64,000 bases of DNA from Modestobacter italicus (GTDB lineage Bacteria > Actinomycetota > Actinomycetes > Mycobacteriales > Geodermatophilaceae). The stretch lies in NCBI RefSeq assembly GCF_000306785.1, contig NC_017955.1:4154001-4218000 (forward strand), read 5' to 3'. A model generated the notes under the pieces. It was not told the DNA's origin. It did not search any database and saw nothing but the letters and a program-made list of their open reading frames with translations. Position 1 is the first letter of the stretch, and every line of letters starts with the position of its first letter. Shown piece by piece: positions 1 through 64,000 of this stretch. Both the position numbers and the translations under genes were made by a program.

Positions 1-791
1 CGCACTACTGCGGCGTCGTCGGGGTCAAGCCGAGCTCCGGGCTGGTACCGGTCGACGGCGTGACCCCGTTGTCGCCGACCCTGGACCACGTCGGCGTGCT
101 GGCGGCGACCGTCCGCGACGCAGCCCGGGTGCTCGCGGTGATCGCCGACCAGCCGTCGATGGCAGTAGCGGCCGACGACCCGGCACCGGTGCGCGGGCTG
201 CGGATCGGCGTCCTGATCGGTCAGCTGGCCCACCCGGCGCTGGAGCCGGAGCTCGCCAAGCGCACCGGCGCGCTGCTGGACCGGCTCGCCGAGGCAGGTG
301 CCGAGCTGGTCGACGTCCGGGACGACGTGCTGACCGAGCTCGGCGACCTGTTGGTGCCGATCCTGCTGCCCGAGGCCTGGGCGGTGCACGGCGAGCGGGT
401 CGCCGGCGAGCCCGGCTGGTACGGCCCGGAGACGCTGCGGCTGTTCGAGGCCGCCCGGGACGCCGACCCCGCCGCCCGGGACGCCGCGCTGGCCCGCCGG
501 ACCGAGCTGCTGCCCGCAGCCGAGGCGCTGCTCGACGGCGTCGACGTGCTGCTCGGGCCGGCCGCGCCCTACGTCGCGCCGGAGACGACGCCGCCGATCG
601 ACACTCCCGAGGGCGAGGTCGAGGGGCTGTTCACCGGACCGTTCAACGTCTCCGGCCAGCCCGCCGTCGCCCTCCCGGCCGGGCGCACCGACGACGGCCT
701 GCCCTACGCCGTCCAGCTGATCGGCCGCACCGGCGCGGACGCCGCCCTGCTCACCGCCTGCGCCCGCATCGAGCACCTCCTCACCCCCTGA
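1..791 (+). CDS. Amidase (amidase-signature family), 3' part only
   Basis: The reading frame is open from the first bases of the window, so the gene starts outside it. The first visible residues, roughly HYCGVVGVKPSSGLVP, match the conserved block just after the catalytic serines of amidase-signature enzymes, so the Ser-Ser-Lys core lies mostly upstream. About 262 residues remain and end in FNVSGQPAVALPAG and LPYAVQLIGR, the usual C-terminal blocks of the family. These enzymes hydrolyse carboxamides to the acid and ammonia; the substrate cannot be told. It lies on the same strand as the following excalibur gene but is separated by a palindromic intergenic element at 796-820. It may belong functionally with the amide and peptide catabolic genes further on, which is inference. 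Confidence 0.85.
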   Translation, partial: HYCGVVGVKPSSGLVPVDGVTPLSPTLDHVGVLAATVRDAARVLAVIADQPSMAVAADDPAPVRGLRIGVLIGQLAHPALEPELAKRTGALLDRLAEAGAELVDVRDDVLTELGDLLVPILLPEAWAVHGERVAGEPGWYGPETLRLFEAARDADPAARDAALARRTELLPAAEALLDGVDVLLGPAAPYVAPETTPPIDTPEGEVEGLFTGPFNVSGQPAVALPAGRTDDGLPYAVQLIGRTGADAALLTACARIEHLLTP

Positions 792-795
792 CCTG

Positions 796-820
796 CCACC
801 AAAGGCGCGCTCTCGATGGG
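796..820. repeat. Intergenic palindromic element, copy 1
   Basis: An imperfect palindrome (CCACC..AAGGCGCGC..GATGG) starts 4 bases after the amidase stop codon. It belongs to a family of similar elements in this window with a GGCGCGCC-like core and CCACC/GGTGG ends. The position suggests a transcription terminator or mRNA 3'-end stabiliser. Confidence 0.55.
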
Positions 821-982
821 GACGTCGACCCCCACAGGCGCGTGCTGGGCGGAGGTTGAGGCCAACTCCTGACAGTTGGGCGATGGGTTTGTATCGGAAC
901 ACGCCCGGCCGTTCCGGGTGGATCGGGTGGGCTCTTTGCCGAGACTCAGGTCACACACCACGATCTCTTTCCAGGAGTGACC

Positions 983-1402
983 ATGCGTCTCCGCAGCACC
1001 GCCGCAGCGGGCGTGCTCTTCGCCGCCGCCCTTTCCTTCGGCATGTCCGGCACCGCCAGCGCCGCCGACCTCGACTGCAAGGACTTCCCCACCCAGTCAG
1101 CGGCCCAGGCCGACCTGGTCGCGAATCCGAGCGACCCCAACGGACTCGACGCCAACGACAACGGCGTCGCTTGCGAGGATTTCGACTACGCCGCCGCCGG
1201 TGCACCGGCGCCCGTCAGCACGACGGCCCCCACCAGCGCGACCACTGGGCAGGTCTCCACCCGTCCCGTGGGCGCCGTCGCGGCCGGTGACGGCAGCTCC
1301 TCCACCGACGCCGGCGCGCTGCCCTACGTCCTCGGTGGCCTGGCGTTCGCCGGTGCCGGTGGCGCTGCGCTCGCCGCACGCCGCACCCGCTCCGCCGCCT
1401 GA
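983..1402 (+). CDS. Secreted excalibur calcium-binding protein with LPYVLGG sorting-like C terminus (cassette 1)
   Basis: A 139-residue exported protein. The ATG at 983 follows an AGGAG at 973-977 and is preferred over the GTG at 977, which overlaps that motif. Residues 1-28 form a signal peptide ending in ASA. Next comes one excalibur domain (about residues 30-66) with DLDCKDF at the front and an EF-hand-like loop DANDNGVACED, expected to bind Ca2+ with a disulfide between its two Cys. A Ser/Thr/Ala-rich linker follows, then ALPYVLGG, a hydrophobic stretch and an Arg-rich tail (AARRTR). This is the layout of a sortase sorting signal, with Val in place of the Thr of LPxTG. A class F sortase follows directly, so this is probably its wall-anchored substrate (inference). 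A near-identical pair lies at 9222-10296. Confidence 0.88.
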   Translation: MRLRSTAAAGVLFAAALSFGMSGTASAADLDCKDFPTQSAAQADLVANPSDPNGLDANDNGVACEDFDYAAAGAPAPVSTTAPTSATTGQVSTRPVGAVAAGDGSSSTDAGALPYVLGGLAFAGAGGAALAARRTRSAA

Positions 1403-1431
1403 CCGACACGGGCGTGCAGCACCGCGCACCT

Positions 1432-1476
1432 CGGGCCGACCGCCCGGGTCCCCACGGGACCCGGGCGGTCGGCCCG
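1432..1476. terminator. Perfect 21-bp-stem hairpin between excalibur gene and sortase
   Basis: The arms 1432-1452 and 1456-1476 are exact inverted complements with a 3-base loop. The stem is very GC-rich and has no U tract. It lies 30 bases after the excalibur stop and ends one base before a GTG that could start the sortase. It probably terminates or attenuates transcription between substrate and enzyme, which would give more substrate than sortase. A sortase start upstream of it would put the whole stem inside the coding region. Confidence 0.7.
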
Positions 1477-2232
1477 GTGCGCATCGAGGGCGTCTATCCC
1501 CCACCCCTGGCACCACCCCCATCGGCGGACCTGCTCGGCGTCGACCTGACCAGCTACCCGCGCGTCACCCGCTACGACCGGTCCCGGCCCAGCTGGCCGG
1601 TCGCCGCCAGGGCGTGGACCGGGGTGAGCGCCGTCCTGGCCGTCGCCGGGGTCACCGCCGTCGTCCTCGCCCCCTCCGACCGGCCGGCACCTGCCCGGCT
1701 CGACGTCCCGGTCGTCGCTGCCGTCGCGCCGGTGGCCGTCCCGGCCGGCGGGTCGAGCACCGCGCCCGTCCTGCAGCTGCCCGCGAGCGCGCCGATCAAG
1801 GTCCGCATCCCTGCCCTCGGCGTCACGTCCAAGGTCATGGAGCTCGGGCTCGAGCGCGACGGCTCGATGGAGGTCCCGCCGGGTGCCTACCCGGTCGGCT
1901 GGTACGACCGCAGTCCCACACCCGGTGAACTCGGGCCCGCCGTCCTCGCCGGGCACGTCGACTGGGGCGGGGAACCCGGCGCCTTCTACGGCCTGCGTGA
2001 GCTGCTCCCCGGCGACCAGGTGGTCGTCCAGCGCGAGGACGGCAGCACCGCCACCTTCGCCGTCGACCGCGTCGAGGAGCACGAGAAGGACGGCTTCCCC
2101 ACCGACGAGGTCTACGGCGACGTCCCCTACGCCGGGCTGCGGCTGATCACCTGCGGCGGGACCTTCGACGAGGACACCGGCAACTACGAGGACAACGTCA
2201 TCGTCTTCGCCACCCTGCTCGCCACGAGCTGA
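1477..2232 (+). CDS. Class F sortase (cassette 1)
   Basis: A membrane-anchored transpeptidase expected to cleave a sorting signal and join the protein to the cell wall. The chosen GTG at 1477 directly follows the 21-bp hairpin and gives 251 residues; a GTG at 1414 would add 21 residues but place the hairpin in the coding region. After a Pro-rich N terminus there is one membrane segment (TGVSAVLAVAGVTAVVLAP). The sortase domain begins near APIKVRIPALGV. GHVDW holds the catalytic His and LITCGG the catalytic Cys, followed by YEDNVIVFA on the last strand. No Arg or Lys follows the Cys, although sortases normally have their catalytic Arg there. The upstream excalibur protein is the obvious substrate. 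The second copy at 9619 is clearly paralogous. Confidence 0.85.
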   Translation: MRIEGVYPPPLAPPPSADLLGVDLTSYPRVTRYDRSRPSWPVAARAWTGVSAVLAVAGVTAVVLAPSDRPAPARLDVPVVAAVAPVAVPAGGSSTAPVLQLPASAPIKVRIPALGVTSKVMELGLERDGSMEVPPGAYPVGWYDRSPTPGELGPAVLAGHVDWGGEPGAFYGLRELLPGDQVVVQREDGSTATFAVDRVEEHEKDGFPTDEVYGDVPYAGLRLITCGGTFDEDTGNYEDNVIVFATLLATS

Positions 2233-2236
2233 CCGT

Positions 2237-2260
2237 CCACCGAAGGCGCGCCTTCGGCGG
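2237..2260. repeat. Intergenic palindromic element, copy 2
   Basis: A near-perfect 24-base palindrome, CCACCGAAGGCG followed by CGCCTTCGGCGG, with one mismatched pair. It starts 4 bases after the sortase stop codon and is the best example of the family. It is probably a terminator. Confidence 0.6.
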
Positions 2261-2414
2261 TTGGCGCGGCGGGGGGTGTGCGGGGGTGTGCGGAGGGTCC
2301 GCACTCGCCGTGCTCGTCTCGCGGCAGACCGCACGGACCCGCCGGACGGCGTTGCGCGAGGACAGTTCGATGCGCGGCGATGCCGCCGGGGCACCGCCAG
2401 GGAGGAGCACTGGC

Positions 2415-3038
2415 ATGTTCGCCAGGACCACCACCGTGCGCGGCGACCCGGGTGCCGTCGACGACGGCATCGAGTACGTGCGGGACGCCGTCTGGCCGAT
2501 GCTGCAGAACATGAGCGGCTGCGTCGGGATGTCGATGCTCGCCGACCGGGAGGCCGGCCGCTGCATCATCACCGCCGCCTGGGCCACCGAGGAGGCGATG
2601 CGGGCCAGCGCGGAGAGCGTCCGCGACTCGCGCAGCAAGGCCGCCGAGATGCTGCGCGCCGAGGAGGTCGACGTCCAGGAGTGGGAGATCGCCGCGCTGC
2701 ACCGGGTGCACCCGGCCGGCCCGGACGCCTGCGCCCGGGTCATCTGGACCGAGGCCGACCCGTCGAAGGTGGACGGCATGGTCGACGCGTTCCGGATGAG
2801 CCTGCTGCCGCGGATGGAGGAGCTGCCCGGCTTCTGCAGCGTCAGCCTGATGGTCGACCGGATGACCGGGCGGGCCTCGGCCGCGGTCACCTACGAGAGC
2901 CGGGACGCGATGATGCGCGCCCGCCAGATGGGCACCGCGCTGCGCGACGACTTCGCCGCCGCGACGGGCGCCCGGATCACCGAGGTCGCGGAGTTCGACC
3001 TGGCGGTCGCGCACCTGCGGGTGCCCGAGATGGCCTGA
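2415..3038 (+). CDS. Two-repeat ABM-like (dimeric alpha/beta barrel) protein, paralogue A
   Basis: A 207-residue cytoplasmic protein with no signal peptide. The ATG follows GGAGGA at 2401-2406. Two repeats of about 100 residues each start with a motif of the type ART.TV.G....VD..I and contain GC.GMSML.D...GR and W.TEEAMRAS in the first, LPGFCSVSLMVDR..GR.S..VTY in the second. The pattern resembles antibiotic-biosynthesis-monooxygenase or stress-response dimeric alpha/beta barrels. I cannot name a substrate, and cofactor-free oxygenase, heme binding or simple stress roles remain open. Two further paralogues lie at 55782 (also 207 residues) and 63522. The gene stands alone between a terminator-like palindrome and the convergent acyl-CoA synthetase operon. 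Confidence 0.8.
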   Translation: MFARTTTVRGDPGAVDDGIEYVRDAVWPMLQNMSGCVGMSMLADREAGRCIITAAWATEEAMRASAESVRDSRSKAAEMLRAEEVDVQEWEIAALHRVHPAGPDACARVIWTEADPSKVDGMVDAFRMSLLPRMEELPGFCSVSLMVDRMTGRASAAVTYESRDAMMRARQMGTALRDDFAAATGARITEVAEFDLAVAHLRVPEMA

Positions 3039-3080
3039 CCGCCCGGCCGGCCGGCGCGCGCGGCACGCCGGCCGGTGGCC

Positions 3081-4610
3081 TCAGGCCCCCAGCAGCTGGG
3101 CGCGGATCTCCGGCTTGACCACCTTGCCCACCTTCGACCGGGGCAGGTCGTCCCACACCAGCACCTCCTTGGGCGCCTTCACCCCGCCGATCCGCGCCTT
3201 CACGAACGCACGCACCTCGGCCGGGTCGACGTCCGCGGACTGCCGGACCTGGACGACGGCGACGACGCGCTCCCCCCACTTCGGGTCCGGCAGCCCGACC
3301 ACCGCGCAGTCCTGCACGGCCGGGTGGGCCATCAGCGCCTGCTCGACCTCCGCCGAGTACACGTTGAAGCCGCCGGAGATGATCATGTCCTTGGCGCGGT
3401 CGACCAGGAACAGCCAGCCATCGGCGTCCAGGTAGCCGATGTCGCCGGTGTGGTGCCAGCCGAACCGGGACGCCTCGGCGGTGGCCGCCGGGTCGCGGTG
3501 GTAGCCGGCCATCACCAGCGAGCTGCGGACGACGACCTCGCCGCGCTCGCCGGTGGGCAGCAGCCGGCCCTCGTCGTCCATCACCGCCACGGTGACCAGC
3601 GGTGCCGGCCGCCCGGCCGAGCCGAACCGCTCCCGGGCCAGGCTGCCGTCGGCGTGCAGGTGGTCGGCCGGGGTCATCGTCGAGATCATCATCGGCGCCT
3701 CGGACTGCCCGAACAGCTGCCCGAGCACCGGCCCGATCCGGGTGACCGCCTCGGCCAGTCGGTCGGCCGACATGGGTGCCGCGCCGTACCAGAGGCACTG
3801 CAGCGAGCCGAGGTCCGTGGTGTCCAGCTCGGGCCGGTCCAGCAGCATGTAGACCAGCGTCGGCGGCAGGAACGTGTGGGTCACCCGGTGGCGCTCGACC
3901 AGCGCGAGGAACTCGCCGAGGTCGGGCGCCGGCATCACCACGATCTCCCCGCCGAGGGCCATCACCGGGAAGCACAGCACCCCGGCGGCGTGGGTCAGCG
4001 GCGCCAGCGCCAGGTACACCGGGCGGCCGTCGAACGGGTAGCTCATCAGCGTGATCGCCGACATCGTCTCCAGGTTGCGGTCGGTCAGCCGCACGCCCTT
4101 GGGGCGCCCCGTCGTCCCGCCGGTGCCGACCAGCGCGACGACGTCGTCCGGCGGTGCGACGTCCTCGACGACACCGTCGGCACCGGCGAGCCACTCGGCC
4201 AGCGACGGGTCGGCCGTGCCGCCGTCGAGGCAGACCAGCGTGGTCAGCGCCGGCAGCGAGCCGCGGATCGCCTCGACCAGCGGGGCGTACGAGGCCCGGT
4301 AGAGCAGCGCCGTGCAGCCGAACAGGTCCAGCAGCGCCTGGTTCTCCGCCGCCTCGTTGCGCGGGTTGACCGGGCACCACACCGCGCCGGCGCGGGCGAT
4401 GCCGAAGACGCAGGCGAACGCGGTCGGGTCGTTGCCGCTCAGCACGGCGACCGCGTCGCCGGGCCGGACGCCCGAGCGCGCCAGCGCCCGGGCGACCGAC
4501 CAGGAGAACGCCTGCACCTCGCCGTAGGACAGCGACTGCCCGGCCATGGTCAGGCAGGGCGCCTCCGCCCCCAGGGACACGCCCTTGTCGAGGTAGGCGG
4601 TGAGGCTCAT
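3081..4610 (-). CDS. Class I adenylate-forming enzyme, acyl-CoA synthetase type
   Basis: A 509-residue enzyme expected to activate a carboxylic acid with ATP and transfer it to CoA. Visible family motifs are VGTGGTTGRPKG (phosphate-binding A3 loop), GWHHTGDIGYLD (A7 region), VDRAKDMIISGGFNVYSAEVE (hinge) and RSKVGKVVK near the C terminus with the adenylation Lys. The ATG at 4610 overlaps the stop of the upstream saccharopine-dehydrogenase-like gene by ATGA, so the two are translationally coupled. It is the last gene of a three-gene operon (SDR, NAD(P)-binding enzyme, ligase) facing a TetR gene, a common layout for fatty-acid, steroid or aromatic acid catabolism. The chain length or ring specificity is not readable. 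Confidence 0.88.
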   Translation of the reverse strand: MSLTAYLDKGVSLGAEAPCLTMAGQSLSYGEVQAFSWSVARALARSGVRPGDAVAVLSGNDPTAFACVFGIARAGAVWCPVNPRNEAAENQALLDLFGCTALLYRASYAPLVEAIRGSLPALTTLVCLDGGTADPSLAEWLAGADGVVEDVAPPDDVVALVGTGGTTGRPKGVRLTDRNLETMSAITLMSYPFDGRPVYLALAPLTHAAGVLCFPVMALGGEIVVMPAPDLGEFLALVERHRVTHTFLPPTLVYMLLDRPELDTTDLGSLQCLWYGAAPMSADRLAEAVTRIGPVLGQLFGQSEAPMMISTMTPADHLHADGSLARERFGSAGRPAPLVTVAVMDDEGRLLPTGERGEVVVRSSLVMAGYHRDPAATAEASRFGWHHTGDIGYLDADGWLFLVDRAKDMIISGGFNVYSAEVEQALMAHPAVQDCAVVGLPDPKWGERVVAVVQVRQSADVDPAEVRAFVKARIGGVKAPKEVLVWDDLPRSKVGKVVKPEIRAQLLGA

Positions 4611-5725
4611 CGGTGCTCGGTCACCACCGGGTCGAGCACGAGACCGAACTGGCGCAGCACCCCGAGCAGTTGCCGGTGCCCGAACGCCTGGCAGCCCGAC
4701 GCGAAGCCGGCCCGCCGCGGCGGCTGCTGCAGCAGCGACATCGCCGCCCACGCCTGCATCAGCCCGGTCTGCTTGTAGTTGGAGTTGCCGTGGATGACCA
4801 CGTGCTTGCGGCCCAGCGGCCCGGAGGCGTGCACCGAGTCGACGGAGGTGTTCAGCCGCGGGTTCTCCCGCGGTGGCATCCCCGACGACCAGGCCTTCGC
4901 GATCTCGGCGAGCTTGTCGTCCCACTGGTCGCGCGGCAGCGTCTTGATGTCGCTCTCCACCATCGCGGTGGTCGCGACGACCGCCTCCATCACCGGCCGG
5001 TTGAGCACCCCGCCCTGGACCTTCACGTTGGCCACCCGCGGGTCGTCCTTGAACCACACCGGGTGCGAGGTACCGCCCCACGGCACGGTCAACCCGAGCT
5101 CGTGCTGGCCCGGGACGACCACGTCCCACTTGGACAAGGGGTCGAGCTTGACGTACTGGTTCTCCGTCAGGTGGAACCAGTCGGCCTTGAGGATGGTGAA
5201 GATCGTCTCGGTGGAGGCGTTGGTCGGGAACCCCTTCCACAGCACCAGGACGTCGAGGGTGTCCAGGCCCGGGGTCTCCAGCGCGATGTTCGCCGCGATC
5301 TCACCGGTCGTGTACATCTGCGCGATCCCGGGCGAGAGCAGCAGCCCCTTCTCGGCGAACGCCGCGCCCCACCGCTGCTGGGCGTCGAGCACCCAGTCCT
5401 GCTCGCCGGTGGTGTCCAGGTAGTGGACGCCGGTGGCCAGGCACGCCTCGACCACCTCCGGCCCGTACTTGATGAACGGGCCGACGGTGTTGCAGACGAC
5501 GCTCGCGCCGGCGAACAGCTCGGTCAGCGCCTCGACGGTGTGCTCCACCTCGACGATGTCGTGGTCGGCGGTCTCGATGCCCGGGATCCGGCCGACCACG
5601 TCCTGGCAGCGGTCCTTGTCCCGGCCGGCGGCGACGAAGGGCACGTTGAGCTCGCGCAGGTACTCGCAGATCAGCCGGCCGGTGTAGCCGGAGGCGCCGT
5701 AGACGACGACGGGCTTGGTGCTCAT
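4607..5725 (-). CDS. Saccharopine dehydrogenase-like NAD(P)-binding protein
   Basis: A 372-residue protein that opens with a Rossmann fold (KPVVVYGASGYTGRLICEYL, glycine pattern GASGYTG) as in saccharopine dehydrogenase-like and trans-acting enoyl reductase families. CNTVGPF.KYG and GVHYLDTTGEQDWV are further family blocks. The C-terminal half shows no recognisable catalytic domain of true lysine metabolism, and the neighbours are not lysine genes, so a reductase acting on a CoA ester or lipid is more likely (inference). The start and stop codons overlap the neighbours by 4 bases on both sides (ATGA at 5722-5725 and 4607-4610), so the operon is tightly coupled. Confidence 0.8.
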   Translation of the reverse strand: MSTKPVVVYGASGYTGRLICEYLRELNVPFVAAGRDKDRCQDVVGRIPGIETADHDIVEVEHTVEALTELFAGASVVCNTVGPFIKYGPEVVEACLATGVHYLDTTGEQDWVLDAQQRWGAAFAEKGLLLSPGIAQMYTTGEIAANIALETPGLDTLDVLVLWKGFPTNASTETIFTILKADWFHLTENQYVKLDPLSKWDVVVPGQHELGLTVPWGGTSHPVWFKDDPRVANVKVQGGVLNRPVMEAVVATTAMVESDIKTLPRDQWDDKLAEIAKAWSSGMPPRENPRLNTSVDSVHASGPLGRKHVVIHGNSNYKQTGLMQAWAAMSLLQQPPRRAGFASGCQAFGHRQLLGVLRQFGLVLDPVVTEHR

Positions 5726-6525
5726 GAGCCCATGCCCCCGTCCACCGAGAGGCCGGTGCCGTTGACGAAGCGGGCGGCGTCGGAGGCGAGGAAGACGACG
5801 GCGTCGGCCATGTCGGCCACCTCGCCCAGCCGACCGGACGGCGTCAGGCCGACGACCGCGCCCACCGCGGCCTCCGGGCTCTCGAACAGCCCCAGCTCGG
5901 CGCAGTCGACGGCGAGCTGCATGCCCATCGCCGTCGGCACCAGCCCCGGGTAGATGCAGTTGACCCGCACCCCGTAGCCCAGCCGGCCGGCCTCCGCGGC
6001 GGCGATCCGGGTCATCCGGTCGACGGCGGACTTGGTGCCGGAGTACCCGGCGATGCCGGGGAAGGCGATGGTGGCCGCGACGCTGGAGACGTTGACGATC
6101 GCGCCCCCGGCTCCCGCCTCACCGCCCGGCCGCATGGCGCGCAGCCCGTGCTTCATGCCCAGCGCGGTGCCGACGACGTTGACCTCGAGCATCCGGCGCA
6201 GGTCGCGCGGGTCGATGTCGACGACGAGCGAGGTGATCTCCACCCCGGCGTTGTTGACCAGGACGTCGAGGCCGCCGAGCTCGGCCACGGTCGCCGTCAC
6301 CGCGGCCGCCCAGCTGGACTCGTCGGTGACGTCGAGGTGCACGAACCCGGTGGTGGCGCCGGTCTTACCGATCAGCTGGGCGGTCTCCCGGCCCAGCTCG
6401 TCGTTCACGTCGCCGATGACGACGGCGGCGCCCGCGGCGGCCAACGCCTCGGCCATCCCCTGCCCCAGCCCCTGTGCTCCTCCGGTGACCAGTGCTCTCC
6501 GGCCGTGCAGGTCGAATGCCGACAT
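5722..6525 (-). CDS. SDR family NAD(P)-dependent oxidoreductase
   Basis: A 267-residue classical short-chain dehydrogenase. TGGAQGLGQGMA is the cofactor loop, NNAG the structural motif, and S..(VSSVA)..YSGTK the Ser-Tyr-Lys catalytic set. It ends in a typical VNGTGLSVDGGMGS tail. The ATG at 6525 has a purine-rich AGGAGAAG just upstream; an upstream in-frame ATG at 6606 would lie close to or ahead of the predicted promoter. First gene of the operon with the saccharopine-dehydrogenase-like protein and the acyl-CoA synthetase. Divergent from the TetR gene at 6704, with paired operator palindromes between them, so it is probably repressed by that regulator until an acid or CoA-ester ligand is present (inference). 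Confidence 0.87.
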   Translation of the reverse strand: MSAFDLHGRRALVTGGAQGLGQGMAEALAAAGAAVVIGDVNDELGRETAQLIGKTGATTGFVHLDVTDESSWAAAVTATVAELGGLDVLVNNAGVEITSLVVDIDPRDLRRMLEVNVVGTALGMKHGLRAMRPGGEAGAGGAIVNVSSVAATIAFPGIAGYSGTKSAVDRMTRIAAAEAGRLGYGVRVNCIYPGLVPTAMGMQLAVDCAELGLFESPEAAVGAVVGLTPSGRLGEVADMADAVVFLASDAARFVNGTGLSVDGGMGS

Positions 6526-6610
6526 CGCTTCTCCTGGGTGCTCGTCGCTGAACCCCGTCCCGCTGCCCGGCCGGGCCGGGGATGTGATGCCGGTCATGCT
6601 GCTCACCCGT

Positions 6611-6647
6611 CTTGACGACTGTCAAGAGAACGTTGGACGACCGTCCA
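6611..6647. promoter_or_regulatory. Two operator palindromes between SDR operon and TetR gene
   Basis: CTTGAC-GACT-GTCAAG at 6611-6626 and TGGACG-AC-CGTCCA at 6634-6647 are both exact inverted repeats. On the minus strand the first one contains a perfect TTGACA (6620-6625), a likely -35 box for the SDR operon, with CAGCAT 18 bases on as a weak -10. A repressor bound here would block that promoter. The divergent TetR regulator is the natural candidate. Confidence 0.55.
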
Positions 6648-6703
6648 GACACCGGCCCGGCCAGCGGTTACGATCCGGAGGCAGACCGGACGAGGAGGTG
6701 CGC

Positions 6704-7354
6704 ATGACCGACGTCGAGACCCGGGCGCCCGCGCGGTCGCCGCGCCGCGCCGCCGCCGTCCCGCCGGCCGACAAGGTGGCCGCCCGTCGCAGCGAGCTGG
6801 CCGCCGCCGCGCTGAAGACGCTGTCCGAGCTGGGCTACGCGCGCACCAGCCTGCGCGAGATCGCGCAGAACTCGGAGTTCTCGCACGGCGTCCTGCACTA
6901 CTACTTCCGCGACAAGGTCGACCTGATCACCCACTGCGTGCGGGAGTACAACGCGCAGTGCGTCACCCGGTACGACACCGTGGTCGCCACCGCCGCGACG
7001 GCCGAGGAGCTGGCGGCGGGGTTCCTGGGCAAGCTCGGCGAGACCCTCGTCGAGGACGCCGCGCTGCACCGGCTCTGGTACGACCTGCGCGGCCAGTCGA
7101 TGTTCGAGTCCGGCTTCCGCGACGACGTGGCCGCGATCGACCGCAGCCTCGAGCGGATGGTCTGGCGGATCGTCAGCCGCTACGCCGAGCTCACCGGCAG
7201 CACCCCGCTGCCCGGCCCGGCGACGCTGTACGCCGTCCTGGACGGGCTGTTCCAGCAGGCGCTGCTCCGCCAGCTCGCCGGCGACCCGACGGCCGCCGAC
7301 GGCCTGCGGACGGCGGTCGGCGAGCTGCTCCCCACCCTCCTCCGCCCCGCCTGA
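6704..7354 (+). CDS. TetR family transcriptional regulator
   Basis: A 216-residue regulator. The ATG at 6704 follows GAGGAGG. Residues about 28-75 form the HTH, with RRSELAAAALKTLSELGY, TSLREIAQNSEFSHGVLHYYF as recognition region and DKVDLI after it. The C-terminal part is helical and diverse as usual for ligand-binding TetR domains. It is divergent from the SDR/acyl-CoA synthetase operon and probably controls it and itself through the palindromes at 6611-6647. The ligand is unknown; an acyl-CoA is a reasonable guess from the operon content. Confidence 0.88.
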   Translation: MTDVETRAPARSPRRAAAVPPADKVAARRSELAAAALKTLSELGYARTSLREIAQNSEFSHGVLHYYFRDKVDLITHCVREYNAQCVTRYDTVVATAATAEELAAGFLGKLGETLVEDAALHRLWYDLRGQSMFESGFRDDVAAIDRSLERMVWRIVSRYAELTGSTPLPGPATLYAVLDGLFQQALLRQLAGDPTAADGLRTAVGELLPTLLRPA

Positions 7355-7357
7355 CCC

Positions 7358-7414
7358 CCACCGAAAGCGCCCTTTCGGCGGACCGTCGTCCCACCTAGAG
7401 CGCGCCTTTGGCGG
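7358..7414. repeat. Two tandem intergenic palindromic elements, copies 3 and 4
   Basis: 7358-7381 (CCACCGAAAGCGC then CCTTTCGGCGG) and 7391-7414 (CCACCTAGAGCGCGCCTTTGGCGG) are two members of the GGCGCGCC-core family, directly after the TetR stop. They probably form a double terminator before the kinase gene. Confidence 0.55.
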
Positions 7415-7536
7415 ACGACGCGGCGCGCCCGGAGGCATCGGGGGTGGTCCCGGCCCTGTGCCGACCGGCTGCTTGGTGGGATGGTGGGGGACGTCGCCCC
7501 GCACCCGGGGGAGGTCGACCAGCGGGGGGAGCTGAG

Positions 7537-9105
7537 TTGGAACCGAACGGCCGACTCCTCGGCGGGCGCTACGAACTCACCGCGCTCATCGCCACGGGTG
7601 GCATGGGGCAGGTGTGGCAGGGCCGCGACACGGTGCTCAACCGGGACGTCGCGGTGAAGGTGCTCCGCGACGAGTACACCGGCGACCCGACCTTCCTGGC
7701 CCGCTTCCGCGCCGAGGCGCAGCTGGCGGCGGGGCTGGTGCACCCGAACATCGCCACGCTGTTCGACTACGGCGAGGTCGCCCCGGCCGACCCGCGCGGA
7801 GAGCACCTGGCCTACCTGGTGATGGAGCTGGTGCGCGGCGAGTCGCTGTCCGCGCTGCTCCGCCGCCAGCGCCGGCTGCCGCCCGAGCGCACCCTGGCGA
7901 TCCTGCGGCAGAGCGCCGCCGGGCTGGCCGCCGCGCACGCCGCCGGCGTGGTGCACCGCGACGTCAAACCGGGCAACGTGCTGCTCGGCAACGACGGCTC
8001 GGTCAAGATCACCGACTTCGGCGTCGCCGTCTCCGCCGCCAGCGTGCCGCTCACCCGCACCGGCCAGGTCATCGGCACCGCGCACTACCTCTCCCCCGAG
8101 CAGGCCCAGGGCCACCGCGCGTCCGCGGCCAGCGACGTCTACGCCCTCGGGGTGGTCGGCTACGAGTGCCTCTCCGGACACCGCGCCTTCGACGCGGAGA
8201 GCTCGGTGCAGGTCGCGCTGATGCACATCCGGGACAACCCCGAGCCGCTGCCGGACGACGTCCCCGCGCCGGTGCGCGCGCTGGTCGAGGCGGCCATGGT
8301 CAAGGACCCGGCCGACCGGTTCCCCGACGGCGCCGCCTTCCGCGACGCGATCGACCAGGTCATGGCCGGCCGGGGCTTCTCCGGCCCGGTCGCCGCCGCC
8401 GGCCCGGCCGCCACCACCGTGATGCCGGTGGTGGCCGCGCCGACCGCCGAGTTCCCGGCCACTCAGCCGCGCGGCGCCTGGAGCAGCGAAGCCGCGCAGG
8501 ACTGGAGCCCGGAACCGGCCGAGGAGGACCGCGAGGACTCCCGCCGGCGGCGCCTGCTCGTGCCGCTGCTCGCACTGCTCGTGGTCGCCGCCGTCGCCCT
8601 CGGCGGGTGGCAGATGCTCACCAGCGGCGGGGACGACGACCGGACGGCGACCGCGCCGACCACCTCGGCGACGAGCAGCGCCCCGACCTCCAGCGCCCCC
8701 GCGCAGCCCACCGTGCAGCTGGTCGACCTCACCTCGACCGACTACGTCGGGCGCCCCGTGGGCGACGTCCAGGCAGAGCTGACCGGGCGCGGGCTGGTCG
8801 TCACGCTGGCCGCCCAGGAGACCAGCGACGTCGCCGACGGGCTGGTCACCGGGGTCACCCCGGACGGCCCGCTCACCCCCAACAGCCCGGTGACCGTCAG
8901 CTACGCCGTCGCCCCGCCGCCCCCGCCACCGACGCCCACCCCGACGCCGACCCCGACCGTCGAGGACCCCGGCGCGGACGAGTCCGAGCCGGCGGAGACC
9001 GAGCCCGAGGAGACCGAGCCGGAGCAGCAGCTCCCGGGCGACGGCAACGGGGACGGGAACGGCTGGGGCAACGGGCGCGGCAACGGCCGCGGCGGCAACG
9101 GCTGA
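7537..9105 (+). CDS. PknB-type serine/threonine protein kinase with one PASTA domain
   Basis: A 522-residue membrane kinase. The TTG at 7537, seven bases after a GGGGGA motif, starts right before the kinase domain, and no better start is seen upstream. Kinase domain residues about 11-270: glycine loop ATGGMGQVW, Lys41 in VAVKVL, catalytic HRDVKPGN with Asp142, DFG with Asp160, and HYLSPEQ. A linker leads to RRRR and one transmembrane helix (about 340-360). Outside is a Thr/Ser/Pro linker, a single PASTA-like domain (about 395-460, YVGRPVGDVQAELTGRGL), a Pro-Thr run, an acidic stretch and a Gly/Asn-rich tail. It probably senses muropeptide or wall state. It lies just upstream of the second excalibur-sortase pair, 116 bases away. 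Confidence 0.92.
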   Translation: MEPNGRLLGGRYELTALIATGGMGQVWQGRDTVLNRDVAVKVLRDEYTGDPTFLARFRAEAQLAAGLVHPNIATLFDYGEVAPADPRGEHLAYLVMELVRGESLSALLRRQRRLPPERTLAILRQSAAGLAAAHAAGVVHRDVKPGNVLLGNDGSVKITDFGVAVSAASVPLTRTGQVIGTAHYLSPEQAQGHRASAASDVYALGVVGYECLSGHRAFDAESSVQVALMHIRDNPEPLPDDVPAPVRALVEAAMVKDPADRFPDGAAFRDAIDQVMAGRGFSGPVAAAGPAATTVMPVVAAPTAEFPATQPRGAWSSEAAQDWSPEPAEEDREDSRRRRLLVPLLALLVVAAVALGGWQMLTSGGDDDRTATAPTTSATSSAPTSSAPAQPTVQLVDLTSTDYVGRPVGDVQAELTGRGLVVTLAAQETSDVADGLVTGVTPDGPLTPNSPVTVSYAVAPPPPPPTPTPTPTPTVEDPGADESEPAETEPEETEPEQQLPGDGNGDGNGWGNGRGNGRGGNG

Positions 9106-9221
9106 CCCGACCGAGGTCACGACACGGTCGCGGTCCCCACCCGACACGCCGGTCACTCCTGTCACGGACGGTGGCGTCTCGATAACGTCCGGCGCTTCAC
9201 CGCCGTCCTCGAGGAGCACCC

Positions 9222-9614
9222 ATGCGCCTGCCGCGCGCCGCAGCCGTCGTCGTCCTGACCGCCGCCGTCTCGCTGCCCCTCACCGGCACCGCCTCGGCCG
9301 TCGACCTGGACTGCGCCGACTTCCCGAACCAGGGGGCCGCGCAGGTGGTCCTCGACGCGGACCCGGCCGACCCGAACGGGCTGGACTCCAACGGCAACGG
9401 CGTCGCCTGCGAGGCCTACGGCTACACGTCGGTCGCGAGCACCGCCGGCCAGGTCGCGGTGCAGCCGACCGGCGGGGTCGCCGCGGGCGACGGCAGCTCG
9501 GCCGGTCAGGTGGCCGGCGGGAGCGGCAGCCCGCTGCCCTACGTCGCCGGTGGGCTGGCGTTCGCCGCCGCCGGTGGCGCCGCGCTGGCCGCCCGCCGGG
9601 CGTCCCGCGGCTGA
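9222..9614 (+). CDS. Secreted excalibur calcium-binding protein with LPYVAGG sorting-like C terminus (cassette 2)
   Basis: A 130-residue paralogue of the protein at 983. The ATG follows GAGGAGC. It has a signal peptide ending in ASA (about residue 26) and an excalibur domain with DLDCADF and the Ca2+ loop DSNGNGVACEA. A linker shares TAGQVAVQP.GGVAAGDGSS with copy 1. The end reads PLPYVAGG followed by LAFAAAGGAALAARRAS. The sorting-like part is more conserved between the two copies than the linker, which fits recognition by a dedicated sortase. The sortase gene starts 4 bases after this stop codon, so the two are co-transcribed here without the hairpin seen in cassette 1. Confidence 0.88.
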   Translation: MRLPRAAAVVVLTAAVSLPLTGTASAVDLDCADFPNQGAAQVVLDADPADPNGLDSNGNGVACEAYGYTSVASTAGQVAVQPTGGVAAGDGSSAGQVAGGSGSPLPYVAGGLAFAAAGGAALAARRASRG

Positions 9615-9618
9615 CCCG

Positions 9619-10296
9619 GTGTCCCGCCGCACGGCCCGCCGCCCCCTTGCCGCTCGCGTCTGGACGGCGACGGCGGTGCTGCTGTCCGCGGTGGGGGTGG
9701 CCGCGGTGTGCCTGCTGCCGGCGGGCGGGTCCGCGCCGGTCACCGTCGCCGGCGCGCTGGTGACCGTGGACGTCGACGCCCTGGAACCCGCGCCGCTGCG
9801 GGCCGGCGCGCGGGTGGCGATACCCGCGCCGGTCGTGCCGGTGACGCTGCCGCGCAGCGCGCCGGTGCGGGTGACCATCCCGGAGCTGGGGGTGCGCAGC
9901 GCGGTGATGGCGCTCGGGATCGGCGAGGACGGCGCGATGGAGGTGCCGCCCGGCGCCTACCCGGCCGGCTGGTTCGACCGCGGCCCGACGCCCGGCGAGC
10001 TCGGACCGGCGGTGCTGGCCGGGCACGTCGACTGGGACGGCGAGACCGGCGTCTTCGGGGGCCTGCACCGGCTGCACCGCGGCGACCGGGTGCTCGTCGA
10101 CCGCGCCGACGGCAGCACCGCGACCTTCGCCGTCGACCGGGTGGCGCAGTACGCCAAGGACGAGTTCCCGGCCGGGTCGGTCTACGGCGACATCGACGAG
10201 GCGGGGCTGCGGCTGATCACCTGCGGCGGCGACTTCGACACCGACGCCGACAGCTACCAGGACAACGTCGTCGTCTACGCCTCGCTGGTGCCCTGA
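9619..10296 (+). CDS. Class F sortase (cassette 2)
   Basis: A 225-residue membrane-anchored sortase. The GTG at 9619 gives a short Arg-rich cytoplasmic end (SRRTARRPLAARVW) and one membrane segment; earlier in-frame starts would lie inside the excalibur gene. The catalytic domain starts at about APVRVTIPELGV; GHVDW carries the catalytic His and LITCGG the Cys. The last strand reads YQDNVVVYA, and again no Arg follows the Cys. Compared with copy 1 it lacks the long Pro-rich N terminus. Likely substrate: the excalibur protein immediately upstream. Transcription ends at the large hairpin 10303-10364. Confidence 0.87.
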   Translation: MSRRTARRPLAARVWTATAVLLSAVGVAAVCLLPAGGSAPVTVAGALVTVDVDALEPAPLRAGARVAIPAPVVPVTLPRSAPVRVTIPELGVRSAVMALGIGEDGAMEVPPGAYPAGWFDRGPTPGELGPAVLAGHVDWDGETGVFGGLHRLHRGDRVLVDRADGSTATFAVDRVAQYAKDEFPAGSVYGDIDEAGLRLITCGGDFDTDADSYQDNVVVYASLVP

Positions 10297-10302
10297 TCAC
10301 CC

Positions 10303-10364
10303 AGGCATAGGAAGCTGTGCACCCGGTCCGCGCGCGCAGACCGGGTGCAGAGCTTCCTATGCCT
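10303..10364. terminator. Large hairpin, 26-bp arms, after sortase 2
   Basis: The arms 10303-10328 and 10339-10364 are inverted complements with a single mismatch and a 10-base loop of alternating C and G. It begins 6 bases after the sortase stop. It is far longer than a normal terminator stem and is followed 3 bases later by a run of 24 C. It may be a terminator, or a remnant of a palindromic mobile sequence. Confidence 0.7.
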
Positions 10365-10367
10365 GTG

Positions 10368-10391
10368 CCCCCCCCCCCCCCCCCCCCCCCC
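10368..10391. repeat. 24-base poly-C homopolymer
   Basis: An uninterrupted run of 24 C lies between the large hairpin and the ribosome binding site (AGGAG, 10402-10406) of the hydantoinase gene. Such a tract is prone to slipped-strand length change and to assembly error. It lies in the 5' leader, 22 bases before the start codon, so a change in length would alter promoter or leader spacing rather than the reading frame. Confidence 0.8.
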
Positions 10392-10413
10392 GCCCCACCT
10401 CAGGAGCGCATCG

Positions 10414-11796
10414 ATGAAGGCCGACCTGGTCGTCCGCGGCGGCGACGTCGTGCTCGAGGGCGCCGCGGTGCGCGCCGACGTGGCGGTCACCGGCGGGGTG
10501 GTCACCGCGATCACCCGCGAGCCGGTCGACGCCGCCACGGTCGTCGACGCCACCGGCTGCCTGGTGCTGCCCGGCGGCGTCGACGCGCACGTGCACCTCT
10601 CCGGTGGCGGTGGGCCGGAGGGGGCCCCGACCTGGGCCGACGACTGGGAGAGCGGCACCCGGGCGGCCGCGGCCGGCGGGGTCACCACGGTCGGCAACAT
10701 GACCGTCCCGCGGGAGGGCGAGTCGCTGACCGACGCCGTCCGACGGGTGGGCGCCGACGTGGCCGCGCAGTCGCTGGTCGACGTGCTGCTGCACCCGGTG
10801 GTCGCCGGCGAGCAGCACCTCGACCCGGCGCAACTGGCCGTGCTGCGCGAGCTCGGCCAGACCAGCATCAAGGTGTTCACCGTCATCGACGCGTACTCCG
10901 CGCACCGGCAGCGCTTCTACGCGTTCATGGCCGAGGCCGGGCGGCAGGGCTTCCTGACCGTCGTGCACTGCGAGGACGCCGAGCTCATCGGGTGGTCCAC
11001 CGCGCACCTGGCGGAGCAGGGCCGGGCGGACTTCCGCGCCTACGGGGAGAGCCGGCCCGACACCGCCGAGGAGGCCGCGGTCGCCCAGCTGATCGCCTTC
11101 GCCGAGACCTCGGGGACGCCGGTCTACGTCGTCCACCTGTCCAGCGCCCGGGCGCTGGCGGCCTGCGCGGCGGCCCGGTCCCGCGGCGTGCCGGTGTACG
11201 TGGAGACCCGGCCGCTGTACCTGCACCTCACCGAGGAGCTGCTGCAGGCAGAGGACGGCGCGAAGTACATCGGCCAGCCGCCGCTGCGCCGGGCCGCGGA
11301 CGTCGACGCGCTCTGGGCCGGCCTGCGGTTCGGCACCGTCGACACGGTGGCCACCGACCACGCCCCGTGGACGCTGGCGGAGAAGCTCGCCGCCGGCGAC
11401 CAGCTCGACGAGCTGCGCCCCGGGGTCGCGGACCTGGAGACCGTCCGGCCGATGCTGTTCTCCGCCGGCGTGCTCACCGGCCGGATCTCGCTGGCCCGGT
11501 TCGTCGAGCTCACCGCCACCAACCCGGCGCGGCTGTTCGGCGTGTACCCGCGCAAGGGCGTGATCGCGCCGGGCTCGGACGCCGACCTGGTGGTCTGGGA
11601 CCCGGCCGAGACGCGGGTGGTCGACGGCAGCCGGATGCAGAGCCGGGCCGGCTACTCCCCCTACGACGGCACGGTGGTCACCGGCTGGCCGCGCGAGGTG
11701 CTCAGCCGCGGCGAGCTCGTCGTCTCCGGCGGCGCGGTCGTGGCCGGCCCGGGCCGCGGGCAGCTGCTGCAGCGGGGGCTGACCGCCCCGCGCTGA
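10414..11796 (+). CDS. Dihydropyrimidinase/hydantoinase-type amidohydrolase
   Basis: A 460-residue cyclic amidohydrolase. The ATG follows AGGAG; the frame is open further upstream only as poly-Pro encoded by the C run. Metal and catalytic motifs: DAHVHL after the first strand, SIKVFTV with the Lys that is carboxylated to bridge two metals, HCED, VVHLSS, and DHAPW with the final Asp. It opens rings such as hydantoins, dihydropyrimidines, allantoin or related ureides; the exact substrate is not readable. It originally stood tail-to-tail with the XRE-cupin regulator now at 16590, as shown by the direct repeats at 11781 and 16570. It thus probably belongs to the nitrogen/peptide region at 16.6-34.8 kb. 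Confidence 0.88.
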   Translation: MKADLVVRGGDVVLEGAAVRADVAVTGGVVTAITREPVDAATVVDATGCLVLPGGVDAHVHLSGGGGPEGAPTWADDWESGTRAAAAGGVTTVGNMTVPREGESLTDAVRRVGADVAAQSLVDVLLHPVVAGEQHLDPAQLAVLRELGQTSIKVFTVIDAYSAHRQRFYAFMAEAGRQGFLTVVHCEDAELIGWSTAHLAEQGRADFRAYGESRPDTAEEAAVAQLIAFAETSGTPVYVVHLSSARALAACAAARSRGVPVYVETRPLYLHLTEELLQAEDGAKYIGQPPLRRAADVDALWAGLRFGTVDTVATDHAPWTLAEKLAAGDQLDELRPGVADLETVRPMLFSAGVLTGRISLARFVELTATNPARLFGVYPRKGVIAPGSDADLVVWDPAETRVVDGSRMQSRAGYSPYDGTVVTGWPREVLSRGELVVSGGAVVAGPGRGQLLQRGLTAPR

Positions 11797-11833
11797 GCCG
11801 TCAGGACGACGGCGGCGACATCGCCCCGATCAG
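11781..11833. repeat. Left 53-bp direct repeat flanking the two-component/MMPL insert
   Basis: It matches 16570-16622 at 51 of 53 bases. It contains the true end of the hydantoinase gene (LTAPR and its TGA), then a short piece that reads on the minus strand as LIGAMSPPSS-stop, a copy of the C terminus of the XRE regulator. The stop codon of the response regulator (11830-11832) is provided by this repeat. Confidence 0.85.
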
Positions 11834-12492
11834 GCGGGCTGGATGCCTGCGCGGACGGCCATGCCGACCAGTTGGCCGCGGTCCCGTGCGCCGACCTTGG
11901 TCATGGCCCGGTTGGCGTGGGTCTTGACGGTGAACGGGGAGAGGAACAACCGCTCAGCGATCTCGGCGTTGTCCAGCCCGGAGACGATCGCGGTGACGAC
12001 CTCCCGCTCGCGCGGTGTGAGGTCGGCGAAGCGGGCGGTCAGCTCGGGGTCCAGGTCCACCGCTCGCTGCTGCACGACGTGATCGACCACGGCGCTGACC
12101 GCGGTCGGTGACAGCGCTCGGCTGCCCGCGGCGACCGCCAGGATCGCCCCGGTGAGCTCGGTGGGTCCGGCGCCCTTGCTGAGGAACCCGTCGGCGCCGG
12201 CGCGCAGCGCGCGCAGCACGTTCTCGTCCTGGTCGAAGGTGGTGAGCACCAGGATGCGCAGCTGCTCAGGAGAGTGGGTGAGCCGGATGCGGCGGGTGGC
12301 CTCCACGCCGTCGATGCCGGGCATCCGGATGTCCATGAGGACGACGTCGGGCCGGACGTCGTCCACCTGCCGGAGCACGGCCAGCCCGTCACCGGCCTCG
12401 GCCACCACCTCCAGGTCGGCATGGGCGCCGATGATCGAGCGCAGCCCCACCCGGATCATCTCCTGGTCGTCGACCAGCATCACGCGGATCAC
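11830..12492 (-). CDS. NarL/LuxR-type response regulator (module 1)
   Basis: A 220-residue response regulator. The receiver domain has VDDQE acid residues, phospho-acceptor Asp54 in VVLMDIRMPG, Thr in LVLTTF and Lys in LSKGA. The LuxR-type HTH is at about 155-215 (LTPREREVVTAIVSGLDNAEIAERLFLSPFTVKTH). Its ATG overlaps the stop of the sensor kinase gene by ATGA, so the pair is one operon. Its last codon falls at the edge of the 53-bp direct repeat. It probably binds the TACTGCG-NN-CGCAGTA palindromes at 13945 and 14150 to control the divergent MMPL exporter. Confidence 0.92.
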   Translation of the reverse strand: MIRVMLVDDQEMIRVGLRSIIGAHADLEVVAEAGDGLAVLRQVDDVRPDVVLMDIRMPGIDGVEATRRIRLTHSPEQLRILVLTTFDQDENVLRALRAGADGFLSKGAGPTELTGAILAVAAGSRALSPTAVSAVVDHVVQQRAVDLDPELTARFADLTPREREVVTAIVSGLDNAEIAERLFLSPFTVKTHANRAMTKVGARDRGQLVGMAVRAGIQPA

Positions 12493-13667
12493 CGCAGGAC
12501 CTCCTCGATGACGGGCAGTGCCGCTCGGAGCCGGAACACGCCGCTGTCGGTCGACACCTCGAGCCGCCCGCCGGCAGCGGCGGCCCGCTCCCGCATGCCG
12601 ATGAGCCCCTGGCCCACCCGGTCGACGTCCGGGGCCGGCGATGCGACGTCGTTGACCGCCTCGACGGTCACGGCGGATCCGGTCGCCTGGATCGTCAGCC
12701 GCACCTGCCCGCGTCCGTACCTCTGGGCGTTGGTCAACGCCTCCTGGGTGATCCGGTAGGCGGCCGCACTGGTCTGCGGCGGGAGCTCGCGGGACAGGTC
12801 GCCGATGCAGGCGTCCACGTCCATGCCCGCGGCACGGACCTTGTCCACCAGGTCAGGGATGTCGTGGTGGCTGGCGACCGGCCCCGGCGGTGCACCGCCC
12901 GAGCCGGTGTGCAGCACCTCCAGGATCTCCTGGGTCTCCGCCAGCAGCGACTTCACGCTGCCGCGCGCTGCGAGCAGGTGTTCGCGGGCCGCCGCGGCTG
13001 TGGCCGGCAGGTTCACCTCGGCGGCGCCCAGGTGCATGCCCATCACGGCTATCTCGTGTCCGAGGGTGTCGTGCAGGTCGTGGGCGATGCGCAGCCGCTC
13101 CTCGGCGACGCTGCGCTGGACAGCGGCGTCCCGTCCGGCGATCGCCTCGTGGGTGCGTTCCTGCAGTGCCGCCCAGTACTGCTGCTGACCGCGGACCGCG
13201 CTGCCGGCGACGGCGGCGGCGATCGCGGTCGTGCCGGCGATCCAGGCGATCGGGTCGTCGAAGCCGAAGGTCCCCGCGGCAACACCCATGGCCAGGAAGT
13301 CAGCCGCGCCGATGACCACCGCGCACGAGATCCCGGACAGCCCGCGCAGGCAGAGCAGGAACGCTCCGAACATCGACACCTGCCACATCACGATGGGGTC
13401 GACACCGACGAAGCCGGCGACCAGCGGTCCGGCGGCCAGGAGACCCAGACCCGCCACGGGCCGGCGATGGCCCAGGAGCACCCCCGCAGCGCTCACCGAC
13501 AACGCCAGCAACGCACCCACCGGGTGGGCGCTGGAGGGCGCCGTCGCCACACCGGCGGTCACGGTGGCGGCGATGACGACCGGGGTGGCCCTCTCCAGCA
13601 GTCGCGGCCTGCGCATCCACAGCGGCGGGGCGGGCAGCTCCGGCAGCCGGGCGGGGAACCTCGTCAC
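12489..13667 (-). CDS. NarL-group sensor histidine kinase (module 1)
   Basis: A 392-residue membrane sensor kinase. A GTG at 13667 (or 13670) follows GAGGA; upstream in-frame starts give an Arg/Asp-rich stretch with no sign of coding conservation. The N-terminal half has about five or six hydrophobic segments with short loops, so the signal is probably felt in the membrane. The dimerisation and phosphorylation motif RIAHDLHDTLGHE carries His196. The HATPase_c part contains ITQEALTNAQRYG (N box) and GQGLIGMRERAAAAGG (G box). Translationally coupled to the response regulator. The ligand may be a membrane-active compound, since the module encodes an MMPL exporter (inference). Confidence 0.9.
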   Translation of the reverse strand: MTRFPARLPELPAPPLWMRRPRLLERATPVVIAATVTAGVATAPSSAHPVGALLALSVSAAGVLLGHRRPVAGLGLLAAGPLVAGFVGVDPIVMWQVSMFGAFLLCLRGLSGISCAVVIGAADFLAMGVAAGTFGFDDPIAWIAGTTAIAAAVAGSAVRGQQQYWAALQERTHEAIAGRDAAVQRSVAEERLRIAHDLHDTLGHEIAVMGMHLGAAEVNLPATAAAAREHLLAARGSVKSLLAETQEILEVLHTGSGGAPPGPVASHHDIPDLVDKVRAAGMDVDACIGDLSRELPPQTSAAAYRITQEALTNAQRYGRGQVRLTIQATGSAVTVEAVNDVASPAPDVDRVGQGLIGMRERAAAAGGRLEVSTDSGVFRLRAALPVIEEVLR

Positions 13668-13944
13668 CACGTCATCCTCACACCGGTCCACTGGCCTGGA
13701 CCGTCCATGCGGTGGTCCTGCACAGGCTCGACGGGCATCTCGCGTCCGGTCCTCCCCATCGGTCGGGCAGCGGTCATCGGCCTGAGCCGCCTGTCCGCAG
13801 CAGCCGCGGTCACGAGGACCGGCCACCCGCGGTGCGTCGATCGACCGAGGCGAACGCCGGTCGCGAGCGCACCGGCCCGAGTGCTGCTCACAGCCTCCCG
13901 GCTGGGACCACGGCCCGTCGTCATCCCGGCGGACCGGGTCCGGC

Positions 13945-13960
13945 TACTGCGCTCGCAGTA
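13945..13960. promoter_or_regulatory. TACTGCG-CT-CGCAGTA palindrome, putative response-regulator site
   Basis: An exact 7-2-7 inverted repeat in the middle of the divergent region of module 1. The same form with one C-to-G change per arm (TACTCCG-CC-CGGAGTA) lies upstream of the second MMPL exporter. NarL-type regulators bind short inverted repeats of this size as dimers. Confidence 0.5.
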
Positions 13961-14149
13961 CGACACGTGATCGAGAAGACCGGACACCACTGCTGTCTCG
14001 ACCGGGACGGGAGCCCGACAGGGTCCACACGAGATGCGGCCACCGGTGGTCAGGACCAGCCGGCCGGACCGTGCGCCGACGACAGATCGGACCAGACCGA
14101 CCACGACGCGCCGGTCTCACCCGAGCTGGCCGGGGCCGGCCGACGCACG

Positions 14150-14165
14150 TACTGCGGACGCAGCA
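14150..14165. promoter_or_regulatory. TACTGCG-GA-CGCAGCA near-palindrome, second putative site
   Basis: It matches the 13945 site except for the spacer and one end base. Its centre is about 96 bases before the MMPL start codon, close to the 85-base distance of the related site in module 2. Confidence 0.45.
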
Positions 14166-14253
14166 GGAGAAGTCGATCTCGCCAGACGATTCCACCGCAG
14201 CGACGCCGCAGAAGTCTTGGGGACGACCCGCTCCCCAGCCAGAGAAGGAATCC

Positions 14254-16452
14254 ATGTCCACGTTCTTGTCCCGTGTGGGGCGTCTCAGCGCCCGGTTCCG
14301 ATGGGCGGTGGTCGGTGCCTGGATCGTCGTCTTCGCCGCGTTCATCGGCGTCCTCGTGGTGGGGAGCAGCGGCGATCCTGCGGGCGACGCAGAGGTGTCG
14401 ATCCCCGAGTCGCAGGCGTCGCTGGCACTGGAACGGCTGGACGTGGAGTTCCCGGCCGCCCCCGACACCGGTGCGGACCTGCAGCTGGTGTTCCATCCCG
14501 CCGCCGGTGACGTCACGGACCCGGCCGTCGCGCAGGAGATCGCCGGGGTCATCACCCAGGCCCAGGACCTGCCGGGCGTGCAGGCGGTCAGTGACCCCCT
14601 CGATCCGGCCAGCCCCTACCTCGCCCCCGACGGCACCCTCGCCGTCGCGACGCTCACCTACGGTGAGCTGACCGAGGACCAGCAGGTCGAGTTCTACGAC
14701 GCCGCACTCGCGCTGCAGGAGAACGCTCCCCCGACGTTGGGGACCGAGCTCGGCGGCAACCTCGTCCCCTTCGGGGCTCCGGAGCAGGGAGCCGGCGAGG
14801 CCGTCGGGGTGATCGTGGCGTTCCTCGTGCTGGCCCTGACCTTCGGCTCCCTGGTCACGGCCGGGGTGAACCTGCTGATCGCGGCGTTCGGCGTCGGCGT
14901 CGGGCTCGTCGGCGTGCTGGCCTACGGCTCACTGACCCCCATCGACGGGAACAGCATCGTCCTCACCGCGATGCTCGGCCTGGCCGTCGGGATCGACTAC
15001 AGCCTCTTCATCCTCTTCCGGTTCCGGAACGAGCTCCGCGCCGGGCGGACCGTCGATGACGCCATCGCCCGCGCCACGGGAACCGCCGGTACGGCTGTCG
15101 TCTTCGCCGGCCTCACCGTCATCGTCGCCCTCGCCGCCTTCATGGTCGCGGGCCTGAGCTTCATCACCCAGATGGGCCTCGCCGGCGCCTTCGGCGTCCT
15201 CATCGCGGTCCTCCTGGCACTGACGCTGCTGCCTGCGGTGATGCGGTTCCTCGGGATGCGCGCCCTGTCCAAGAAGCACCGGAAGGCCATCGCCCGGGGC
15301 GAGCTGTGGAACGAGGAGCAGTCCCAGCGGCGCGGGATCATGAGCCGCTGGGGCGGCTTCGTCGTCGAGCGGCCGCTCATCGCCCTGGTCGGCGGGGTGC
15401 TCGTGATGATCGTGATGGCCGTGCCGCTGCTGAGCATGAAGACCGCGTTCAGCGTGCCCGGCGGCGCCGACCCGACGTCGACCGAACGCACGGCCTACGA
15501 CCTCATCGTCGATGAGTTCGGCGGCATCCAGAGCCCGCTGATCGTGCTCGCCGAGGGCGACCAGGTCGCCACCCAGGCCGCCACCGTCCAGACCCAGCTC
15601 ACCGGACTCACCGGTGTGCAGAGCGTGGCCCCGGCAGAGATCAGTGCCGACGGTGACACCGCCCGCCTCATCGTGATCCCCTCCGGCGGGCCGATCGACG
15701 ACTCCACCGAGGACCTGGTCCACCAGATCCGCGACAACGCCGACAGCGTGTCCGGTGTGCACCTGGAGGTCACCGGCGAGACCGCGATCGGGATCGATCA
15801 GGACGCGCAGCTCATGTCCGCGCTGATCAAGTACGTCATCGTGATCGTGGTCATCTCGATCATCCTGCTGATCGTGCTCTTCCGGTCACTGCTGATCCCG
15901 GTGATCGCCACGCTGGGGTTCCTGCTGTCGGTCGGCGCGTCCTTCGGCGCCAGCGTGGCCGTGTTCCAGTGGGGCTGGCTCGACCCGCTCATCGCCGCCC
16001 CGCAGGGCGACCCGATGCTGAGCCTGCTCCCCCTGCTGCTGGTCGGCGTCCTGTTCGGCCTGGCCATGGACTACCAGGTCTTCCTCGTCTCCCGGATCCA
16101 GGAGATGTACCGCACGGGCGTGGACTCCAGGACCGCCATCCGCGAGGGCTTCGGGCGGTCCGCCCCGGTGCTCGTCGCCGCTGCATCGATCATGGTCGTC
16201 GTCTTCGCCGGCTTCGCGACCAGTTCCTTCGCGGTCGGCGCCTCCATCGCCTTCGGCCTGATGGTCGGTGTGGCCGCTGACGCCTTCATCGTCCGGATGG
16301 TGCTGATGCCGGCCCTGCTGTCCCTGCTCGGCAGGTCCGCGTGGTGGATCCCCCGCTGGCTGGACGAGATCATCCCCGACGTCGACGTCGAGGGACACTC
16401 ACTGGACAGCCACGAGCCCGAGCCGACCAGGCAGCCGGCGATGGCCAGCTGA
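14254..16452 (+). CDS. MMPL family RND transporter (module 1)
   Basis: A 732-residue inner-membrane exporter. The ATG follows AGAAGGAA and begins with a short cytoplasmic end and a first membrane helix (WAVVGAWIVVFAAFIGVLVVG). Family layout is complete: helix 1, a large outer loop, five clustered helices with IDYSLFILFRFRNELRAG, a second outer loop, and five more helices with AMDYQVFLVSRIQEMYRTG. The Asp-Tyr pairs in both helix clusters (IDYSLF, MDYQVF) are the proton-relay positions of the family. It ends in an acidic tail. Likely exports a lipid, siderophore or membrane-active drug under control of the divergent two-component system. The same kind of module recurs at 49.4-53.4 kb. Confidence 0.92.
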   Translation: MSTFLSRVGRLSARFRWAVVGAWIVVFAAFIGVLVVGSSGDPAGDAEVSIPESQASLALERLDVEFPAAPDTGADLQLVFHPAAGDVTDPAVAQEIAGVITQAQDLPGVQAVSDPLDPASPYLAPDGTLAVATLTYGELTEDQQVEFYDAALALQENAPPTLGTELGGNLVPFGAPEQGAGEAVGVIVAFLVLALTFGSLVTAGVNLLIAAFGVGVGLVGVLAYGSLTPIDGNSIVLTAMLGLAVGIDYSLFILFRFRNELRAGRTVDDAIARATGTAGTAVVFAGLTVIVALAAFMVAGLSFITQMGLAGAFGVLIAVLLALTLLPAVMRFLGMRALSKKHRKAIARGELWNEEQSQRRGIMSRWGGFVVERPLIALVGGVLVMIVMAVPLLSMKTAFSVPGGADPTSTERTAYDLIVDEFGGIQSPLIVLAEGDQVATQAATVQTQLTGLTGVQSVAPAEISADGDTARLIVIPSGGPIDDSTEDLVHQIRDNADSVSGVHLEVTGETAIGIDQDAQLMSALIKYVIVIVVISIILLIVLFRSLLIPVIATLGFLLSVGASFGASVAVFQWGWLDPLIAAPQGDPMLSLLPLLLVGVLFGLAMDYQVFLVSRIQEMYRTGVDSRTAIREGFGRSAPVLVAAASIMVVVFAGFATSSFAVGASIAFGLMVGVAADAFIVRMVLMPALLSLLGRSAWWIPRWLDEIIPDVDVEGHSLDSHEPEPTRQPAMAS

Positions 16453-16468
16453 CTGCACGTGCACGAAG

Positions 16469-16501
16469 ACGGGGCCGCTACCGACCAGGTGGCGGCCCCG
16501 T
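16469..16501. terminator. Hairpin terminator after MMPL gene, module 1
   Basis: A 10-bp perfect stem ACGGGGCCGC / GCGGCCCCGT with a 13-base loop starts 17 bases after the stop codon. Confidence 0.7.
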
Positions 16502-16569
16502 CGGCAGCTGCACCCCGGATGAACCGGCCGAGCTCGCGGGCCACATCACGTCCTGCCCCCGGCGGGGCC

Positions 16570-16622
16570 GACCGCCCCGCGCCGAGCCGTCAGAACGACG
16601 GCGGCGACATCGCCCCGATCAG
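16570..16622. repeat. Right 53-bp direct repeat flanking the two-component/MMPL insert
   Basis: 51 of 53 bases match 11781-11833. It contains the true C terminus and stop of the XRE regulator (minus strand). Before that is a dead copy of the hydantoinase 3' end, in which the TGA stop has become CGA. The two copies show that hydantoinase and regulator were once convergent with stop codons 4 bases apart. Confidence 0.85.
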
Positions 16623-17252
16623 CTCGGCGTCCTGGTCGCGGGGGTTGTGGTACCAGTGCGGCAGGCCGGCGTCGTAGGTCAGCGAGTCGCCCTCGGTGAG
16701 CTCGTACTGGTCGCCGGCGATGGTGATCCACAGCTCGCCGCGGGTGACCATCACGCACTCCTCGCCCTCGTGCAGGAAGGGCTCGGCCTCGTTGCTCCAG
16801 CCCGCCGCGATCCGGGCCCGGATCATGCCGAGCCGGCCGTTCATGTGCGGGGTGAGCAGCTCGTAGACCAGGTTGTCCTCGGCGAGCAGCAGCCGCGGGT
16901 GCTCCCCGGCCCGGACCAGCGCGCCGGTCTTGGTCTCGCTGACGAAGAACCGGCCGACGGGGACGTCGAGCGCGTGGGCCAGCTTGATCAGCGTGGTGAA
17001 CGAGGGGTTGCCCATCCCGCGCTCGATCTGGCTGAGCAGCCCCGGGCTCAGCTCCGCCGCGGCGGCCAGCGAGGCCAGGCTCAGCCGCGCCTCGTCCCGC
17101 AGCCGGCGTACCAGCGCACCGACGGCCTGCATGGTCGGGGTGGTCTGGGCCGGCTCGCCGTTGCCGATCGCGGCCTCGACCTCGCCCGGGTCGATCGGGA
17201 ACGCCGCCCGCAGCGACCGTCCATCGGCGGCGAGTGCCGCGCCGTCATCCAC
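16590..17252 (-). CDS. XRE family regulator with C-terminal cupin domain
   Basis: A 220-residue regulator. The GTG at 17252 has a GGAGGAG eight bases upstream. The N-terminal helix-turn-helix spans about residues 45-100 (VRRLRDEARLSLASLAAAAELSPGLLSQIERGMGNPSFTTLIKLA). The C-terminal cupin (about 135-215) shows HEGEECVMVTRGELWITIAGDQYELTEGDSLTYDAGLPH, a small-molecule sensor. It is divergent from the peptide ABC operon and very likely controls it through the 22-bp palindrome at 17362-17383. PuuR-like XRE-cupin regulators commonly govern amine and amino-acid use, which fits the neighbourhood. Its last codons are duplicated at the left insert boundary. Confidence 0.9.
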   Translation of the reverse strand: MDDGAALAADGRSLRAAFPIDPGEVEAAIGNGEPAQTTPTMQAVGALVRRLRDEARLSLASLAAAAELSPGLLSQIERGMGNPSFTTLIKLAHALDVPVGRFFVSETKTGALVRAGEHPRLLLAEDNLVYELLTPHMNGRLGMIRARIAAGWSNEAEPFLHEGEECVMVTRGELWITIAGDQYELTEGDSLTYDAGLPHWYHNPRDQDAELIGAMSPPSF

Positions 17253-17323
17253 GAGATGGCCTCCTCCGTACCCGGCGGGGACGCGTCCCACCGCCGGGTC
17301 ATACGAACGTTACAGACGATCCG

Positions 17324-17352
17324 TTGACATGCGGGAGAGGCATCGTCAATCT
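17324..17352 (+). promoter_or_regulatory. Promoter of the oligopeptide ABC/peptidase operon
   Basis: A perfect -35 TTGACA at 17324-17329, then a 17-base spacer and CAATCT at 17347-17352 as a weak -10. Transcription would start near 17359, just before the operator palindrome and about 145 bases before the first gene. Confidence 0.5.
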
Positions 17353-17361
17353 ATTCCCCAA

Positions 17362-17383
17362 GTCGTTCACTCAAATGAACGAC
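17362..17383. promoter_or_regulatory. Operator palindrome GTCGTTCA-N6-TGAACGAC
   Basis: An exact inverted repeat with 8-base arms and a 6-base AT-rich centre, placed at the predicted transcription start of the ABC operon. The XRE-cupin regulator encoded divergently is the likely repressor. Confidence 0.6.
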
Positions 17384-17504
17384 ACTGGTCACGGCCCCAG
17401 TCCGCCCCGGTCACTCCCCCGCCGTCCTCCCGGACGCCGCCGCCGAGAGCAAGCGGCAGCGCCCGTGATGCGGCCTGCCCGCTCGACGACGCAAGGAGCC
17501 TCTC

Positions 17505-19091
17505 ATGGCACGAAACCGTCCGCGCTCGACCCGGCTGGCGGTGGCGCTCGCCGCCACCGCCGCCCTCACCCTGTCCGCCTGCGGCGGCGGGTCGGACGGC
17601 GGCTCGGGCTCCGGCGGCAGCGCCGAGCCCGACGCCGTGTCCGACGGCGTGGTCAACATGGACCTCGCCGGCCCGGTCACCAGCTACGACCCGGCCAAGG
17701 GCAGCGGCTTCCAGGACGCCCAGGTCGCCTGGGCGCTCTACGACTCGCTGATCACCACCGACTCCGACGGCAACCAGATCGCCGGGCTCGCGTCGGACTG
17801 GAGCTCGACGGCCAACAGCGCGACCTTCACCCTCAAGCCGGACGTCACCTGCTCCGACGGCACCCCGCTCACCCCCGAGGTCGTCGCCGGCTCGCTCACC
17901 CGGCTGCTCGACCCGGCCACCGGCTACCCGTTCCTGTCCCAGACCACCGGCGGGGACAACCCGGCCACCGTCACCACCGCGGGCACCGACCAGGTCACGG
18001 TCACCCTGGAGAAGCCCTGGTCGGCGCTGCTGCCCAGCCTGGCCTCGCCGTTCACCGGCATCGTCTGCGCCGCCGGCGTCGCCGACCCGACCACGCTGCA
18101 GACCGGCTCCAACGGCACCGGCGCCTTCGTCGCCGACACCCAGGTGGCCGGCTCCAGCTACACCTTCACCCGCCGCGAGGACTACGCCTGGGGTCCGGAG
18201 TTCGCCGACCAGGGCGAGGGCGACCTGCCGACCACGCTCGTCATGCAGGTGATCACCGACGACAACACCCGGGCCAACCTGATGGAGACCAGCGCGCTGC
18301 AGATCGGCGCCTTCGGGTCCGACGCCTGGACGCGGTTCGAGAACAGCACCAGCGTCAGCAACGAGATCTCCAACCAGACCGACACCTTCCTGATCTTCAA
18401 CGAGACGCCGGGCAAGGTCACCACCGACCCGAAGGTCCGCCAGGCGATCGCCCAGGCGGTCAACCGGGAGGGGCTCAACGAGGTGCAGAGCTACGGCGCC
18501 GGTGACCTGATCACCAACCTCGGCCAGGACAGCTACCAGTGCGCCGACCCCTCGCTGGGCGACCTGATCCCCGAGTACGACGCGGCCGCGGCCGCCGAGG
18601 TGCTCAAGGGCGAGAAGCTCACCGTGATGGGCGCCAACGTCTTCGCCGGCGGTGACGGCAACAGCTACATCCTCTCCGCGCTCGAGGCCGCGGGTGTCGA
18701 CGGGACGCTGAAGAACCTGGACAACTCCGCCTACGTCGACGCCTTCTTCAGCGGCGAGAACGACTGGGACGTCGCCGTCCTGGGCTACGGCAACCTGCTC
18801 AACAGCCTGCTCGCCGCCGGTGGGTTCTTCGTCGGCGCCGCCCCGCCGGACGGCCAGAACCTGGGCGCGGTCGACAACGCCGCCGCGGCCACCGCGCTGG
18901 CTGCGGCCGGCACCGCCACCAGCGAGGACGCCGCCTGCGCGTCGACCACCGAGTTCCAGTCCGCGCTGATGGAGAACTTCGACGTCGTCCCGCTGTCCAC
19001 CGTCCCGGTGCACGTGCTCTTCGCCGGCGGTACCAGTGGTGCGGTGGTGAAGGGCTTCACCCAGCCGTCGACCATCCGGATCTCCGCGTGA
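17505..19091 (+). CDS. ABC transporter substrate-binding lipoprotein, family 5 (peptide/nickel type)
   Basis: A 528-residue solute-binding lipoprotein, ATG after AGGAG. The signal peptide ends in a lipobox with LSAC and lipidated Cys26, then a Gly/Ser-rich tether. The body has the family-5 order: DLAGPVTSYDPAKG near the start, WALYDSLI, LASDWS, the FTLKPDVTCSDGTPLTPEVV block and PKVRQAIAQAVNRE. Homologues bind di- and oligopeptides. It opens an operon of at least seven genes that continues through the permeases and ATPases to three hydrolases (17505-27138). Its stop overlaps the next gene by 4 bases. Confidence 0.92.
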   Translation: MARNRPRSTRLAVALAATAALTLSACGGGSDGGSGSGGSAEPDAVSDGVVNMDLAGPVTSYDPAKGSGFQDAQVAWALYDSLITTDSDGNQIAGLASDWSSTANSATFTLKPDVTCSDGTPLTPEVVAGSLTRLLDPATGYPFLSQTTGGDNPATVTTAGTDQVTVTLEKPWSALLPSLASPFTGIVCAAGVADPTTLQTGSNGTGAFVADTQVAGSSYTFTRREDYAWGPEFADQGEGDLPTTLVMQVITDDNTRANLMETSALQIGAFGSDAWTRFENSTSVSNEISNQTDTFLIFNETPGKVTTDPKVRQAIAQAVNREGLNEVQSYGAGDLITNLGQDSYQCADPSLGDLIPEYDAAAAAEVLKGEKLTVMGANVFAGGDGNSYILSALEAAGVDGTLKNLDNSAYVDAFFSGENDWDVAVLGYGNLLNSLLAAGGFFVGAAPPDGQNLGAVDNAAAATALAAAGTATSEDAACASTTEFQSALMENFDVVPLSTVPVHVLFAGGTSGAVVKGFTQPSTIRISA

Positions 19092-20161
19092 CCGGTCCGG
19101 AGACGGCCGTCCGCACCACCGACGCGACGGCGGGGGCGGCCGCGACCGCCCCCGCCGTCGGGCCGGGCACCGAGGTCCCGGAGACCAGCGCACCGGCCAA
19201 GCACCACGCGGCGTCCCTGTGGGCCGGCTACCTCGGCCGCCGGCTCGTCGGGGTGGCCGCCGTCCTGGTGGCGATCGTGCTGCTGACCTTCCTGATCGTC
19301 CGGTTCGTGCCGGGTGACCCGGCTCGGCTGATCGTGGGGCTGAACGCCACCCCCGCCCAGGTCGAGCAGGTCCGGGACGAGCTGGGGCTCAACGACCCGT
19401 TCTTCGTGCAGTTCGGGCACTACGTCTCCGGCCTGCTGCACGGCGACCTGGGGAACTCCTTCGTCAACCAGCAGCCGGTGAGCGAGATGATCTCCCAGCG
19501 GTTGCCGCTCACCGCGCAGCTGGCGCTGAGCGCGCTGGCCATCGTGCTGGTGCTCGGCTTCCTGTTCGGGATCGCCGCCGGCGTGCTGGACCACAACGGC
19601 CGCGGCCGCTGGTTCACCTCGCCGTTCACCGCGGTGACCTCGCTGGTCGGCGCGCTGCCGGAGTACATCACCGGCACGCTGCTGGTCTACGTCTTCGCGC
19701 TGAGCCTGCAGTGGTTCCCGGTCCAGGGCGGCCCGGGCTTCCACTCGATGTTCCTGCCGGCGCTGGCGGTCGGGCTCCCCCCGGCCGCCGTGCTGGCCCG
19801 GCTGGTCCGCAACGAGACCCTCGCCGTGCTCAACCAGGAGTACATGACGACGGCGACCAGCAAGCGGCTCTCCCGCGCCCGGCTGCTCGTCCGGCACGTC
19901 CTGCCCAACGTCGTGACCAGCACGCTCACCCTCGGTGGCCTGCTGCTGGTCGCCCTGCTCGGAGGCACCGTCATCACCGAGAACGTCTTCAACATCAGCG
20001 GCGTGGGGACCGCCGTCGTCCAGGCGATCCTGCGCAGCGACTACCCCACCGTCCAGGGCGTGATCCTCGTCCTGGGCCTGATCGCGGTGGTCATCAACCT
20101 CGCCGTCGACATCACCCTGGGCCTGCTCGACCCGCGGGTGCTCTCCCGGAGGGCCTCGTGA
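19088..20161 (+). CDS. ABC transporter permease, DppB type
   Basis: A 357-residue membrane protein from a GTG that overlaps the substrate-binding gene by GTGA. An unusually long Thr/Ala/Pro-rich cytoplasmic end of about 40 residues precedes the first helix (VGVAAVLVAIVLLTFLIVRFVPGDPARL). RFVPGDP and ARLVRNETLAVLNQEYMTTATSKRLSR are hallmarks of this family, the latter including the EAA-type loop that contacts the ATPase. Six membrane helices. It pairs with the permease half of the next gene. Confidence 0.92.
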   Translation: MTGPETAVRTTDATAGAAATAPAVGPGTEVPETSAPAKHHAASLWAGYLGRRLVGVAAVLVAIVLLTFLIVRFVPGDPARLIVGLNATPAQVEQVRDELGLNDPFFVQFGHYVSGLLHGDLGNSFVNQQPVSEMISQRLPLTAQLALSALAIVLVLGFLFGIAAGVLDHNGRGRWFTSPFTAVTSLVGALPEYITGTLLVYVFALSLQWFPVQGGPGFHSMFLPALAVGLPPAAVLARLVRNETLAVLNQEYMTTATSKRLSRARLLVRHVLPNVVTSTLTLGGLLLVALLGGTVITENVFNISGVGTAVVQAILRSDYPTVQGVILVLGLIAVVINLAVDITLGLLDPRVLSRRAS

Positions 20162-22032
20162 GCCCCCGCCGACGCCGCAAGCTGCCGGCCATGCTGGTCT
20201 GCGGCGCGAGCCTGCTCACGGTGATGGTGCTGCTGGGGATCTTCGCGCCGATCATCTGGGGCGAGCAGGCCGACGCGCTGACCGCGGACATCCGCCAGGG
20301 CAGCTCCGCGGAGCACCTGCTGGGCACCGACGCGCTCGGCCGGGACATCCTGCTGCGCACCCTGGTGGCCACCCGGCTCACCCTGCTGATGGCCGCGGGC
20401 GCGACGGCCATCGCCGTCCTGATCGGCATCCTGCTCGGCGCCGGGGTGGTGCTGGCCGGCCGGTTCGTCCGCGGCGCCGGCGCCCGGGCGATCGACCTGC
20501 TCGTCTCCTACCCGCCGATCATCATCGCGCTGGCGGTCACCGCCATCTTCACCCCGGGCGTCGGCTCGGTGGTCGTCGCGATCGGCCTGGCGTTCTGCCC
20601 GCAGTTCGCCCGGCTCACCAACACGCTGGCCAACTCGGTGAGCACCCGGCAGTACGTCGTGGTCTCCCGGCTGCTCGGCACCAGCCGGACCAAGCTGCTG
20701 CAGCGGCACGTGCTGCCCAACATCGCCGCCCCCGTGCTGGTGCTCACCTCGGTCGGCTTCGCCACCAGCATCGTGTCGCTGTCCGGGCTGAGCTTCCTGG
20801 GCCTGGGCGTGCAGCAGCCCGAGTACGACTGGGGCGCGCTGCTCGCCGCCGGCCTGCGCGACCTGTCGGTCAACCCGGTGGAGTCCCTCGGCCCGGCGCT
20901 GGCCATCCTGCTCACCGGCCTCGGTGCCGGGCTCTTCGGCGACGGCCTGGCCAAGTACTGGGAGCCGCGCCAGTCGGTGCGGCCGCCCCGGATCAACCGC
21001 TCCCGCGGCAAGCAGCTCACCGCGCCGCTGACCGCGGTCGCCTCCGACGGCGAGCGCGAGGTGGTGGCGTCGCTGCGCGAGCTGCAGGTCTCCGCCGGCG
21101 ACGCACCGCTGGTGCGCGGGGTCTCCCTCGACATCGCCGCGGGCGAGGTCGTCGGCCTGGTCGGTGAGTCCGGTTCGGGCAAGAGCGTCACCGCCATGGC
21201 GCTGGCCCGGCTGCTCAGCCCCTCGCTCAGCTGGTCGGCCGACCGGCTGCGGATCGCCGGCACCGACATGCACCGCTCCGACGTGCCTGCGCCCACCCGG
21301 CTGGCCACCGACCTCGGCGTGGTCTTCCAGGACCCGTCGAGCTGCTTCAACCCGGCGCTGCACATCGGCACCCAGCTGACCGAGGTGCTCCGGGTGCACA
21401 AGGGCGTCTCCCGCAAGGCCGCGGCGAAGCTGGCCGTCGACCGGCTGCGCGAGGTGCGGGTCTCCTCCCCCGAGGCCCGGATGCACCAGTACCCGCACGA
21501 GCTCTCCGGCGGCATGCGGCAGCGGGCCATGATCGCGATGGCGCTGCTGTCCGAGCCCCGGCTGCTGGTCGCCGACGAACCGACCACCGCGCTCGACGTC
21601 ACGGTGCAGGCCGACGTGCTGCGGTTGCTCCACCAGATCAACACCGAACGCGGCACCGCGATGCTGCTCATCTCGCACGACATCAACGTCGTCTCCGCGC
21701 TCTGCGACCGGGTCTGCGTCATGTACGCCGGGCGGATCGTCGAGGAGGTCCCGGTCGCCGACCTGCGCGCCGGCCGGGTGCACCACCCGTACACCAAGGC
21801 GCTGCTGGCGGCCTCCCCCGGCGAGGACGCCGACCGGGTCACCGCACCGCTGAAGCCGCTCGCCGGCCGGCCGCCCAAGCCGGGCGAGGTCGGCAACGCC
21901 TGTTCCTTCGCGCCCCGCTGCCCGCTGGCGATGCCGCGCTGCCTCGAGGAGGACCCCGTGCTGCTGCCCGACCCCGACGGCGGCCAGGCCGCCTGCCACG
22001 CCGTCGACCACGAGCTGGCGGTGGCCCGGTGA
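20158..22032 (+). CDS. Fused ABC permease (DppC type) and ATPase (DppD type)
   Basis: A 624-residue fusion. Residues about 1-285 are a DppC-like permease with LLGTDALGRDILLRTLVATR and the SRLLGTSRTKLLQRHVLPNI loop. After a basic linker, residues about 300-610 are a peptide-type ATPase: Walker A VGESGSGKS, Q-loop VFQDPSS, signature LSGGMRQR, Walker B LLVADEPTTALD and switch LISHD. The C-terminal CSFAPRCPLAMPRC is the Cys-rich block of oligopeptide ATPases, which often binds an iron-sulfur cluster. The GTG start overlaps the previous stop by 4 bases. The frame is continuous with no stop between the halves, so the fusion is real in this sequence; such fusions are known in the family. Confidence 0.9.
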   Translation: MSPRRRRKLPAMLVCGASLLTVMVLLGIFAPIIWGEQADALTADIRQGSSAEHLLGTDALGRDILLRTLVATRLTLLMAAGATAIAVLIGILLGAGVVLAGRFVRGAGARAIDLLVSYPPIIIALAVTAIFTPGVGSVVVAIGLAFCPQFARLTNTLANSVSTRQYVVVSRLLGTSRTKLLQRHVLPNIAAPVLVLTSVGFATSIVSLSGLSFLGLGVQQPEYDWGALLAAGLRDLSVNPVESLGPALAILLTGLGAGLFGDGLAKYWEPRQSVRPPRINRSRGKQLTAPLTAVASDGEREVVASLRELQVSAGDAPLVRGVSLDIAAGEVVGLVGESGSGKSVTAMALARLLSPSLSWSADRLRIAGTDMHRSDVPAPTRLATDLGVVFQDPSSCFNPALHIGTQLTEVLRVHKGVSRKAAAKLAVDRLREVRVSSPEARMHQYPHELSGGMRQRAMIAMALLSEPRLLVADEPTTALDVTVQADVLRLLHQINTERGTAMLLISHDINVVSALCDRVCVMYAGRIVEEVPVADLRAGRVHHPYTKALLAASPGEDADRVTAPLKPLAGRPPKPGEVGNACSFAPRCPLAMPRCLEEDPVLLPDPDGGQAACHAVDHELAVAR

Positions 22033-23045
22033 CGGCGCAGCTGACCGGACCGACGACGGCTGCGGTGCTCCGGGTCGACCAGGTCAGCGCCGGCTACGGC
22101 TCGGGCTCCCGGTCGGCCCGGGTGCTGCGGGACGTCTCGCTGGCGGTGGCCCCCGGTCGCACCATGGGCATCGTCGGGGAGTCCGGCTCGGGCAAGTCGA
22201 CGCTGGCCAAGGTGCTCGTCGGCGAGCTCGCCCCGCTGTCGGGCCGGGTGCTGCTGGCGGACCAGGACACCGCCCGGATGGCGCGCGGGCAGCTGCGCGC
22301 CGCCCGCCGCAGCGTCCAGCTCGTGCCGCAGGACCCGTACTCCTCGCTGAACCCGCGGATGACCGTCGGCCGGGCGCTGGCCGAGGCGATCGACCCCGGC
22401 GGCTCGCTGCGGCGGATCGACCGGGCCCGGATCACCGAGCTGCTGGAGACCGTGGCGCTGGAGGGCGACGCCGCCGACCGGCTGCCGCACGAGTTCTCCG
22501 GCGGTCAGCGGCAGCGGATCGTCATCGCCCGGGCGCTGGCCGTGCAGCCGCAGGTGCTCATCGCCGACGAGGTCACCTCGGCGCTGGACTCCTCGGTGCA
22601 GGCGGAGGTGCTCAACCTGCTGCTGTCGCTGCAGCGGGAGAAGGACCTCGCGCTGGTCTTCATCACCCACGACCTGTCGATCGCCCGGTACATGTGCGAC
22701 GAGATCAGCGTGCTCTACCTGGGCAGCCTGGTGGAGCAGGGCGACATCGGGCTGCTGCACGCCCCGGCGCACCCCTACACCGACCTGCTGCAGGCCAGCG
22801 TGCCCGACCCCAGCGGCGCGATGTTCACCAACGAGCCACCGCCCGTGGTGGCCGCCGACCCCGGTGACCCGGCCGACCCGCCGGCCGGCTGCGCGTTCCA
22901 CCCCCGCTGCCCGCAGGGGCCGCGGGTCGTGGAGGGCCGGTCGGTGTGCATCGAGAAGGCACCGCCGCTGGTCCCGCTGACCGGCCGGGGCGGCCGGGCC
23001 GCCGCCTGCCACTTCCCGCTCGTCCGCGCCGGCTCCTCCGAGTGA
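22029..23045 (+). CDS. ABC transporter ATPase, DppF type
   Basis: A 338-residue ATPase, GTG start overlapping the fusion gene by 4 bases. Walker A VGESGSGKST, Q-loop VPQDPYSSLNPRMTVG, signature FSGGQRQRI, Walker B LIADEVTSALD and switch FITHD. The C terminus has CAFHPRCPQG, the Cys-rich oligopeptide block. It forms the heterodimeric motor with the ATPase half of the preceding protein. Together these four genes give a complete peptide importer. Confidence 0.92.
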   Translation: MTAQLTGPTTAAVLRVDQVSAGYGSGSRSARVLRDVSLAVAPGRTMGIVGESGSGKSTLAKVLVGELAPLSGRVLLADQDTARMARGQLRAARRSVQLVPQDPYSSLNPRMTVGRALAEAIDPGGSLRRIDRARITELLETVALEGDAADRLPHEFSGGQRQRIVIARALAVQPQVLIADEVTSALDSSVQAEVLNLLLSLQREKDLALVFITHDLSIARYMCDEISVLYLGSLVEQGDIGLLHAPAHPYTDLLQASVPDPSGAMFTNEPPPVVAADPGDPADPPAGCAFHPRCPQGPRVVEGRSVCIEKAPPLVPLTGRGGRAAACHFPLVRAGSSE

Positions 23046-23080
23046 CGCGACCACCCACCCCTCCCCGAGGAGATCGACCG

Positions 23081-25003
23081 ATGGGCACTGTCTTCACCGC
23101 CGACGACCTGGCTCGCCTGCCCGAGATCGTCGCCGCCGACCTGGCGCCCGACGGCGGGTCGACGGTCTACGCCGCCACCACCGCCGACGGCAGCACCACC
23201 CTGGAGCGCCCGCAGCTGTGGCTGCAGCAGCTCGGCGGCACCGCCGAGCTGCTCAGCGCCTCCGACGGCGCGCAGTCCGCCCCCACCTTCTCCCCCGACG
23301 GCAGCCGGATCGCCTTCGTGCAGGACGACGAGGACGGCCACGGCCAGCTCGCCGTCCTCGACCTCGGCGACCGCTCGGTCACCGTGCTCACCGACTTCCC
23401 GCGCGGCGTGAGCACCCCCCGCTGGTCACCCGACGGCGCCACGATCGCCGTCACCGGCAACGACGCCCCGCTGCGCGACCCGAAGCGGCCCTACCGGGTC
23501 ACCCGGCCGGTGTGGCGGCGGGACGGCATGGGCCTGGTCGACGACGTCGCCGTCGAGCTGTGGACCGTGCCGGCCGCCGGCGGCAGCCCGACCCGGCTCA
23601 CCGACCACGGCGGCATCGTCGCCAACGTCGCGTGGTCCCCCGACGGCGGCCGGCTGCTCTACGAGACCACCGCCGAGCCGGACACCGCCGCCGTCGCGCT
23701 GCGCACCGTCCCCGCCACCGGCGGCCCGGTGACCACCGTGCTGACCAGCGAGTACCTGGTCTACCCGCCGATGGCGGCGTGGCTGTCCGACGGCCGGATC
23801 GTCCGGACGACGCCGTGGAACGTCTACAACATGCTCGACCTGGTGGTGCACGACCCGGCGACCGGGACCGACACCCCGCTGGGCTCGCCGCTCACCGGGC
23901 AGATCGGCGGGCTGATGGTCTTCGGGATGAACAGCGCGCTGCACCAGCCCGCGCTGCTCGTCGACGACGATGACGACGTCCTGCTGTACGTGCAGGTCGG
24001 CGGCCGCACCGAGCTGCACCGGATCAGCACCACCGACGGCGCGGACACGACGCTGTGGACCGGGGACGCGTGCGTGGCCCCGCTGGCGGTCCGCGGCCAG
24101 CAGGTGCTGCTGTCGCGGACGACCTTCGCCGACCCCGCCTCGCTCGTCGTCCTCGACCTGGCCGACGGCACCGAGCAGCCGGCCTCCACGCTGGACCGCG
24201 GCTGGCTCGCCGAGCTGCCGTTCACCGTCCACGAGCTGCACTTCACGGGCGAGGACGGCACTCCCGTCGAGGGCTGGTACCTCGAGCCGGTCATCGGCCA
24301 GGGGCCTTACGCCACCGTGCTGCACGTGCACGGCGGCCCCTTCGCCGCGCACGGCTACGGCTTCTCGATGGACGACCACCTGCTCACCTCGGCCGGCTAC
24401 GGCGTGCTCAAGGTGAACTTCCGCGGCTCGTCCGGCTACGGCGAGGAGTTCTCCAAGACGCTGGTCGGCGACTGGGGCCACCACGACGCCGGGGACTGCC
24501 TGGCCGGGCTGGACCACGTGATCGGCCTCGGGCTGGCCGACCCCGACCGGCTGGGCTCCTTCGGGCTGTCCGGCGGCGGGTACATGACCTCCTGGCTGCT
24601 CACCCACAGCGACCGGTTCGCCGCCGGCATCGCCGAGTGCCCGGTGACCGACTGGAGCGGGATGGTCGGCTCGGACATCCCGCAGGTCGTCGGCCGCTGG
24701 CTGGGGCACGGCCCGGGCGAGGGCCCGGCGCAGATGGCCGAGTACGCCCGGACGTCGCCGATCACCTACGCCGCCAGCTGCACCACCCCGATGCTGGTCA
24801 TCGAGCACGAGGGCGACCTGCGCTGCCCGGTCGGCCAGGGCGACGTCCTCTACAACGCGCTCACGCTCTCCGGCTGCACCACCGAGATGCTCCGGCTGCC
24901 GGGGATGTTCCACGTCGACGTCTACGGCATCGCCGACCTCTTCGGGCGCACCGAGCGGCTGGCCGCCCTCACCGACTGGTTCGACCGCTACCTCAAGCCC
25001 TGA
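23081..25003 (+). CDS. S9 family (prolyl oligopeptidase) serine peptidase
   Basis: A 640-residue cytoplasmic peptidase; the ATG is 9 bases after GAGGAG. Residues about 1-380 contain WD40/PD40-like propeller repeats (FSPDGSRIAFV, WSPDGATIAV, WSPDGGRLLY). The C-terminal alpha/beta-hydrolase domain carries HVHGGP, FRGSSGYGEEF and the catalytic triad: Ser497 in GLSGGGY, Asp579 in HEGDLRCP and His611 in FHVDVYG. It resembles acylaminoacyl-peptidase. Placed directly after the peptide importer, it should cut the imported peptides. Confidence 0.93.
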   Translation: MGTVFTADDLARLPEIVAADLAPDGGSTVYAATTADGSTTLERPQLWLQQLGGTAELLSASDGAQSAPTFSPDGSRIAFVQDDEDGHGQLAVLDLGDRSVTVLTDFPRGVSTPRWSPDGATIAVTGNDAPLRDPKRPYRVTRPVWRRDGMGLVDDVAVELWTVPAAGGSPTRLTDHGGIVANVAWSPDGGRLLYETTAEPDTAAVALRTVPATGGPVTTVLTSEYLVYPPMAAWLSDGRIVRTTPWNVYNMLDLVVHDPATGTDTPLGSPLTGQIGGLMVFGMNSALHQPALLVDDDDDVLLYVQVGGRTELHRISTTDGADTTLWTGDACVAPLAVRGQQVLLSRTTFADPASLVVLDLADGTEQPASTLDRGWLAELPFTVHELHFTGEDGTPVEGWYLEPVIGQGPYATVLHVHGGPFAAHGYGFSMDDHLLTSAGYGVLKVNFRGSSGYGEEFSKTLVGDWGHHDAGDCLAGLDHVIGLGLADPDRLGSFGLSGGGYMTSWLLTHSDRFAAGIAECPVTDWSGMVGSDIPQVVGRWLGHGPGEGPAQMAEYARTSPITYAASCTTPMLVIEHEGDLRCPVGQGDVLYNALTLSGCTTEMLRLPGMFHVDVYGIADLFGRTERLAALTDWFDRYLKP

Positions 25004-25030
25004 CCGCCCACCTGCTGCGAGGAGAACGCC

Positions 25031-25891
25031 ATGTACGCGCACGTCAACGGGGTCGACCTGTTCTTCGACATCGAGGGCAGCGGCTTCGCCCCGGAGGGGA
25101 CGACGTACCGGGAGAAGCCGGTCATGTTCGTCCTGCACGGCGGCCCCGGCTGCGACCACACCTACTTCCGGCCGTGGCTGCACCCGCTGGCCGAGCAGGC
25201 CCAGCTGGTCTTCATCGACCACCGCGGCAACGGCCGGTCCAGCCGCACCGACGAGACCACCTACACGATCGAGCAGATGGCCGACGACGTCGAGGCGCTG
25301 CGCACGTACCTCGGCCTGGGCCCGGTGCTGCTGCTCGGGCAGTCCTTCGGCGGGATGGTCGCCCAGGTCTTCGCCACCCGGTACCCGGAGTCGGTGACCA
25401 AGCTGCTGCTGGCCAACACCACGCCGTCCATGCAGTTCTGGGACGCCGCCCAGGACGAGGCCGCGGCGATGGCGACCCCCGAACAGCAGGCCGCCATCCC
25501 GGCGCTGTTCAACGGGGAGATCCAGTCCCAGGAGGCGTTCGACGCCTGGTGGGACGTCTGCATGCCGCTGTACTTCAAGCACCCCGACCGCTGGGGCCAG
25601 GAGATCGAGGAGGTCGAGGGCCGGATGGTCGGCGCCTACGAGGTCGCCAACCACATGATGGCCAACGAGATCCCCAAGTACGACGTCCGGCCGCTGCTGC
25701 CCGAGGTGCGGATCCCGACCCTGGTGCTCGCCGGCGCCAAGGACTGGGTGACCCCGCTGAGCCAGTCGACGCTGATCGACGAGCTGCTGCCGGACTCGAC
25801 GCTGGTCGTCTTCGACGAGAGCGGGCACATGCCGCACATCGAGGAGAACGAGAAGTTCGTGTCCGCCGTCCGCGCCTTCCTCGCCGGCTGA
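25031..25891 (+). CDS. Alpha/beta hydrolase, proline iminopeptidase-like
   Basis: A 286-residue enzyme with LHGGPGCDH (oxyanion loop typical of S33 proline iminopeptidases), DHRGNGRS, nucleophile Ser105 in GQSFGG, Asp238 in GAKDW and His266 in SGHMPH. It may release N-terminal proline from peptides left by the S9 enzyme. Its stop codon shares one base with the start of the next gene (TGATG). The exact substrate is inferred from the HGGPG motif and context. Confidence 0.87.
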   Translation: MYAHVNGVDLFFDIEGSGFAPEGTTYREKPVMFVLHGGPGCDHTYFRPWLHPLAEQAQLVFIDHRGNGRSSRTDETTYTIEQMADDVEALRTYLGLGPVLLLGQSFGGMVAQVFATRYPESVTKLLLANTTPSMQFWDAAQDEAAAMATPEQQAAIPALFNGEIQSQEAFDAWWDVCMPLYFKHPDRWGQEIEEVEGRMVGAYEVANHMMANEIPKYDVRPLLPEVRIPTLVLAGAKDWVTPLSQSTLIDELLPDSTLVVFDESGHMPHIEENEKFVSAVRAFLAG

Positions 25892-27138
25892 TGCGCGGTC
25901 TCACCACGACGGACGCCGGGCCGCTGCTCTTCCGGGACGTCGCCCTGGTCGACGGCACCGGGGCGGCGTCCCGGCCGGGCACCGCGGTGCTCACCGACGG
26001 CGGCCGGATCCGCTGGATCGGCCCGGACGAGCAGGCACCCGACGTCCCGGACCACGCGGTCGTGCACGGCGGCGGGCGCAGCCTGCTGCCCGGGCTGATC
26101 AACGCGCACGTCCACCTCAGCAGCGACGCCGGCCCCGACCTCGCCGCGCAGGTGGCCGCCGACACGGTGCCGATGTCGACGCTCCGCGCGGCGACCATGG
26201 CCGAGCTGACCCTGCAGACCGGGGTCACGACGGTGCGCGACTGCGGCGCGGCCAGCGGCATCGTCATCGACCTGGCCAAGGCCATCGACGACGGCCTGGT
26301 CCCCGGTCCGCGGGTCGTCGCGGCCGGGCGGGTCATCACCATGACCGGCGGGCACGGGCACTTCATCGGCCGGGAGGCCGACGGGGTGGACGCCGTCCGC
26401 CGGGCGGTGCGCGCGGAGATCAAGGAGGGCGCGGACTTCATCAAGGTGATGGCCACCGGCGGCGTCCTCACCGCGGGCGTCGACCCGAACAACATCGCGC
26501 TGCTGCCGGAGGAGCTGGCCGTCGTCGCGCAGGAGGCGCACAACTCCGGCCGCCGGGTCACCACCCACGCCATCGGCAACGCCGGCATCCGCAACGCGCT
26601 GCTGGCCGGGATCGACTCCATCGAGCACGGCATGCACCTCGACGACCCGACGCTGGAGCTGGCGCTGGACCGGGGCGCGTTCCTGGTACCGACGCTGCTC
26701 GCGGTGTCCCGGATCGTCGACGCCGGCGTCGCCCGGGGCGTGCCGCTCTGGGTGGTGGAGAAGGCCGAGGAGCAGCTCCAGCACAGCCGGGACAGCTTCG
26801 TGGCCGCGGTGCGCTCGGGCATGAAGATCGCCGCGGGCACCGATGCGGGCACGCCCTTCAACCCGCACGAGGACCTCGCCGACGAGCTGGCGCTGATGGT
26901 CTCCCTCGGCCTCTCGCCGATGCAGGCGATCGTCGCCGCCACCGCGCACGCGGCGGAGAACCTCGACGTCCTGCACGCCGTCGGCACGGTCGAGGTCGGC
27001 AAGCGTGCCGACCTGCTGCTGGTCGACGGCGACCCGACGGCCGACATCACCGCCGTCGCCCGGGTGGTGCTGGTCGCCAAGGACGGCGTCGTCGTCCGGG
27101 ACGAGCTGCCCGCGCCGCTGCTGCAGCCCGCGGGCTGA
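25891..27138 (+). CDS. Amidohydrolase family protein (prolidase/imidazolonepropionase-like)
   Basis: A 415-residue metal-dependent amidohydrolase. Motifs: INAHVHLS (first metal His pair), FIKVMATGGV with a candidate carboxylated Lys, TTHAIG and SIEHGMHLD (further His ligands), and AAGTDAG with the catalytic Asp. Relatives include Xaa-Pro and Xaa-Arg dipeptidases of the amidohydrolase superfamily, which fits its place at the end of a peptide uptake and hydrolysis operon. It overlaps the upstream hydrolase by one base. Last gene before a strong terminator at 27146-27186. Confidence 0.88.
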   Translation: MRGLTTTDAGPLLFRDVALVDGTGAASRPGTAVLTDGGRIRWIGPDEQAPDVPDHAVVHGGGRSLLPGLINAHVHLSSDAGPDLAAQVAADTVPMSTLRAATMAELTLQTGVTTVRDCGAASGIVIDLAKAIDDGLVPGPRVVAAGRVITMTGGHGHFIGREADGVDAVRRAVRAEIKEGADFIKVMATGGVLTAGVDPNNIALLPEELAVVAQEAHNSGRRVTTHAIGNAGIRNALLAGIDSIEHGMHLDDPTLELALDRGAFLVPTLLAVSRIVDAGVARGVPLWVVEKAEEQLQHSRDSFVAAVRSGMKIAAGTDAGTPFNPHEDLADELALMVSLGLSPMQAIVAATAHAAENLDVLHAVGTVEVGKRADLLLVDGDPTADITAVARVVLVAKDGVVVRDELPAPLLQPAG

Positions 27139-27145
27139 TCGAACG

Positions 27146-27186
27146 CCGGCTGGCGCCCGCCCTCCCCCTGGGGCGGCGCCAGCCGG
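27146..27186. terminator. Hairpin terminator ending the peptide operon
   Basis: CCGGCTGGCGCCCGCC (27146-27161) pairs with GGCGGCGCCAGCCGG (27172-27186) with one bulged C. It starts 7 bases after the stop codon and lies between convergent genes. Confidence 0.7.
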
Positions 27187-27194
27187 TCCGTCGT

Positions 27195-27241
27195 CAGGGT
27201 TCCGCGCCGAAACCGGCACAGGGTTCCGCGCCGAAACCGGC
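27195..27241. repeat. Tandem duplicate of a 24-base unit
   Basis: CAGGGTTCCGCGCCGAAACCGGC occurs at 27195-27217 and again at 27219-27241, period 24, one base between copies. Each unit is itself an imperfect palindrome (GGTT...AACC). It lies between the convergent terminator and the 3' end of the formamidase gene. Confidence 0.7.
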
Positions 27242-28242
27242 TAGGCCCGGGACGACGCCCGGAGCTTGGCGTGGGTGCCGGCCATGGCGACCGCGCCGCC
27301 GAGCAGGTACTTGGGCAGCTTCGCCACCACCGTGTAGTTGGTGTCGACGACGTTGGCCACCGGGGTCAGCGCCGCCTGGGACACCAGCTGGTAGGCGTCG
27401 AGCTCGGAGAGGTCGAGCAGCTCCGCCGTCCACCGGACGAGCTCGGTGTGCGCGATCCGGAAGGCGTCCTCGAGCGGGCGGGCCGAGCCCGTCGTCATCA
27501 GGTGGGTGTCGTCCTCCAGCCGCGGCCAGGGCGTGGGCGCGCCCTTGACCAGGTCGACGCTGAACACGGTGTCCATGGCGCACTCCACGGCGACGCCGCA
27601 GGTCTCCCCCTCGCCCTGCCGCGCGTGCCCGTCGCCGAGGCTGAGCAGCGCGCCCGGCACGTTGACGCCCAGGTAGCAGGTGGTGCCCGCGCGCATCTCC
27701 GGGGTGTCCATGTTGCCGCCCCAGCTGCCCGGGGTGAGCGAGGAACGCACCTCCCCCAGCGGCGGTGCCACCCCGACCGTGCCGTGCATCGGGTCCAGCG
27801 GCAGGTCGACGGTGAACGCGGAGTCCAGCGCCTGGTAGCGCACCAGCCGCTCGGCGCGGTCCAACTCGTAGACCCAGGTCCGCTCGGGCAGCGCCGGGTG
27901 CAGCATCGCCGTCGCCGGGGTGGCGGTCAGCGAGCCGAAGAACGGCACCGTCGAGCTGAAGCCCCGGGTCTCCCGCGGCTCGATGCTCAGGAAGTGCACC
28001 GCCACGGTGTCCCCGGGCTCGGCGCCCTCGATGAAGAAGGGCCCGGTCTGCGGGTTGAGGAGGCGCGGGTCGCAGACCTCGCTGACCAGGTCGGCGGTGG
28101 AGCCGACCCGGCCGGCGAAGCAGTCCCGCCTCCAGGTGCTGACCACCTCGCCGGGTCGCAGCTGCAGCACCGGCGGGGCGCCGCCGAAGCTGTAGACGAG
28201 CGTGGACGGGTCGGCCTGGGGGTCGGGGTCGTGTCGCAGCAC
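27241..28242 (-). CDS. Acetamidase/formamidase family protein
   Basis: A 333-residue enzyme of the FmdA/AmdA family, which hydrolyses formamide or short aliphatic amides to ammonia and acid. Recognisable blocks include GPFFIEGAEPGDTVAVHFLSIEP, the HGTVGVAPP region, GSWGGNMD, and LSLGDGHARQGEGETCG with conserved Asp, His and Glu. It lies 7 bases upstream in the same direction as nothing else and follows the APC permease gene start by strand reversal order: the permease (28250-29833) is transcribed first and this gene second, so permease and amidase form one operon. The amide may enter through that permease. Confidence 0.88.
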   Translation of the reverse strand: MLRHDPDPQADPSTLVYSFGGAPPVLQLRPGEVVSTWRRDCFAGRVGSTADLVSEVCDPRLLNPQTGPFFIEGAEPGDTVAVHFLSIEPRETRGFSSTVPFFGSLTATPATAMLHPALPERTWVYELDRAERLVRYQALDSAFTVDLPLDPMHGTVGVAPPLGEVRSSLTPGSWGGNMDTPEMRAGTTCYLGVNVPGALLSLGDGHARQGEGETCGVAVECAMDTVFSVDLVKGAPTPWPRLEDDTHLMTTGSARPLEDAFRIAHTELVRWTAELLDLSELDAYQLVSQAALTPVANVVDTNYTVVAKLPKYLLGGAVAMAGTHAKLRASSRA

Positions 28243-28249
28243 GGGCAGA

Positions 28250-29833
28250 TCAGACCAGCTCGTGCTCGTCGGCCATCACGGTGCGCCCGATCTCGGCGTA
28301 GACCGCCGGGCGACGGCTGCGCAGCCAGAGCGCGCCGAGCCCGGCGAGCACGAACACCGCCAGGACGATGTAGGGCATCGCGTGGAAGAACGGCGACCCC
28401 GAGGCCAGCCCACCGGCGAAGCTCAGGTTCGAGAAGAGCAGGTAGACCACGTAGAGCATGCCCAGGCAGGCGATCCCCGGGATCACGCCGGTGGTCCAGA
28501 TGTTGCCTGGGTGCACCTTCTTCACGTGGAAGTAGGAGATGACGGCCACCGAGCAGATCGCCTGCACGATGAGGATCGCCATCGTGCCCATGAGCGCGAG
28601 CAGCCCGTACTCGTAGACGTAGGCGCCGGTGAGCGGGTCGTCGCCGCCGACGGTGAGCAGGTAGAACGCCACGGTGAGGACCAGGGTGATCACGCTCTGC
28701 ACCAGCGAGGCGATGTGCGGGGAGCCGTGCGTGGGGTGCGCAGCGCCCAGTGTCCGGCGCATCGCCGGGAGCTCACGGCCGATGGCGAACAGGTACCGGG
28801 ACGCGGCGTTGTGGAAGGCGAGGGCGCAGGCGAAGGAGCCGGACACGATGAGGAACAGGTAGACGTCGACGATCCAGCCGCCGCCGAGGTTGTCCGCGGC
28901 CAGGCCGGTGAACATGCCGATCCCGTCGGCGGCGGCGCCGAACTGCAGGGACGCGGCCTCGCCGTTGCCGGCGATGACCATCCACGAGACGAAGGTGTAG
29001 AACAGCCCGAGCCCGATCACGGCCAGCAGCGTGGCGCGCGGGACGATCTTCTTGGGGTTGCGCGACTCCTCGCCGTAGGTCGCCGTCGTCTCGAAGCCGA
29101 CCCAGGACCAGAAGGCGAAGAACAGCCCGATGGCGGCGCTGCCGGCGACCACCTCGTCCAGGCCCAGGCCACCGCCGGCGGGCAGGCTGCGGAACGCGTC
29201 GACCGGGTTGAGCGCCGACCAGACCATCCCGTCGGGCCCACCGCCCTGGAACAGCACGGACAGGGCCAGCGCGCCCAGCAGCAGCACCTCGCCCACCAGG
29301 AACACCCCGAGGACGACGGCGGCGACGCTGATGTCGAAGTAGCCCAGCACCCCCACGACGGCGATGCCCACCACCGCGATGAGCAGCCAGTTCACGTCCC
29401 AGCCGAACCACTGGTCGAGGGCGTCGTTGGCGAAGTAGCTGAAGATGCCGATGAGCGAGCCCTCGAACACCACGTAGGCGACGGCGGCCAGCACGCCCGA
29501 GGCCATCCCCCACACCGGGCCGAGGCCGTGCGAGATGAAGCCGTAGAAGCCGCCGGCGGTGGTGATGTGCCGGGCCATCGCGACGAACCCGATGGAGAAC
29601 AACGTCAGCACCACGGTGGCCACCAGGAACCCGGCCGGCGCGGCCAGGCCGTTGCCCGAGCCGACGGCGATCGGCAGGTTGCCGGTCATCGCGGTGATCG
29701 GCGCGGCGTTGGCGACGGCCATGAACAGCACGCCGACCAGGCCGAGCGCGCCGCCCTTGAGCGTGCTCCCGCCGGACGGTGTGGCGGGCGGGGCGTCCGC
29801 GGGCGCGACCGCGGACAGGTTGTCGGTGGCCAT
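28250..29833 (-). CDS. APC family amino acid/amine permease
   Basis: A 527-residue membrane protein with about 12 helices. After a 25-residue polar end, helix 1 (LGLVGVLFMAVANAAPITAMTGNLPIAVG) carries the glycine-rich unwound segment typical of the family, and GFYGFISHGLGPVWGM follows in helix 3. FAFWSWVGFETTATYGEESRNPKKIVPRA is the classical APC signature between helices 6 and 7. The ATG follows AGGAG. It is the first gene of a two-gene operon with the formamidase/acetamidase. Substrate could be an amine or an amino acid; the nearby amine oxidase points to amines (inference). Confidence 0.9.
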   Translation of the reverse strand: MATDNLSAVAPADAPPATPSGGSTLKGGALGLVGVLFMAVANAAPITAMTGNLPIAVGSGNGLAAPAGFLVATVVLTLFSIGFVAMARHITTAGGFYGFISHGLGPVWGMASGVLAAVAYVVFEGSLIGIFSYFANDALDQWFGWDVNWLLIAVVGIAVVGVLGYFDISVAAVVLGVFLVGEVLLLGALALSVLFQGGGPDGMVWSALNPVDAFRSLPAGGGLGLDEVVAGSAAIGLFFAFWSWVGFETTATYGEESRNPKKIVPRATLLAVIGLGLFYTFVSWMVIAGNGEAASLQFGAAADGIGMFTGLAADNLGGGWIVDVYLFLIVSGSFACALAFHNAASRYLFAIGRELPAMRRTLGAAHPTHGSPHIASLVQSVITLVLTVAFYLLTVGGDDPLTGAYVYEYGLLALMGTMAILIVQAICSVAVISYFHVKKVHPGNIWTTGVIPGIACLGMLYVVYLLFSNLSFAGGLASGSPFFHAMPYIVLAVFVLAGLGALWLRSRRPAVYAEIGRTVMADEHELV

Positions 29834-29944
29834 CTGGCACTCCTTCTGGGCGGGGACTCAGCGGGAGCGTGCCGGGCAGTTGTGTCGGCTGTGCGCGCGT
29901 CCGGTAACGGTCGGGTGAGGAGGATGTTTCCGCTGGTCACACGG

Positions 29945-29973
29945 TTGACCGGGGCCTAGCAGCCCGGCTAGAC
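29945..29973 (+). promoter_or_regulatory. Promoter for a probably leaderless SDR gene
   Basis: TTGACC at 29945-29950, a 17-base spacer and CTAGAC at 29968-29973. The GTG start at 29981 lies 8 bases after the -10, where transcription should begin. There is no Shine-Dalgarno motif. A small hairpin CTAGC-N6-GCTAG sits inside the spacer. Confidence 0.4.
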
Positions 29974-29980
29974 AGCGCTG

Positions 29981-30754
29981 GTGTTCACACCACTGAGCGG
30001 GTCGTCGGTCGTCGTCACCGGAGGCAGCAAGGGCATCGGCCGGGGCATCGCCGCGGCGTTCGCGGGCGCGGGCGCGCGGGTGCTGCTGGCGGCCCGCGAC
30101 GAGGCCACGCTGGCCGCGACCGCCGCCGAGCTGCGCGCCGCCGGCGGGGACGTCACGCACGTCGCGGTGGACGTGTCCCGCCCGGAGGGGTGCGCGGAGA
30201 TGGCCGCGGTCGCCGTCGACCGGTTCGGCGGCATCGACGTGCTGTGCGCCAACGCCGGCATCTTCCCGGAGCGCCCGCTGGCGGAGATGACCGAGGCCGA
30301 CCTCGACCAGGTGCTGGGGGTCAACGTGAAGGGCACCTTCTTCGCGGTGACGGCGTGCCTGCCCGCGCTCACCGCCAGCGGCCGGGGCCGGGTGGTGCTC
30401 ACCTCGTCGATCACCGGGCCGATCACCGGCTTCCCGGGCTGGTCGCACTACGGCGCCAGCAAGGCCGCCCAGCTCGGCTTCCTGCGGACGGCGGCCATCG
30501 AGCTGGCCCCGCACCGGATCACCGTCAACGCGGTGCTGCCCGGCAACGTCCTCACCGAGGGGCTGGCGGGCATGGGCGAGGACTACCTGGCCGGCATGGC
30601 CCGGTCGATCCCGCTCGGCCGGCTGGGCACCGTCGCCGACATCGGCAACGCCGCGCTGTTCCTGGCCACCGAGGAGGCCGGCTACATCACCGGCCAGACC
30701 CTCGTCGTCGACGGCGGCCAGGTGCTCCCCGAGTCCCTCGACGCCCTCACCTGA
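29981..30754 (+). CDS. SDR family oxidoreductase, FabG-like
   Basis: A 257-residue classical short-chain dehydrogenase: [10 protein letters not shown] cofactor loop, ANAG, catalytic Ser in TSSITG, YGASK with Tyr and Lys, and the C-terminal [12 protein letters not shown]. The GTG start has no ribosome binding site but sits at the predicted transcription start. It stands alone between the divergent APC permease and the convergent amine oxidase gene. Substrate not readable; an aldehyde or keto product of amine breakdown is only a guess from context. Confidence 0.87.
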
Positions 30755-30771
30755 CACCCCGGGAGCGCTGA

Positions 30772-30871
30772 CGCCCGGAGAGCGCGCTTGATCGCGCGAA
30801 AGCGCGCCCGGGTACACCACCAAGGCGCGCTCCCGGTGGTCAGCAGCACCCCCGAAAGCGCGCCTTTGGCG
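30772..30871. terminator. Cluster of palindromic elements between convergent genes
   Basis: Three palindromic units follow the SDR stop: a bulged stem CCCGG-AGAGCGCGCTT / AAGCGCGC-CCGGG (30774-30812), CCACCAAGGCGCGCTCCCGGTGG (30817-30839), and CCCCCGAAAGCGCGCCTTTGGCG (about 30849-30871). The last two belong to the window-wide GGCGCGCC family. They probably terminate transcription from both sides. Confidence 0.6.
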
Positions 30872-30960
30872 TTCGGGCCTACTTCCTCAGCGAGACGTCC
30901 GGCCCCCGTGCAGGGTCCCGCCGCGAGCCTGCGAGTGGTGGGGGGCACGGGGGTCCTCCA

Positions 30961-32964
30961 TCAGTGGCCGCAGGTGCAGCTGTCGCCGCAGCCGCCGGCG
31001 ACGGTGGGGGCGCAGTGGCCGCCCTCGGCCGGCAGGTCGAGCATCGGGTTGCCGTCGAAGAAGCCGAACGGCTTGAGGTGGAAGCCGACCTTGGTCACCG
31101 GCATGACCGGCCAGTCCTCCGGACGGACGACGTGGTGCGCGCCGACGGTGTACCAGACCACCAGGTCCGAGTCGACGAGCGAGCGGTCGTCCGCCGTGTA
31201 GGCGACCAGGCCGTCGGGGCCGGGGTTCTGCGCGACGTAGTCGCCGGCGGCGAACCGCTGCGCCGGGTCGTACGGCGTGGCCCACAGCTGCCGGGTCGCG
31301 AAGCCGCCGCGCTCGGCCTGCTCGGAGCCCTGCTGCCACAGCGGGGCGGTGTAGGGGCCCGGTTCGATCTTGTAGCTCGGCCGCGCGCCCAGGGCGGACT
31401 CGGTGTCGGCGCTGCTGACCAGCCAGGACCGGCCGGCCAGCGGGTCGGGCAGCCGCTGGGCCTCGGACTCGCTGGTCAACTGCCGCTTGCGGGTGCGCCA
31501 GGCGTTGCCGTACGGGTTCTCCGGGCCGGCGGGGTCGGAGACCGAGTCGACCTCGAACAGGTTGTTGCGCGGCCCGTCGACGGCCATGTCCAGCCGGACG
31601 CTGAAGTAGTGCTCGTGGTTGGGCGCCATGAGCCCGGGCGCGATGGTGGTTCCCCAGACCGGGTCCTCCCCCACCGGCAGCGCACCGGTGGACAGGATCC
31701 CGGTGAGCTTGACCTCGAACTCGATGGAGCCGTCGAGGTAGAGGTTCCAGTAGAAGCCGTAGTCGTAGTTGCCGACCGTGGCGATCATCGAGACGACCAG
31801 CCGGCGGTTGCGGCGGACCTCGGCCCGGCCGGTGCGGAAGTCGGTGTGCTTCCACCCGATCGAGGCGTCCTCCTCGTGCATGCAGACGGCGTTGCCGATC
31901 CGCACCGGTTCGCCGTCCTGGTCGTTGACGTACCCGTCGAAGTAGCGGATCTCGCCCAGGCAGTCGCAGCCGAGCTCCAGCGGGTTGGCCAGCCAGCCCA
32001 GCCCGTACTCGCCCTCGTCGAACACGTTCTTGTTCCAGTGGGTGGGCCGCGGGTCGCCGTAGGGCACGAACATCTCCGACAGCGAGGCGCGGTAGAGCAC
32101 CGGGCGCAGCACGCCCTTGTCGACGTAGCCGACGTCGTGCAGCACCAGGCCCTCGCGCGGGGTGAAGCCGATCCGCAGCCGCCACGGCCCCCACTCGACC
32201 GCGTGCCCCTCGACGGTGAAGCTGGGCCCCTCGGGCTGGGTGATGCTGATCGGCTTCATCGGCTCGCGGACGGCGGGGAAGCCGCCGACGTTGCCCGGCT
32301 CGGCGAGCATCTCGGGCAGGTAGTTCCCCGGCTGCGGGGGCAGCGGCACGATGCCGTGGTCGGCGACGTCGACCACCGTCATCGTGTCCATGTCGACGGT
32401 CACGACCAGCCCCTCCACCGGGCGGGCGTAGCCGTTGTCGTCGGGCTTGCTGCGCACGAACGTCAGCGGCCGGGCCAGCCGCCGGCCGCTGGGGTGGTCG
32501 TCGGGGCCGGTGTAGCCCGACGCCCACGGGTCGAGCATGACCAGCGAGAAGTCCTCGACGCCGCGGGCGCGCATGGCCGCCTGCCAGTCGGGGTCGGCCC
32601 GGACGACGTCCTCGCAGGCCATGAACTCCTCGGCGGTCATCGGCGGCTGCACCCCCTCGACGTGCCGCCAGGAGACGACCTCGCCGCCGCTCAGCGACAC
32701 GGTGGCCTCGAACGTCGCCCGCAGGCCCGGGCTGCGCAGCACCGCCGCGGCCCGCCGGTCCCAGCCGGTGCCCGGCGTCCAGGTCGCGACGACGTCCTTC
32801 GGGGGCTCGGCGAGCTCGAGGAAGACGAACCGGGCGTCGGCGGGGAACCGGTCGTCGGCGCGGAGCAGCGCGGACGCGGCCGACAGCTCCTCGGGCGCCA
32901 GCGGCTCCAGCGGGTGGCCGGGCAGCGTCGTGGTCGCGGCCTCCCGGCCGGCGATGAGCGTCAT
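30961..32964 (-). CDS. Primary-amine (copper amine) oxidase
   Basis: A 667-residue quinoprotein that oxidises primary amines to aldehydes with release of ammonia and H2O2. The ATG at 32964 follows GGGAGAA. The TPQ motif GNYDYG is present, with Tyr400 as the residue converted to topaquinone, and NHEHYFSVRLD carries the two-His copper motif. The N-terminal N2/N3 domains are present, so the length fits bacterial enzymes. Unusual is a short Cys- and His-rich tail, HCAPTVAGGCGDSCTCGH, at the C terminus. Last gene of the DUF1028-hydrolase-oxidase set on this strand, after a 91-base gap. No signal peptide, so cytoplasmic. Confidence 0.93.
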   Translation of the reverse strand: MTLIAGREAATTTLPGHPLEPLAPEELSAASALLRADDRFPADARFVFLELAEPPKDVVATWTPGTGWDRRAAAVLRSPGLRATFEATVSLSGGEVVSWRHVEGVQPPMTAEEFMACEDVVRADPDWQAAMRARGVEDFSLVMLDPWASGYTGPDDHPSGRRLARPLTFVRSKPDDNGYARPVEGLVVTVDMDTMTVVDVADHGIVPLPPQPGNYLPEMLAEPGNVGGFPAVREPMKPISITQPEGPSFTVEGHAVEWGPWRLRIGFTPREGLVLHDVGYVDKGVLRPVLYRASLSEMFVPYGDPRPTHWNKNVFDEGEYGLGWLANPLELGCDCLGEIRYFDGYVNDQDGEPVRIGNAVCMHEEDASIGWKHTDFRTGRAEVRRNRRLVVSMIATVGNYDYGFYWNLYLDGSIEFEVKLTGILSTGALPVGEDPVWGTTIAPGLMAPNHEHYFSVRLDMAVDGPRNNLFEVDSVSDPAGPENPYGNAWRTRKRQLTSESEAQRLPDPLAGRSWLVSSADTESALGARPSYKIEPGPYTAPLWQQGSEQAERGGFATRQLWATPYDPAQRFAAGDYVAQNPGPDGLVAYTADDRSLVDSDLVVWYTVGAHHVVRPEDWPVMPVTKVGFHLKPFGFFDGNPMLDLPAEGGHCAPTVAGGCGDSCTCGH

Positions 32965-33055
32965 GCGGTTCTCCCTGGCAGGTCGGTTCGGTGTCGCGCT
33001 GTGCCCATCCTCGGCGTCCGGAGTGCGCGGGCGTTGCGCTCCGGTTGCCATCCGG

Positions 33056-33877
33056 TCAACTCTGGCCGGGCCGGCCCGCCGCCTCGGCCTCGGCCAGCAG
33101 CCGACCGAGCAGGAACGCGATCCGCTGCGGCCGCTCCAGCATCGGCAGGTGGCCCACCCCGGGCACGATCACCTGCTCGGTACCGAGCGAGCGGGCCATC
33201 TCCAGGCCCAGCGCCGGCGTGCAGGTGGCGTCGTGCTCCCCGGTGATCACCAGCGCCGGGACGTCGAGGCCGGCGGCGCGGTCCCGCGAGTCGGAGGTGA
33301 CCGTGGCCTTCCAGACCCGGACGACGGTGTCGACGTCGTTGGGGTTGGCCAGCGCGATGCCGCGCTCGACCAGCTCGGGGTCGACGCCGGGCCCGAAGGT
33401 CCCCGGACCGCTGAACGCCGCGCGGAAGGCACCGGCCACGCCGAGCTCGGTGAACATCGCGGTGCTGCCCTCCGGGTCGAGGTCCGGGAAGTGCAGCGCG
33501 CTGCCCATCCCGGTCACCGACAGCACCGACCCGCGGCGGCGGTCGGCGAGGCAGACCGCCAGCGAGCCACCCAGCGAGCCGCCGGCCACGTGGAAGGGAC
33601 CGTCGAGGCCCGCGGCGTCCATGAACGCCTCGACGTCGTCGGTCCACGGGTCCAGCCCGAGGTCGCCCGTGGCGTCGGAGTCCCCGTGCGCGCGCAGGTC
33701 GGGCATCAGCACGGTGCGGTCGGCGGCGAGGAGCTCGGCGACGTCGGCCCACACCAGGCCGCGGGTGTTGATCGGGTGGATGAGCACCAGCGGGGCGCCG
33801 GTGGGTGCAACAGGGCCCGCCGTCCACCCGGCGAGCGTGCCGGCCGGGCCGGGGAGGCGGACCGCGGTGAGCGTCAC
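33056..33877 (-). CDS. Alpha/beta hydrolase
   Basis: A 273-residue hydrolase with nucleophile Ser in GGSLGGSL, PDLRAHGDS, Asp in TGEHDATCTP and His in GVGHLPM, in the order of 3-oxoadipate enol-lactonase-like hydrolases. The GTG at 33877 overlaps the DUF1028 stop by GTGA, so the two are coupled. Its substrate is unknown; enol-lactones and small esters are both possible. Confidence 0.87.
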   Translation of the reverse strand: MTLTAVRLPGPAGTLAGWTAGPVAPTGAPLVLIHPINTRGLVWADVAELLAADRTVLMPDLRAHGDSDATGDLGLDPWTDDVEAFMDAAGLDGPFHVAGGSLGGSLAVCLADRRRGSVLSVTGMGSALHFPDLDPEGSTAMFTELGVAGAFRAAFSGPGTFGPGVDPELVERGIALANPNDVDTVVRVWKATVTSDSRDRAAGLDVPALVITGEHDATCTPALGLEMARSLGTEQVIVPGVGHLPMLERPQRIAFLLGRLLAEAEAAGRPGQS

Positions 33878-34785
33878 TCGGCGGCCGCCGGGACGGCGCC
33901 GAGGAAGCCGGCCTGCTCCACCGAGCTGCGGTAGGCCCGGAAGTGCGGTCCGGCCGCGAAGACCTCCTCGAACAGCGCCTCGGCGGCCTCGGTGCGCCCG
34001 GACCGGGCGAGGACGACGGCCTTCCAGAAGCCGGCCTCGAGGTTGTCGCCCAGGCTGATCCGGGCCTCCTCCAGCGCGGTGAGCGCGCTGTCCAGGTCGG
34101 CCTCGGAGACCTCGGCGATGTCGCCGATGACCAGGCCGGGGGTGAACATCGCCGCGCCGAGGTCCTCGTAGGCGCGGTGCAGGGCCAGCAGCCGGGTGAT
34201 CTCGCCGACCGGGTCGGTGTGGTCGTCGACCCGCAGGTCGACCAGGGTCTGCTCCCACGGGGCGTCCGAGGGCTCCCCGGCCACCACCTTGATGGCGGCC
34301 GACTGGGAGCCCCGGGCGTCCCCGCCGTGGTCCTCCGCGGCGCGCAGCGCGGCGACCAACCGCTCGGGGAACGGCGCGGTGCTCTGCTCGTAGGCGTCGA
34401 TCATCGAATCGTAGACGGCGTCGGAGACCAGCATGTTGCCCTGGGCCACGACCTGCTCGCCCGTCCGGCTGCCGGTGGCCGGCACGCACCGGTCACCGGT
34501 GAACACCGCGACCCGGCCGGTGGCGTCGACGACGGCGACCTGCCGGAACTCGGGCATCTCGTCGCCGGCGACCAGCGCGTCCAGCGTGGTCTCCGCGTCG
34601 GAGCCGGAGCGGAGCAGCTCCAGCCCCTTCGGGCCGAGCCCGACGTTGACGAAGGCCTGCGTCGCCACCCCGCCCAGCCCCGGCTCCAGCCAGCCGACCA
34701 GCCGGCCCACGCCGAAGAAGTGCGACTGCACGGCCATGCCGAAGGCCCCGGTCTCGGGGTCGCGAGCCAGGATGGAGTAGGTCAA
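33874..34785 (-). CDS. DUF1028 domain protein
   Basis: A 303-residue protein. The first 210 residues are the DUF1028 fold (MTYSILARDPETGAFGMAVQSHFFGVG, TQAFVNVGLGPKGLELL, EFRQVAVVDATGRVAVFTGDRCV), related to Ntn-type hydrolase-like proteins of unknown reaction. DUF1028 genes are often found with peptide and amide catabolic genes. The remainder (about 215-300) is helical, TPR-like and carries EEARISLGDNLEAGFWKAVVLARSGRTEAAEALFEEVF. First gene of the operon with the alpha/beta hydrolase and probably the amine oxidase. Confidence 0.87.
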   Translation of the reverse strand: MTYSILARDPETGAFGMAVQSHFFGVGRLVGWLEPGLGGVATQAFVNVGLGPKGLELLRSGSDAETTLDALVAGDEMPEFRQVAVVDATGRVAVFTGDRCVPATGSRTGEQVVAQGNMLVSDAVYDSMIDAYEQSTAPFPERLVAALRAAEDHGGDARGSQSAAIKVVAGEPSDAPWEQTLVDLRVDDHTDPVGEITRLLALHRAYEDLGAAMFTPGLVIGDIAEVSEADLDSALTALEEARISLGDNLEAGFWKAVVLARSGRTEAAEALFEEVFAAGPHFRAYRSSVEQAGFLGAVPAAAE

Positions 34786-34809
34786 CGGGTGCTCCTGAGG
34801 TCAGGTCAC

Positions 34810-34853
34810 TGAACGGTTGTTCATCATGTTGAACGAGATCTGGCGTGTGTCAA
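34810..34853 (-). promoter_or_regulatory. Promoter and overlapping palindromic operator for the DUF1028/amine oxidase set
   Basis: On the minus strand a perfect TTGACA (34848-34853) is followed 19 bases on by CATGAT. Two overlapping palindromes cover the -10 and start: TGAAC-GGTT-GTTCA at 34810-34823 and GTTCA-TCATGT-TGAAC at 34819-34834, sharing the GTTCA in the middle. Three GTTCA/TGAAC half-sites in a row suggest a regulator that binds as two dimers. The half-site TGAAC also occurs in the operator at 17362-17383. Confidence 0.5.
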
Positions 34854-34956
34854 CGGTGGCTCGTTGCCGGCAGGTCAACTCCGCGTCTCGCGCCCGTCTC
34901 GGCGGTGTCCGCAGCCTCACGTGTCGCCCACGGCCGGGTGGGGCACGACCGTGTCC

Positions 34957-35850
34957 ATGGCCGACCAGTTCACCTTCAGCGACCCCACCACGCTCTACCG
35001 CACCGACGGATACCCCGAGCAGCACCAGGACGCCCCCGGTCTCGCCGAGGACCTGACGCCCGGTGCGGACCACGGTGAGCAGAGCTACCGCGGCACCGGC
35101 CGGCTGACCGGCCGCAAGGCGCTGGTCACCGGCGCCGACTCGGGCATCGGCCGGGCCGCCGCGATCGCGTTCGCCCGCGAGGGTGCCGACGTCGTCCTGA
35201 ACTACCTGCCGAGCGAGGAGTCCGACGCGAAGGAGGTCGCCGCCCTGATCGAGGAGGCCGGCCGGAAGGCGGTGCTGGCCCCCGCCGACATCTCCGACGA
35301 GACCGCCGCCCGCGCCCTGGTGCGCACCGCCGTCGACGCCCTCGGCGGCCTGGACATCGTGGCCAACGTCGCCGGCAAGCAGACCTGGGTCGACGACCTC
35401 GCGGACATCAGCAGCGAGCAGTTCGACGCGACGTTCAAGACCAACGTCTACGCGCTGTTCTGGATCATGCAGGAGGCGCTCCCGCACCTGCAGCCGGGCT
35501 CGACGATCATCAACACCAGCTCGATCCAGGCCTACTCCCCCGCCCCCGGCCTGGTCGACTACGCGACCACCAAGGCCGCGATCAACACCATGAGCAAGGC
35601 GCTGGCCCAGCAGCTCGCACCCAAGGGCATCCGGGTCAACGTCGTGGCGCCGGGCCCGTTCTGGACCCCGCTGCAGGCCACCGGCGGCCAGCCCACCGAG
35701 GCGCTGCCGGAGTTCGGCCAGGAGACCCCGCTGGGGCGCGCCGGCCAGCCGGCCGAGCTCGGCCCGGCCTACGTCTTCCTCGCCTCGCCCGAGTCCAGCT
35801 ACGTCACCGGCGAGACCCTCAACGTCAACGGTGGGATGCCGACCCCGTGA
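34957..35850 (+). CDS. SDR family oxidoreductase, YhdF/GsiB-stress type with N-terminal extension
   Basis: A 297-residue short-chain dehydrogenase with a polar extension of about 45 residues before the Rossmann fold, as in the glucose-dehydrogenase-like stress proteins of Bacillus. Cofactor loop [27 protein letters not shown], catalytic Ser in NTSSIQAY, Tyr and Lys in YATTKAAI, and [14 protein letters not shown]. The ATG at 34957 is chosen; an in-frame GTG at 34951 is possible. Its stop overlaps the GH15 gene by GTGA, so the two are co-translated. Confidence 0.88.
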
Positions 35851-37682
35851 CCTCGTCGGTGGCGCGCCGCCCGCACCTGCACTGGGGTGCGGGCGGCGCC
35901 CCGGCGCCCGTCGCGGAGCGGGACGACGACGGGTACGCCGACCTGCGGTCCTACGCCGCGATCGGCGACGGCCGCACCGTCGCGCTCATCGCCCGGGACG
36001 GCCGGATCGACTGGCTGCCGCTGCCGGAGATGGACGGCGCCCCGGTGTTCGGTGCGCTGCTCGACGCCGACAACGGCGGCTGCATCGAGCTCTGCCCGGT
36101 CGGGCCGTTCACCGTCGAGCGGCGCTACGTCGAGCACACCAACGTGCTGGCCACCACCTTCACCACCGAGTCCGGGTCGGTGCGGGTCACCGACGCGCTG
36201 AACTCCGGGATCGCCGGCCGGCTGCCGTGGTCGGAGCTGGCCCGCCGGATCGAGGGGCTGACCGGGTCGGTGCGGCTGCGCGCCGCCGTCCGGCCCGGCA
36301 CCTGCCTGAACACCGTCGCACCGTGGGTGCACCAGACCACGCACGGGCCGGTGCTGCGGGTCGACGGGGTCACCCTCGCCGTCCGGACGATCGCCGAGGA
36401 CGACGTCCGCGTCGGGGACCGGCGGATCGACGTCGACTTCACCACGACGCCGGGCTCCCGCCAGCTGCTGGGCGTGGTGGCCACCGAGCGGGAGCCGCTG
36501 TTCCTCCCGCCGGCTGCGGCGGTCGACGCCGGTGTCGACCGGACGATCGACAACTGGGTCGCCTGGATGGGCGCCTTCTCCTGGGACGGCCCCTGGGACA
36601 CCGCCGTCCGGCGCAGCACGCTGCTGCTCAAGCAGCTGATCCACGCGGCCAGCGGGTCGATGGTCGCCGCGGCCACCAGCTCGCTGCCGGAGAGCCCGGC
36701 CGGTGGCAAGAACTGGGACTACCGCTACGCCTGGGTGCGCGACTCCGCCTACGCGCTCACCGCGCTGTTCCGGTTCGGGCTGCGGGAGGAGACCCACGGG
36801 GCGATCAGCTGGCTGCTGTCCACGATCCGCCGGCACGGCCCCGAGCCCCAGGTCGTCTACTCCCTCGACGGCAGGCTGGTGCCGGCCGCGGAGCACCGCG
36901 ACGTGCCCGGCTGGCGCGGCATCGGCCCGGTGGTCAGCGGGAACCAGGCGGCCGCGCAGCTGCAGCTGGGCGTCTTCGGCGACCTGTTCGCCATCGTGTC
37001 GCTGTACGTGGAGAACGGGAACGTGCTGGACGCCGAGACCGGCCGGCTGCTCGCGCAGGTCGCCGACCTCACCTGCGACCGGTGGCAGGCCAAGGACTCC
37101 GGGATGTGGGAGCTGCCGGAGGCCCGGCACTACACGACGTCCAAGCTCGGCGCCTGGATGGCGCTGACCAAGGCGGTGGAGCTGGCCGACGCCGGGCAGA
37201 TCCCGGGGGACGACGCCCGCTGGCGCAGCGAGGCGGCGCGGATCCGCTCCTGGGTGGAGGAGCACTGCTGGTCCGCCGAGCGCGGCGCCTACGTCTGGTA
37301 CCCGGGCAGCGACCAGCTGGACGCCTCGATCGTGCTGCACGCGATCAGCGGGTTCGACCGGGGCGAGCGGATGAGCTCGACGCTGGACGCGCTGCGCGCC
37401 GACCTGGGCGCCGGCCCGCACCTGTACCGCTACAGCGGGGCGGACAAGGAGGAGGGCGTCTTCCTGGCCTGCTCGTTCTGGATGGTGTCGGCGCTGACGC
37501 TGTGCGGGCGGGTCGACGAGGCGCGCGACCTGATGGACGAGCTGATGTCGGCGGCCAACGACGTCGGCCTGCTCGCCGAGATGCTCGACCCGGCCACCGG
37601 CGACTTCCTCGGCAACCTGCCCCAGGCGCTGTCCCACCTGGCGCTGGTCAACGCCGCGATCACCGTCTCGGAGGCCGGCTGA
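35847..37682 (+). CDS. Glycoside hydrolase family 15 protein (trehalase/glucoamylase type)
   Basis: A 611-residue cytoplasmic enzyme, GTG start overlapping the SDR gene by 4 bases. The N-terminal beta-sandwich starts with [31 protein letters not shown]. The catalytic (alpha/alpha)6 barrel contains [23 protein letters not shown] and [24 protein letters not shown]. Actinobacterial GH15 proteins of this layout include the mycobacterial trehalase. Coupling with a stress-type SDR suggests a role in compatible-solute or storage-glucan turnover (inference). Ends at a bidirectional terminator. Confidence 0.9.
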
Positions 37683-37686
37683 AGGC

Positions 37687-37722
37687 CCCCTCCACCGAGA
37701 GCACGCTCCCGGTGGAGGGGGG
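37687..37722. terminator. Bidirectional terminator between GH15 and subtilase genes
   Basis: CCCCCTCCACCG (37687-37698) pairs perfectly with CGGTGGAGGGGG (37711-37722). The centre, CACCGAGAGCACGCTCCCGGTGG, resembles the GGCGCGCC palindrome family. It is 4 bases after one stop and 5 before the other. Confidence 0.75.
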
Positions 37723-37727
37723 CGCGG

Positions 37728-40481
37728 TCAGACGGCCAGGCCGCTGCAGGCGGAGGTGCAGTTCACCCGCCAGATCGCCGGGGCGAGCGAGCGGAACACC
37801 GACGAGCGGACCAGCCGCTCCCCGTGCGGCCCGGGGACGGCCGTCGGTGCCGGCGTCGGCGCGGCCGTGGTCGGGCTGGCCGCCGGTGCGCCGGCGGTCG
37901 GCGTGCTCCGCGGGGTCGTCGCGGCCGCCGAGGTCGTCGGCGCGCTCGCCGACGGCAGGTAGGTGAGCCCACCGGCCAGCACCGTCGGGGTGCCACCGGG
38001 GACCGACACGTAGACGTCGTAGGTGCCGGCCACCAGCGCCGGGGTGGTGAACACCAGCCGCGTCGCGGACACCGAGGCGACCACGGCCGGGCTGGTCAGG
38101 CCGATGCGCACCTGGGCGTTCGACGGGATGGCGGTGCCGGTGACGGTGACCCGGGTGCCGCCCTCGACGCCCACCCGGGTCGGGCTGATCGAGGTCAGCC
38201 CGAACGGCCCGCTGGGCGGGTAGGTGATGGTGCCGCCGGGTGCCGGCGACGTCGGGGCGGTGCTCCCGGCCGAGGTCGGCGCGGTCGTGCCGGCCGCCGG
38301 CGGCGTGCTGGCGGTCGGGACGCCGGCCGTCGGGGTCGCCACCCGGGTCGGGGTCGCCGCGGCGCTGGTCGGAGCGGACGTCGGTGCGCTGGTCGGGGTG
38401 GACGTCGGACCGGCGGCCCGCGTCGTCGACGGCGCGGAGGTGGTCGGTGCTGCCGCCGTGGGCACCCCTGCCGTGGGGGGAGCCGCCGTCGGCGCGGCCG
38501 GGGTCGTCGTCCCCGGGCGGGGGCCGCTGGACGTCGGGGCCGGGCCGGTCGCGGGGCCGGTGGGGGCACCCACGCTCGGCACGCCCGGCGCCGCGATCGT
38601 CGTCCGCGGGGAGCTCGTCGGGGCGGCGGTGGGGGTGGTCGGGGTGGTCGCCCGCGGGGTCGGGGACGCCGAGCCGGTGGGTGCCGGTGCCACCGTCGGG
38701 GCCACCTGCTGGCCGACCAGCAGCGGGGCGGCGAACCGGAGGCCGACCGGGGCGCCGTCGCGGTAGAGCTGGACGGTCAGCACGTACCGCGCCGCCTGCA
38801 GCTCGGTGGTCGGGGACAGCACCAGCGGGCCGGCGCTGGCACGGGGGCCGAGGTCGAAGGACGCCTCGCCGCTGTCGTCGGTGCTGGCGGTGACGCCGTT
38901 CATCGTGATCGGCTGCCCGGAGACGGCGAACAGCTCACTGCCGTACTCCTCGCCCAGGCCGAGGCGGACGGCGTAGCCGCCGGGCGGGGTCGACCCGCTC
39001 ACCACGACCTTCGGGGCGACCGGGCCGGCCGCGGCGACCATCGAGGTGAAGCCGTACTGCACCTCCGCCGCGGTGTTGCCCAGCGCGGTCAGCGACAGCC
39101 GGCCGCCGCTGACCGACCGGCGGGCGAAGGCGGCCACCGGCTGGGTGTCGTCGAGCAGCTGCTGGCGCAGCTGGGCCATGGAGGCGGTCGGGTAGTGCGC
39201 CCGGTAGAGCGCCACCGCGGCGGCGACCTCGGGGGCGGCCATCGAGGTGCCGTCCATCGCGACGTAGCCGCCACCCGGCGCCGGGGACACGATCGCCTGA
39301 CCGGGGGCGAACAGGTCGACGGTCGTGGCGCCGTAGCCGGAGAACGAGCTGATGGTGTCCGCGGCGGTGCTGGACCCGACGGTGAGCACCGCGGGGCTGG
39401 TCGAGTTGGCCGGGTAGGTCGGGGTGGTGTCGCGGTCCAGGGAGTCGTTCCCGGCTGCGGCCACCACGAGCACGCCGTGGGCGGCGGCGTAGTCGATCGC
39501 GGCGGCCAGCACCGGGGACTGCCCCGGGCCGCCCCAGCTGGCGTTGACGACGTCGGCGCCGTGGTCGACCGCGTAGCGGATCGCCGCGGCCGCGGCGGTG
39601 ACGTCCACCGACGAGCCGTAGCCGACCACCAGCGGCATGATCTGCACGCCGGGGGCCACCCCGGCCGAGCCCTCGCCGTTGCCGGCGCGGGCACCGGCGA
39701 TCCCGGCGACGCCGGTGCCGTGGCTGTTGCCGCCGGCGTTCACCACGTCGGCGTTCGCGCCGTAGAAGTTCCAGCCGTGGCAGTCGCCGACCAGCCCGTC
39801 GCCGTCGGCGTCGGTGGCGCAGTCGGGGTTGGTCCACAGCGCGCCCTGCAGGTCGGGGTGGCTGGTGTCCATGCCGCTGTCGGTGACCGCCAGCACCATG
39901 CCGGTGCCGGTGCCGGCCCGCCAGCCGGTCGGGGCGTCGACGTCGGCGCCGGCGACGGCCGGCTGGTTGAGCGCGTTGCTGCCGGTGTTGGCCAGGTTGT
40001 AGCCGTAGCGGGCCCAGAACGGGTCGCTGACGGTGCCGCCGGAGAACGTCCCGGTGGCGGAGAACTGCACGTCGCCGCCGGCCACGACACCGGCGAGGTC
40101 GGCGGGGGCCAGGCCGCGGGTCGCGACCAGCGCCGAGCCGTCGAACACCCGCTGCACGGTCGCCACCCCGGCGTGCGCCTGCAGCGCGGCGAGCTCGGCG
40201 TCGCTGACCCGGCCCGCGGGGGCGGACACCACCAGCCGGGTCAGCCCGTCACCGGCCGGCACGGCGTCGGCCGCCGGCGCGAGGGCCGGGGCCGCCAGCG
40301 CGAACCCCTCGGGGGCGGCCGCGCCGCCGAAGCCCAGCGCGGCGGTCGCCACGACGGCCACCGCCCGCTGCCGGGAGCTGCGCGTCCCGGCGAGCACGCC
40401 GCGGGACCGCCCGGAGGTGCTGCTCTCCGGACGGCGGACGGACGGCGTGCTGCCGCTGCGGTGCTGGCCGTGCTCGTTCAT
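37728..40481 (-). CDS. Secreted subtilisin-family (S8) serine protease with IPT/TIG domain
   Basis: A 917-residue exported protease. A long polar, Arg-rich start precedes a hydrophobic export segment (AVAVVATAALGFGGAAA), followed by an inhibitor-like propeptide. Catalytic triad: Asp201 in AVTDSGMDTSHPDL, His254 in GNSHGTGVAGIAGA and Ser413 in DGTSMAAPE. After a beta-sandwich region comes a low-complexity Pro/Thr/Ala/Ser linker (about residues 610-760) and an IPT/TIG immunoglobulin-like domain (about 760-845, ISPTRVGVEGGTRVTVTGTAIPSNAQV). The end is another Thr/Ala/Pro stretch and a short tail with two Cys. It probably degrades extracellular protein, feeding the peptide importer. Confidence 0.92.
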   Translation of the reverse strand: MNEHGQHRSGSTPSVRRPESSTSGRSRGVLAGTRSSRQRAVAVVATAALGFGGAAAPEGFALAAPALAPAADAVPAGDGLTRLVVSAPAGRVSDAELAALQAHAGVATVQRVFDGSALVATRGLAPADLAGVVAGGDVQFSATGTFSGGTVSDPFWARYGYNLANTGSNALNQPAVAGADVDAPTGWRAGTGTGMVLAVTDSGMDTSHPDLQGALWTNPDCATDADGDGLVGDCHGWNFYGANADVVNAGGNSHGTGVAGIAGARAGNGEGSAGVAPGVQIMPLVVGYGSSVDVTAAAAAIRYAVDHGADVVNASWGGPGQSPVLAAAIDYAAAHGVLVVAAAGNDSLDRDTTPTYPANSTSPAVLTVGSSTAADTISSFSGYGATTVDLFAPGQAIVSPAPGGGYVAMDGTSMAAPEVAAAVALYRAHYPTASMAQLRQQLLDDTQPVAAFARRSVSGGRLSLTALGNTAAEVQYGFTSMVAAAGPVAPKVVVSGSTPPGGYAVRLGLGEEYGSELFAVSGQPITMNGVTASTDDSGEASFDLGPRASAGPLVLSPTTELQAARYVLTVQLYRDGAPVGLRFAAPLLVGQQVAPTVAPAPTGSASPTPRATTPTTPTAAPTSSPRTTIAAPGVPSVGAPTGPATGPAPTSSGPRPGTTTPAAPTAAPPTAGVPTAAAPTTSAPSTTRAAGPTSTPTSAPTSAPTSAAATPTRVATPTAGVPTASTPPAAGTTAPTSAGSTAPTSPAPGGTITYPPSGPFGLTSISPTRVGVEGGTRVTVTGTAIPSNAQVRIGLTSPAVVASVSATRLVFTTPALVAGTYDVYVSVPGGTPTVLAGGLTYLPSASAPTTSAAATTPRSTPTAGAPAASPTTAAPTPAPTAVPGPHGERLVRSSVFRSLAPAIWRVNCTSACSGLAV

Positions 40482-40575
40482 CTGCTGCCCTCGTTCGACG
40501 CCGCGACCCGAGACGGGCCGTTCGGTCGCATCGACAGCCGGCGTCCCGGACTGGATCCCCCGTCCGGGGGATCTC

Positions 40576-40598
40576 CCACCGAAGGCGCGCCTTGGGGG
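40576..40598. repeat. Intergenic palindromic element, GGCGCGCC family
   Basis: CCCACCGAAGGCGCGCCTTGGGGG lies 4 bases after the stop (minus strand) of the acyl-CoA synthetase gene and upstream of the subtilase gene. It is the same position relative to a stop codon as the other copies. Confidence 0.55.
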
Positions 40599-40601
40599 AT
40601 G

Positions 40602-42122
40602 TCAGCGGGGGACGGGGGTCCACTCCGTCTGGCGGCGCAGCGGGCTCTTGAGCACCTTGCCGCCGGCGTTGCGCGGGAGCGGGGCCTCCAGCACGCGGAC
40701 GAACTGCGGCACCTTGAAGTCGGCGAGCCGGGTGCGGGCGAAGGCGATGAGCGACGGGACGAGCTCCGCCGCGCCCACCCCGGGGCGGGGTAGCACCACC
40801 GCGCCGACCTTCTCCCCCATCACCGGGTCCGCGACGCCCACGACCGCGACCTCCACGACGTCGGGGTGCGCGGCCAGCGCGTTCTCCACCTCGACGGAGT
40901 ACACGTTCTCCCCGCCGCGGTTGATCATGTCCTTGGCCCGGTCGACGATGCGCACGATCCCGTCGGTGAGCGTGGCCATGTCGCCGGTGTGCAGCCAGCC
41001 GTCGACGAAGGTCTCCGCCGTCCGCGCCGGGTCGCCCCAGTACCCGGCGACCACGTTCGGTCCGCGCACCAGCAGCTCGCCGATGCCCGTCTCGTCGTCC
41101 GGCCGGTCGATCCGCACGTCGTTCACCGGCGTCGGGAAGCCGACCGCGTCGGCGTGCGTGGCGGCGAACTCGTGCGGCAGGAAGGTCGCCAGCGCCGAGG
41201 TCTCCGACAGCCCGAACCCGTTGCCCAGCCGGGCCTGCGGGAACGCCTCGAGCAGCCGGTGCACCAGGTCCGGGGCGATCGGCGCGCCGCCGTAGCTGAG
41301 CGTGCGCACGGTCGAGACGTCGGTCGTGGCGAACGCCGGGTGCCGCAGCACCAGCTCGTAGATCGTCGGCACGCTGGTGAGCAGGGTGATCCCGTGGCGC
41401 GGCACGGCCGCCAGGAACGCCGCCGCCTCGAACCGCGGCATGACGACGGACAGCCCGCCGAGGGCGACCTGGGTCATCATCTGCGAGCAGCAGCCGGTGA
41501 CGTGGAACAGCGGCACCGAGATGAGCGTCGCGTTCCGGACACCGGGGTCACGCGAGAGCTCCCGGCAGCGGATGACGCTCTCGATGGTCGACAGGAAGTT
41601 CTCGTGGGTGAGCATGGCGCCCTTGGGCCGGCCGGTCGTGCCGCTGGTGTAGAACAGCGCCGCCACGTCGCCGTGCGCGACGTCGGCGACCTCGCCGGGC
41701 TCCCCGTCGGGCAGCGGCTCCCCCGGCCGGACGACGTGGGTGGCGCCGCAGTCGGCCAGGACGAACTCGACCTCCGCCTCGGCCAGCCGGGTGTTCAGCG
41801 GGACGACGATGCCGCCGGCCAGGTGCGTGCCCCAGAAGGCGAGCAGCCAGTCCAGCCCGTTGCCCAGCCGGACGGCGACCCGGTCACCGGGGCCCACCCC
41901 GGCGTCCCGGAGCCCGCCGGCCACCCGGGCGGCGCGGTCCCACAGCTCGGCGTAGCCGACCGCCGGCCCGTCGAGCTCGACCACGGCTTGGCGGTCCGGG
42001 AAGCGCTGCACGGTCTCCCGGAGCAGGGCGACGACGTTGCGGTGCAGCCCGCGGTACCGGCGGACCCCGTCGGCGCCGACCTCGGTGCCGCTCGTGTCGA
42101 ACGGGGCGTGGGTCTCGGGCAC
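40602..42122 (-). CDS. Class I adenylate-forming enzyme, fatty-acid--CoA ligase type
   Basis: A 506-residue enzyme. The GTG at 42122 follows GGAGGTGCC. Motifs: LFYTSGTTGRPKGAMLTHENF (A3), GFGLSETSA (A5), GWLHTGDMATLTDG (A7), VDRAKDMINRGGENVYSVEVE (hinge) and PRNAGGKVLKSPLR with the adenylation Lys. It stands as a single gene. About 30% by eye resembles the enzyme at 3081, so it is a separate member, not a recent duplicate. Substrate chain length unknown. Confidence 0.9.
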   Translation of the reverse strand: MPETHAPFDTSGTEVGADGVRRYRGLHRNVVALLRETVQRFPDRQAVVELDGPAVGYAELWDRAARVAGGLRDAGVGPGDRVAVRLGNGLDWLLAFWGTHLAGGIVVPLNTRLAEAEVEFVLADCGATHVVRPGEPLPDGEPGEVADVAHGDVAALFYTSGTTGRPKGAMLTHENFLSTIESVIRCRELSRDPGVRNATLISVPLFHVTGCCSQMMTQVALGGLSVVMPRFEAAAFLAAVPRHGITLLTSVPTIYELVLRHPAFATTDVSTVRTLSYGGAPIAPDLVHRLLEAFPQARLGNGFGLSETSALATFLPHEFAATHADAVGFPTPVNDVRIDRPDDETGIGELLVRGPNVVAGYWGDPARTAETFVDGWLHTGDMATLTDGIVRIVDRAKDMINRGGENVYSVEVENALAAHPDVVEVAVVGVADPVMGEKVGAVVLPRPGVGAAELVPSLIAFARTRLADFKVPQFVRVLEAPLPRNAGGKVLKSPLRRQTEWTPVPR

Positions 42123-42200
42123 GGCACCTCCAGCTCAGCGGCGACGTCGTTGCCGCCGGCAACCATCTTGCGCCCGGACGGCGGCCGGCTCAGCGGGGGG

Positions 42201-42473
42201 TCAGTCCCCGCTGCTCCCGCCTCCGCCACCTCCGCCGTCGCCACCCCCGGAGCCGCCGTCGGAGCCACCGCTCCCGTCGGACCCGCCGTGGTCCGACCCA
42301 CCGTGGCCCGACCCGCCGTGCCCCGGGCCGTCCGACCAGCCGGTGCCCGAGCCACCGCCGTCGACGTAGCCCGAGCCGCCGTCCCGCCGGCTGGTCGCGC
42401 TCGAGGCCTTCGACATCCGGCCGATCAGCACCAGGACGACGACCACGAGGACGACGACGACCACGATCTTCAC
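42201..42473 (-). CDS. Small membrane-anchored Gly/Ser/Asp-rich protein
   Basis: A 90-residue protein with a GTG start directly after a strong AGGAGGTCCT. Residues 2-18 are one hydrophobic helix made mostly of Val, Leu and Ile. A short basic segment (GRMSKASSATSRRD) follows, then a tail of Gly, Ser, Asp and His repeats such as GGSGHGGSDHGGSDG. No family recognised. The Asp/His repeats could bind metal, but this may simply be a flexible tail. The strong ribosome binding site and biased composition argue that the gene is real. Confidence 0.65.
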   Translation of the reverse strand: MKIVVVVVLVVVVLVLIGRMSKASSATSRRDGGSGYVDGGGSGTGWSDGPGHGGSGHGGSDHGGSDGSGGSDGGSGGGDGGGGGGGSSGD

Positions 42474-42627
42474 AGGACCTCCTGAGGGGCGACGGCACGG
42501 TGATGGTGTCGGCGCCGCCGTCCGGCCGCCAGTCCTGCGGGTTCACCGAGCAGGACGGGCGGCGGACGGGAACCCTGGTGCCGGCGGCTCAGCCACGGCT
42601 GCCCGGACCCCTGCCCAGGAGCCCCTG

Positions 42628-43476
42628 ATGAGCGACCGCGAACCGCAGGAGATGGCCCAGGCCGCCGTCGCGACCGGTGCCAAGAAGACCCACCGCAGCT
42701 GGGACAGGGTGCTGGTCAGCGCCTTCCTGGCCGGCGCCTACATCTCGTTCGGCGGCCTGGTCGCGATCACCGTCTCCTCGGGGCTGGACCCCGCCACCTG
42801 GGGCACGCTGCCGACCCTGTTCCTCGGCGCCGCCTTCACCCTCGGCCTGGTGCTCGTGCTCATCGCCGGGTCCGACCTGGCGACCGGCAACATGATGCTG
42901 GTCCCGCTGAGCGCGATGCGCGGCAAGGTCGGCGTCGGCGACGTCGTCCGCAACCTGACGCTGGTGCTGGTCGGGAACCTGCTCGGCGCGCTCTTCGTGG
43001 CCTGGTTCCTCGCCGTGCAGACCGGCGTCATCGGCCACGCGGGGGCCGAGGGCAGCGCCGGGCTGACCTTCGACCGGCTGGCCTCGATCGCGCAGGCGAA
43101 GGCGACGGTGGAGTCGCACTGGCAGGTCTTCCTGCGCGGCATCGGCTGCAACTGGCTGGTCTGCCTGGCGGTGTGGATGTCGCTGGCGGCGAAGAACGTC
43201 TCCGGCAAGATCCTGGCGATCTTCTTCCCGATCATGGCGTTCGTGGCCATGGGCTTCGACCACGTGGTGGCCAACATGTTCTTCCTGCCCGCCGCCATCT
43301 TCGCCGGCGTCCCGGACCTGACCTGGGGCGACGCGTTGCTCAACTGGCTCTTCGCCGGGCTGGGCAACCTGGTGGGCGCGGTCGTCTTCGTGTCGACGTC
43401 GTACTGGTACCTGTTCCTGCGGGACGAGCCCGACACCGCCGACGCGACCCCAGCCCCGGACGCCGAGCGCGCCTGA
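42628..43476 (+). CDS. Formate/nitrite transporter family (FocA/NirC) channel
   Basis: A 282-residue membrane protein with six helices, forming a pentameric channel for formate, nitrite or related small anions. Family motifs are AGAYISFGGL in helix 1, AGSDLATGNMM in the broken helix 2, and IGCNWLVCLAVWMS and MGFDHVVANMFF with the central His. The ATG follows AGGAGCC. No nitrite reductase or formate dehydrogenase gene lies nearby. Export of formate made by the formamidase is possible but the genes are 14 kb apart. Confidence 0.92.
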   Translation: MSDREPQEMAQAAVATGAKKTHRSWDRVLVSAFLAGAYISFGGLVAITVSSGLDPATWGTLPTLFLGAAFTLGLVLVLIAGSDLATGNMMLVPLSAMRGKVGVGDVVRNLTLVLVGNLLGALFVAWFLAVQTGVIGHAGAEGSAGLTFDRLASIAQAKATVESHWQVFLRGIGCNWLVCLAVWMSLAAKNVSGKILAIFFPIMAFVAMGFDHVVANMFFLPAAIFAGVPDLTWGDALLNWLFAGLGNLVGAVVFVSTSYWYLFLRDEPDTADATPAPDAERA

Positions 43477-43540
43477 ACCCGGACGCGCAGACGGCGGCGC
43501 CCCGGTCCGGGACGCCGCCGCCTGGTCGCTCAGCTGCCGG

Positions 43541-46171
43541 TCAGGACTCGGCGCCCTCCTGCTCGGCCGAGCCGGCGCCCCGGCCCTGCACCAGCTCGTC
43601 CGTGCCCGGGCCACCGACCAGGACGTCGTCCCCGTTGGCGCCGTCGAGCCGGTCGGCGCCGAACCCGCCGAGCAGCACGTCGTCGCCGTTGTCACCGGTC
43701 AGCGTGTCCTCGCCGGCCCCGCCGCAGAGGACGTCCTCGCCGTTGCCGCCGGCGAGGGTGTCGTCGCCACCCAGCCCCATGACCACGTCCACGCCGTTGG
43801 TGCCGCGCAGCACGTCGTCGCCGTCGGTGCCGCGGATCGTCGGGAGCAGACCCTGGCACCGCTCCTCCAGGTCCAGACCGATGACCAGCGGGTCGTGGTC
43901 ACTGGAGCGGTACGGGTCGGGCGCGTACAGGTCGTCCGCGCCGGTGTACTGGTAGGCGGAGGACTCCACCGAGTTGATGTCCCAGTGCACGACGTCGGTG
44001 ACCTTGGCGGCCAGCGCGGCCGTGGCCAGCGCGTGGTCCAGCGAGCCGGACAGCGCGTCGAACACGTAGCTGTACCGGCCCTCGTCGAAGGCCGACCCGA
44101 GGTCGGTGTACCCGGCCTGGCGCAGCGCCTCGATCGGGTCCTCCTGCGTGTAGGCGTTGAAGTCGCCCATCAGCACCACGTCGTCGTCGCCGGTCTGCGT
44201 GCGCAGCCGGTCGGTGAAGGCCGCCAGCGACCGGGCCTGCCGGACGCGGTCGCCGTTCCACTGGCCCTGGCCGTCGCCGGCGTCGACGTTGTCGCCGGTC
44301 GCGTCGCCGGTGCTCTTGGACTTGAGGTGGTTGGCGACGACGGTGAAGGCGTCACCGTCCTTGACGAACGTCTGCGCCTGCGGCTCGCGGGCGTTGGACC
44401 AGACCGTCTCGTCGACCAGCCCGACCGGGGCGCCGACGGGCTGGACGACGTCGTTGCGGTAGATGATCCCGTTGCGGATGACGTCCCGGTCGACGGTGTA
44501 GAGCTCGGCCGGCAGCGGCACGTAGGACCAGACCGCAGCGCCCTCGGCCGCGTTCAGCCGGCGCACCAGGTCGGCCAGCGCGGTGTCGGCGTCCCCCGGG
44601 GTGAGGCCGGTGGAGTCGGTGTCCTCGATCTCCAGCAGCGAGACGACGTCGGCGTCCAGCGCGGTGATCGCGGCGACCTCCTTGGCCGCCTGCTGCTCGA
44701 ACTCCGCCGCGCTGGTGGCGCCGCGGCCCACGCCGCCGATGGTGAGGAAGTAGTTGAGCACGTTGAAGGTGGCCAGCTGGACGTCGCCGCCCACCGGCTC
44801 CGGCGCCGCCGTGCGGGTGTCCTGCGGGGCGAACACGCCGTCGGCGGAGCCGTCAGCAGGCTGCAGCCGCCAGGTGTCGAAGCCGTATCCGAGGACGACG
44901 GGCTCGGTGAACGTCAGCTCGTCACCGACCCGCACGGGGGCGTCCCGGGTCAGGTACGGGCGGGTGGCCACGGTGACCCGGGCGGAGACGCCGTCGTCGA
45001 GGGTGATGCTGCGCAGCGCGTTGCCGGCGGCGACCGCGGCGGCCTCCGGTGTGCCCGGGCGGGCGAGCTCGGTGGGCTGGACGAGGACCCCACCGGCGGA
45101 GAGGGTCAGCTCGCCGTAGCTGGTGAGGTCGAAGACCTCGCTGACGGTCAGCGGGTCGACGGGTGCGACGAGCATCCCCTCGAGGCGCTCGCGGGCGGTG
45201 TCGTCGGCGGGCAGGTCCAGCGGCGCGGGCGCCGGCAGGTCGGCCGCGGTGCCGTCGGCGCAGACGGCGACGTCGGTGCGCGAGGTGATCTGCGTCTGGC
45301 CACCGAACTCCAGCGCCTGGCCGGTCACGGCGACGGTGTCCCCGAGGTCGACCGCGACCGGGCTGAAGACGAACACGCCGTCGGCGGTGGCGGCGTCGCC
45401 GTCACCGTCGGCGTCCTGCAGGTAGAAGCCGGACAGGCCGGGCTCGTCGCCGACGACGACGCCGCGCACGGTGACCGTCTGGCCGGCCAGCGGCGTGGTC
45501 GCGCCGGTGCCCTGGACGGCGCCCACCTCGTGCGTGACCGGGGTGCCGCAGACGTCGGCGGCGGGCGGCGGCGTCGTGGTCCCGCCGCCGTTCACCACGC
45601 CCCTCGTGGCGGCCGCGGGTCCGGCCCAGGTGCTGGTGCCGTCGGCGCCGACGGTGCGGGACAGCGACTGCCCGGCCGGCTCGGTGCCGGTCTCGCTCAC
45701 CCCGATGTCGGTGCTGGTGAGGCCGGCTGCCGGACCGCCGGACGCGGTGACCGTGCCCTCGTAGGAGAGGAACTCCAGCACCTCGGTGCCGCGGACGAGG
45801 GCGACCGCGTCCGGGGGGCCGTTCTGCACGCCGTTGGCCGGGTAGTCGACGACGGCCACGGCCGGGGCGCCGGCGGGGGCGGTCACCTCCGGCAGCGCGT
45901 CGGTGTCGTAGACGGCGCCGTTGCCGCCGTTGTAGAGGACGACGCTCAGCCCGGCGGAGCTGGTGCCGGCCGGGACCTGGACCTCGACGAACTCGCCGGC
46001 GTCGGTGCCGGTGTTGTCGTAGTGGAGCTCGGAGACGAACGGCGTGCTGGGCGGCGCGGCGGCCGCGACCGCGGGGACGGCGACGGCGGCGAGGACGGCG
46101 GCGGACACCGCCGCGACGCCGAGTGCTCCGCGGCGGGCGGCGGTGCGGGCGGTACCTGGAGGGAGGGGCAC
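43541..46171 (-). CDS. Secreted ExeM/NucH-type endonuclease with lamin-tail and RTX repeats
   Basis: An 876-residue exported nuclease. Signal peptide to about residue 38, a lamin-tail domain (about 40-165, SELHYDNTGTDAGEFVEVQVP), an OB-fold-like segment (about 205-300, LAGQTVTVRGVVVGDEPGLSGFYLQD), then the endonuclease/exonuclease/phosphatase domain (about 455-770) with ATFNVLNYF, the metal Glu in LEIEDTDS, ANHLKSKS, GDFNAYTQEDPI and SSDHDPL. Residues about 775-865 are RTX-type nonapeptides (GGDDTLAGGNGEDVL and similar) that fold around Ca2+ after export. It should degrade extracellular DNA; with the alkaline phosphatase downstream it could supply phosphate. Confidence 0.93.
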   Translation of the reverse strand: MPLPPGTARTAARRGALGVAAVSAAVLAAVAVPAVAAAAPPSTPFVSELHYDNTGTDAGEFVEVQVPAGTSSAGLSVVLYNGGNGAVYDTDALPEVTAPAGAPAVAVVDYPANGVQNGPPDAVALVRGTEVLEFLSYEGTVTASGGPAAGLTSTDIGVSETGTEPAGQSLSRTVGADGTSTWAGPAAATRGVVNGGGTTTPPPAADVCGTPVTHEVGAVQGTGATTPLAGQTVTVRGVVVGDEPGLSGFYLQDADGDGDAATADGVFVFSPVAVDLGDTVAVTGQALEFGGQTQITSRTDVAVCADGTAADLPAPAPLDLPADDTARERLEGMLVAPVDPLTVSEVFDLTSYGELTLSAGGVLVQPTELARPGTPEAAAVAAGNALRSITLDDGVSARVTVATRPYLTRDAPVRVGDELTFTEPVVLGYGFDTWRLQPADGSADGVFAPQDTRTAAPEPVGGDVQLATFNVLNYFLTIGGVGRGATSAAEFEQQAAKEVAAITALDADVVSLLEIEDTDSTGLTPGDADTALADLVRRLNAAEGAAVWSYVPLPAELYTVDRDVIRNGIIYRNDVVQPVGAPVGLVDETVWSNAREPQAQTFVKDGDAFTVVANHLKSKSTGDATGDNVDAGDGQGQWNGDRVRQARSLAAFTDRLRTQTGDDDVVLMGDFNAYTQEDPIEALRQAGYTDLGSAFDEGRYSYVFDALSGSLDHALATAALAAKVTDVVHWDINSVESSAYQYTGADDLYAPDPYRSSDHDPLVIGLDLEERCQGLLPTIRGTDGDDVLRGTNGVDVVMGLGGDDTLAGGNGEDVLCGGAGEDTLTGDNGDDVLLGGFGADRLDGANGDDVLVGGPGTDELVQGRGAGSAEQEGAES

Positions 46172-46302
46172 GAACGGTCCTCTCGGAGGGCGACTCGGTC
46201 GGCTGGACCGTGCACAGCGTGCGCAACTGCTGTGAACGGCTAACTGACTCTAAGTGAGCACACCGTGACGGCGCGAGGTGAACTGTGCGGCGCCCGCTCC
46301 GG

Positions 46303-46572
46303 TCAGTCGGTCGGTTCGACCGGGCGCGAGGGCTCCACGGGGCCGTCGCCGGCCGCGGCCTCCTCCTGCCGCTGCAGCTTCCGGAAGCGCAGCGACTCCA
46401 GCAGCACGTAGCCGAACAGCACGGTCCAGGCGAAGCTCAGGAAGGCGTCGCCGTACCGGCCGTCGACCACCTTCAGGACCAGCTGCACGGCGTTGTAGAC
46501 CGCCGCGGCCCCGGCGAGCAGCTGCACCCCGACGTTGGCGAACCAGGCAGGGCGGGCGGGGTTGGCGGCCAT
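46303..46572 (-). CDS. Small two-helix membrane protein, unknown function
   Basis: An 89-residue protein with two hydrophobic segments (about 10-32 and 43-60), a basic connector (LRFRKLQRQ) and an acidic, Pro-rich tail (VEPSRPVEPTD). The ATG at 46572 has only a weak ribosome binding site. No family recognised. It lies between the nuclease gene and the NTF2-like gene on the same strand. Confidence 0.6.
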   Translation of the reverse strand: MAANPARPAWFANVGVQLLAGAAAVYNAVQLVLKVVDGRYGDAFLSFAWTVLFGYVLLESLRFRKLQRQEEAAAGDGPVEPSRPVEPTD

Positions 46573-46598
46573 GCACCCAGGCTAGGCGACCCGCGGCG

Positions 46599-46976
46599 TC
46601 ACGCCGGGGACGCCGACGGGTCGCTGGAGTTCCAGATGTCCAGACCGAAGCGCCACGTGCCGTCGGGCTGCTGGCGGTGCACCACGACGTACTTGCCGCG
46701 CTCGACGACGTCCCCGGCCGCCCGCAGCACGTAGCGCCCCTGCTCGACGGCGATGTCGCCGTGCTCCTCCAGGGACTCGGTCTCCAGCCCGCCGCCCATG
46801 CCGGAGTCGATCGCCCCCTGCCAGAAGTCGCGGATCGCCGAGCCCTCCACCACGTCGCTGCCGGGTGGGAAGAGCCGGGCGTCCGGGGCGTAGACCGAGG
46901 CCACCATGTCGGCGTCGCCCTTCTCCAACCCCTGCTCGAAGGTCTGGTTCAGGGCGTCGATGTCGCTGCGGGCCAT
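46599..46976 (-). CDS. NTF2-like (SnoaL/DUF4440 type) small protein
   Basis: A 125-residue cone-shaped NTF2-like protein with LNQTFEQGLEKGDADMVASVYAPDARLFPPGSDVVEGSAIRDFW, the normal front part of the DUF4440/SgcJ family, and GKYVVVHRQQPDGTWRFGLDIWNSS at the end. The ATG at 46976 follows GAGGAGG, which decides the start. Members include small enzymes and ketosteroid-isomerase-like proteins; this one cannot be assigned further. Confidence 0.82.
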   Translation of the reverse strand: MARSDIDALNQTFEQGLEKGDADMVASVYAPDARLFPPGSDVVEGSAIRDFWQGAIDSGMGGGLETESLEEHGDIAVEQGRYVLRAAGDVVERGKYVVVHRQQPDGTWRFGLDIWNSSDPSASPA

Positions 46977-47142
46977 GACGGCCTCCTCATCCGGTGAGGG
47001 CACCAGCCTCCGCCCCGGCGGCCGGGCGGGAAGGCGCGGCGCCCTCGCGACACGCCCCCGGCAGCGGGTGCCACCCTGTGCTCCCCGCCGCTCACGCACG
47101 GGTCACCCGGCGCGCCGTCCCGCCGTCGTGGAGGGTGGGCAC

Positions 47143-48183
47143 GTGAGCACAGAGCAGAGCGGCAGCGGTTACGTCGAGGCGGGCCAGGAGTACCAGCGCG
47201 ACTCGAACTACATCACCGACCGGATCACCGCCGACGGTTCCAGCGGCTGGCCGGTGGAGGCCGACCGCTACCGGCTGGTGATCGCCCGGGCGTGCCCGTG
47301 GGCCAACCGCGCCGCGATCGTGCGGCGGCTGCTGGGCCTCGAGCCGGTGATCTCGATGGGCATCTGCGGGCCCACGCACGACGAGCGCAGCTGGACCTTC
47401 GACCTCGACCCCGGCGGCCGTGACCCGGTGCTGGGCTACGAGCGGCTGCAGGAGGCGTTCCTCGCCCGCGACCCGGAGTACCCGCGCGGCATCACCGTGC
47501 CGGCGATGGTCGACCTGCCCACCAAGGCGGTCGTGACCAACGACTTCCGGCAGATGACCCTCGACTTCTCCACCGAGTGGACCCAGTTCCACCGCCCCGG
47601 CGCCCCGGAGCTGTACCCCGAGCAGCTCCGCGAGGAGATGGACGAGTTGATGCAGCGCGTCTACACCGAGGTCAACAACGGGGTCTACCGCTGCGGGTTC
47701 GCCGGCTCCCAGCGCGCCTACGACGCGGCCTACGACCGGCTGTGGACGGCGCTGGACTGGCTGGAGGAGCGGCTGTCGGCGCAGCGGTTCCTGATGGGCG
47801 GCACCATCACCGAGGCCGACGTCCGGCTGTTCACCACGCTGGCCCGGTTCGACGCGGTCTACCACGGCCACTTCAAGGCCAACCGGCAGAAGCTGACCGA
47901 GATGCCGGTGCTGTGGGCCTACGCCCGCGACCTGTTCCAGACCCCGGGCTTCGGCGACACCACCGACTTCCCGCAGATCAAGGAGCACTACTACGTGGTG
48001 CACGCCGACATCAACCCGACGCAGATCATCCCGATGGGCCCGGACACGTCGGGCTGGCTGACCCCGCACGGCCGTGAGGAGCTGGCGGGGAGCCCGTTCG
48101 GCGACGGCACGCCGCCCGGCCCGGTGGCCGCGGGCGAGGAGGTCCCGGCCGAGCACGGCCCCGGGGGCATCGGCCACCGCTGA
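47143..48183 (+). CDS. Glutathionyl-hydroquinone reductase-like (xi-class GST) protein
   Basis: A 346-residue GST-fold protein. The GTG at 47143 follows GGAGGGT. The N-terminal thioredoxin-like part has catalytic Cys51 in RACPWANRA, the CPWA motif of xi-class glutathionyl-hydroquinone reductases, with GITVPAMVDLPTKAVVTND; the C-terminal helical part has FLMGGTITEADVRLFTTLARFDAVYHGHFKAN. Actinobacteria of this type use mycothiol rather than glutathione, so it probably reduces mycothiol-quinone adducts (inference). Alone upstream of an EthD-like gene. Confidence 0.88.
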   Translation: MSTEQSGSGYVEAGQEYQRDSNYITDRITADGSSGWPVEADRYRLVIARACPWANRAAIVRRLLGLEPVISMGICGPTHDERSWTFDLDPGGRDPVLGYERLQEAFLARDPEYPRGITVPAMVDLPTKAVVTNDFRQMTLDFSTEWTQFHRPGAPELYPEQLREEMDELMQRVYTEVNNGVYRCGFAGSQRAYDAAYDRLWTALDWLEERLSAQRFLMGGTITEADVRLFTTLARFDAVYHGHFKANRQKLTEMPVLWAYARDLFQTPGFGDTTDFPQIKEHYYVVHADINPTQIIPMGPDTSGWLTPHGREELAGSPFGDGTPPGPVAAGEEVPAEHGPGGIGHR

Positions 48184-48268
48184 ACCCACGTCGTCCGCGG
48201 CGGCCCGGCGCCTGGTTCGATCACCGGGGAGCCGGGCACCGTGGCCCGGACCGAGCAGAGGAGCCCGC

Positions 48269-48589
48269 ATGGTGCACCGTCTCGTCGTCCAGTACGGCCA
48301 GCCGACCGACCCGGCCGAGTTCGACCGGCACTACCGCGACGTGCACGTCGGGCTGGTCCACGCGATCCCCGGCCTGCAGGGGTTCTCCATCGGCCACGCG
48401 GCCTCGCTGGACCCGAGCACGCCGGCTCCCTACCTGGTCGCCGAGCTGGACTTCGAGTCCGCCGAGGCGATGGGTGCCGGGATGAGCTCCGAGGCCGGCC
48501 GGGCCGCGGGCGCCGACGTCGGCACCTTCGCCACCGGCGGGGCGACGATGGCCAGCTTCGACGTCGAGGACCTCAGCCCCGCGGGCTGA
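48269..48589 (+). CDS. EthD family protein
   Basis: A 106-residue dimeric alpha/beta-barrel protein with HRLVVQYGQPTDPAEFDRHYRDVHVGLVHAIPGLQGFSIG, the EthD signature. The ATG follows GAGGAGC. EthD proteins accompany oxygenases or act as small cofactor-free enzymes. It is structurally akin to the ABM-like paralogues of this window but in a different family. Confidence 0.87.
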   Translation: MVHRLVVQYGQPTDPAEFDRHYRDVHVGLVHAIPGLQGFSIGHAASLDPSTPAPYLVAELDFESAEAMGAGMSSEAGRAAGADVGTFATGGATMASFDVEDLSPAG

Positions 48590-48597
48590 GGCCTCCC

Positions 48598-49389
48598 ATG
48601 TCCCCCGACCGGCCGGCGTTCGTCCTCCCCAGCGCGGGGCCCGACCCGCTGCCGTGGGACACCGCGCTCGCCGCCGTCCTCGGCTACGCCCGGGGGCGGC
48701 GGCCGCTGCGGTACCGCTCCCCCATCGAGCGGGAGGGGCGCTGGGTGCTGGTGCCGGCCTTCGGCTTCGAGCGCTTCGACCGCCGGCCGGTGCCGACCGG
48801 CCCGCTCGGGGACGACGACGTGCTGGTCGCCGAGGGCCTGCACGGCCGGCTGGACCCGGGGGCCTGGGAGACGGTGCGCCGGGCCCTGGACGACGTCGGG
48901 CCGGCGGCCGCGGCGATGGCCGCCCGCGCCGCCGGCCTCCCGTTCTGGGACCTGCCGGACGACGAGGTCTCCGTGCTCGGTGAGCCGGGCACCGTCGGCG
49001 CCGCGCTGCGGGCCCTGGGCGAGCCACCCGACCCGCACGGCCGCTACGTCGTCGCCGCCCTGCACCACCGCCGTCCGGAGCTGGTGCCCCTGGTCACCCG
49101 CACCACCTGGCTGCAGCTGGTGCCGCACCTGGTGGAGGGCGACAGCGGGGTCGCCGCCGTCGTGCACCGGGAACTGCGCACCAACGCCGCGGCCTTCGGT
49201 GCGCTCGAGGACACCGCAGCCGAGCTGCTCGGGCACCGGCTGACCCGGCTCCGGCTGCACGACCTGCTGCTCTGGCTCACCGCCACCCTGCGGCTGCCCG
49301 CGGCCGTCGCCCTGGGCAGGGACACCGCGCTGGACCACCACCCGACGACCTCACCCCCGGCGGCCGCGGTGCGCACGCAGACGTCCTAG
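48598..49389 (+). CDS. Hypothetical protein, possibly DUF6308-like
   Basis: A 263-residue soluble protein starting at an ATG 9 bases after the EthD stop. It contains LAAVLGYARGRRPLRYRSP, VLVPAFGFERFDRRPVPTGPLGDDDVLVAEGLHGRLD and WLQLVPHLVEGD. The pattern of a domain that checks a small N-terminal patch followed by helices is reminiscent of the actinobacterial DUF6308 family, but I am not certain. No catalytic motif recognised. The end is Thr/Pro/Ala-rich. Confidence 0.65.
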   Translation: MSPDRPAFVLPSAGPDPLPWDTALAAVLGYARGRRPLRYRSPIEREGRWVLVPAFGFERFDRRPVPTGPLGDDDVLVAEGLHGRLDPGAWETVRRALDDVGPAAAAMAARAAGLPFWDLPDDEVSVLGEPGTVGAALRALGEPPDPHGRYVVAALHHRRPELVPLVTRTTWLQLVPHLVEGDSGVAAVVHRELRTNAAAFGALEDTAAELLGHRLTRLRLHDLLLWLTATLRLPAAVALGRDTALDHHPTTSPPAAAVRTQTS

Positions 49390-49418
49390 CCCGCCGGCCG
49401 GCCGTGGATCGTCCGCAG

Positions 49419-50111
49419 TCATGCGCTGACGACGCCCGTCTCGTAGGCGGTGACCACCAGCTGGGCGCGGTCGCGCGCGCCCAGCTTGAGGAACAACCGG
49501 GACACGTGGGTCTTGGCCGTGAGCGGCGAGAGCACCAGGTGCTCGGCGATCTCGTGGTTCGACATGCCCCGCCCGACCAGGCCGAGGACCTCCCGCTCGC
49601 GCGGCGTCAGGTCGGCGAGCCGGGCGGCGTCCGGCGGCGGTGCCGGTACCGGCGGTGCGGGGCCGGTGGCGACGTAGGCCTCGATCAGCCGCCGGGTCAC
49701 CTGCGGTGCGAGCAGCGCCTGGCCGTCGTGCACCAGCCGGACCGCCTCGATCAGCGCCACCGGCTCGATGTCCTTGAGCAGGAAGCCCGAGGCCCCGGCC
49801 CGCAGCGCGCCGAAGACGTACTCGTCCAGCTCGAACGTCGTCAGCACGACCACCCGGGTGCGGCTCAGCCGGGCGTCGCCGGTGATCCGGGCGGTGGCCG
49901 CCAGGCCGTCGACGCGCGGCATCCGGACGTCCATCAGCACGACGTCGGGCACCGTCGCCACGGCCTGCGCCACGGCCTGGTCGCCGTCGACCGCCTCGCC
50001 GACGACCTCGATGCCGGGCTCGGAGTCCAGCAGTGCCCGGAACCCGGCGCGCACCAGCGTCTGGTCGTCGACGAGCAGCACGCGGACCGGCGGCGCGGCT
50101 CCAGCGTTCAC
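49419..50111 (-). CDS. NarL/LuxR-type response regulator (module 2)
   Basis: A 230-residue response regulator. The GTG at 50111 overlaps the kinase stop by GTGA. Receiver: VDDQT, Asp61 in VVLMDVRMP, Thr in VVLTTF, Lys in LLKDI. A Pro-rich linker, then the LuxR HTH LTPREREVLGLVGRGMSNHEIAEHLVLSPLTAKTH. Likely target: the GTACTCCG-CC-CGGAGTAC palindrome at 53513-53530 upstream of the MMPL gene on the same strand. Related in layout to module 1 at 11.8-16.5 kb. Confidence 0.93.
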   Translation of the reverse strand: MNAGAAPPVRVLLVDDQTLVRAGFRALLDSEPGIEVVGEAVDGDQAVAQAVATVPDVVLMDVRMPRVDGLAATARITGDARLSRTRVVVLTTFELDEYVFGALRAGASGFLLKDIEPVALIEAVRLVHDGQALLAPQVTRRLIEAYVATGPAPPVPAPPPDAARLADLTPREREVLGLVGRGMSNHEIAEHLVLSPLTAKTHVSRLFLKLGARDRAQLVVTAYETGVVSA

Positions 50112-51268
50112 GGGGTGCTCACCGGCACGGACACGGGCAGCGACGCCGCGACCCGCCAGCCGCCTCCCGGCCGCGGACCCGCCTCGAGCGAGCCCCCGGC
50201 TGCGGCCGCGCGCTCGCGCATGCCGCGCAGTCCGCTGCCCGACCCGGTGCCGTCGAGGGCCGGTGGCGCCGCGCCGCCGTCGTCCTCGACCTCGATGAGC
50301 ACGACGTCGGCCGCCCGGCTGACGTGCACCCGCGCCGACGTCGGGCCGGCGTGCCGCAGCACGTTGGTCAGCGCCTCCTGCACGATCCGGTAACCGGTCG
50401 CCCCGACCGCGACCGGGAGCGTCGACACGTCGGGGTCGATCCGGACGTCGAGGTCGATCCCCGCCGAGCCGAGCCCGTCGCGCAGGTCGTCGATCCCGGC
50501 GAGGCCCTGCACCGGCCGGACGGGGCTGTCGTGCTCGTCCTCCCGGAGCAGGCCGAGCATGGAGCGCAGGTCGCCGAGCGCCTCTCCGCTGACCCGCTTG
50601 ATGTCGCGCAGGGTGGCGCGGGCCTGCTCGGGGTCCCGGTCGAGGAGGTGGGCGCCGACCCCGGCCTGCACGTTGATGGCCACCATGGCGTGCGCGACGA
50701 CGTCGTGGACGTCCCGGGCGATCCGCAGCCGCTCCTCCCCCACCCGGCGCAGCGCCTCCTCCTCGCGGTTCCGCTCGGCGGACTCGGCGCGGTCGACGAG
50801 CGCGGCGGTGGCGGCGCGGCGGTCGTGGGCGGCGACGCCGAGGGCGAGGGGCAGCGCCACCCACCCGAGGTTGCGGGCGGTGTCCCAGTCGAGGATCGAG
50901 TGCTGGCTGTAGGTCAGCAGGATCGCCACCACCACCGGCGCCGTCGCGGCCCCGGTCCAGAGGGCCGCGGTCCGGCCCAGCCGGTCGGCGAGCGCGTAGG
51001 CGCACAGGACGGCCGGGATCGGGATGGTCTGGTAGATCTCGGCGGTGGTGGTGACCCCCAGCAGGGTGGTCATCGCCAGCACCATGGCCAGCACCGGCCG
51101 GTCGCGGCGCAGCAGCACCGGGAGGCTGGCGACCACGATCGCGACGACGGCGGCCACGCTCGGCTCCGCCTTCGTGCTGCGGGCGAGCTCGACGCCCATG
51201 GCGGCCACGCACGCCGCTGCCGCCACGACGTCCAGGACGCGCGGCGGCAGCGACGGGAGGCGGGTCAC
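50108..51268 (-). CDS. NarL-group sensor histidine kinase (module 2)
   Basis: A 386-residue sensor kinase from a GTG at 51268. About five hydrophobic segments in the first 150 residues, a coiled linker (RAESAERNREEEALRRVGEERL), then RIARDVHDVVAHAM with phospho-acceptor His188. HATPase_c region has IVQEALTNVLRHAG and GSGLRGMRERAAAAGG. It overlaps the response regulator by 4 bases. It starts 41 bases after the MMPL stop, so all three genes are probably one transcript. Confidence 0.92.
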   Translation of the reverse strand: MTRLPSLPPRVLDVVAAAACVAAMGVELARSTKAEPSVAAVVAIVVASLPVLLRRDRPVLAMVLAMTTLLGVTTTAEIYQTIPIPAVLCAYALADRLGRTAALWTGAATAPVVVAILLTYSQHSILDWDTARNLGWVALPLALGVAAHDRRAATAALVDRAESAERNREEEALRRVGEERLRIARDVHDVVAHAMVAINVQAGVGAHLLDRDPEQARATLRDIKRVSGEALGDLRSMLGLLREDEHDSPVRPVQGLAGIDDLRDGLGSAGIDLDVRIDPDVSTLPVAVGATGYRIVQEALTNVLRHAGPTSARVHVSRAADVVLIEVEDDGGAAPPALDGTGSGSGLRGMRERAAAAGGSLEAGPRPGGGWRVAASLPVSVPVSTP

Positions 51269-51309
51269 GCCGACGACGGTAGCGGCGGCGGGACCGCCGG
51301 TCGTCGTCC

Positions 51310-53436
51310 TCAGGGAGTACTCGCCAGCTCGCGCGGCAACTCCTCCGCGGTGCCGGCCGGCTCGCCCTCGGAGAGCCCGATCCGGTCGTGCAGCCGGCGC
51401 AGCGGCATCGGCGCCCACCAGTTCCACTTGCCGAGCAGGCCCATCAGCGCCGGCACGAGGAACGAGCGGACGACGAACGCGTCGACCAGCACGCCGACCG
51501 CGGTCGCGATCCCGATCTGCTGGATGAACGAGATCGAGCTGGTGCTGAACGCCCCGATCGCCACGGCCAGCAGGATCGCGGCGGCGGTGACCACGCTGCC
51601 GGTGCGGCCCAGCCCGGTCGCGACCGCCTCGCGCTCGGCCAGACCGGCCTCCCGGGCCTCCTTGATCCGGCCGAGCAGGAAGACGCCGTAGTCGGTGGAC
51701 AGGGCGAACACGACGGCCGCGGCGACCAGGAAGTTGGTCGGCTCGACGCCGCCGTTGGACGTGTAGCCGAGCAGGCCGGTGAGCCGGCCGTCCTGGTAGA
51801 CGAAGGTGAGTGCCCCGAGGGCCACCCCCGCGGTGAGGGTGTTCATCACGACCGCCTTGACCGGCAGCACCACCGAGCCGGTCATCAGCCAGAGCACCAG
51901 CACGGTGAGCAGCACGAGCAGCGCTGCGGCGAGCGGGAGTGCGTCCCCGATGGCGGCCTGCTGGTCGACGAACTCCGCGGCGGCGCCGCCCACCAGCACG
52001 TCGGCGTCCCGGTCGGCGGCCAGGTCGCGGACCTCGGTGACGACCTGCTGGGCGACGTCGCCCTCGGGGCCGCCGTCGACGACCAGGTCGACCTGCCAGG
52101 TGCCGGGTCCGACCTCGACGGCGTCGGCGGGGGCCAGGACGCCGGGCAGCTGCGAGGCCGCGTCGGCGAAGGAGCGGGCGGCGCCCGGGTCGTCGGCCCG
52201 GACGGCGGCGAGCACCGGGGTGGTTCCGGCGCCGGCGTAGTCGGCCTCGAGGGTGTCGGCCACCACGCGGGAGCTGAGGTCGGTCGGCACGACGCTGCTG
52301 TCGACCGGGGTCCACTCGGCCCGCAGGGCGGGTGCGGCCAGGACGAGCATCACGATCGCGGTGACGGCGGCGACCGCGCCGGGCCGGGCCATCACGGCGT
52401 GCGAGAGGCGGTACCAGCCGCCTCCGGAGGCGGCACCCCGGCGCCGGCGGCGGGCCAGCTTCGGGCCCCACAGGGCGAAGACCGCCGGTGAGACGACCAG
52501 CGCGGCGGCGGCGGCCACGACGGCGACGACCGCGCCCGCGATGCCCATCGACTTGAGGAAGCCCATCGGGAAGACGATGAGGGTGGCCAGGGCGACCGCG
52601 ACGGTGGCCGCCGAGAAGACGACGGTCCGGCCGGCGGTGCGCATCGTGGTGACGACGGCGCCCAGGGTCGGCCCCTGCCGGTCGAGCTCCTCGCGGTACC
52701 GGCTGAGCAGGAACAGCGTGTAGTCGATGGCCAGGCCCAGCCCCAGGCCGATGACGAGGTTGAGCGCGAACACGCTCAACCCGTAGACCTCGTTGATCCC
52801 GGCCATCGCCAGGAACGTGCCGAGCACCGTGGTCACGCCGACCACCAGCGGCAGCACCGCGGCCCGGCCGCCGAAGAACAGCAGGGACAGCAGGACGAGC
52901 ACCGGGAAGGCCAGCAGCTCGGCGCGGCCGAGGTCCTCCCCGACCCGCTCGCCGATCTGCAGGCCGGTGACGGCGGGGCCACCGAGGGCCACCCGGTCGT
53001 CGTCCGCGAACGCCGCGACCGCGGCCCCGGCGACGGCCTCGTCGTCGGCGTCCGCATCGAGGACGGCGACGACCAGCTCGGAGCTGCCGTCCCGCGCGGC
53101 GCCGGCCGGCACGGCCTCGGCCACGCCGTCGAGCCCGGCGAGGGTGGTGACGACGTCGGCCACGCCCGACGGACCGTCGCCGGTGTCGACGACGGCGACG
53201 ACCCCGGCGTCCGGCGTCCGGCCGGAGGCGTCCTCGAGGCGCTGGACGGCGAGGGCCGAGTCGGAGTCGGCGGGTGCGAAGCCGCCGTCGGCGTCGAGGG
53301 ACCCGGCGACCGGGCCGCCGAGGACGCCGGCGACGAGCACGAAGAGCAGGACGGCCAGCAGGGCGCGCCGAGAGTGGCCGTGCAGGGCGCGGGTCAGCCG
53401 TGAGCCGGCCGGGAGAGGAGGGGAGGTCGTGTCCAT
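51310..53436 (-). CDS. MMPL family RND transporter (module 2)
   Basis: A 708-residue membrane exporter with the complete two-half MMPL layout. GLAIDYTLFLLSRYREELDRQG in the first half and LSTDYGVFLLGRIKEAREAG in the second carry the proton-relay Asp-Tyr pairs. Large outer loops follow helix 1 and helix 7. Start ATG at 53436. First gene of the exporter-kinase-regulator operon, unlike module 1, where the exporter is divergent. The sequence is clearly different from the module 1 exporter, so the two modules are not a recent duplication. Confidence 0.93.
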   Translation of the reverse strand: MDTTSPPLPAGSRLTRALHGHSRRALLAVLLFVLVAGVLGGPVAGSLDADGGFAPADSDSALAVQRLEDASGRTPDAGVVAVVDTGDGPSGVADVVTTLAGLDGVAEAVPAGAARDGSSELVVAVLDADADDEAVAGAAVAAFADDDRVALGGPAVTGLQIGERVGEDLGRAELLAFPVLVLLSLLFFGGRAAVLPLVVGVTTVLGTFLAMAGINEVYGLSVFALNLVIGLGLGLAIDYTLFLLSRYREELDRQGPTLGAVVTTMRTAGRTVVFSAATVAVALATLIVFPMGFLKSMGIAGAVVAVVAAAAALVVSPAVFALWGPKLARRRRRGAASGGGWYRLSHAVMARPGAVAAVTAIVMLVLAAPALRAEWTPVDSSVVPTDLSSRVVADTLEADYAGAGTTPVLAAVRADDPGAARSFADAASQLPGVLAPADAVEVGPGTWQVDLVVDGGPEGDVAQQVVTEVRDLAADRDADVLVGGAAAEFVDQQAAIGDALPLAAALLVLLTVLVLWLMTGSVVLPVKAVVMNTLTAGVALGALTFVYQDGRLTGLLGYTSNGGVEPTNFLVAAAVVFALSTDYGVFLLGRIKEAREAGLAEREAVATGLGRTGSVVTAAAILLAVAIGAFSTSSISFIQQIGIATAVGVLVDAFVVRSFLVPALMGLLGKWNWWAPMPLRRLHDRIGLSEGEPAGTAEELPRELASTP

Positions 53437-53512
53437 GGCACGACCTTCGCGATCGGAGCGGCCCTCCCGCGTCGTGCTGCGGGTGTGCCTCTGCCGCTGC
53501 CGCGGGGCCGGG

Positions 53513-53530
53513 GTACTCCGCCCGGAGTAC
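53513..53530. promoter_or_regulatory. GTACTCCG-CC-CGGAGTAC palindrome, putative response-regulator site
   Basis: An exact 8-2-8 inverted repeat centred about 85 bases before the MMPL start. Its core TACTCCG-NN-CGGAGTA differs from the module 1 sites only by C/G at one position per arm. Confidence 0.55.
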
Positions 53531-53559
53531 GCCTCGGGACCGGAGCTGCCGGACGGTGG

Positions 53560-54147
53560 TCAGCCCGCGGGCCGCCAGCCGGGGTCGCGCCCGGTGAGCC
53601 CGAGCAGCTGGTCCAGCTCCGGCGCGTCCGCCGGAACCGGGACCTCCGGCCCGTAGATCGAGTCCCGGCCCTCCGGCACCGCCGCCGCGAACTCCCGCGC
53701 GTAGTCGATACAGGCGCGCACCGCCGCCGGGTCCGGCGCGTACGACCGGCCGGTGGCCACGGCGAGGTCCCAGCCGTGCACCAGCACCTCGTTGAGCGCC
53801 ACCCGCCCGGCCCAGGCCGCCGGCAGCGGGACGCCCCCGGGCTCGGCGGTGCCCTCCCAGGCAGCCGGGTCGCGCCAGGCCACGGCCAGCTCGTCGAGCT
53901 CGCGCGGGATGCGAGTACGCCAGTCGGCCGGCAGCGTCCCGGCGGAGGCGTTCGGCGCCCCGGTCGGCTGCTTCTCCGCCGCCAGCCGCAGCCCGACGGC
54001 CAGTCCGTGCAGGTGGTCCAGCAGCGCGGCCACCGAGGTGTCGGCGCACGGGGTCGGGGCGGTCAGCTGGTCGTCGGACACCGTGGTGACCACGCGGGAG
54101 ACCTCGGTGACCGACGGCGTCAGGTCCAGCGGTGCAGTCGTCGTCAT
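53560..54147 (-). CDS. TIGR03086 family protein (DinB/mycothiol-dependent isomerase fold)
   Basis: A 195-residue protein with LTAPTPCADTSVAALLDHLHGLAVGL and ALNEVLVHGWDLAVATGR, the metal-binding His pattern of TIGR03086 and maleylpyruvate-isomerase-like proteins. These use a DinB four-helix fold, often with Zn and mycothiol. The ATG at 54147 is chosen; ATGs at 54180 and 54198 would add polar residues only. Function not assigned. Confidence 0.87.
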   Translation of the reverse strand: MTTTAPLDLTPSVTEVSRVVTTVSDDQLTAPTPCADTSVAALLDHLHGLAVGLRLAAEKQPTGAPNASAGTLPADWRTRIPRELDELAVAWRDPAAWEGTAEPGGVPLPAAWAGRVALNEVLVHGWDLAVATGRSYAPDPAAVRACIDYAREFAAAVPEGRDSIYGPEVPVPADAPELDQLLGLTGRDPGWRPAG

Positions 54148-54273
54148 GCGGGGGAGACCGCCGGGATCCGCTGAACTCATCGACAGGTCGAGTGGCACAG
54201 GTCACAGAAGGCTCGCAGGCTGCTCTCAGCTCGACCACACCGACCGCGGGCCCGGCCCGCACCAGGGAGAGTC

Positions 54274-55593
54274 ATGTCCACCTCGAGAAGGCGGCGCCTG
54301 CAGCGCCGCACCCTGCCGCTCTGCCTCGCCGCGACGCTCGTCGGCGGTGGCGTCGTCGTCCTGCTGCCCGGCGCGGCGTCCGCCGGCGGGGACGGGCGCG
54401 GCCACCCGCGCAGCGTCATCTTCGTCAACGGCGACGGCATGGCCGCCGCGCACCGGGAGGCCGCCCGGCTGGACCAGGAGGGGTTCGACGGCCAGCTGGC
54501 CATGGACTCCCTGCCGATCGCCGGCCTGCAGACCACCGACGCCCGGGACCCGGAGGACACGATCACCGACTCGGCGGCGTCCGCGAGCGCCTGGGCGACC
54601 GGGGTGAAGACCTACAACGGTGCGATCAGCGTCGACGTCGACGGGGCCCCGCTGCCGACCATCGGCCAGGAGGCGCAGCAGGCCGGGTTGGCCACCGGCA
54701 TCGTGACGACGGCGCAGGTCACCGACGCGAGCCCGGCGGCGTTCTTCAGCAACTCGGTCGACCGCAGTGCGCAGGACGACATCGCCCGCCAGTACCTGCA
54801 GGTCAGCCAGCCGCAGGTCATCCTGGGCGGCGGCGAGGACTGGTGGCTGCCGGCCGGCGACGAGGGCACCTACGCCCCGCGCGCCGGCGACACCGAGGAC
54901 CCGGAGGTCTCCCGGAGCACCCAGGGCGACCTGGTCGCGCAGGCGGAGGGGCTGGGCTACGAGTACGTGAGCACCGCCGCCGAGTTCGCCGCCGCCGACT
55001 CCGACCAGCTGCTGGGGCTGTTCGCCAACGAGGAGATGTTCCAGCAGCGCCCTGAGGGCCAGGGCGACGAGTTCGCCCCCGTCGTCCCGCTGGCGGACAT
55101 GACGACCAAGGCCCTGGACGTCCTGTCCGAGGACGAGGACGGCTTCTTCCTGCTGGTCGAGGAGGAGGCGGTGGACGAGATGAGCCACGCCAACAACGGC
55201 ACCCGGATGCTCCAGGCGATGCGCTCGCTGGACGCCGCGGTCGAGGTCGCGGAGGCCTACGTCGCCGAGCACCCGGACACGCTGCTGATCGTCACCGGCG
55301 ACCACGAGTGCGGCGGGCTGACCATCGAGGACGTCGACCCGGAGGACGAGAGCGGCCCCGGCGGGACCCTGCCGCAGGAGACCGCCGCCACGGGCGGCAC
55401 CGAGTCCGGTGAGGACGGTCCCTTCCTCGTCGCCGGCAGCGAGGACTACGACTTCGCCCTCGACTGGACGACGACCGGGCACACCGGAGCGCCCACCGTG
55501 GTGACCGCGGCGGGGCCGGGCAGCGAGCAGCTGACCGGCTACTACCCGAACACCCACCTGCACGAGGTCCTGCGGGAGGTGCTGCTCGGCTGA
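54274..55593 (+). CDS. Secreted alkaline phosphatase
   Basis: A 439-residue exported phosphatase. Twin-arginine-like start (SRRRRLQRR) and hydrophobic core to about residue 37. Metal Asp54 in FVNGDGM, nucleophile Ser100 in TDSAASASAWATG, Glu and Asp/His sets in VEEEAVDEMSHAN and VTGDHECGG, and the last His in TTGHTG. These are the Zn2Mg ligands of the PhoA superfamily. The ATG follows AGGGAGAG. It should release phosphate from extracellular monoesters; with the ExeM nuclease it could form a phosphate-from-DNA route. I see no clear Pho box upstream. Confidence 0.92.
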   Translation: MSTSRRRRLQRRTLPLCLAATLVGGGVVVLLPGAASAGGDGRGHPRSVIFVNGDGMAAAHREAARLDQEGFDGQLAMDSLPIAGLQTTDARDPEDTITDSAASASAWATGVKTYNGAISVDVDGAPLPTIGQEAQQAGLATGIVTTAQVTDASPAAFFSNSVDRSAQDDIARQYLQVSQPQVILGGGEDWWLPAGDEGTYAPRAGDTEDPEVSRSTQGDLVAQAEGLGYEYVSTAAEFAAADSDQLLGLFANEEMFQQRPEGQGDEFAPVVPLADMTTKALDVLSEDEDGFFLLVEEEAVDEMSHANNGTRMLQAMRSLDAAVEVAEAYVAEHPDTLLIVTGDHECGGLTIEDVDPEDESGPGGTLPQETAATGGTESGEDGPFLVAGSEDYDFALDWTTTGHTGAPTVVTAAGPGSEQLTGYYPNTHLHEVLREVLLG

Positions 55594-55781
55594 TCCCGGT
55601 GGCGGGACCGCTCCCAGCGGGCGGCCCCGCCCCGGCGTGGCGTGTCAGTGCCGGACAGTTGCGAACCGCCGCATCCGGAACGGGTCGGTATCGCGAGCCG
55701 GTACCCCCGGCGAGAGGTGGGCGGGCAGAGTTCTCCCTGCGACGGTGCTGCCGGGGCACGGCCGGCCGAGGGGAGCTGCGG

Positions 55782-56405
55782 ATGTACGCCCGAACCGCCA
55801 CGCTGCGCGGGAAGCCCGCAGCGCTCGACGAGGCGATCCGGTTCGTCCGGGACCAGTGGCTGCCGGCGACGACCGGGCTGGACGGCTGCACCGGCATGTC
55901 GATGCTGGTCGGGCCGCGCTCGGGCCGCTGCATCGTCACCACCGGCTGGGAGACCGAGGAGGCGCTCCGGGCCAGCGAGCAGGCCATGCGGCCCAACCGC
56001 GCGCAGGTCGGCAAGCTGCTCGGCGCGGTGCCGCTGGTCGCGCAGTGGGAGGTCGCCGTCATGCACCGGGCCCAGCAGGCCGGGGACCACGCGTGCTGCC
56101 GGGTGACCTGGTGCGCGCTGCGCGACCCGAGCACCGTCGACGAGGACGTCGCGACCTTCCGGATGGCGCTGCTCCCCCGGATCGAGGAGCTGCCCGGCTT
56201 CTCCAGCGTCAGCCTGATGGTCGACCGGCTCAGCGGCCGTGCCGTGGCCGCGGTCAACTACGTCGACCGGGACGCCATGATGGGCGCCGCGCAGCGGGCC
56301 GACCAGCTGCAGGCCGAGTACTCCCGCTCGATGGGCGGCCGGATCACCGAGGTCGCCGAGCTCGACCTGGTCATCGCCCAGCTGCGCATCCCCGAGACGG
56401 TCTAG
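55782..56405 (+). CDS. Two-repeat ABM-like protein, paralogue B
   Basis: A 207-residue protein, the same length as paralogue A at 2415. ATG after GAGGGGAG. Shared blocks: MYARTATLRG, GCTGMSML, GRCIVTTGWETEEALRAS, FRMALLPRIEELPGFSSVSLMVDR, GRAVAAVNY and RITEVAELDL. The leader has a short TGCTGCCGGGGCAC hairpin just before the ribosome binding site, also present in paralogue A. Single gene between the phosphatase and a palindrome at 56415. Confidence 0.8.
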   Translation: MYARTATLRGKPAALDEAIRFVRDQWLPATTGLDGCTGMSMLVGPRSGRCIVTTGWETEEALRASEQAMRPNRAQVGKLLGAVPLVAQWEVAVMHRAQQAGDHACCRVTWCALRDPSTVDEDVATFRMALLPRIEELPGFSSVSLMVDRLSGRAVAAVNYVDRDAMMGAAQRADQLQAEYSRSMGGRITEVAELDLVIAQLRIPETV

Positions 56406-56414
56406 CGGAACCCT

Positions 56415-56442
56415 CCCGCGCTTTCGCGCGCGAAAGCGCGGG
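56415..56442. terminator. Perfect 28-base palindrome
   Basis: CCCGCGCTTTCGCG and its exact complement, joined without a loop, 9 bases after the paralogue B stop; a further GCGCTTTCGCGCGCG follows. Convergent terminator, and a distant member of the AAAGCGCG palindrome family. Confidence 0.65.
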
Positions 56443-56467
56443 CGCTTTCGCGCGCGGACGTGCGGGG

Positions 56468-57073
56468 TCAGGTGGTCGGGAGGCCGAGGTAGGTGACGCC
56501 CGGGTCGGGGACGGCGATCTCGGTGAACCCGAGGTGGTCGTAGAACCCCCGCGCGCGGCGGTTGGCCGGGTCGACGCCGAGGTGCAGCGCGGCCGCTCCG
56601 GCGCGGGCTGCGGCCGACCGGAACGTGTCGATCAGCGCGCGTCCGTGCCCGGCGCCCTGGTGGGCGGGCAGCAGGTCGACGTGCAGGTGCGCCGGGTGGG
56701 CCGCGAGCTCGGGGCGGAGCATCCGCTCGGGCCGGTGCAGCAGCGCGACCATCGCCTCCTCGGCCGTCCGCGGCGGGTCCGGCGGCGCCGGGTACCGGGC
56801 GGCGAGGCGCGGCAGCCACTCCCGCCGCCAGCGGCGGACGAAGGCAGCCGTGTCCGCGGTGCCGACCACGTAGCCGACGGCCCGGTCGCCGTCGTCGAGC
56901 ACGAAGGCGAGCGCCGGCTCGAGGTCGACGTACGGGCCGGCGAACAGGTCGGGCATGAGGTCGTCGGTCGACCACCGGCCGCGGGCGTCCTCCCCGGCGG
57001 CCGCCGTGCGCACGCAGACGTCGTAGACCGCGGCCCGGTCCGCCGCCCGGTACGGGCGGATCCGCGCCGTCAC
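56468..57073 (-). CDS. GNAT family N-acetyltransferase
   Basis: A 201-residue acetyltransferase with the acetyl-CoA loop in LLPAHQGAGHGRALIDTF and the C-terminal LGVDPANRRARGFYDHLGF. The long insert with PAHLHVDLLP matches the family that includes O-GlcNAcase-like GNAT proteins. The GTG at 57073 overlaps the acyl-CoA dehydrogenase stop by GTGA. Last gene of a four-gene operon. Substrate unknown. Confidence 0.87.
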   Translation of the reverse strand: MTARIRPYRAADRAAVYDVCVRTAAAGEDARGRWSTDDLMPDLFAGPYVDLEPALAFVLDDGDRAVGYVVGTADTAAFVRRWRREWLPRLAARYPAPPDPPRTAEEAMVALLHRPERMLRPELAAHPAHLHVDLLPAHQGAGHGRALIDTFRSAAARAGAAALHLGVDPANRRARGFYDHLGFTEIAVPDPGVTYLGLPTT

Positions 57074-58137
57074 ACGACCCGGGTGAGCGCCGGCCAGAGC
57101 GCGTCGGGGCCGTCGGCCAGCAGCTGCTCGCCGAGCACCCGCGACCACGCCAGCTCGGTGCCGGCCTCGTCCCGCCACGACCAGCACCGCCGGGTGAGGT
57201 GGTGCAGCCGGTGCTCCTGGGTGAAGCCGATCGCGCCGTGCACCTGGTGCGCGAGCCGGGCGACCACCTCGACCGCAGCCCCGGCGCGGACCTTGGCCGC
57301 CGCGGCCGCCGGCACCAGCGACTCCCCCCGCTCGGTGGCCTGCACCGCTGCGTCGACCAGCGCGGCGACGGCGGTCACCTCGCCGGCCATCTCGGCCAGC
57401 TCCATCTGGACGGCCTGGAACCGGCCCAGCGGGCGGCCGAACTGCACCCGCTCCCCCGCGTACTGCACCGTCCAGGCGAGCACCTGCTCCAGCGCCGCGG
57501 ACAGCTGCACCGCCCGGGCCAGGGCGTACCGGGCGCGCAGCTCGGCGGCCTGCCGGTCGGTGAGCAGCGCACCCGCACAGATCACCCCGTCGAACACCAG
57601 CGAGCCGCGGGGCTCCCCGGCCAGGTTGGCCGCGTGCGTGGTCTCCCGGCCGGTGACGTCGACCAGCGCGAGCACCGGGCCGACCGGGCTGGTCGCCAGC
57701 ACGACCAGGTGCCGGGCGACCCCGGCCCACGCGACGTCGGTCGCCGTCCCGGTGAGGGTCCAGCTGCCCGGCCCGTCGCCGTCGTCCCGCGGCTCAGCGG
57801 TGACCGCGCCGTCCACGGCGATGGACAGCGGCTCGTCGGGCGCGGGCAGGTCGAGGTCGGCGGCCAGGACGGCGGGGGCGGCGACCAGCAGCTGCTCGGC
57901 GACCGGCACCGCCGCCGCGCCCCGCGCCAGGGTGGCGACGACCGCAACCGCGTCGGCCAGCTCGCCGCCGGAGCCGCCGGCCGCCTCGGGCAGGCCGACA
58001 CCGGTCATCCCGGCCTCGACCAGCGCCGCCCACAGCCCGGCGTCCCACGGGCGGTCCGCGGTGAGCACGAACGGCTCGTGCGCGCGGAGGAGGTCCCGGA
58101 CGGTCTCAACGACCAGGTCGGTGTCAGTACTGCTCAC
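57070..58137 (-). CDS. Acyl-CoA dehydrogenase family protein, FadE-like small subunit
   Basis: A 355-residue protein with the acyl-CoA dehydrogenase C-terminal helical domain: YAGERVQFGRPLGRFQAVQMELAEM and HQVHGAIGFTQEHRLHHLTRR. The N-terminal and middle domains are reduced, and no clear catalytic Glu is seen. Short partners of this kind form alpha2beta2 acyl-CoA dehydrogenases in actinobacterial steroid and side-chain catabolism. The full-length partner at 58636 lies in the same operon. GTG start at 58137 overlaps the previous gene by 14 bases. Confidence 0.88.
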   Translation of the reverse strand: MSSTDTDLVVETVRDLLRAHEPFVLTADRPWDAGLWAALVEAGMTGVGLPEAAGGSGGELADAVAVVATLARGAAAVPVAEQLLVAAPAVLAADLDLPAPDEPLSIAVDGAVTAEPRDDGDGPGSWTLTGTATDVAWAGVARHLVVLATSPVGPVLALVDVTGRETTHAANLAGEPRGSLVFDGVICAGALLTDRQAAELRARYALARAVQLSAALEQVLAWTVQYAGERVQFGRPLGRFQAVQMELAEMAGEVTAVAALVDAAVQATERGESLVPAAAAAKVRAGAAVEVVARLAHQVHGAIGFTQEHRLHHLTRRCWSWRDEAGTELAWSRVLGEQLLADGPDALWPALTRVV

Positions 58138-58639
58138 GATCGGCTCCTGTCCGGGCGGCGACGGCGGGCTGCAGGGAGCGGAACCGGCCGGGCTCGGGGT
58201 GTTCTGCGGCCTCGGTGGCCAGGTCGGCGAGGAACTGCTGGTAGCCGGCGGGGAAGCCCAGCGTCCGGGCGGCGGCGGCCATGCCGGCGAGGTAGTCCGC
58301 GCGCGGCGCCAGCTCGGGGTCGGCGGGCTGCACCACCGTGTAGGTCAGCGCCGGGCCGACGTCCCGCACCTCGACCCCGGCCCGGCGGTACCAGCCGAGC
58401 GCGACGCCCTCCTTGGTGTCCAGCACGGCGAGCGCCTCGTCGTCGACCTCGAGCAGCTCGCCCCACACCGTGCAGCCGGGCGCCGGGACGACGTCCGCGG
58501 CACCCGCCCGCCACCGGACCGAGTCGCGTCCGAAGCGCAGCCGGTACCCGTCGACGGCGGCGGCGCCGAGGCTGCGCACGCCCGGCAGCGCCCGCAGCAC
58601 GGGGTTGGCCATGTTGCTGCCGTAGCCGAAGTACCTCAC
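58124..58639 (-). CDS. Gamma-glutamylcyclotransferase-like (AIG2 fold) protein
   Basis: A 171-residue protein with the YFGYGSNM nucleotide- or peptide-binding loop, WGELLEVDDEALAVLDTKEG and YTVVQPA of the gamma-glutamylcyclotransferase-like family. The GTG at 58639 overlaps the upstream acyl-CoA dehydrogenase stop by GTGA, and its end overlaps the downstream dehydrogenase by 14 bases, so it is wedged between two dehydrogenase genes. Its role there is unclear. Confidence 0.87.
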   Translation of the reverse strand: MRYFGYGSNMANPVLRALPGVRSLGAAAVDGYRLRFGRDSVRWRAGAADVVPAPGCTVWGELLEVDDEALAVLDTKEGVALGWYRRAGVEVRDVGPALTYTVVQPADPELAPRADYLAGMAAAARTLGFPAGYQQFLADLATEAAEHPEPGRFRSLQPAVAARTGADREQY

Positions 58640-59799
58640 CGGAGGCCGAGCCCGCGGGCGACGATCCCGCGCAGGATCTCGTTGGTCCCGCCGCGCAGCG
58701 TGTAGCCCGGCGCGTGCAGCTGCGCCTCGGCCAGCGCCCGGCCCAGCGGGTCGGGTGAGTCCAGCGAGGCCACCACGTCGACCGCGCGGCGCACCTCGTC
58801 GATCACGTCGGCCTCGAACGTCGTCCCGACGTCCTTGACCAGCGCGGCCGGGATGTCCGGCAGCTCGCCGCGGTCCAGCGCGCCGGCGATCCGCAGCGAC
58901 ATCTGGCGCAGCGCCAGCAACCGGGCCGAGAGCCGGCCCAGCGCGGCCAGCCCGGCCGGGTCGGGCGCGGCGGCCACCCGCCGGGCGAACTCGGCGACCA
59001 GCGGGTAGGTCGAGAGGAACCGCTCCGGGCCGGACCGCTCGAAGGCGAGCTCCGCGGTGACCTGGTGCCAGCCGTTGCCCTCCTCCCCCAGCAGCATGTC
59101 GCCGGGGACGACGACGCCGTCGAACACGACCTCGTTGAAGTGGTGGCCGCCGTCGAGGATGCGGATCGGGTTGACCGTGATGCCCGGCAGCGACAGGTCG
59201 ACCAGCAGCTGGGAAAGGCCGGCGTGCCGGTGGGCCGGGTCGGCCGGCGAGGTGCGGACCAGGGTGATCGCGTAGTGGCTGGTGTGCGCGTTCGACGTCC
59301 ACACCTTGGCGCCCTCGACCACCCAGTCGCCGTCGCCGTTGCGGGTGGCGCGGGTGCGGATCGAGGCGAGGTCGGAACCGCTGTCCGGCTCGCTCATCCC
59401 GATCACGAAGAAGCACTCGCCGGCGGCGATCCGCGGCAGGATCTCGGTCCGCTGCGCCTCGGTGCCGTAGCGGAGCAGGTTCGGGCCGGACTGGCGGTCG
59501 GCGATCCAGTGCGCGGCGACCGGCGCGCCGGCGGCGAGCAGCTCCTCGGTGACGGCGTAGCGCTCCATCGCCGTCCGCTCGTGCCCGCCGTACTGCTTCG
59601 GCCAGGTCATCCCCAGCCAGCCGCGCTCGCCCAGCTTGCGGGAGAAGGCCGGGTCGACGCCGGACAGCCAGGTGTCGACGGAGGTGGTGAAGCTGCCGGC
59701 GGCCAGCTCCTCGGCGAGGAAGGCCCGGACCTCCTCGCGCACCTGCTCCGCCGCGGCCGAGCGCGGCACGGGCGCCAAGGTCAACGAGTTGCTGCCCAT
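58636..59799 (-). CDS. Acyl-CoA dehydrogenase, full length
   Basis: A 387-residue flavoenzyme with GMTWPKQYGGHERT, FFVIGMSEPDSGSDLASIRTRA (FAD and substrate block), WVVEGAKVWTSNAH, the ELAFERSGPERF helix and YTLRGGTNEILRGIVARGLGL at the end. The ATG at 59799 follows GGGAGC. First gene of the four-gene operon. It probably forms a heteromer with the shorter protein at 57070 (inference). Confidence 0.92.
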   Translation of the reverse strand: MGSNSLTLAPVPRSAAAEQVREEVRAFLAEELAAGSFTTSVDTWLSGVDPAFSRKLGERGWLGMTWPKQYGGHERTAMERYAVTEELLAAGAPVAAHWIADRQSGPNLLRYGTEAQRTEILPRIAAGECFFVIGMSEPDSGSDLASIRTRATRNGDGDWVVEGAKVWTSNAHTSHYAITLVRTSPADPAHRHAGLSQLLVDLSLPGITVNPIRILDGGHHFNEVVFDGVVVPGDMLLGEEGNGWHQVTAELAFERSGPERFLSTYPLVAEFARRVAAAPDPAGLAALGRLSARLLALRQMSLRIAGALDRGELPDIPAALVKDVGTTFEADVIDEVRRAVDVVASLDSPDPLGRALAEAQLHAPGYTLRGGTNEILRGIVARGLGLR

Positions 59800-59862
59800 C
59801 CGGTGCTCCCCACGTCGGTGTGGTCCGTCGGCACCGGTTCTACAGGGCGCCGCCGTCCCCGG

Positions 59863-59893
59863 CCCGTGGGGGGCCGGGGCGACCCCCCACGGG
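59863..59893. terminator. Hairpin terminator between SDR and acyl-CoA dehydrogenase genes
   Basis: CCCGTGGGGGG (59863-59873) pairs perfectly with CCCCCCACGGG (59883-59893), 9-base loop. It ends at the stop codon of the SDR gene (minus strand) and lies upstream of the dehydrogenase operon. Confidence 0.7.
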
Positions 59894-60754
59894 TCAGGCG
59901 GTGAGCCCCGCCAGCGACGTGATGCCGTCGAAGTCGGTCGAGCGGCTGACGCCGGCCCACACCGCGGCCTCCCGCGCCCGTGCCCGCGAGGAGCGCTCGG
60001 CCAGCTGGACGGCGTCCGAGCCGAGCAGCAGCCGCAGCGGCGGCTCCTCGGCGGCGACGACGTCCAGCAGCACCTGCGCCGCTCGCGCGGGGTCACCGGG
60101 CTGCCGGCCGTCGAGCTGCCGGCGCTGGGCGTGCACCCGGCCGACGGTGGCCGCGTAGTCCGGCGCCACCTCCGCCAGCCGCATCGAGGCCCCACCCCAG
60201 TCGGTGCGGAAGGCGCCGGGCTCGACGATGGTCACCGCGATGCCCAGCGGCGCGACCTCGGCGTGCAGCACCTCGGAGAAGGCCTCGACGCCCGCCTTGG
60301 CGGTCTGGTAGGCCGCCAGCCCCGGCGTCCCGCCGACCCGGCCGCCGATCGAGGAGAACTGCAGGAAGTGCCCGGAGCGCTGCCGGCGGAACACCGGCAG
60401 CGCCGCCCGGGTCACCCGGATGACGCCGTGCAGGTTGGTCTCCAGCTGGTCCCGGAACGCCTCCTCGGTGGTCTGCTCGATCGGTGCGCTGTCGGCGTGG
60501 CCGGCGTTGTTGGCCACGACGTCGAGCCGGCCGAAGGTGTCCACCGCCGCCTGCACCGCCGCGTCCACCGCGGCCGGGTCGGTGACGTCGAGCGCCACGG
60601 CGCGCACCCGGTCGCCGAAGCGGTGGGTGAGCTCGCTGAGCTGCTCGGGGTCGCGGGCGGTGGCGAGCACGGTGTCGCCGGCCTCGAGGGCGGCGGTGGC
60701 CAGGGCGCGGCCCAGGCCGCGGGAACTGCCGGTGACGAGCCAGGTGCGGGTCAT
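59894..60754 (-). CDS. SDR family oxidoreductase
   Basis: A 286-residue classical SDR: TGSSRGLGRALA, NNAGHADS, catalytic Ser in FSSIGG and YQTAK with Tyr and Lys, then PGAFRTDWGGASM. The ATG at 60754 follows GGAGA. It lies 10 bases after the MFS transporter stop on the same strand, so the two form an operon controlled by the divergent TetR gene at 62364. Confidence 0.88.
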   Translation of the reverse strand: MTRTWLVTGSSRGLGRALATAALEAGDTVLATARDPEQLSELTHRFGDRVRAVALDVTDPAAVDAAVQAAVDTFGRLDVVANNAGHADSAPIEQTTEEAFRDQLETNLHGVIRVTRAALPVFRRQRSGHFLQFSSIGGRVGGTPGLAAYQTAKAGVEAFSEVLHAEVAPLGIAVTIVEPGAFRTDWGGASMRLAEVAPDYAATVGRVHAQRRQLDGRQPGDPARAAQVLLDVVAAEEPPLRLLLGSDAVQLAERSSRARAREAAVWAGVSRSTDFDGITSLAGLTA

Positions 60755-60764
60755 GGTGATCTCC

Positions 60765-62198
60765 TCAGTGGGCTGCGGCCGGCACCGGCGCGGGGACGGC
60801 GACGGGCTCGGGGACGGCGAGCGGACGGCGGGTGGTGGGCACGAGCAGGGCGAGACCGGCGGCGACCACCGAGGCGCCGGCCAGCACGAGGAAGGCGGTG
60901 GTGAAGCCGCGCTCGGCGGGCAGCCCGTCGGCTCCGGCCGAGGCGGTGACCAGGCTGCTCACGACCGCGGTGCCCAGCGCCCCTCCGATCGTGCGGATGT
61001 TGACGTTCATCCCGCTCGCGGCGCCGGTCTGGGCGGCCGGCACGGCCTGCACGATGAGGCTGGTCAGCGCCGAGTAGGCCAGGCCGAAGCCGACGCCCAG
61101 CACCCCGCCGGCCACGGCGAGCTGCCACGGCGCGGCGTGCAGCACGGCCAGTGACGCCGAGCCGAGCGCGCTGACCAGCGAGGCCAGCACCAGCTGCGGC
61201 TTGTAGGCCAGCACGGCGGCGATCCGGCCGGAGAGCACGCCGGTGACCGACATCGTGACCAGCATCGGGACCATCAGCAGGCCGGCGACGGTGACGCTCT
61301 CGCCGAAGCCGTACCCGGTGGAGGTGGGCAGCTCCACGAATTGCGGCACGAAGGCGTAGATGCCGAACATCTGCGCGCCGAACAGCAGCGCGACCAGGTT
61401 CGTCGTCCAGACCGCCGGCAGCCGCATCATCCGCATGTCGATGAGCGGGGTGGCCGAGCGCACCTCGACGGCCACCCACGCGGCGAGCCCGACGGCGGCG
61501 ACGGCGAGCAGGCCCAGGGTGCGCGCCGACCCCCAGCCCCAGGCGTTGGCCTGGGAGAGCGGCACCAGCAGGGCCACCAGCCAGCCGGCCAGCAGCACCG
61601 CGGCGAGCGCGTTGACCCGGCCGGGGGTGCGCACCGGCGACTCCGGGACGAAGCGCCAGGCCAGCGCCAGCGCGACGAGGACGACGACCATCGGGATCCA
61701 GAACAGCGCCCGCCAGCCGAAGGCGGTCTCGATCGGACCGGCCAGCACCATGCCCACGCCACCGCCGGCGGCGATGACGGCGGACAGGAAGCCGACCGCC
61801 GAGGGCACCCGGTGGGCGGCGAACTCGTCGCGCAGGATGCCGAAGGAGAGCGGGAACGCCGCCCCGCCCAGGCCCTGCACGACCCGGCCGACCAGGACCA
61901 GCGGCAGCGAGGGCGCCACCGCGGCGATGAGCGAGCCGAGGGCGACGGCGGACAGGGCGACGAGCAGCGTGCGCTCCTTGCCGAGCATGTCGCCGACCCG
62001 GCCGAGCAGCGGGGTCGCCACGGCCGCGGACAGCAGCCAGGCGGTGAGCACCCAGGTGACCGAGGCGGCGTCGGTGCGCAGTTCGGACTGCAGCGTCGAC
62101 AGCACCGGGGCGAGCAGGGACTGGAGCATCGCGAAGGAGCCGGTGCTCACGGCGAGCACCGTGAGCACCAGGCGTGGGGACGTGCGGGCAGCAGGCAT
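60765..62198 (-). CDS. MFS transporter, drug:H+ antiporter (DHA2-like) type
   Basis: A 477-residue exporter with 13 or 14 hydrophobic segments. WLLSAAVATPLLGRVGDMLGKERTLL is the loop 2-3 signature, GRVVQGLGGAAFPLSFG follows, and WRALFWIPM is typical after helix 5. The first gene of the operon with the SDR. Probably exports a compound that the TetR repressor senses; the SDR may modify the same compound. Confidence 0.9.
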   Translation of the reverse strand: MPAARTSPRLVLTVLAVSTGSFAMLQSLLAPVLSTLQSELRTDAASVTWVLTAWLLSAAVATPLLGRVGDMLGKERTLLVALSAVALGSLIAAVAPSLPLVLVGRVVQGLGGAAFPLSFGILRDEFAAHRVPSAVGFLSAVIAAGGGVGMVLAGPIETAFGWRALFWIPMVVVLVALALAWRFVPESPVRTPGRVNALAAVLLAGWLVALLVPLSQANAWGWGSARTLGLLAVAAVGLAAWVAVEVRSATPLIDMRMMRLPAVWTTNLVALLFGAQMFGIYAFVPQFVELPTSTGYGFGESVTVAGLLMVPMLVTMSVTGVLSGRIAAVLAYKPQLVLASLVSALGSASLAVLHAAPWQLAVAGGVLGVGFGLAYSALTSLIVQAVPAAQTGAASGMNVNIRTIGGALGTAVVSSLVTASAGADGLPAERGFTTAFLVLAGASVVAAGLALLVPTTRRPLAVPEPVAVPAPVPAAAH

Positions 62199-62291
62199 GG
62201 AGCGTCCTCGGGACGGAGCGGGTGGGGGGACGCACGCTCAGGCCGGAACCGGGACCCGTCGCGAGCGGGTCGGGGCTATCATCGGTCCAAG

Positions 62292-62329
62292 TGGAGGCGC
62301 ACCTCCAGATTAGCGGAGGCCAACCTCCG
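62292..62329. promoter_or_regulatory. Two tandem operator palindromes between MFS/SDR and TetR genes
   Basis: TGGAGG-CGCA-CCTCCA at 62292-62307 and CGGAGG-CCAA-CCTCCG at 62314-62329 are exact inverted repeats with identical GGAGG/CCTCC cores and centres 22 bases apart, two helical turns. This is a typical arrangement for two TetR dimers bound on one face. They end 34 bases before the TetR start. Confidence 0.65.
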
Positions 62330-62363
62330 GTTGCAAGCGGGGACGACGAGAGGCGGGCGGGGC

Positions 62364-62939
62364 GTGGCCGAGCAGGTGTCCGGGCTGGCGGAGCTGGGCG
62401 TCCGCCGTCCGCAGCGGGCCGACGCGCGGCGCAACTTCGACGCCCTCCTCACCGCCGCCCGCGAGGTCTTCGCCGAGCAGGGCGCCGGCGCCTCGCTGGA
62501 GGACGTCGCCCGCCGCGCGGGCGTGGGCATCGGCACGCTGTACCGCAACTTCCCCACCCGGCAGGACCTGTTCGAGCGGGTCTACATCGGCGAGGTGGAG
62601 GACCTCTGCACCGCGGCCCGGGACCTCGCCGACCTGCCCCCGTGGGAGGCGCTGACCGCCTGGCTGCGCCGGTTCGTCAGCTACATCGCCACCAAGCGGG
62701 CGCTGCTGGAGGCCCTCAGCACCGGCTCGCCGGTGTTCGCCGTCTGCCGCGCGGAGATGTACGCCGCCGGGACGCCGCTGTTCGAGCGCGCCCAGGCCGC
62801 CGGCGAGGTCCGCGACGACCTGACCTTCGACGACCTGGTGAAGATGGTCTCCGGTCTCACCTCCGGCACGTTCACCGACGACGCCCAGCGCGAGCGGGTC
62901 TTCCGGATCGCGCTGGACGGCATCCGGGCCGCCCGGTGA
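62364..62939 (+). CDS. TetR family transcriptional regulator
   Basis: A 191-residue regulator, GTG start after GAGGCGGGCGG. HTH at about residues 20-65 with FDALLTAAREVFAEQGAGASLEDVARRAGVGIGTLYRNFPTRQDLFERVY, the common form for drug-efflux repressors with a SbtR-like C-terminal domain. Divergent from the MFS/SDR operon and probably autoregulated via the two palindromes at 62292-62329. Its stop overlaps the DUF1810 gene by GTGA. Confidence 0.9.
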   Translation: MAEQVSGLAELGVRRPQRADARRNFDALLTAAREVFAEQGAGASLEDVARRAGVGIGTLYRNFPTRQDLFERVYIGEVEDLCTAARDLADLPPWEALTAWLRRFVSYIATKRALLEALSTGSPVFAVCRAEMYAAGTPLFERAQAAGEVRDDLTFDDLVKMVSGLTSGTFTDDAQRERVFRIALDGIRAAR

Positions 62940-63367
62940 GCGACCCGTTCGACCTGCAGCGCTTCGTCGACGCGCAGGACGCCGGCGGCACCTACCGGCA
63001 GGCGCTCGCCGAGCTGCGCGCCGGGGCCAAGCGCAGCCACTGGATGTGGTTCGTCCTCCCCCAGGTCGCCGGGCTCGGCCGCAGCGCGACGGCGCAGCGC
63101 TACGCGATCAGCGGCGCCGCCGAGGCGCGCGCCTACCTGGCCCACCCGGTGCTCGGCCCCCGGCTGCTGGAGTCCGCCCGCGCGCTGACCGGGCTGGACA
63201 CCACCGACCCGGTCCGCGTGCTCGGCAGCGTCGACGCGCAGAAGCTGCAGTCGTCGATGACGCTGTTCGCCGCCGTCTCCGACGACCCGGTGTTCACCCA
63301 GGTGCTCGACCAGTACTTCAGCGGCGCGCGGGACGACGGGACGACGTCCCTGCTCAGCGCCGGCTGA
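62936..63367 (+). CDS. DUF1810 domain protein
   Basis: A 143-residue protein with DPFDLQRFVDAQ, KRSHWMWFVLPQVAGLGRSATAQRYAI and DAQKLQSSMTLFA, the complete DUF1810 pattern. GTG start overlapping the TetR stop by 4 bases, so it is co-translated with the regulator. Function unknown; distant structural links to NAD or ADP-ribose-handling macro-type proteins have been suggested for similar families, which I cannot confirm here. Confidence 0.9.
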   Translation: MSDPFDLQRFVDAQDAGGTYRQALAELRAGAKRSHWMWFVLPQVAGLGRSATAQRYAISGAAEARAYLAHPVLGPRLLESARALTGLDTTDPVRVLGSVDAQKLQSSMTLFAAVSDDPVFTQVLDQYFSGARDDGTTSLLSAG

Positions 63368-63521
63368 TCCGCGGCGTCCGGAGGCACGCCGTGGGCGAGG
63401 CCCCGTGTCGCCGATCTGTACGACGGCGGCTCAGACCGTCCCGCTGGGCGAGTGCGGCGAGGACCCTGGTCGACGCTGCCGGGCCGCCAGGGCCCTGCCC
63501 ACTCGGAGAGGAGTGGTGGCC

Positions 63522-64000
63522 ATGTACGCCCGAACCACCACGGTGCACGGCAGTCCCCAGAAGGTCGACGAGGGGATCGGCTACGTCCGGGACCAGGTGA
63601 TGCCCACGGTCGAGCAGATGGACGGCTGCATCGGGTTGTCCATGCTCGCCGACCGGGACTCCGGCCGGTGCATCGTCACGACGGCCTGGGAGTCCGAGAA
63701 CGCCATGCGGGCGAGCGCCGCGGGCGTCGTGGACGTCCGGGCCCGGGCCGCGGAGGTGCTCGGCGGCGACCAGCCGGAGGTCGCCGAGTGGGAGATGGCC
63801 CTCGTGCACCGCGTCCGGCCGGCGGACGCCGGGGCCTGCACCCGGGTCATCTGGGCCCGGCGCGACGCCGGTGCGATGCAGGACGTCATCGACGTGATGC
63901 GGAGCCGGATCCTGCCGCAGGTGGAGCAGCTGCCCGGCTTCTGCAGCGTGAGCGTGCTGGTGGACGCGGCGTCGGGCCGGACCTCGACGGCGGTCACCTA
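63522..64000 (+). CDS. Two-repeat ABM-like protein, paralogue C (3' end outside window)
   Basis: The first 159 residues are visible; expected length from paralogues A and B is 207. The ATG follows GGAGAGGAG. Shared blocks: MYARTTTVHG, GCIGLSMLADRDSGRCIVTTAWESENAMRAS, EWEMALVHRV and LPGFCSVSVLVDAASGR. It is closer to paralogue A in several blocks (SMLAD, CSVS, HRV). Confidence 0.8.
   Translation, partial: MYARTTTVHGSPQKVDEGIGYVRDQVMPTVEQMDGCIGLSMLADRDSGRCIVTTAWESENAMRASAAGVVDVRARAAEVLGGDQPEVAEWEMALVHRVRPADAGACTRVIWARRDAGAMQDVIDVMRSRILPQVEQLPGFCSVSVLVDAASGRTSTAVT

Follow-up and report, generated by a model that had tools for sequence, protein, structure and literature searches.

Insertion with long target duplication was described in Helicobacter pylori, where it is frequently associated with restriction-modification genes (Nobusato, Uchiyama, Ohashi and Kobayashi 2000, Gene 259:99-108, as cited in PMC1643837, PMC4978471, PMC3154945, PMC3031569 and PMC3077401). 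As these citing papers summarise it, a unit present in one genome is absent from a relative and lies between long direct duplications of the relative's single target. The locus presented here shares this arrangement. Unlike the H. pylori cases, it involves a chimeric regulator/exporter module in an actinobacterium; restriction-modification genes, an association rather than a requirement, are not among its genes. In Streptomyces ambofaciens, end joining at induced breaks gave five insertions of 30 bp to 18.8 kb at the healing sites, with fill-in of 1-4 bases and captured DNA of endogenous origin (PMC5869714). That organism is likewise an actinobacterium with Ku and ATP-dependent ligases. The fill-in proposed below (53-59 bases) lies outside its range, and the passages of PMC5869714 on capture hold no 50-bp target duplication of the kind present here.

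A further comparison comes from the same genome. The tRNA-Gly element at C1:5176859-5188916 also has long direct repeats around accessory genes (48/48 bp, 12,010 bp apart, one copy inside tRNA-Gly). However, it uses a tRNA gene and carries Phage_integrase, TrwC relaxase and HTH_17 genes, whereas the present insert has neither the recombinase gene nor the conserved target, such as a tRNA gene, of an integrase-driven genomic island.

The duplicated junction

The window (the whole stretch of DNA analysed, 64,000 nucleotides of Modestobacter italicus) contains an insert of approximately 4.7 kb, which encodes a response regulator (RR; receiver and LuxR-type HTH domains), a histidine kinase (HK; HisKA_3) and an MMPL protein side by side. 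The features are as follows:

10414..11796, forward strand: hydantoinase/dihydropyrimidinase-like amidohydrolase (Pfam Amidohydro_1), left neighbour; 3′ end in the duplicated junction
11775..11833 (strict 11781-11833), forward: left junction copy; live hydantoinase end, dead XRE end, RR stop codon inside
11830..12492, reverse: NarL/LuxR-type RR, family type (Response_reg and GerE); own last codon and stop lost
12489..13667, reverse: HisKA_3 sensor HK, family type (domain match; start inferred from relatives)
13944..13961, no strand: proposed operator CTACTGCGCTCGCAGTAC, upstream of HK-RR
14149..14166, no strand: proposed operator GTACTGCGGACGCAGCAG, beginning 105 bp before the MMPL start
14254..16452, forward: MMPL-family RND exporter, Micrococcales type (Pfam MMPL, two stretches)
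16468..16502, forward: hairpin after MMPL, 15-bp stem (folded with DNA parameters); likely terminator of the insert
16564..16622 (strict 16570-16622), forward: right junction copy; dead hydantoinase end (TGA to CGA), live XRE end
16590..17291, reverse: XRE-cupin regulator (HTH_3 and Cupin_2), right neighbour

The original prediction had placed 53-bp direct repeats on either side of the module, and alignment bears this out: 11781-11833 and 16570-16622 are identical at 51/53 bases, with mismatches at 11794/16583 (T/C) and 11805/16594 (G/A). The pair can be lengthened to 11775-11833 and 16564-16622 (56/59 identical) and, more weakly, to 70 bp (62/70). Each copy was also said to contain the 3′ ends of both neighbours, one live and one dead. 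This is indeed so: the true hydantoinase stop is the TGA at 11794-11796 in the left copy, with CGA at the matching place in the right, and the XRE stop lies in the right copy (TCA at 16590-16592 on the forward strand). The repeats likewise yield the predicted tail-to-tail ancestor with a gap of 4 bases in this genome, and the RR does take its stop codon (TCA at 11830-11832 on the forward strand) from within the left copy. The RR reading frame continues straight into the repeat, and five DNA alignments of this gene, four beginning at 11834 and one at 11835, stop at the repeat edge.

Chance does not account for 51/53 matching bases at one spacing, as only 11 pairs passed a scan for direct repeats (at least 38 bp, 90% identity, within 60 kb) over 2,001,517 of the 5,575,517 bases of the genome. 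None of the others resembles the junction pair. In five, protein similarity reaches far past the repeat (45-57% over 85-305 aa). Another two belong to a single 366-bp coding repeat in tandem, and the protein comparison says nothing about them because the compared stretches overlap. There is also a tRNA-Met pair, the tRNA-Gly att pair and, at 4319208, a non-paralogous repeat whose copies are 39.5 kb apart. A family of such scars was considered and set aside, the remaining pairs in the scanned 2.0 Mb being, apart from that at 4319208, repeats of other kinds. No further copy of the junction with up to 14 substitutions was found on either strand of the 2,001,517 bases, and a BLAST-type search of the whole genome with a 193-base query containing the left copy returned these two places and otherwise weak matches only.

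A transposase or integrase had been predicted to be absent from the insert, and domain searches of RR, HK, MMPL and five further ORFs found neither; those five, in or near the insert spacers, gave no Pfam match at E 0.001. Terminal inverted repeats joining both ends, the other mark of a DNA transposon or insertion sequence, were not among the 25 longest pairs listed for 9000-20000. PHROGs matches of the three insert genes were to regulator-like or unnamed families only. The solved relatives of the exporter are MmpL3, MmpL4 and MmpL5.

The empty site and the relative age of the insertion

The empty site that the original prediction had suggested seeking in relatives was found in one genome, a congener (G014) represented by a draft assembly 80% complete. 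On its contig C136 (locus L061) the hydantoinase and XRE-cupin genes (84% and 77% aa identity) lie tail to tail with a single junction copy, in agreement with the predicted entry of a 4.7-kb module with duplication of the junction. The hydantoinase ends at 2169 and XRE begins at 2182, leaving a 12-base gap without the insert. Synteny holds on both sides: window positions 10433-11830 and 16590-25025 align to adjoining L061 positions 806-2211 and 2182-10641 (reverse complement). A module in all relatives and the lack of any empty site were also looked for, and neither was found. The hydantoinase, which matches the NCBIfam dihydropyrimidinase and D-hydantoinase models below their cut-offs, is rare. 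It was found at E ≤ 1e-100 in 3/112 genomes of the family (one only about 50% identical); at E ≤ 1e-150, samples of 298 genomes from the order and 394 from the class gave only the window's own genome.

Two of the three differences between the 59-bp copies could be polarised with G014. The right copy changed at 11794/16583 and the left copy at 11805/16594, in both cases within the half that had ceased to code. The third (11780/16569) falls in a poorly aligned part of G014; read literally, G014 matches the right copy, placing the change in the still-coding left copy, and this counts against our best explanation. The copies differ at 3/59 positions, compared with 103/384 (26.8%) fourfold sites between the window genome and G014 in the two neighbour genes (binomial P 1.8e-5, on the assumption of an unselected insertion dating back to the split). 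Because repeat divergence is far below that of fourfold sites, the insertion is, barring gene conversion, younger than the split. Gene conversion between copies would make it look younger than its true age. Secondary loss in G014, through repeat recombination leaving one copy, is less likely, since an insertion predating the split should have left less similar repeats, again barring gene conversion.

Mixed ancestry and a shared palindrome

The ancestry of the insert, on which the original prediction was silent, is mixed. Judged by sequence comparison it is a chimera, with RR and HK from a family-type MMPL′-HK-RR operon and an MMPL nested among Micrococcales. RR and HK are 84-85% and 70-72% identical (aa) in at least four congeners (G005, G007, G016, G018; the search scored two candidates per genome), and 78.6% and 66.6% in G063. 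These operons share the palindrome described below near MMPL′, but their MMPL′ is only about 34-36% identical to the window MMPL and lies in the same operon rather than divergently. The window MMPL is instead 75% identical to that of Microbacterium rhizomatis among the best 80 of 300 relatives. It nests among Micrococcales in a tree built from single best segments that span more than 85% of the query (L066-L096 left out), with a long-branch congener MMPL (L097, from G009) at the base of its clade and another family member (L115) elsewhere. MMPL and two-component modules of Arthrobacter (L126), Rathayibacter (L131, L139) and Microbacterium (L150) have MMPLs 67-75% identical to the window's, the first three in the same divergent layout. 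However, their RR (57-62%) and HK (36-45%) are much further away. The tree of two-component systems (TCS) comprised loci with both genes close and long enough, without the short duplicates L067-L071 and L076.

None of the genomes compared was found to carry the same chimera, as a donor whose sequence would reveal microhomology at the junctions, and this too counts against our best explanation. The two strongest DNA matches to insert genes elsewhere in the genome are only paralogues, among them the second MMPL at 2285559, with 67% DNA identity along part of its length. An origin by relocation within this genome was rejected: the MCP and GtrA-like genes that border the family-type operon in congeners have best matches here of 72% and 54%, and no native site could be identified, as these values are in line with other classes of paralogue. 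On viral contigs three stretches matched the module pattern, none of which encodes a relative.

The palindrome TACTGCG-NN-CGCAGTA lies about 105 bp before the exporter and has the same placement in many exporter relatives (104-115 bp before MMPL in L126, L131, L139 and L150). It also occurs in the operons of the other source lineage, near MMPL′ of G005, G007, G016, G018 and G063; CTACTGCGCTCGCAGTAC falls within 44 bp that share 84% identity with the upstream region of MMPL′ in the last. Among the 77/80 loci with enough upstream DNA, the palindrome (up to 2 mismatches, within 220 bp) was present at 13/25 with a nearby TCS vs 1/52 without, compared with 0/25 and 0/52 for a reversed control pattern. 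Genome-wide it is no commoner than the control (18 vs 15 sites, up to 1 mismatch, 23 genomes), hence the case for an operator rests on position; by coordinates, 10/18 of those sites are at these modules. A third such site in the window genome, at 5124851, falls within the 3′ end of an ORF and was discounted as a probable chance match. We propose that the palindrome is an operator shared by both source lineages. A literature search for CTACTGCG with MMPL terms found no paper containing it, and one for such a regulator/exporter module found no description.

Possible routes to the insertion

The insertion event itself is well supported, and is best read as an instance of insertion with long target duplication as already published. 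The scar looks like one left by repair that captured DNA, not like one left by a jumping gene, and the genome encodes Ku (C1:2028569) and a LigD polymerase-domain protein (C1:2031044). Capture of foreign DNA at a staggered break with fill-in is a route to which we give about an even chance. If a chromosomal break between the convergent genes arose from two nicks, one per strand and offset by about 53-59 bases, 5′ overhangs spanning the junction would result. Filling in both and end joining to 4.7 kb of foreign or recombinant DNA, in a single event, would then place a junction copy on each side. With the 3′ ends of both neighbours present in each copy, neither gene was broken, and this would favour retention of the insertion. 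The RR is proposed to bind the palindrome before both transcription units (HK-RR and the opposite-strand MMPL). The mixed ancestry is counted in favour of capture, since joined fragments could produce it. No general mechanism is shown, as this is the single such event in the scanned part of the genome.

Replication template switching (exit from the junction at 11833, copying of the module elsewhere and re-entry 53-59 bp upstream) could give a duplication of any length without paired nicks, and a chimera through successive switches. Yet with the strongest matches in the genome being mere paralogues, the template would have been transient foreign DNA, and without a donor the outcome is indistinguishable from break capture; we regard this route as rather unlikely. 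Long direct repeats by which target genes regain their 3′ ends are also what integrase elements leave, as the tRNA-Gly element illustrates, and the 53 bp might be attL/attR of a small element whose tyrosine integrase was lost or acted in trans. Against this, the insert is without a recombinase, and the target, where two rare protein genes meet and G014 differs by indels, is a poor one in evolutionary terms. Moreover, the 53 bp has no other copy in the 2.0 Mb scanned, and the RR frame enters the repeat directly, unlike an element with its own att end. Site-specific integration is thus unlikely.

Equally unlikely is Campbell integration by single crossover of a circle carrying the module and the same 53-59 bp of homology. 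It would give exactly one copy per side in one step, but the circle must previously have taken up the junction from a genome with the rare hydantoinase-XRE pair, and no such genome with the module elsewhere was found. Nor did any plasmid record hold as much as 80% of the stretch 11600-17300, the best plasmid MMPL being 49.7% identical. Tandem duplication followed by deletions is a known route to new gene order without mobile elements. Here a larger segment with junction and module would have been duplicated, which presupposes that the module already had a copy close to the junction and that two or more exact deletions followed, and the G014 contig has no module within its 12.6 kb; this origin is very improbable.

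Returning to capture, the empty site, both junction copies and their private changes can all be read here, whereas most foreign genes arrive without such a scar. The locus offers a dated example of genes gained without a mobility gene by a bacterium that has genes for end joining, and a concrete setting in which to ask if end joining drives distant gene transfer. The palindrome is a candidate operator for a widespread regulator/exporter module, undescribed within the literature searched, and hints at how parts from two lineages could function together in a chimera. A bolder version, which we think improbable, is that one repair event joined unrelated fragments (family-type HK/RR and Micrococcales exporter) with a long target duplication, the common operator providing immediate function. 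If true, regulatory compatibility across families would allow random DNA capture to yield ready-made, regulated exporters.

Duplicated junction and empty site

The Modestobacter italicus genome is a single contig of 5,575,517 bp, within which the window occupies C1:4154001-4218000. The junction between the hydantoinase and XRE-cupin regulator genes is found there twice, as direct repeats:

11781-11833, left copy of the junction
16570-16622, right copy of the junction

Between the copies lie a response regulator (RR) and a histidine kinase (HK) on the minus strand and an RND exporter (MMPL) on the plus strand. The predicted identity of 51/53 bases was confirmed, becoming 56/59 once extended leftwards and 62/70 at the loosest extension. 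As also predicted, the repeat supplies the RR stop codon, the frame entering the left copy and ending at a TGA there. Alignments of RR with four congener relatives and one further genome (G063) stop at 11834 or one base away; in the cases translated by eye, the relatives' RR genes end in a final codon of their own followed by TAG.

The original prediction of a tail-to-tail ancestor, to be sought as an empty site in related genomes, was borne out. Of the 23 genus genomes compared, M. italicus and G014 alone contain close relatives of both neighbour genes (XRE 77%, hydantoinase 84% identity). These lie tail-to-tail on a 12.6-kb contig, separated by 12 bases and without the insert, with synteny extending leftward through the sortase gene and rightward for 8.4 kb. 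When aligned to both copies, G014 has the T of the left copy at the stop codon and the A of the right copy after the XRE stop. Hence one substitution falls in the right copy, within the hydantoinase half that is dead there, and the other in the left copy, within its dead XRE half. The third difference has no safe polarity, and at face value would be a change in the coding half of the left copy. The insertion postdates the M. italicus/G014 split, unless gene conversion kept the copies alike, because these differ at 3/59 sites, compared with 103/384 fourfold sites between M. italicus and G014 across both neighbours (p = 1.8e-5 if neutral and as old as the split).

Other window stretches are missing from the syntenic G014 contig (25026-25889, 27121-33922, 34548-40600); window self-comparison revealed no long direct repeats flanking them. 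Two small secreted-protein and sortase-like gene pairs (977-2232 and 9222-10296) are seemingly paralogues, sharing 67 bp at 1317 and 9532 with 88% DNA identity. A near-perfect (94%) 64-bp palindrome at 10302-10365, with a C run from 10368, is a dispersed palindromic element: its 25-base arm occurs with up to 5 mismatches at 4 places in 2.0 Mb scanned, each with its inverse ~35 bp on.

Mechanism of insertion

That an insertion took place is very probable. No mobility gene was detectable in the insert by Pfam, in agreement with the predicted lack of a transposase or integrase. A direct-repeat scan of 2.0 Mb of the genome returned 11 pairs: five protein paralogues, two pieces of one tandem coding repeat, a tRNA-Met pair, one of no assigned class, the hydantoinase/XRE junction pair and a tRNA-Gly att pair, the last belonging to an element with integrase and relaxase:

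C1:5176859-5188916, 12-kb tRNA-Gly element (L309, L310) with 48-bp exact repeats and Phage_integrase, TrwC relaxase, HTH_17 and Abi_2 genes

The genome also carries Ku and LigD polymerase-domain genes. Passages of PMC5869714 describe end joining at Streptomyces breaks that inserted 30 bp to 18.8 kb of endogenous DNA with fill-in of 1-4 bases, and PMC1643837 and others cite a bacterial pattern termed insertion with long target duplication. Given these genes, the lack of a mobility gene and both published precedents, the favoured mechanism, at roughly an even chance, is that the module would have been captured at a staggered chromosomal break.

Chimeric cargo and candidate operator

RR and HK are 84-85% and 70-72% identical, respectively, to an MMPL'-HK-RR operon (MMPL' being a distinct exporter) in at least four congeners, and a 32-row tree places the pair inside the congener-operon clade (support 100/98 and 100/100). 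MMPL shares 75% identity with Microbacterium rhizomatis (among the best 80 of 300 matches) and at most 48% within its own family, itself excluded. In a 99-row quick tree it falls within a ten-row Micrococcales clade (SH-aLRT 100), and 27/29 family rows form a separate clade; one congener row, L097, is a deep basal branch of the wider clade containing MMPL. Among the same best 80 matches, a record titled Vibrio cholerae (L194) encodes an MMPL with 44% identity to this actinobacterial exporter, and is possibly a contaminated or mislabelled assembly. In the spacer, a 44-bp stretch (13917-13960) matches the sequence that precedes G063 MMPL' with 84% identity. HK-RR may thus have retained the operon promoter after loss of MMPL'; MMPL came with its own upstream site.

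An exact copy of the palindrome TACTGCGNNCGCAGTA lies at 13945, and a copy with one mismatch at 14150. With up to 2 mismatches, the window contains 3 sites against 0.07 expected. The third, at 53514, is upstream of a second MMPL gene (51310-53436), after which come HK and RR reading frames of its own:

49419-53529, minus strand, second MMPL/HK/RR set, with the related palindrome TACTCCGCCCGGAGTA 78 bp before the MMPL start

Position was tested in the 77 of 80 MMPL loci with enough upstream DNA. The palindrome (up to 2 mismatches, within 220 bp before MMPL) was present in 13/25 loci that have a two-component pair no more than 4.5 kb away and in 1/52 that lack one, against 0/25 and 0/52 for a reversed-pattern control. 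In congeners it precedes MMPL' and the GtrA-like gene on the other side of RR. It is not enriched genome-wide over the reversed control (18 vs 15 sites), so the operator case rests on position. We propose that it may be an operator shared by both sources of the insert.

The junction-flanked insertion is real and well preserved, and is another case of an event kind already described. What is new here is the chimeric cargo and the proposed shared operator.
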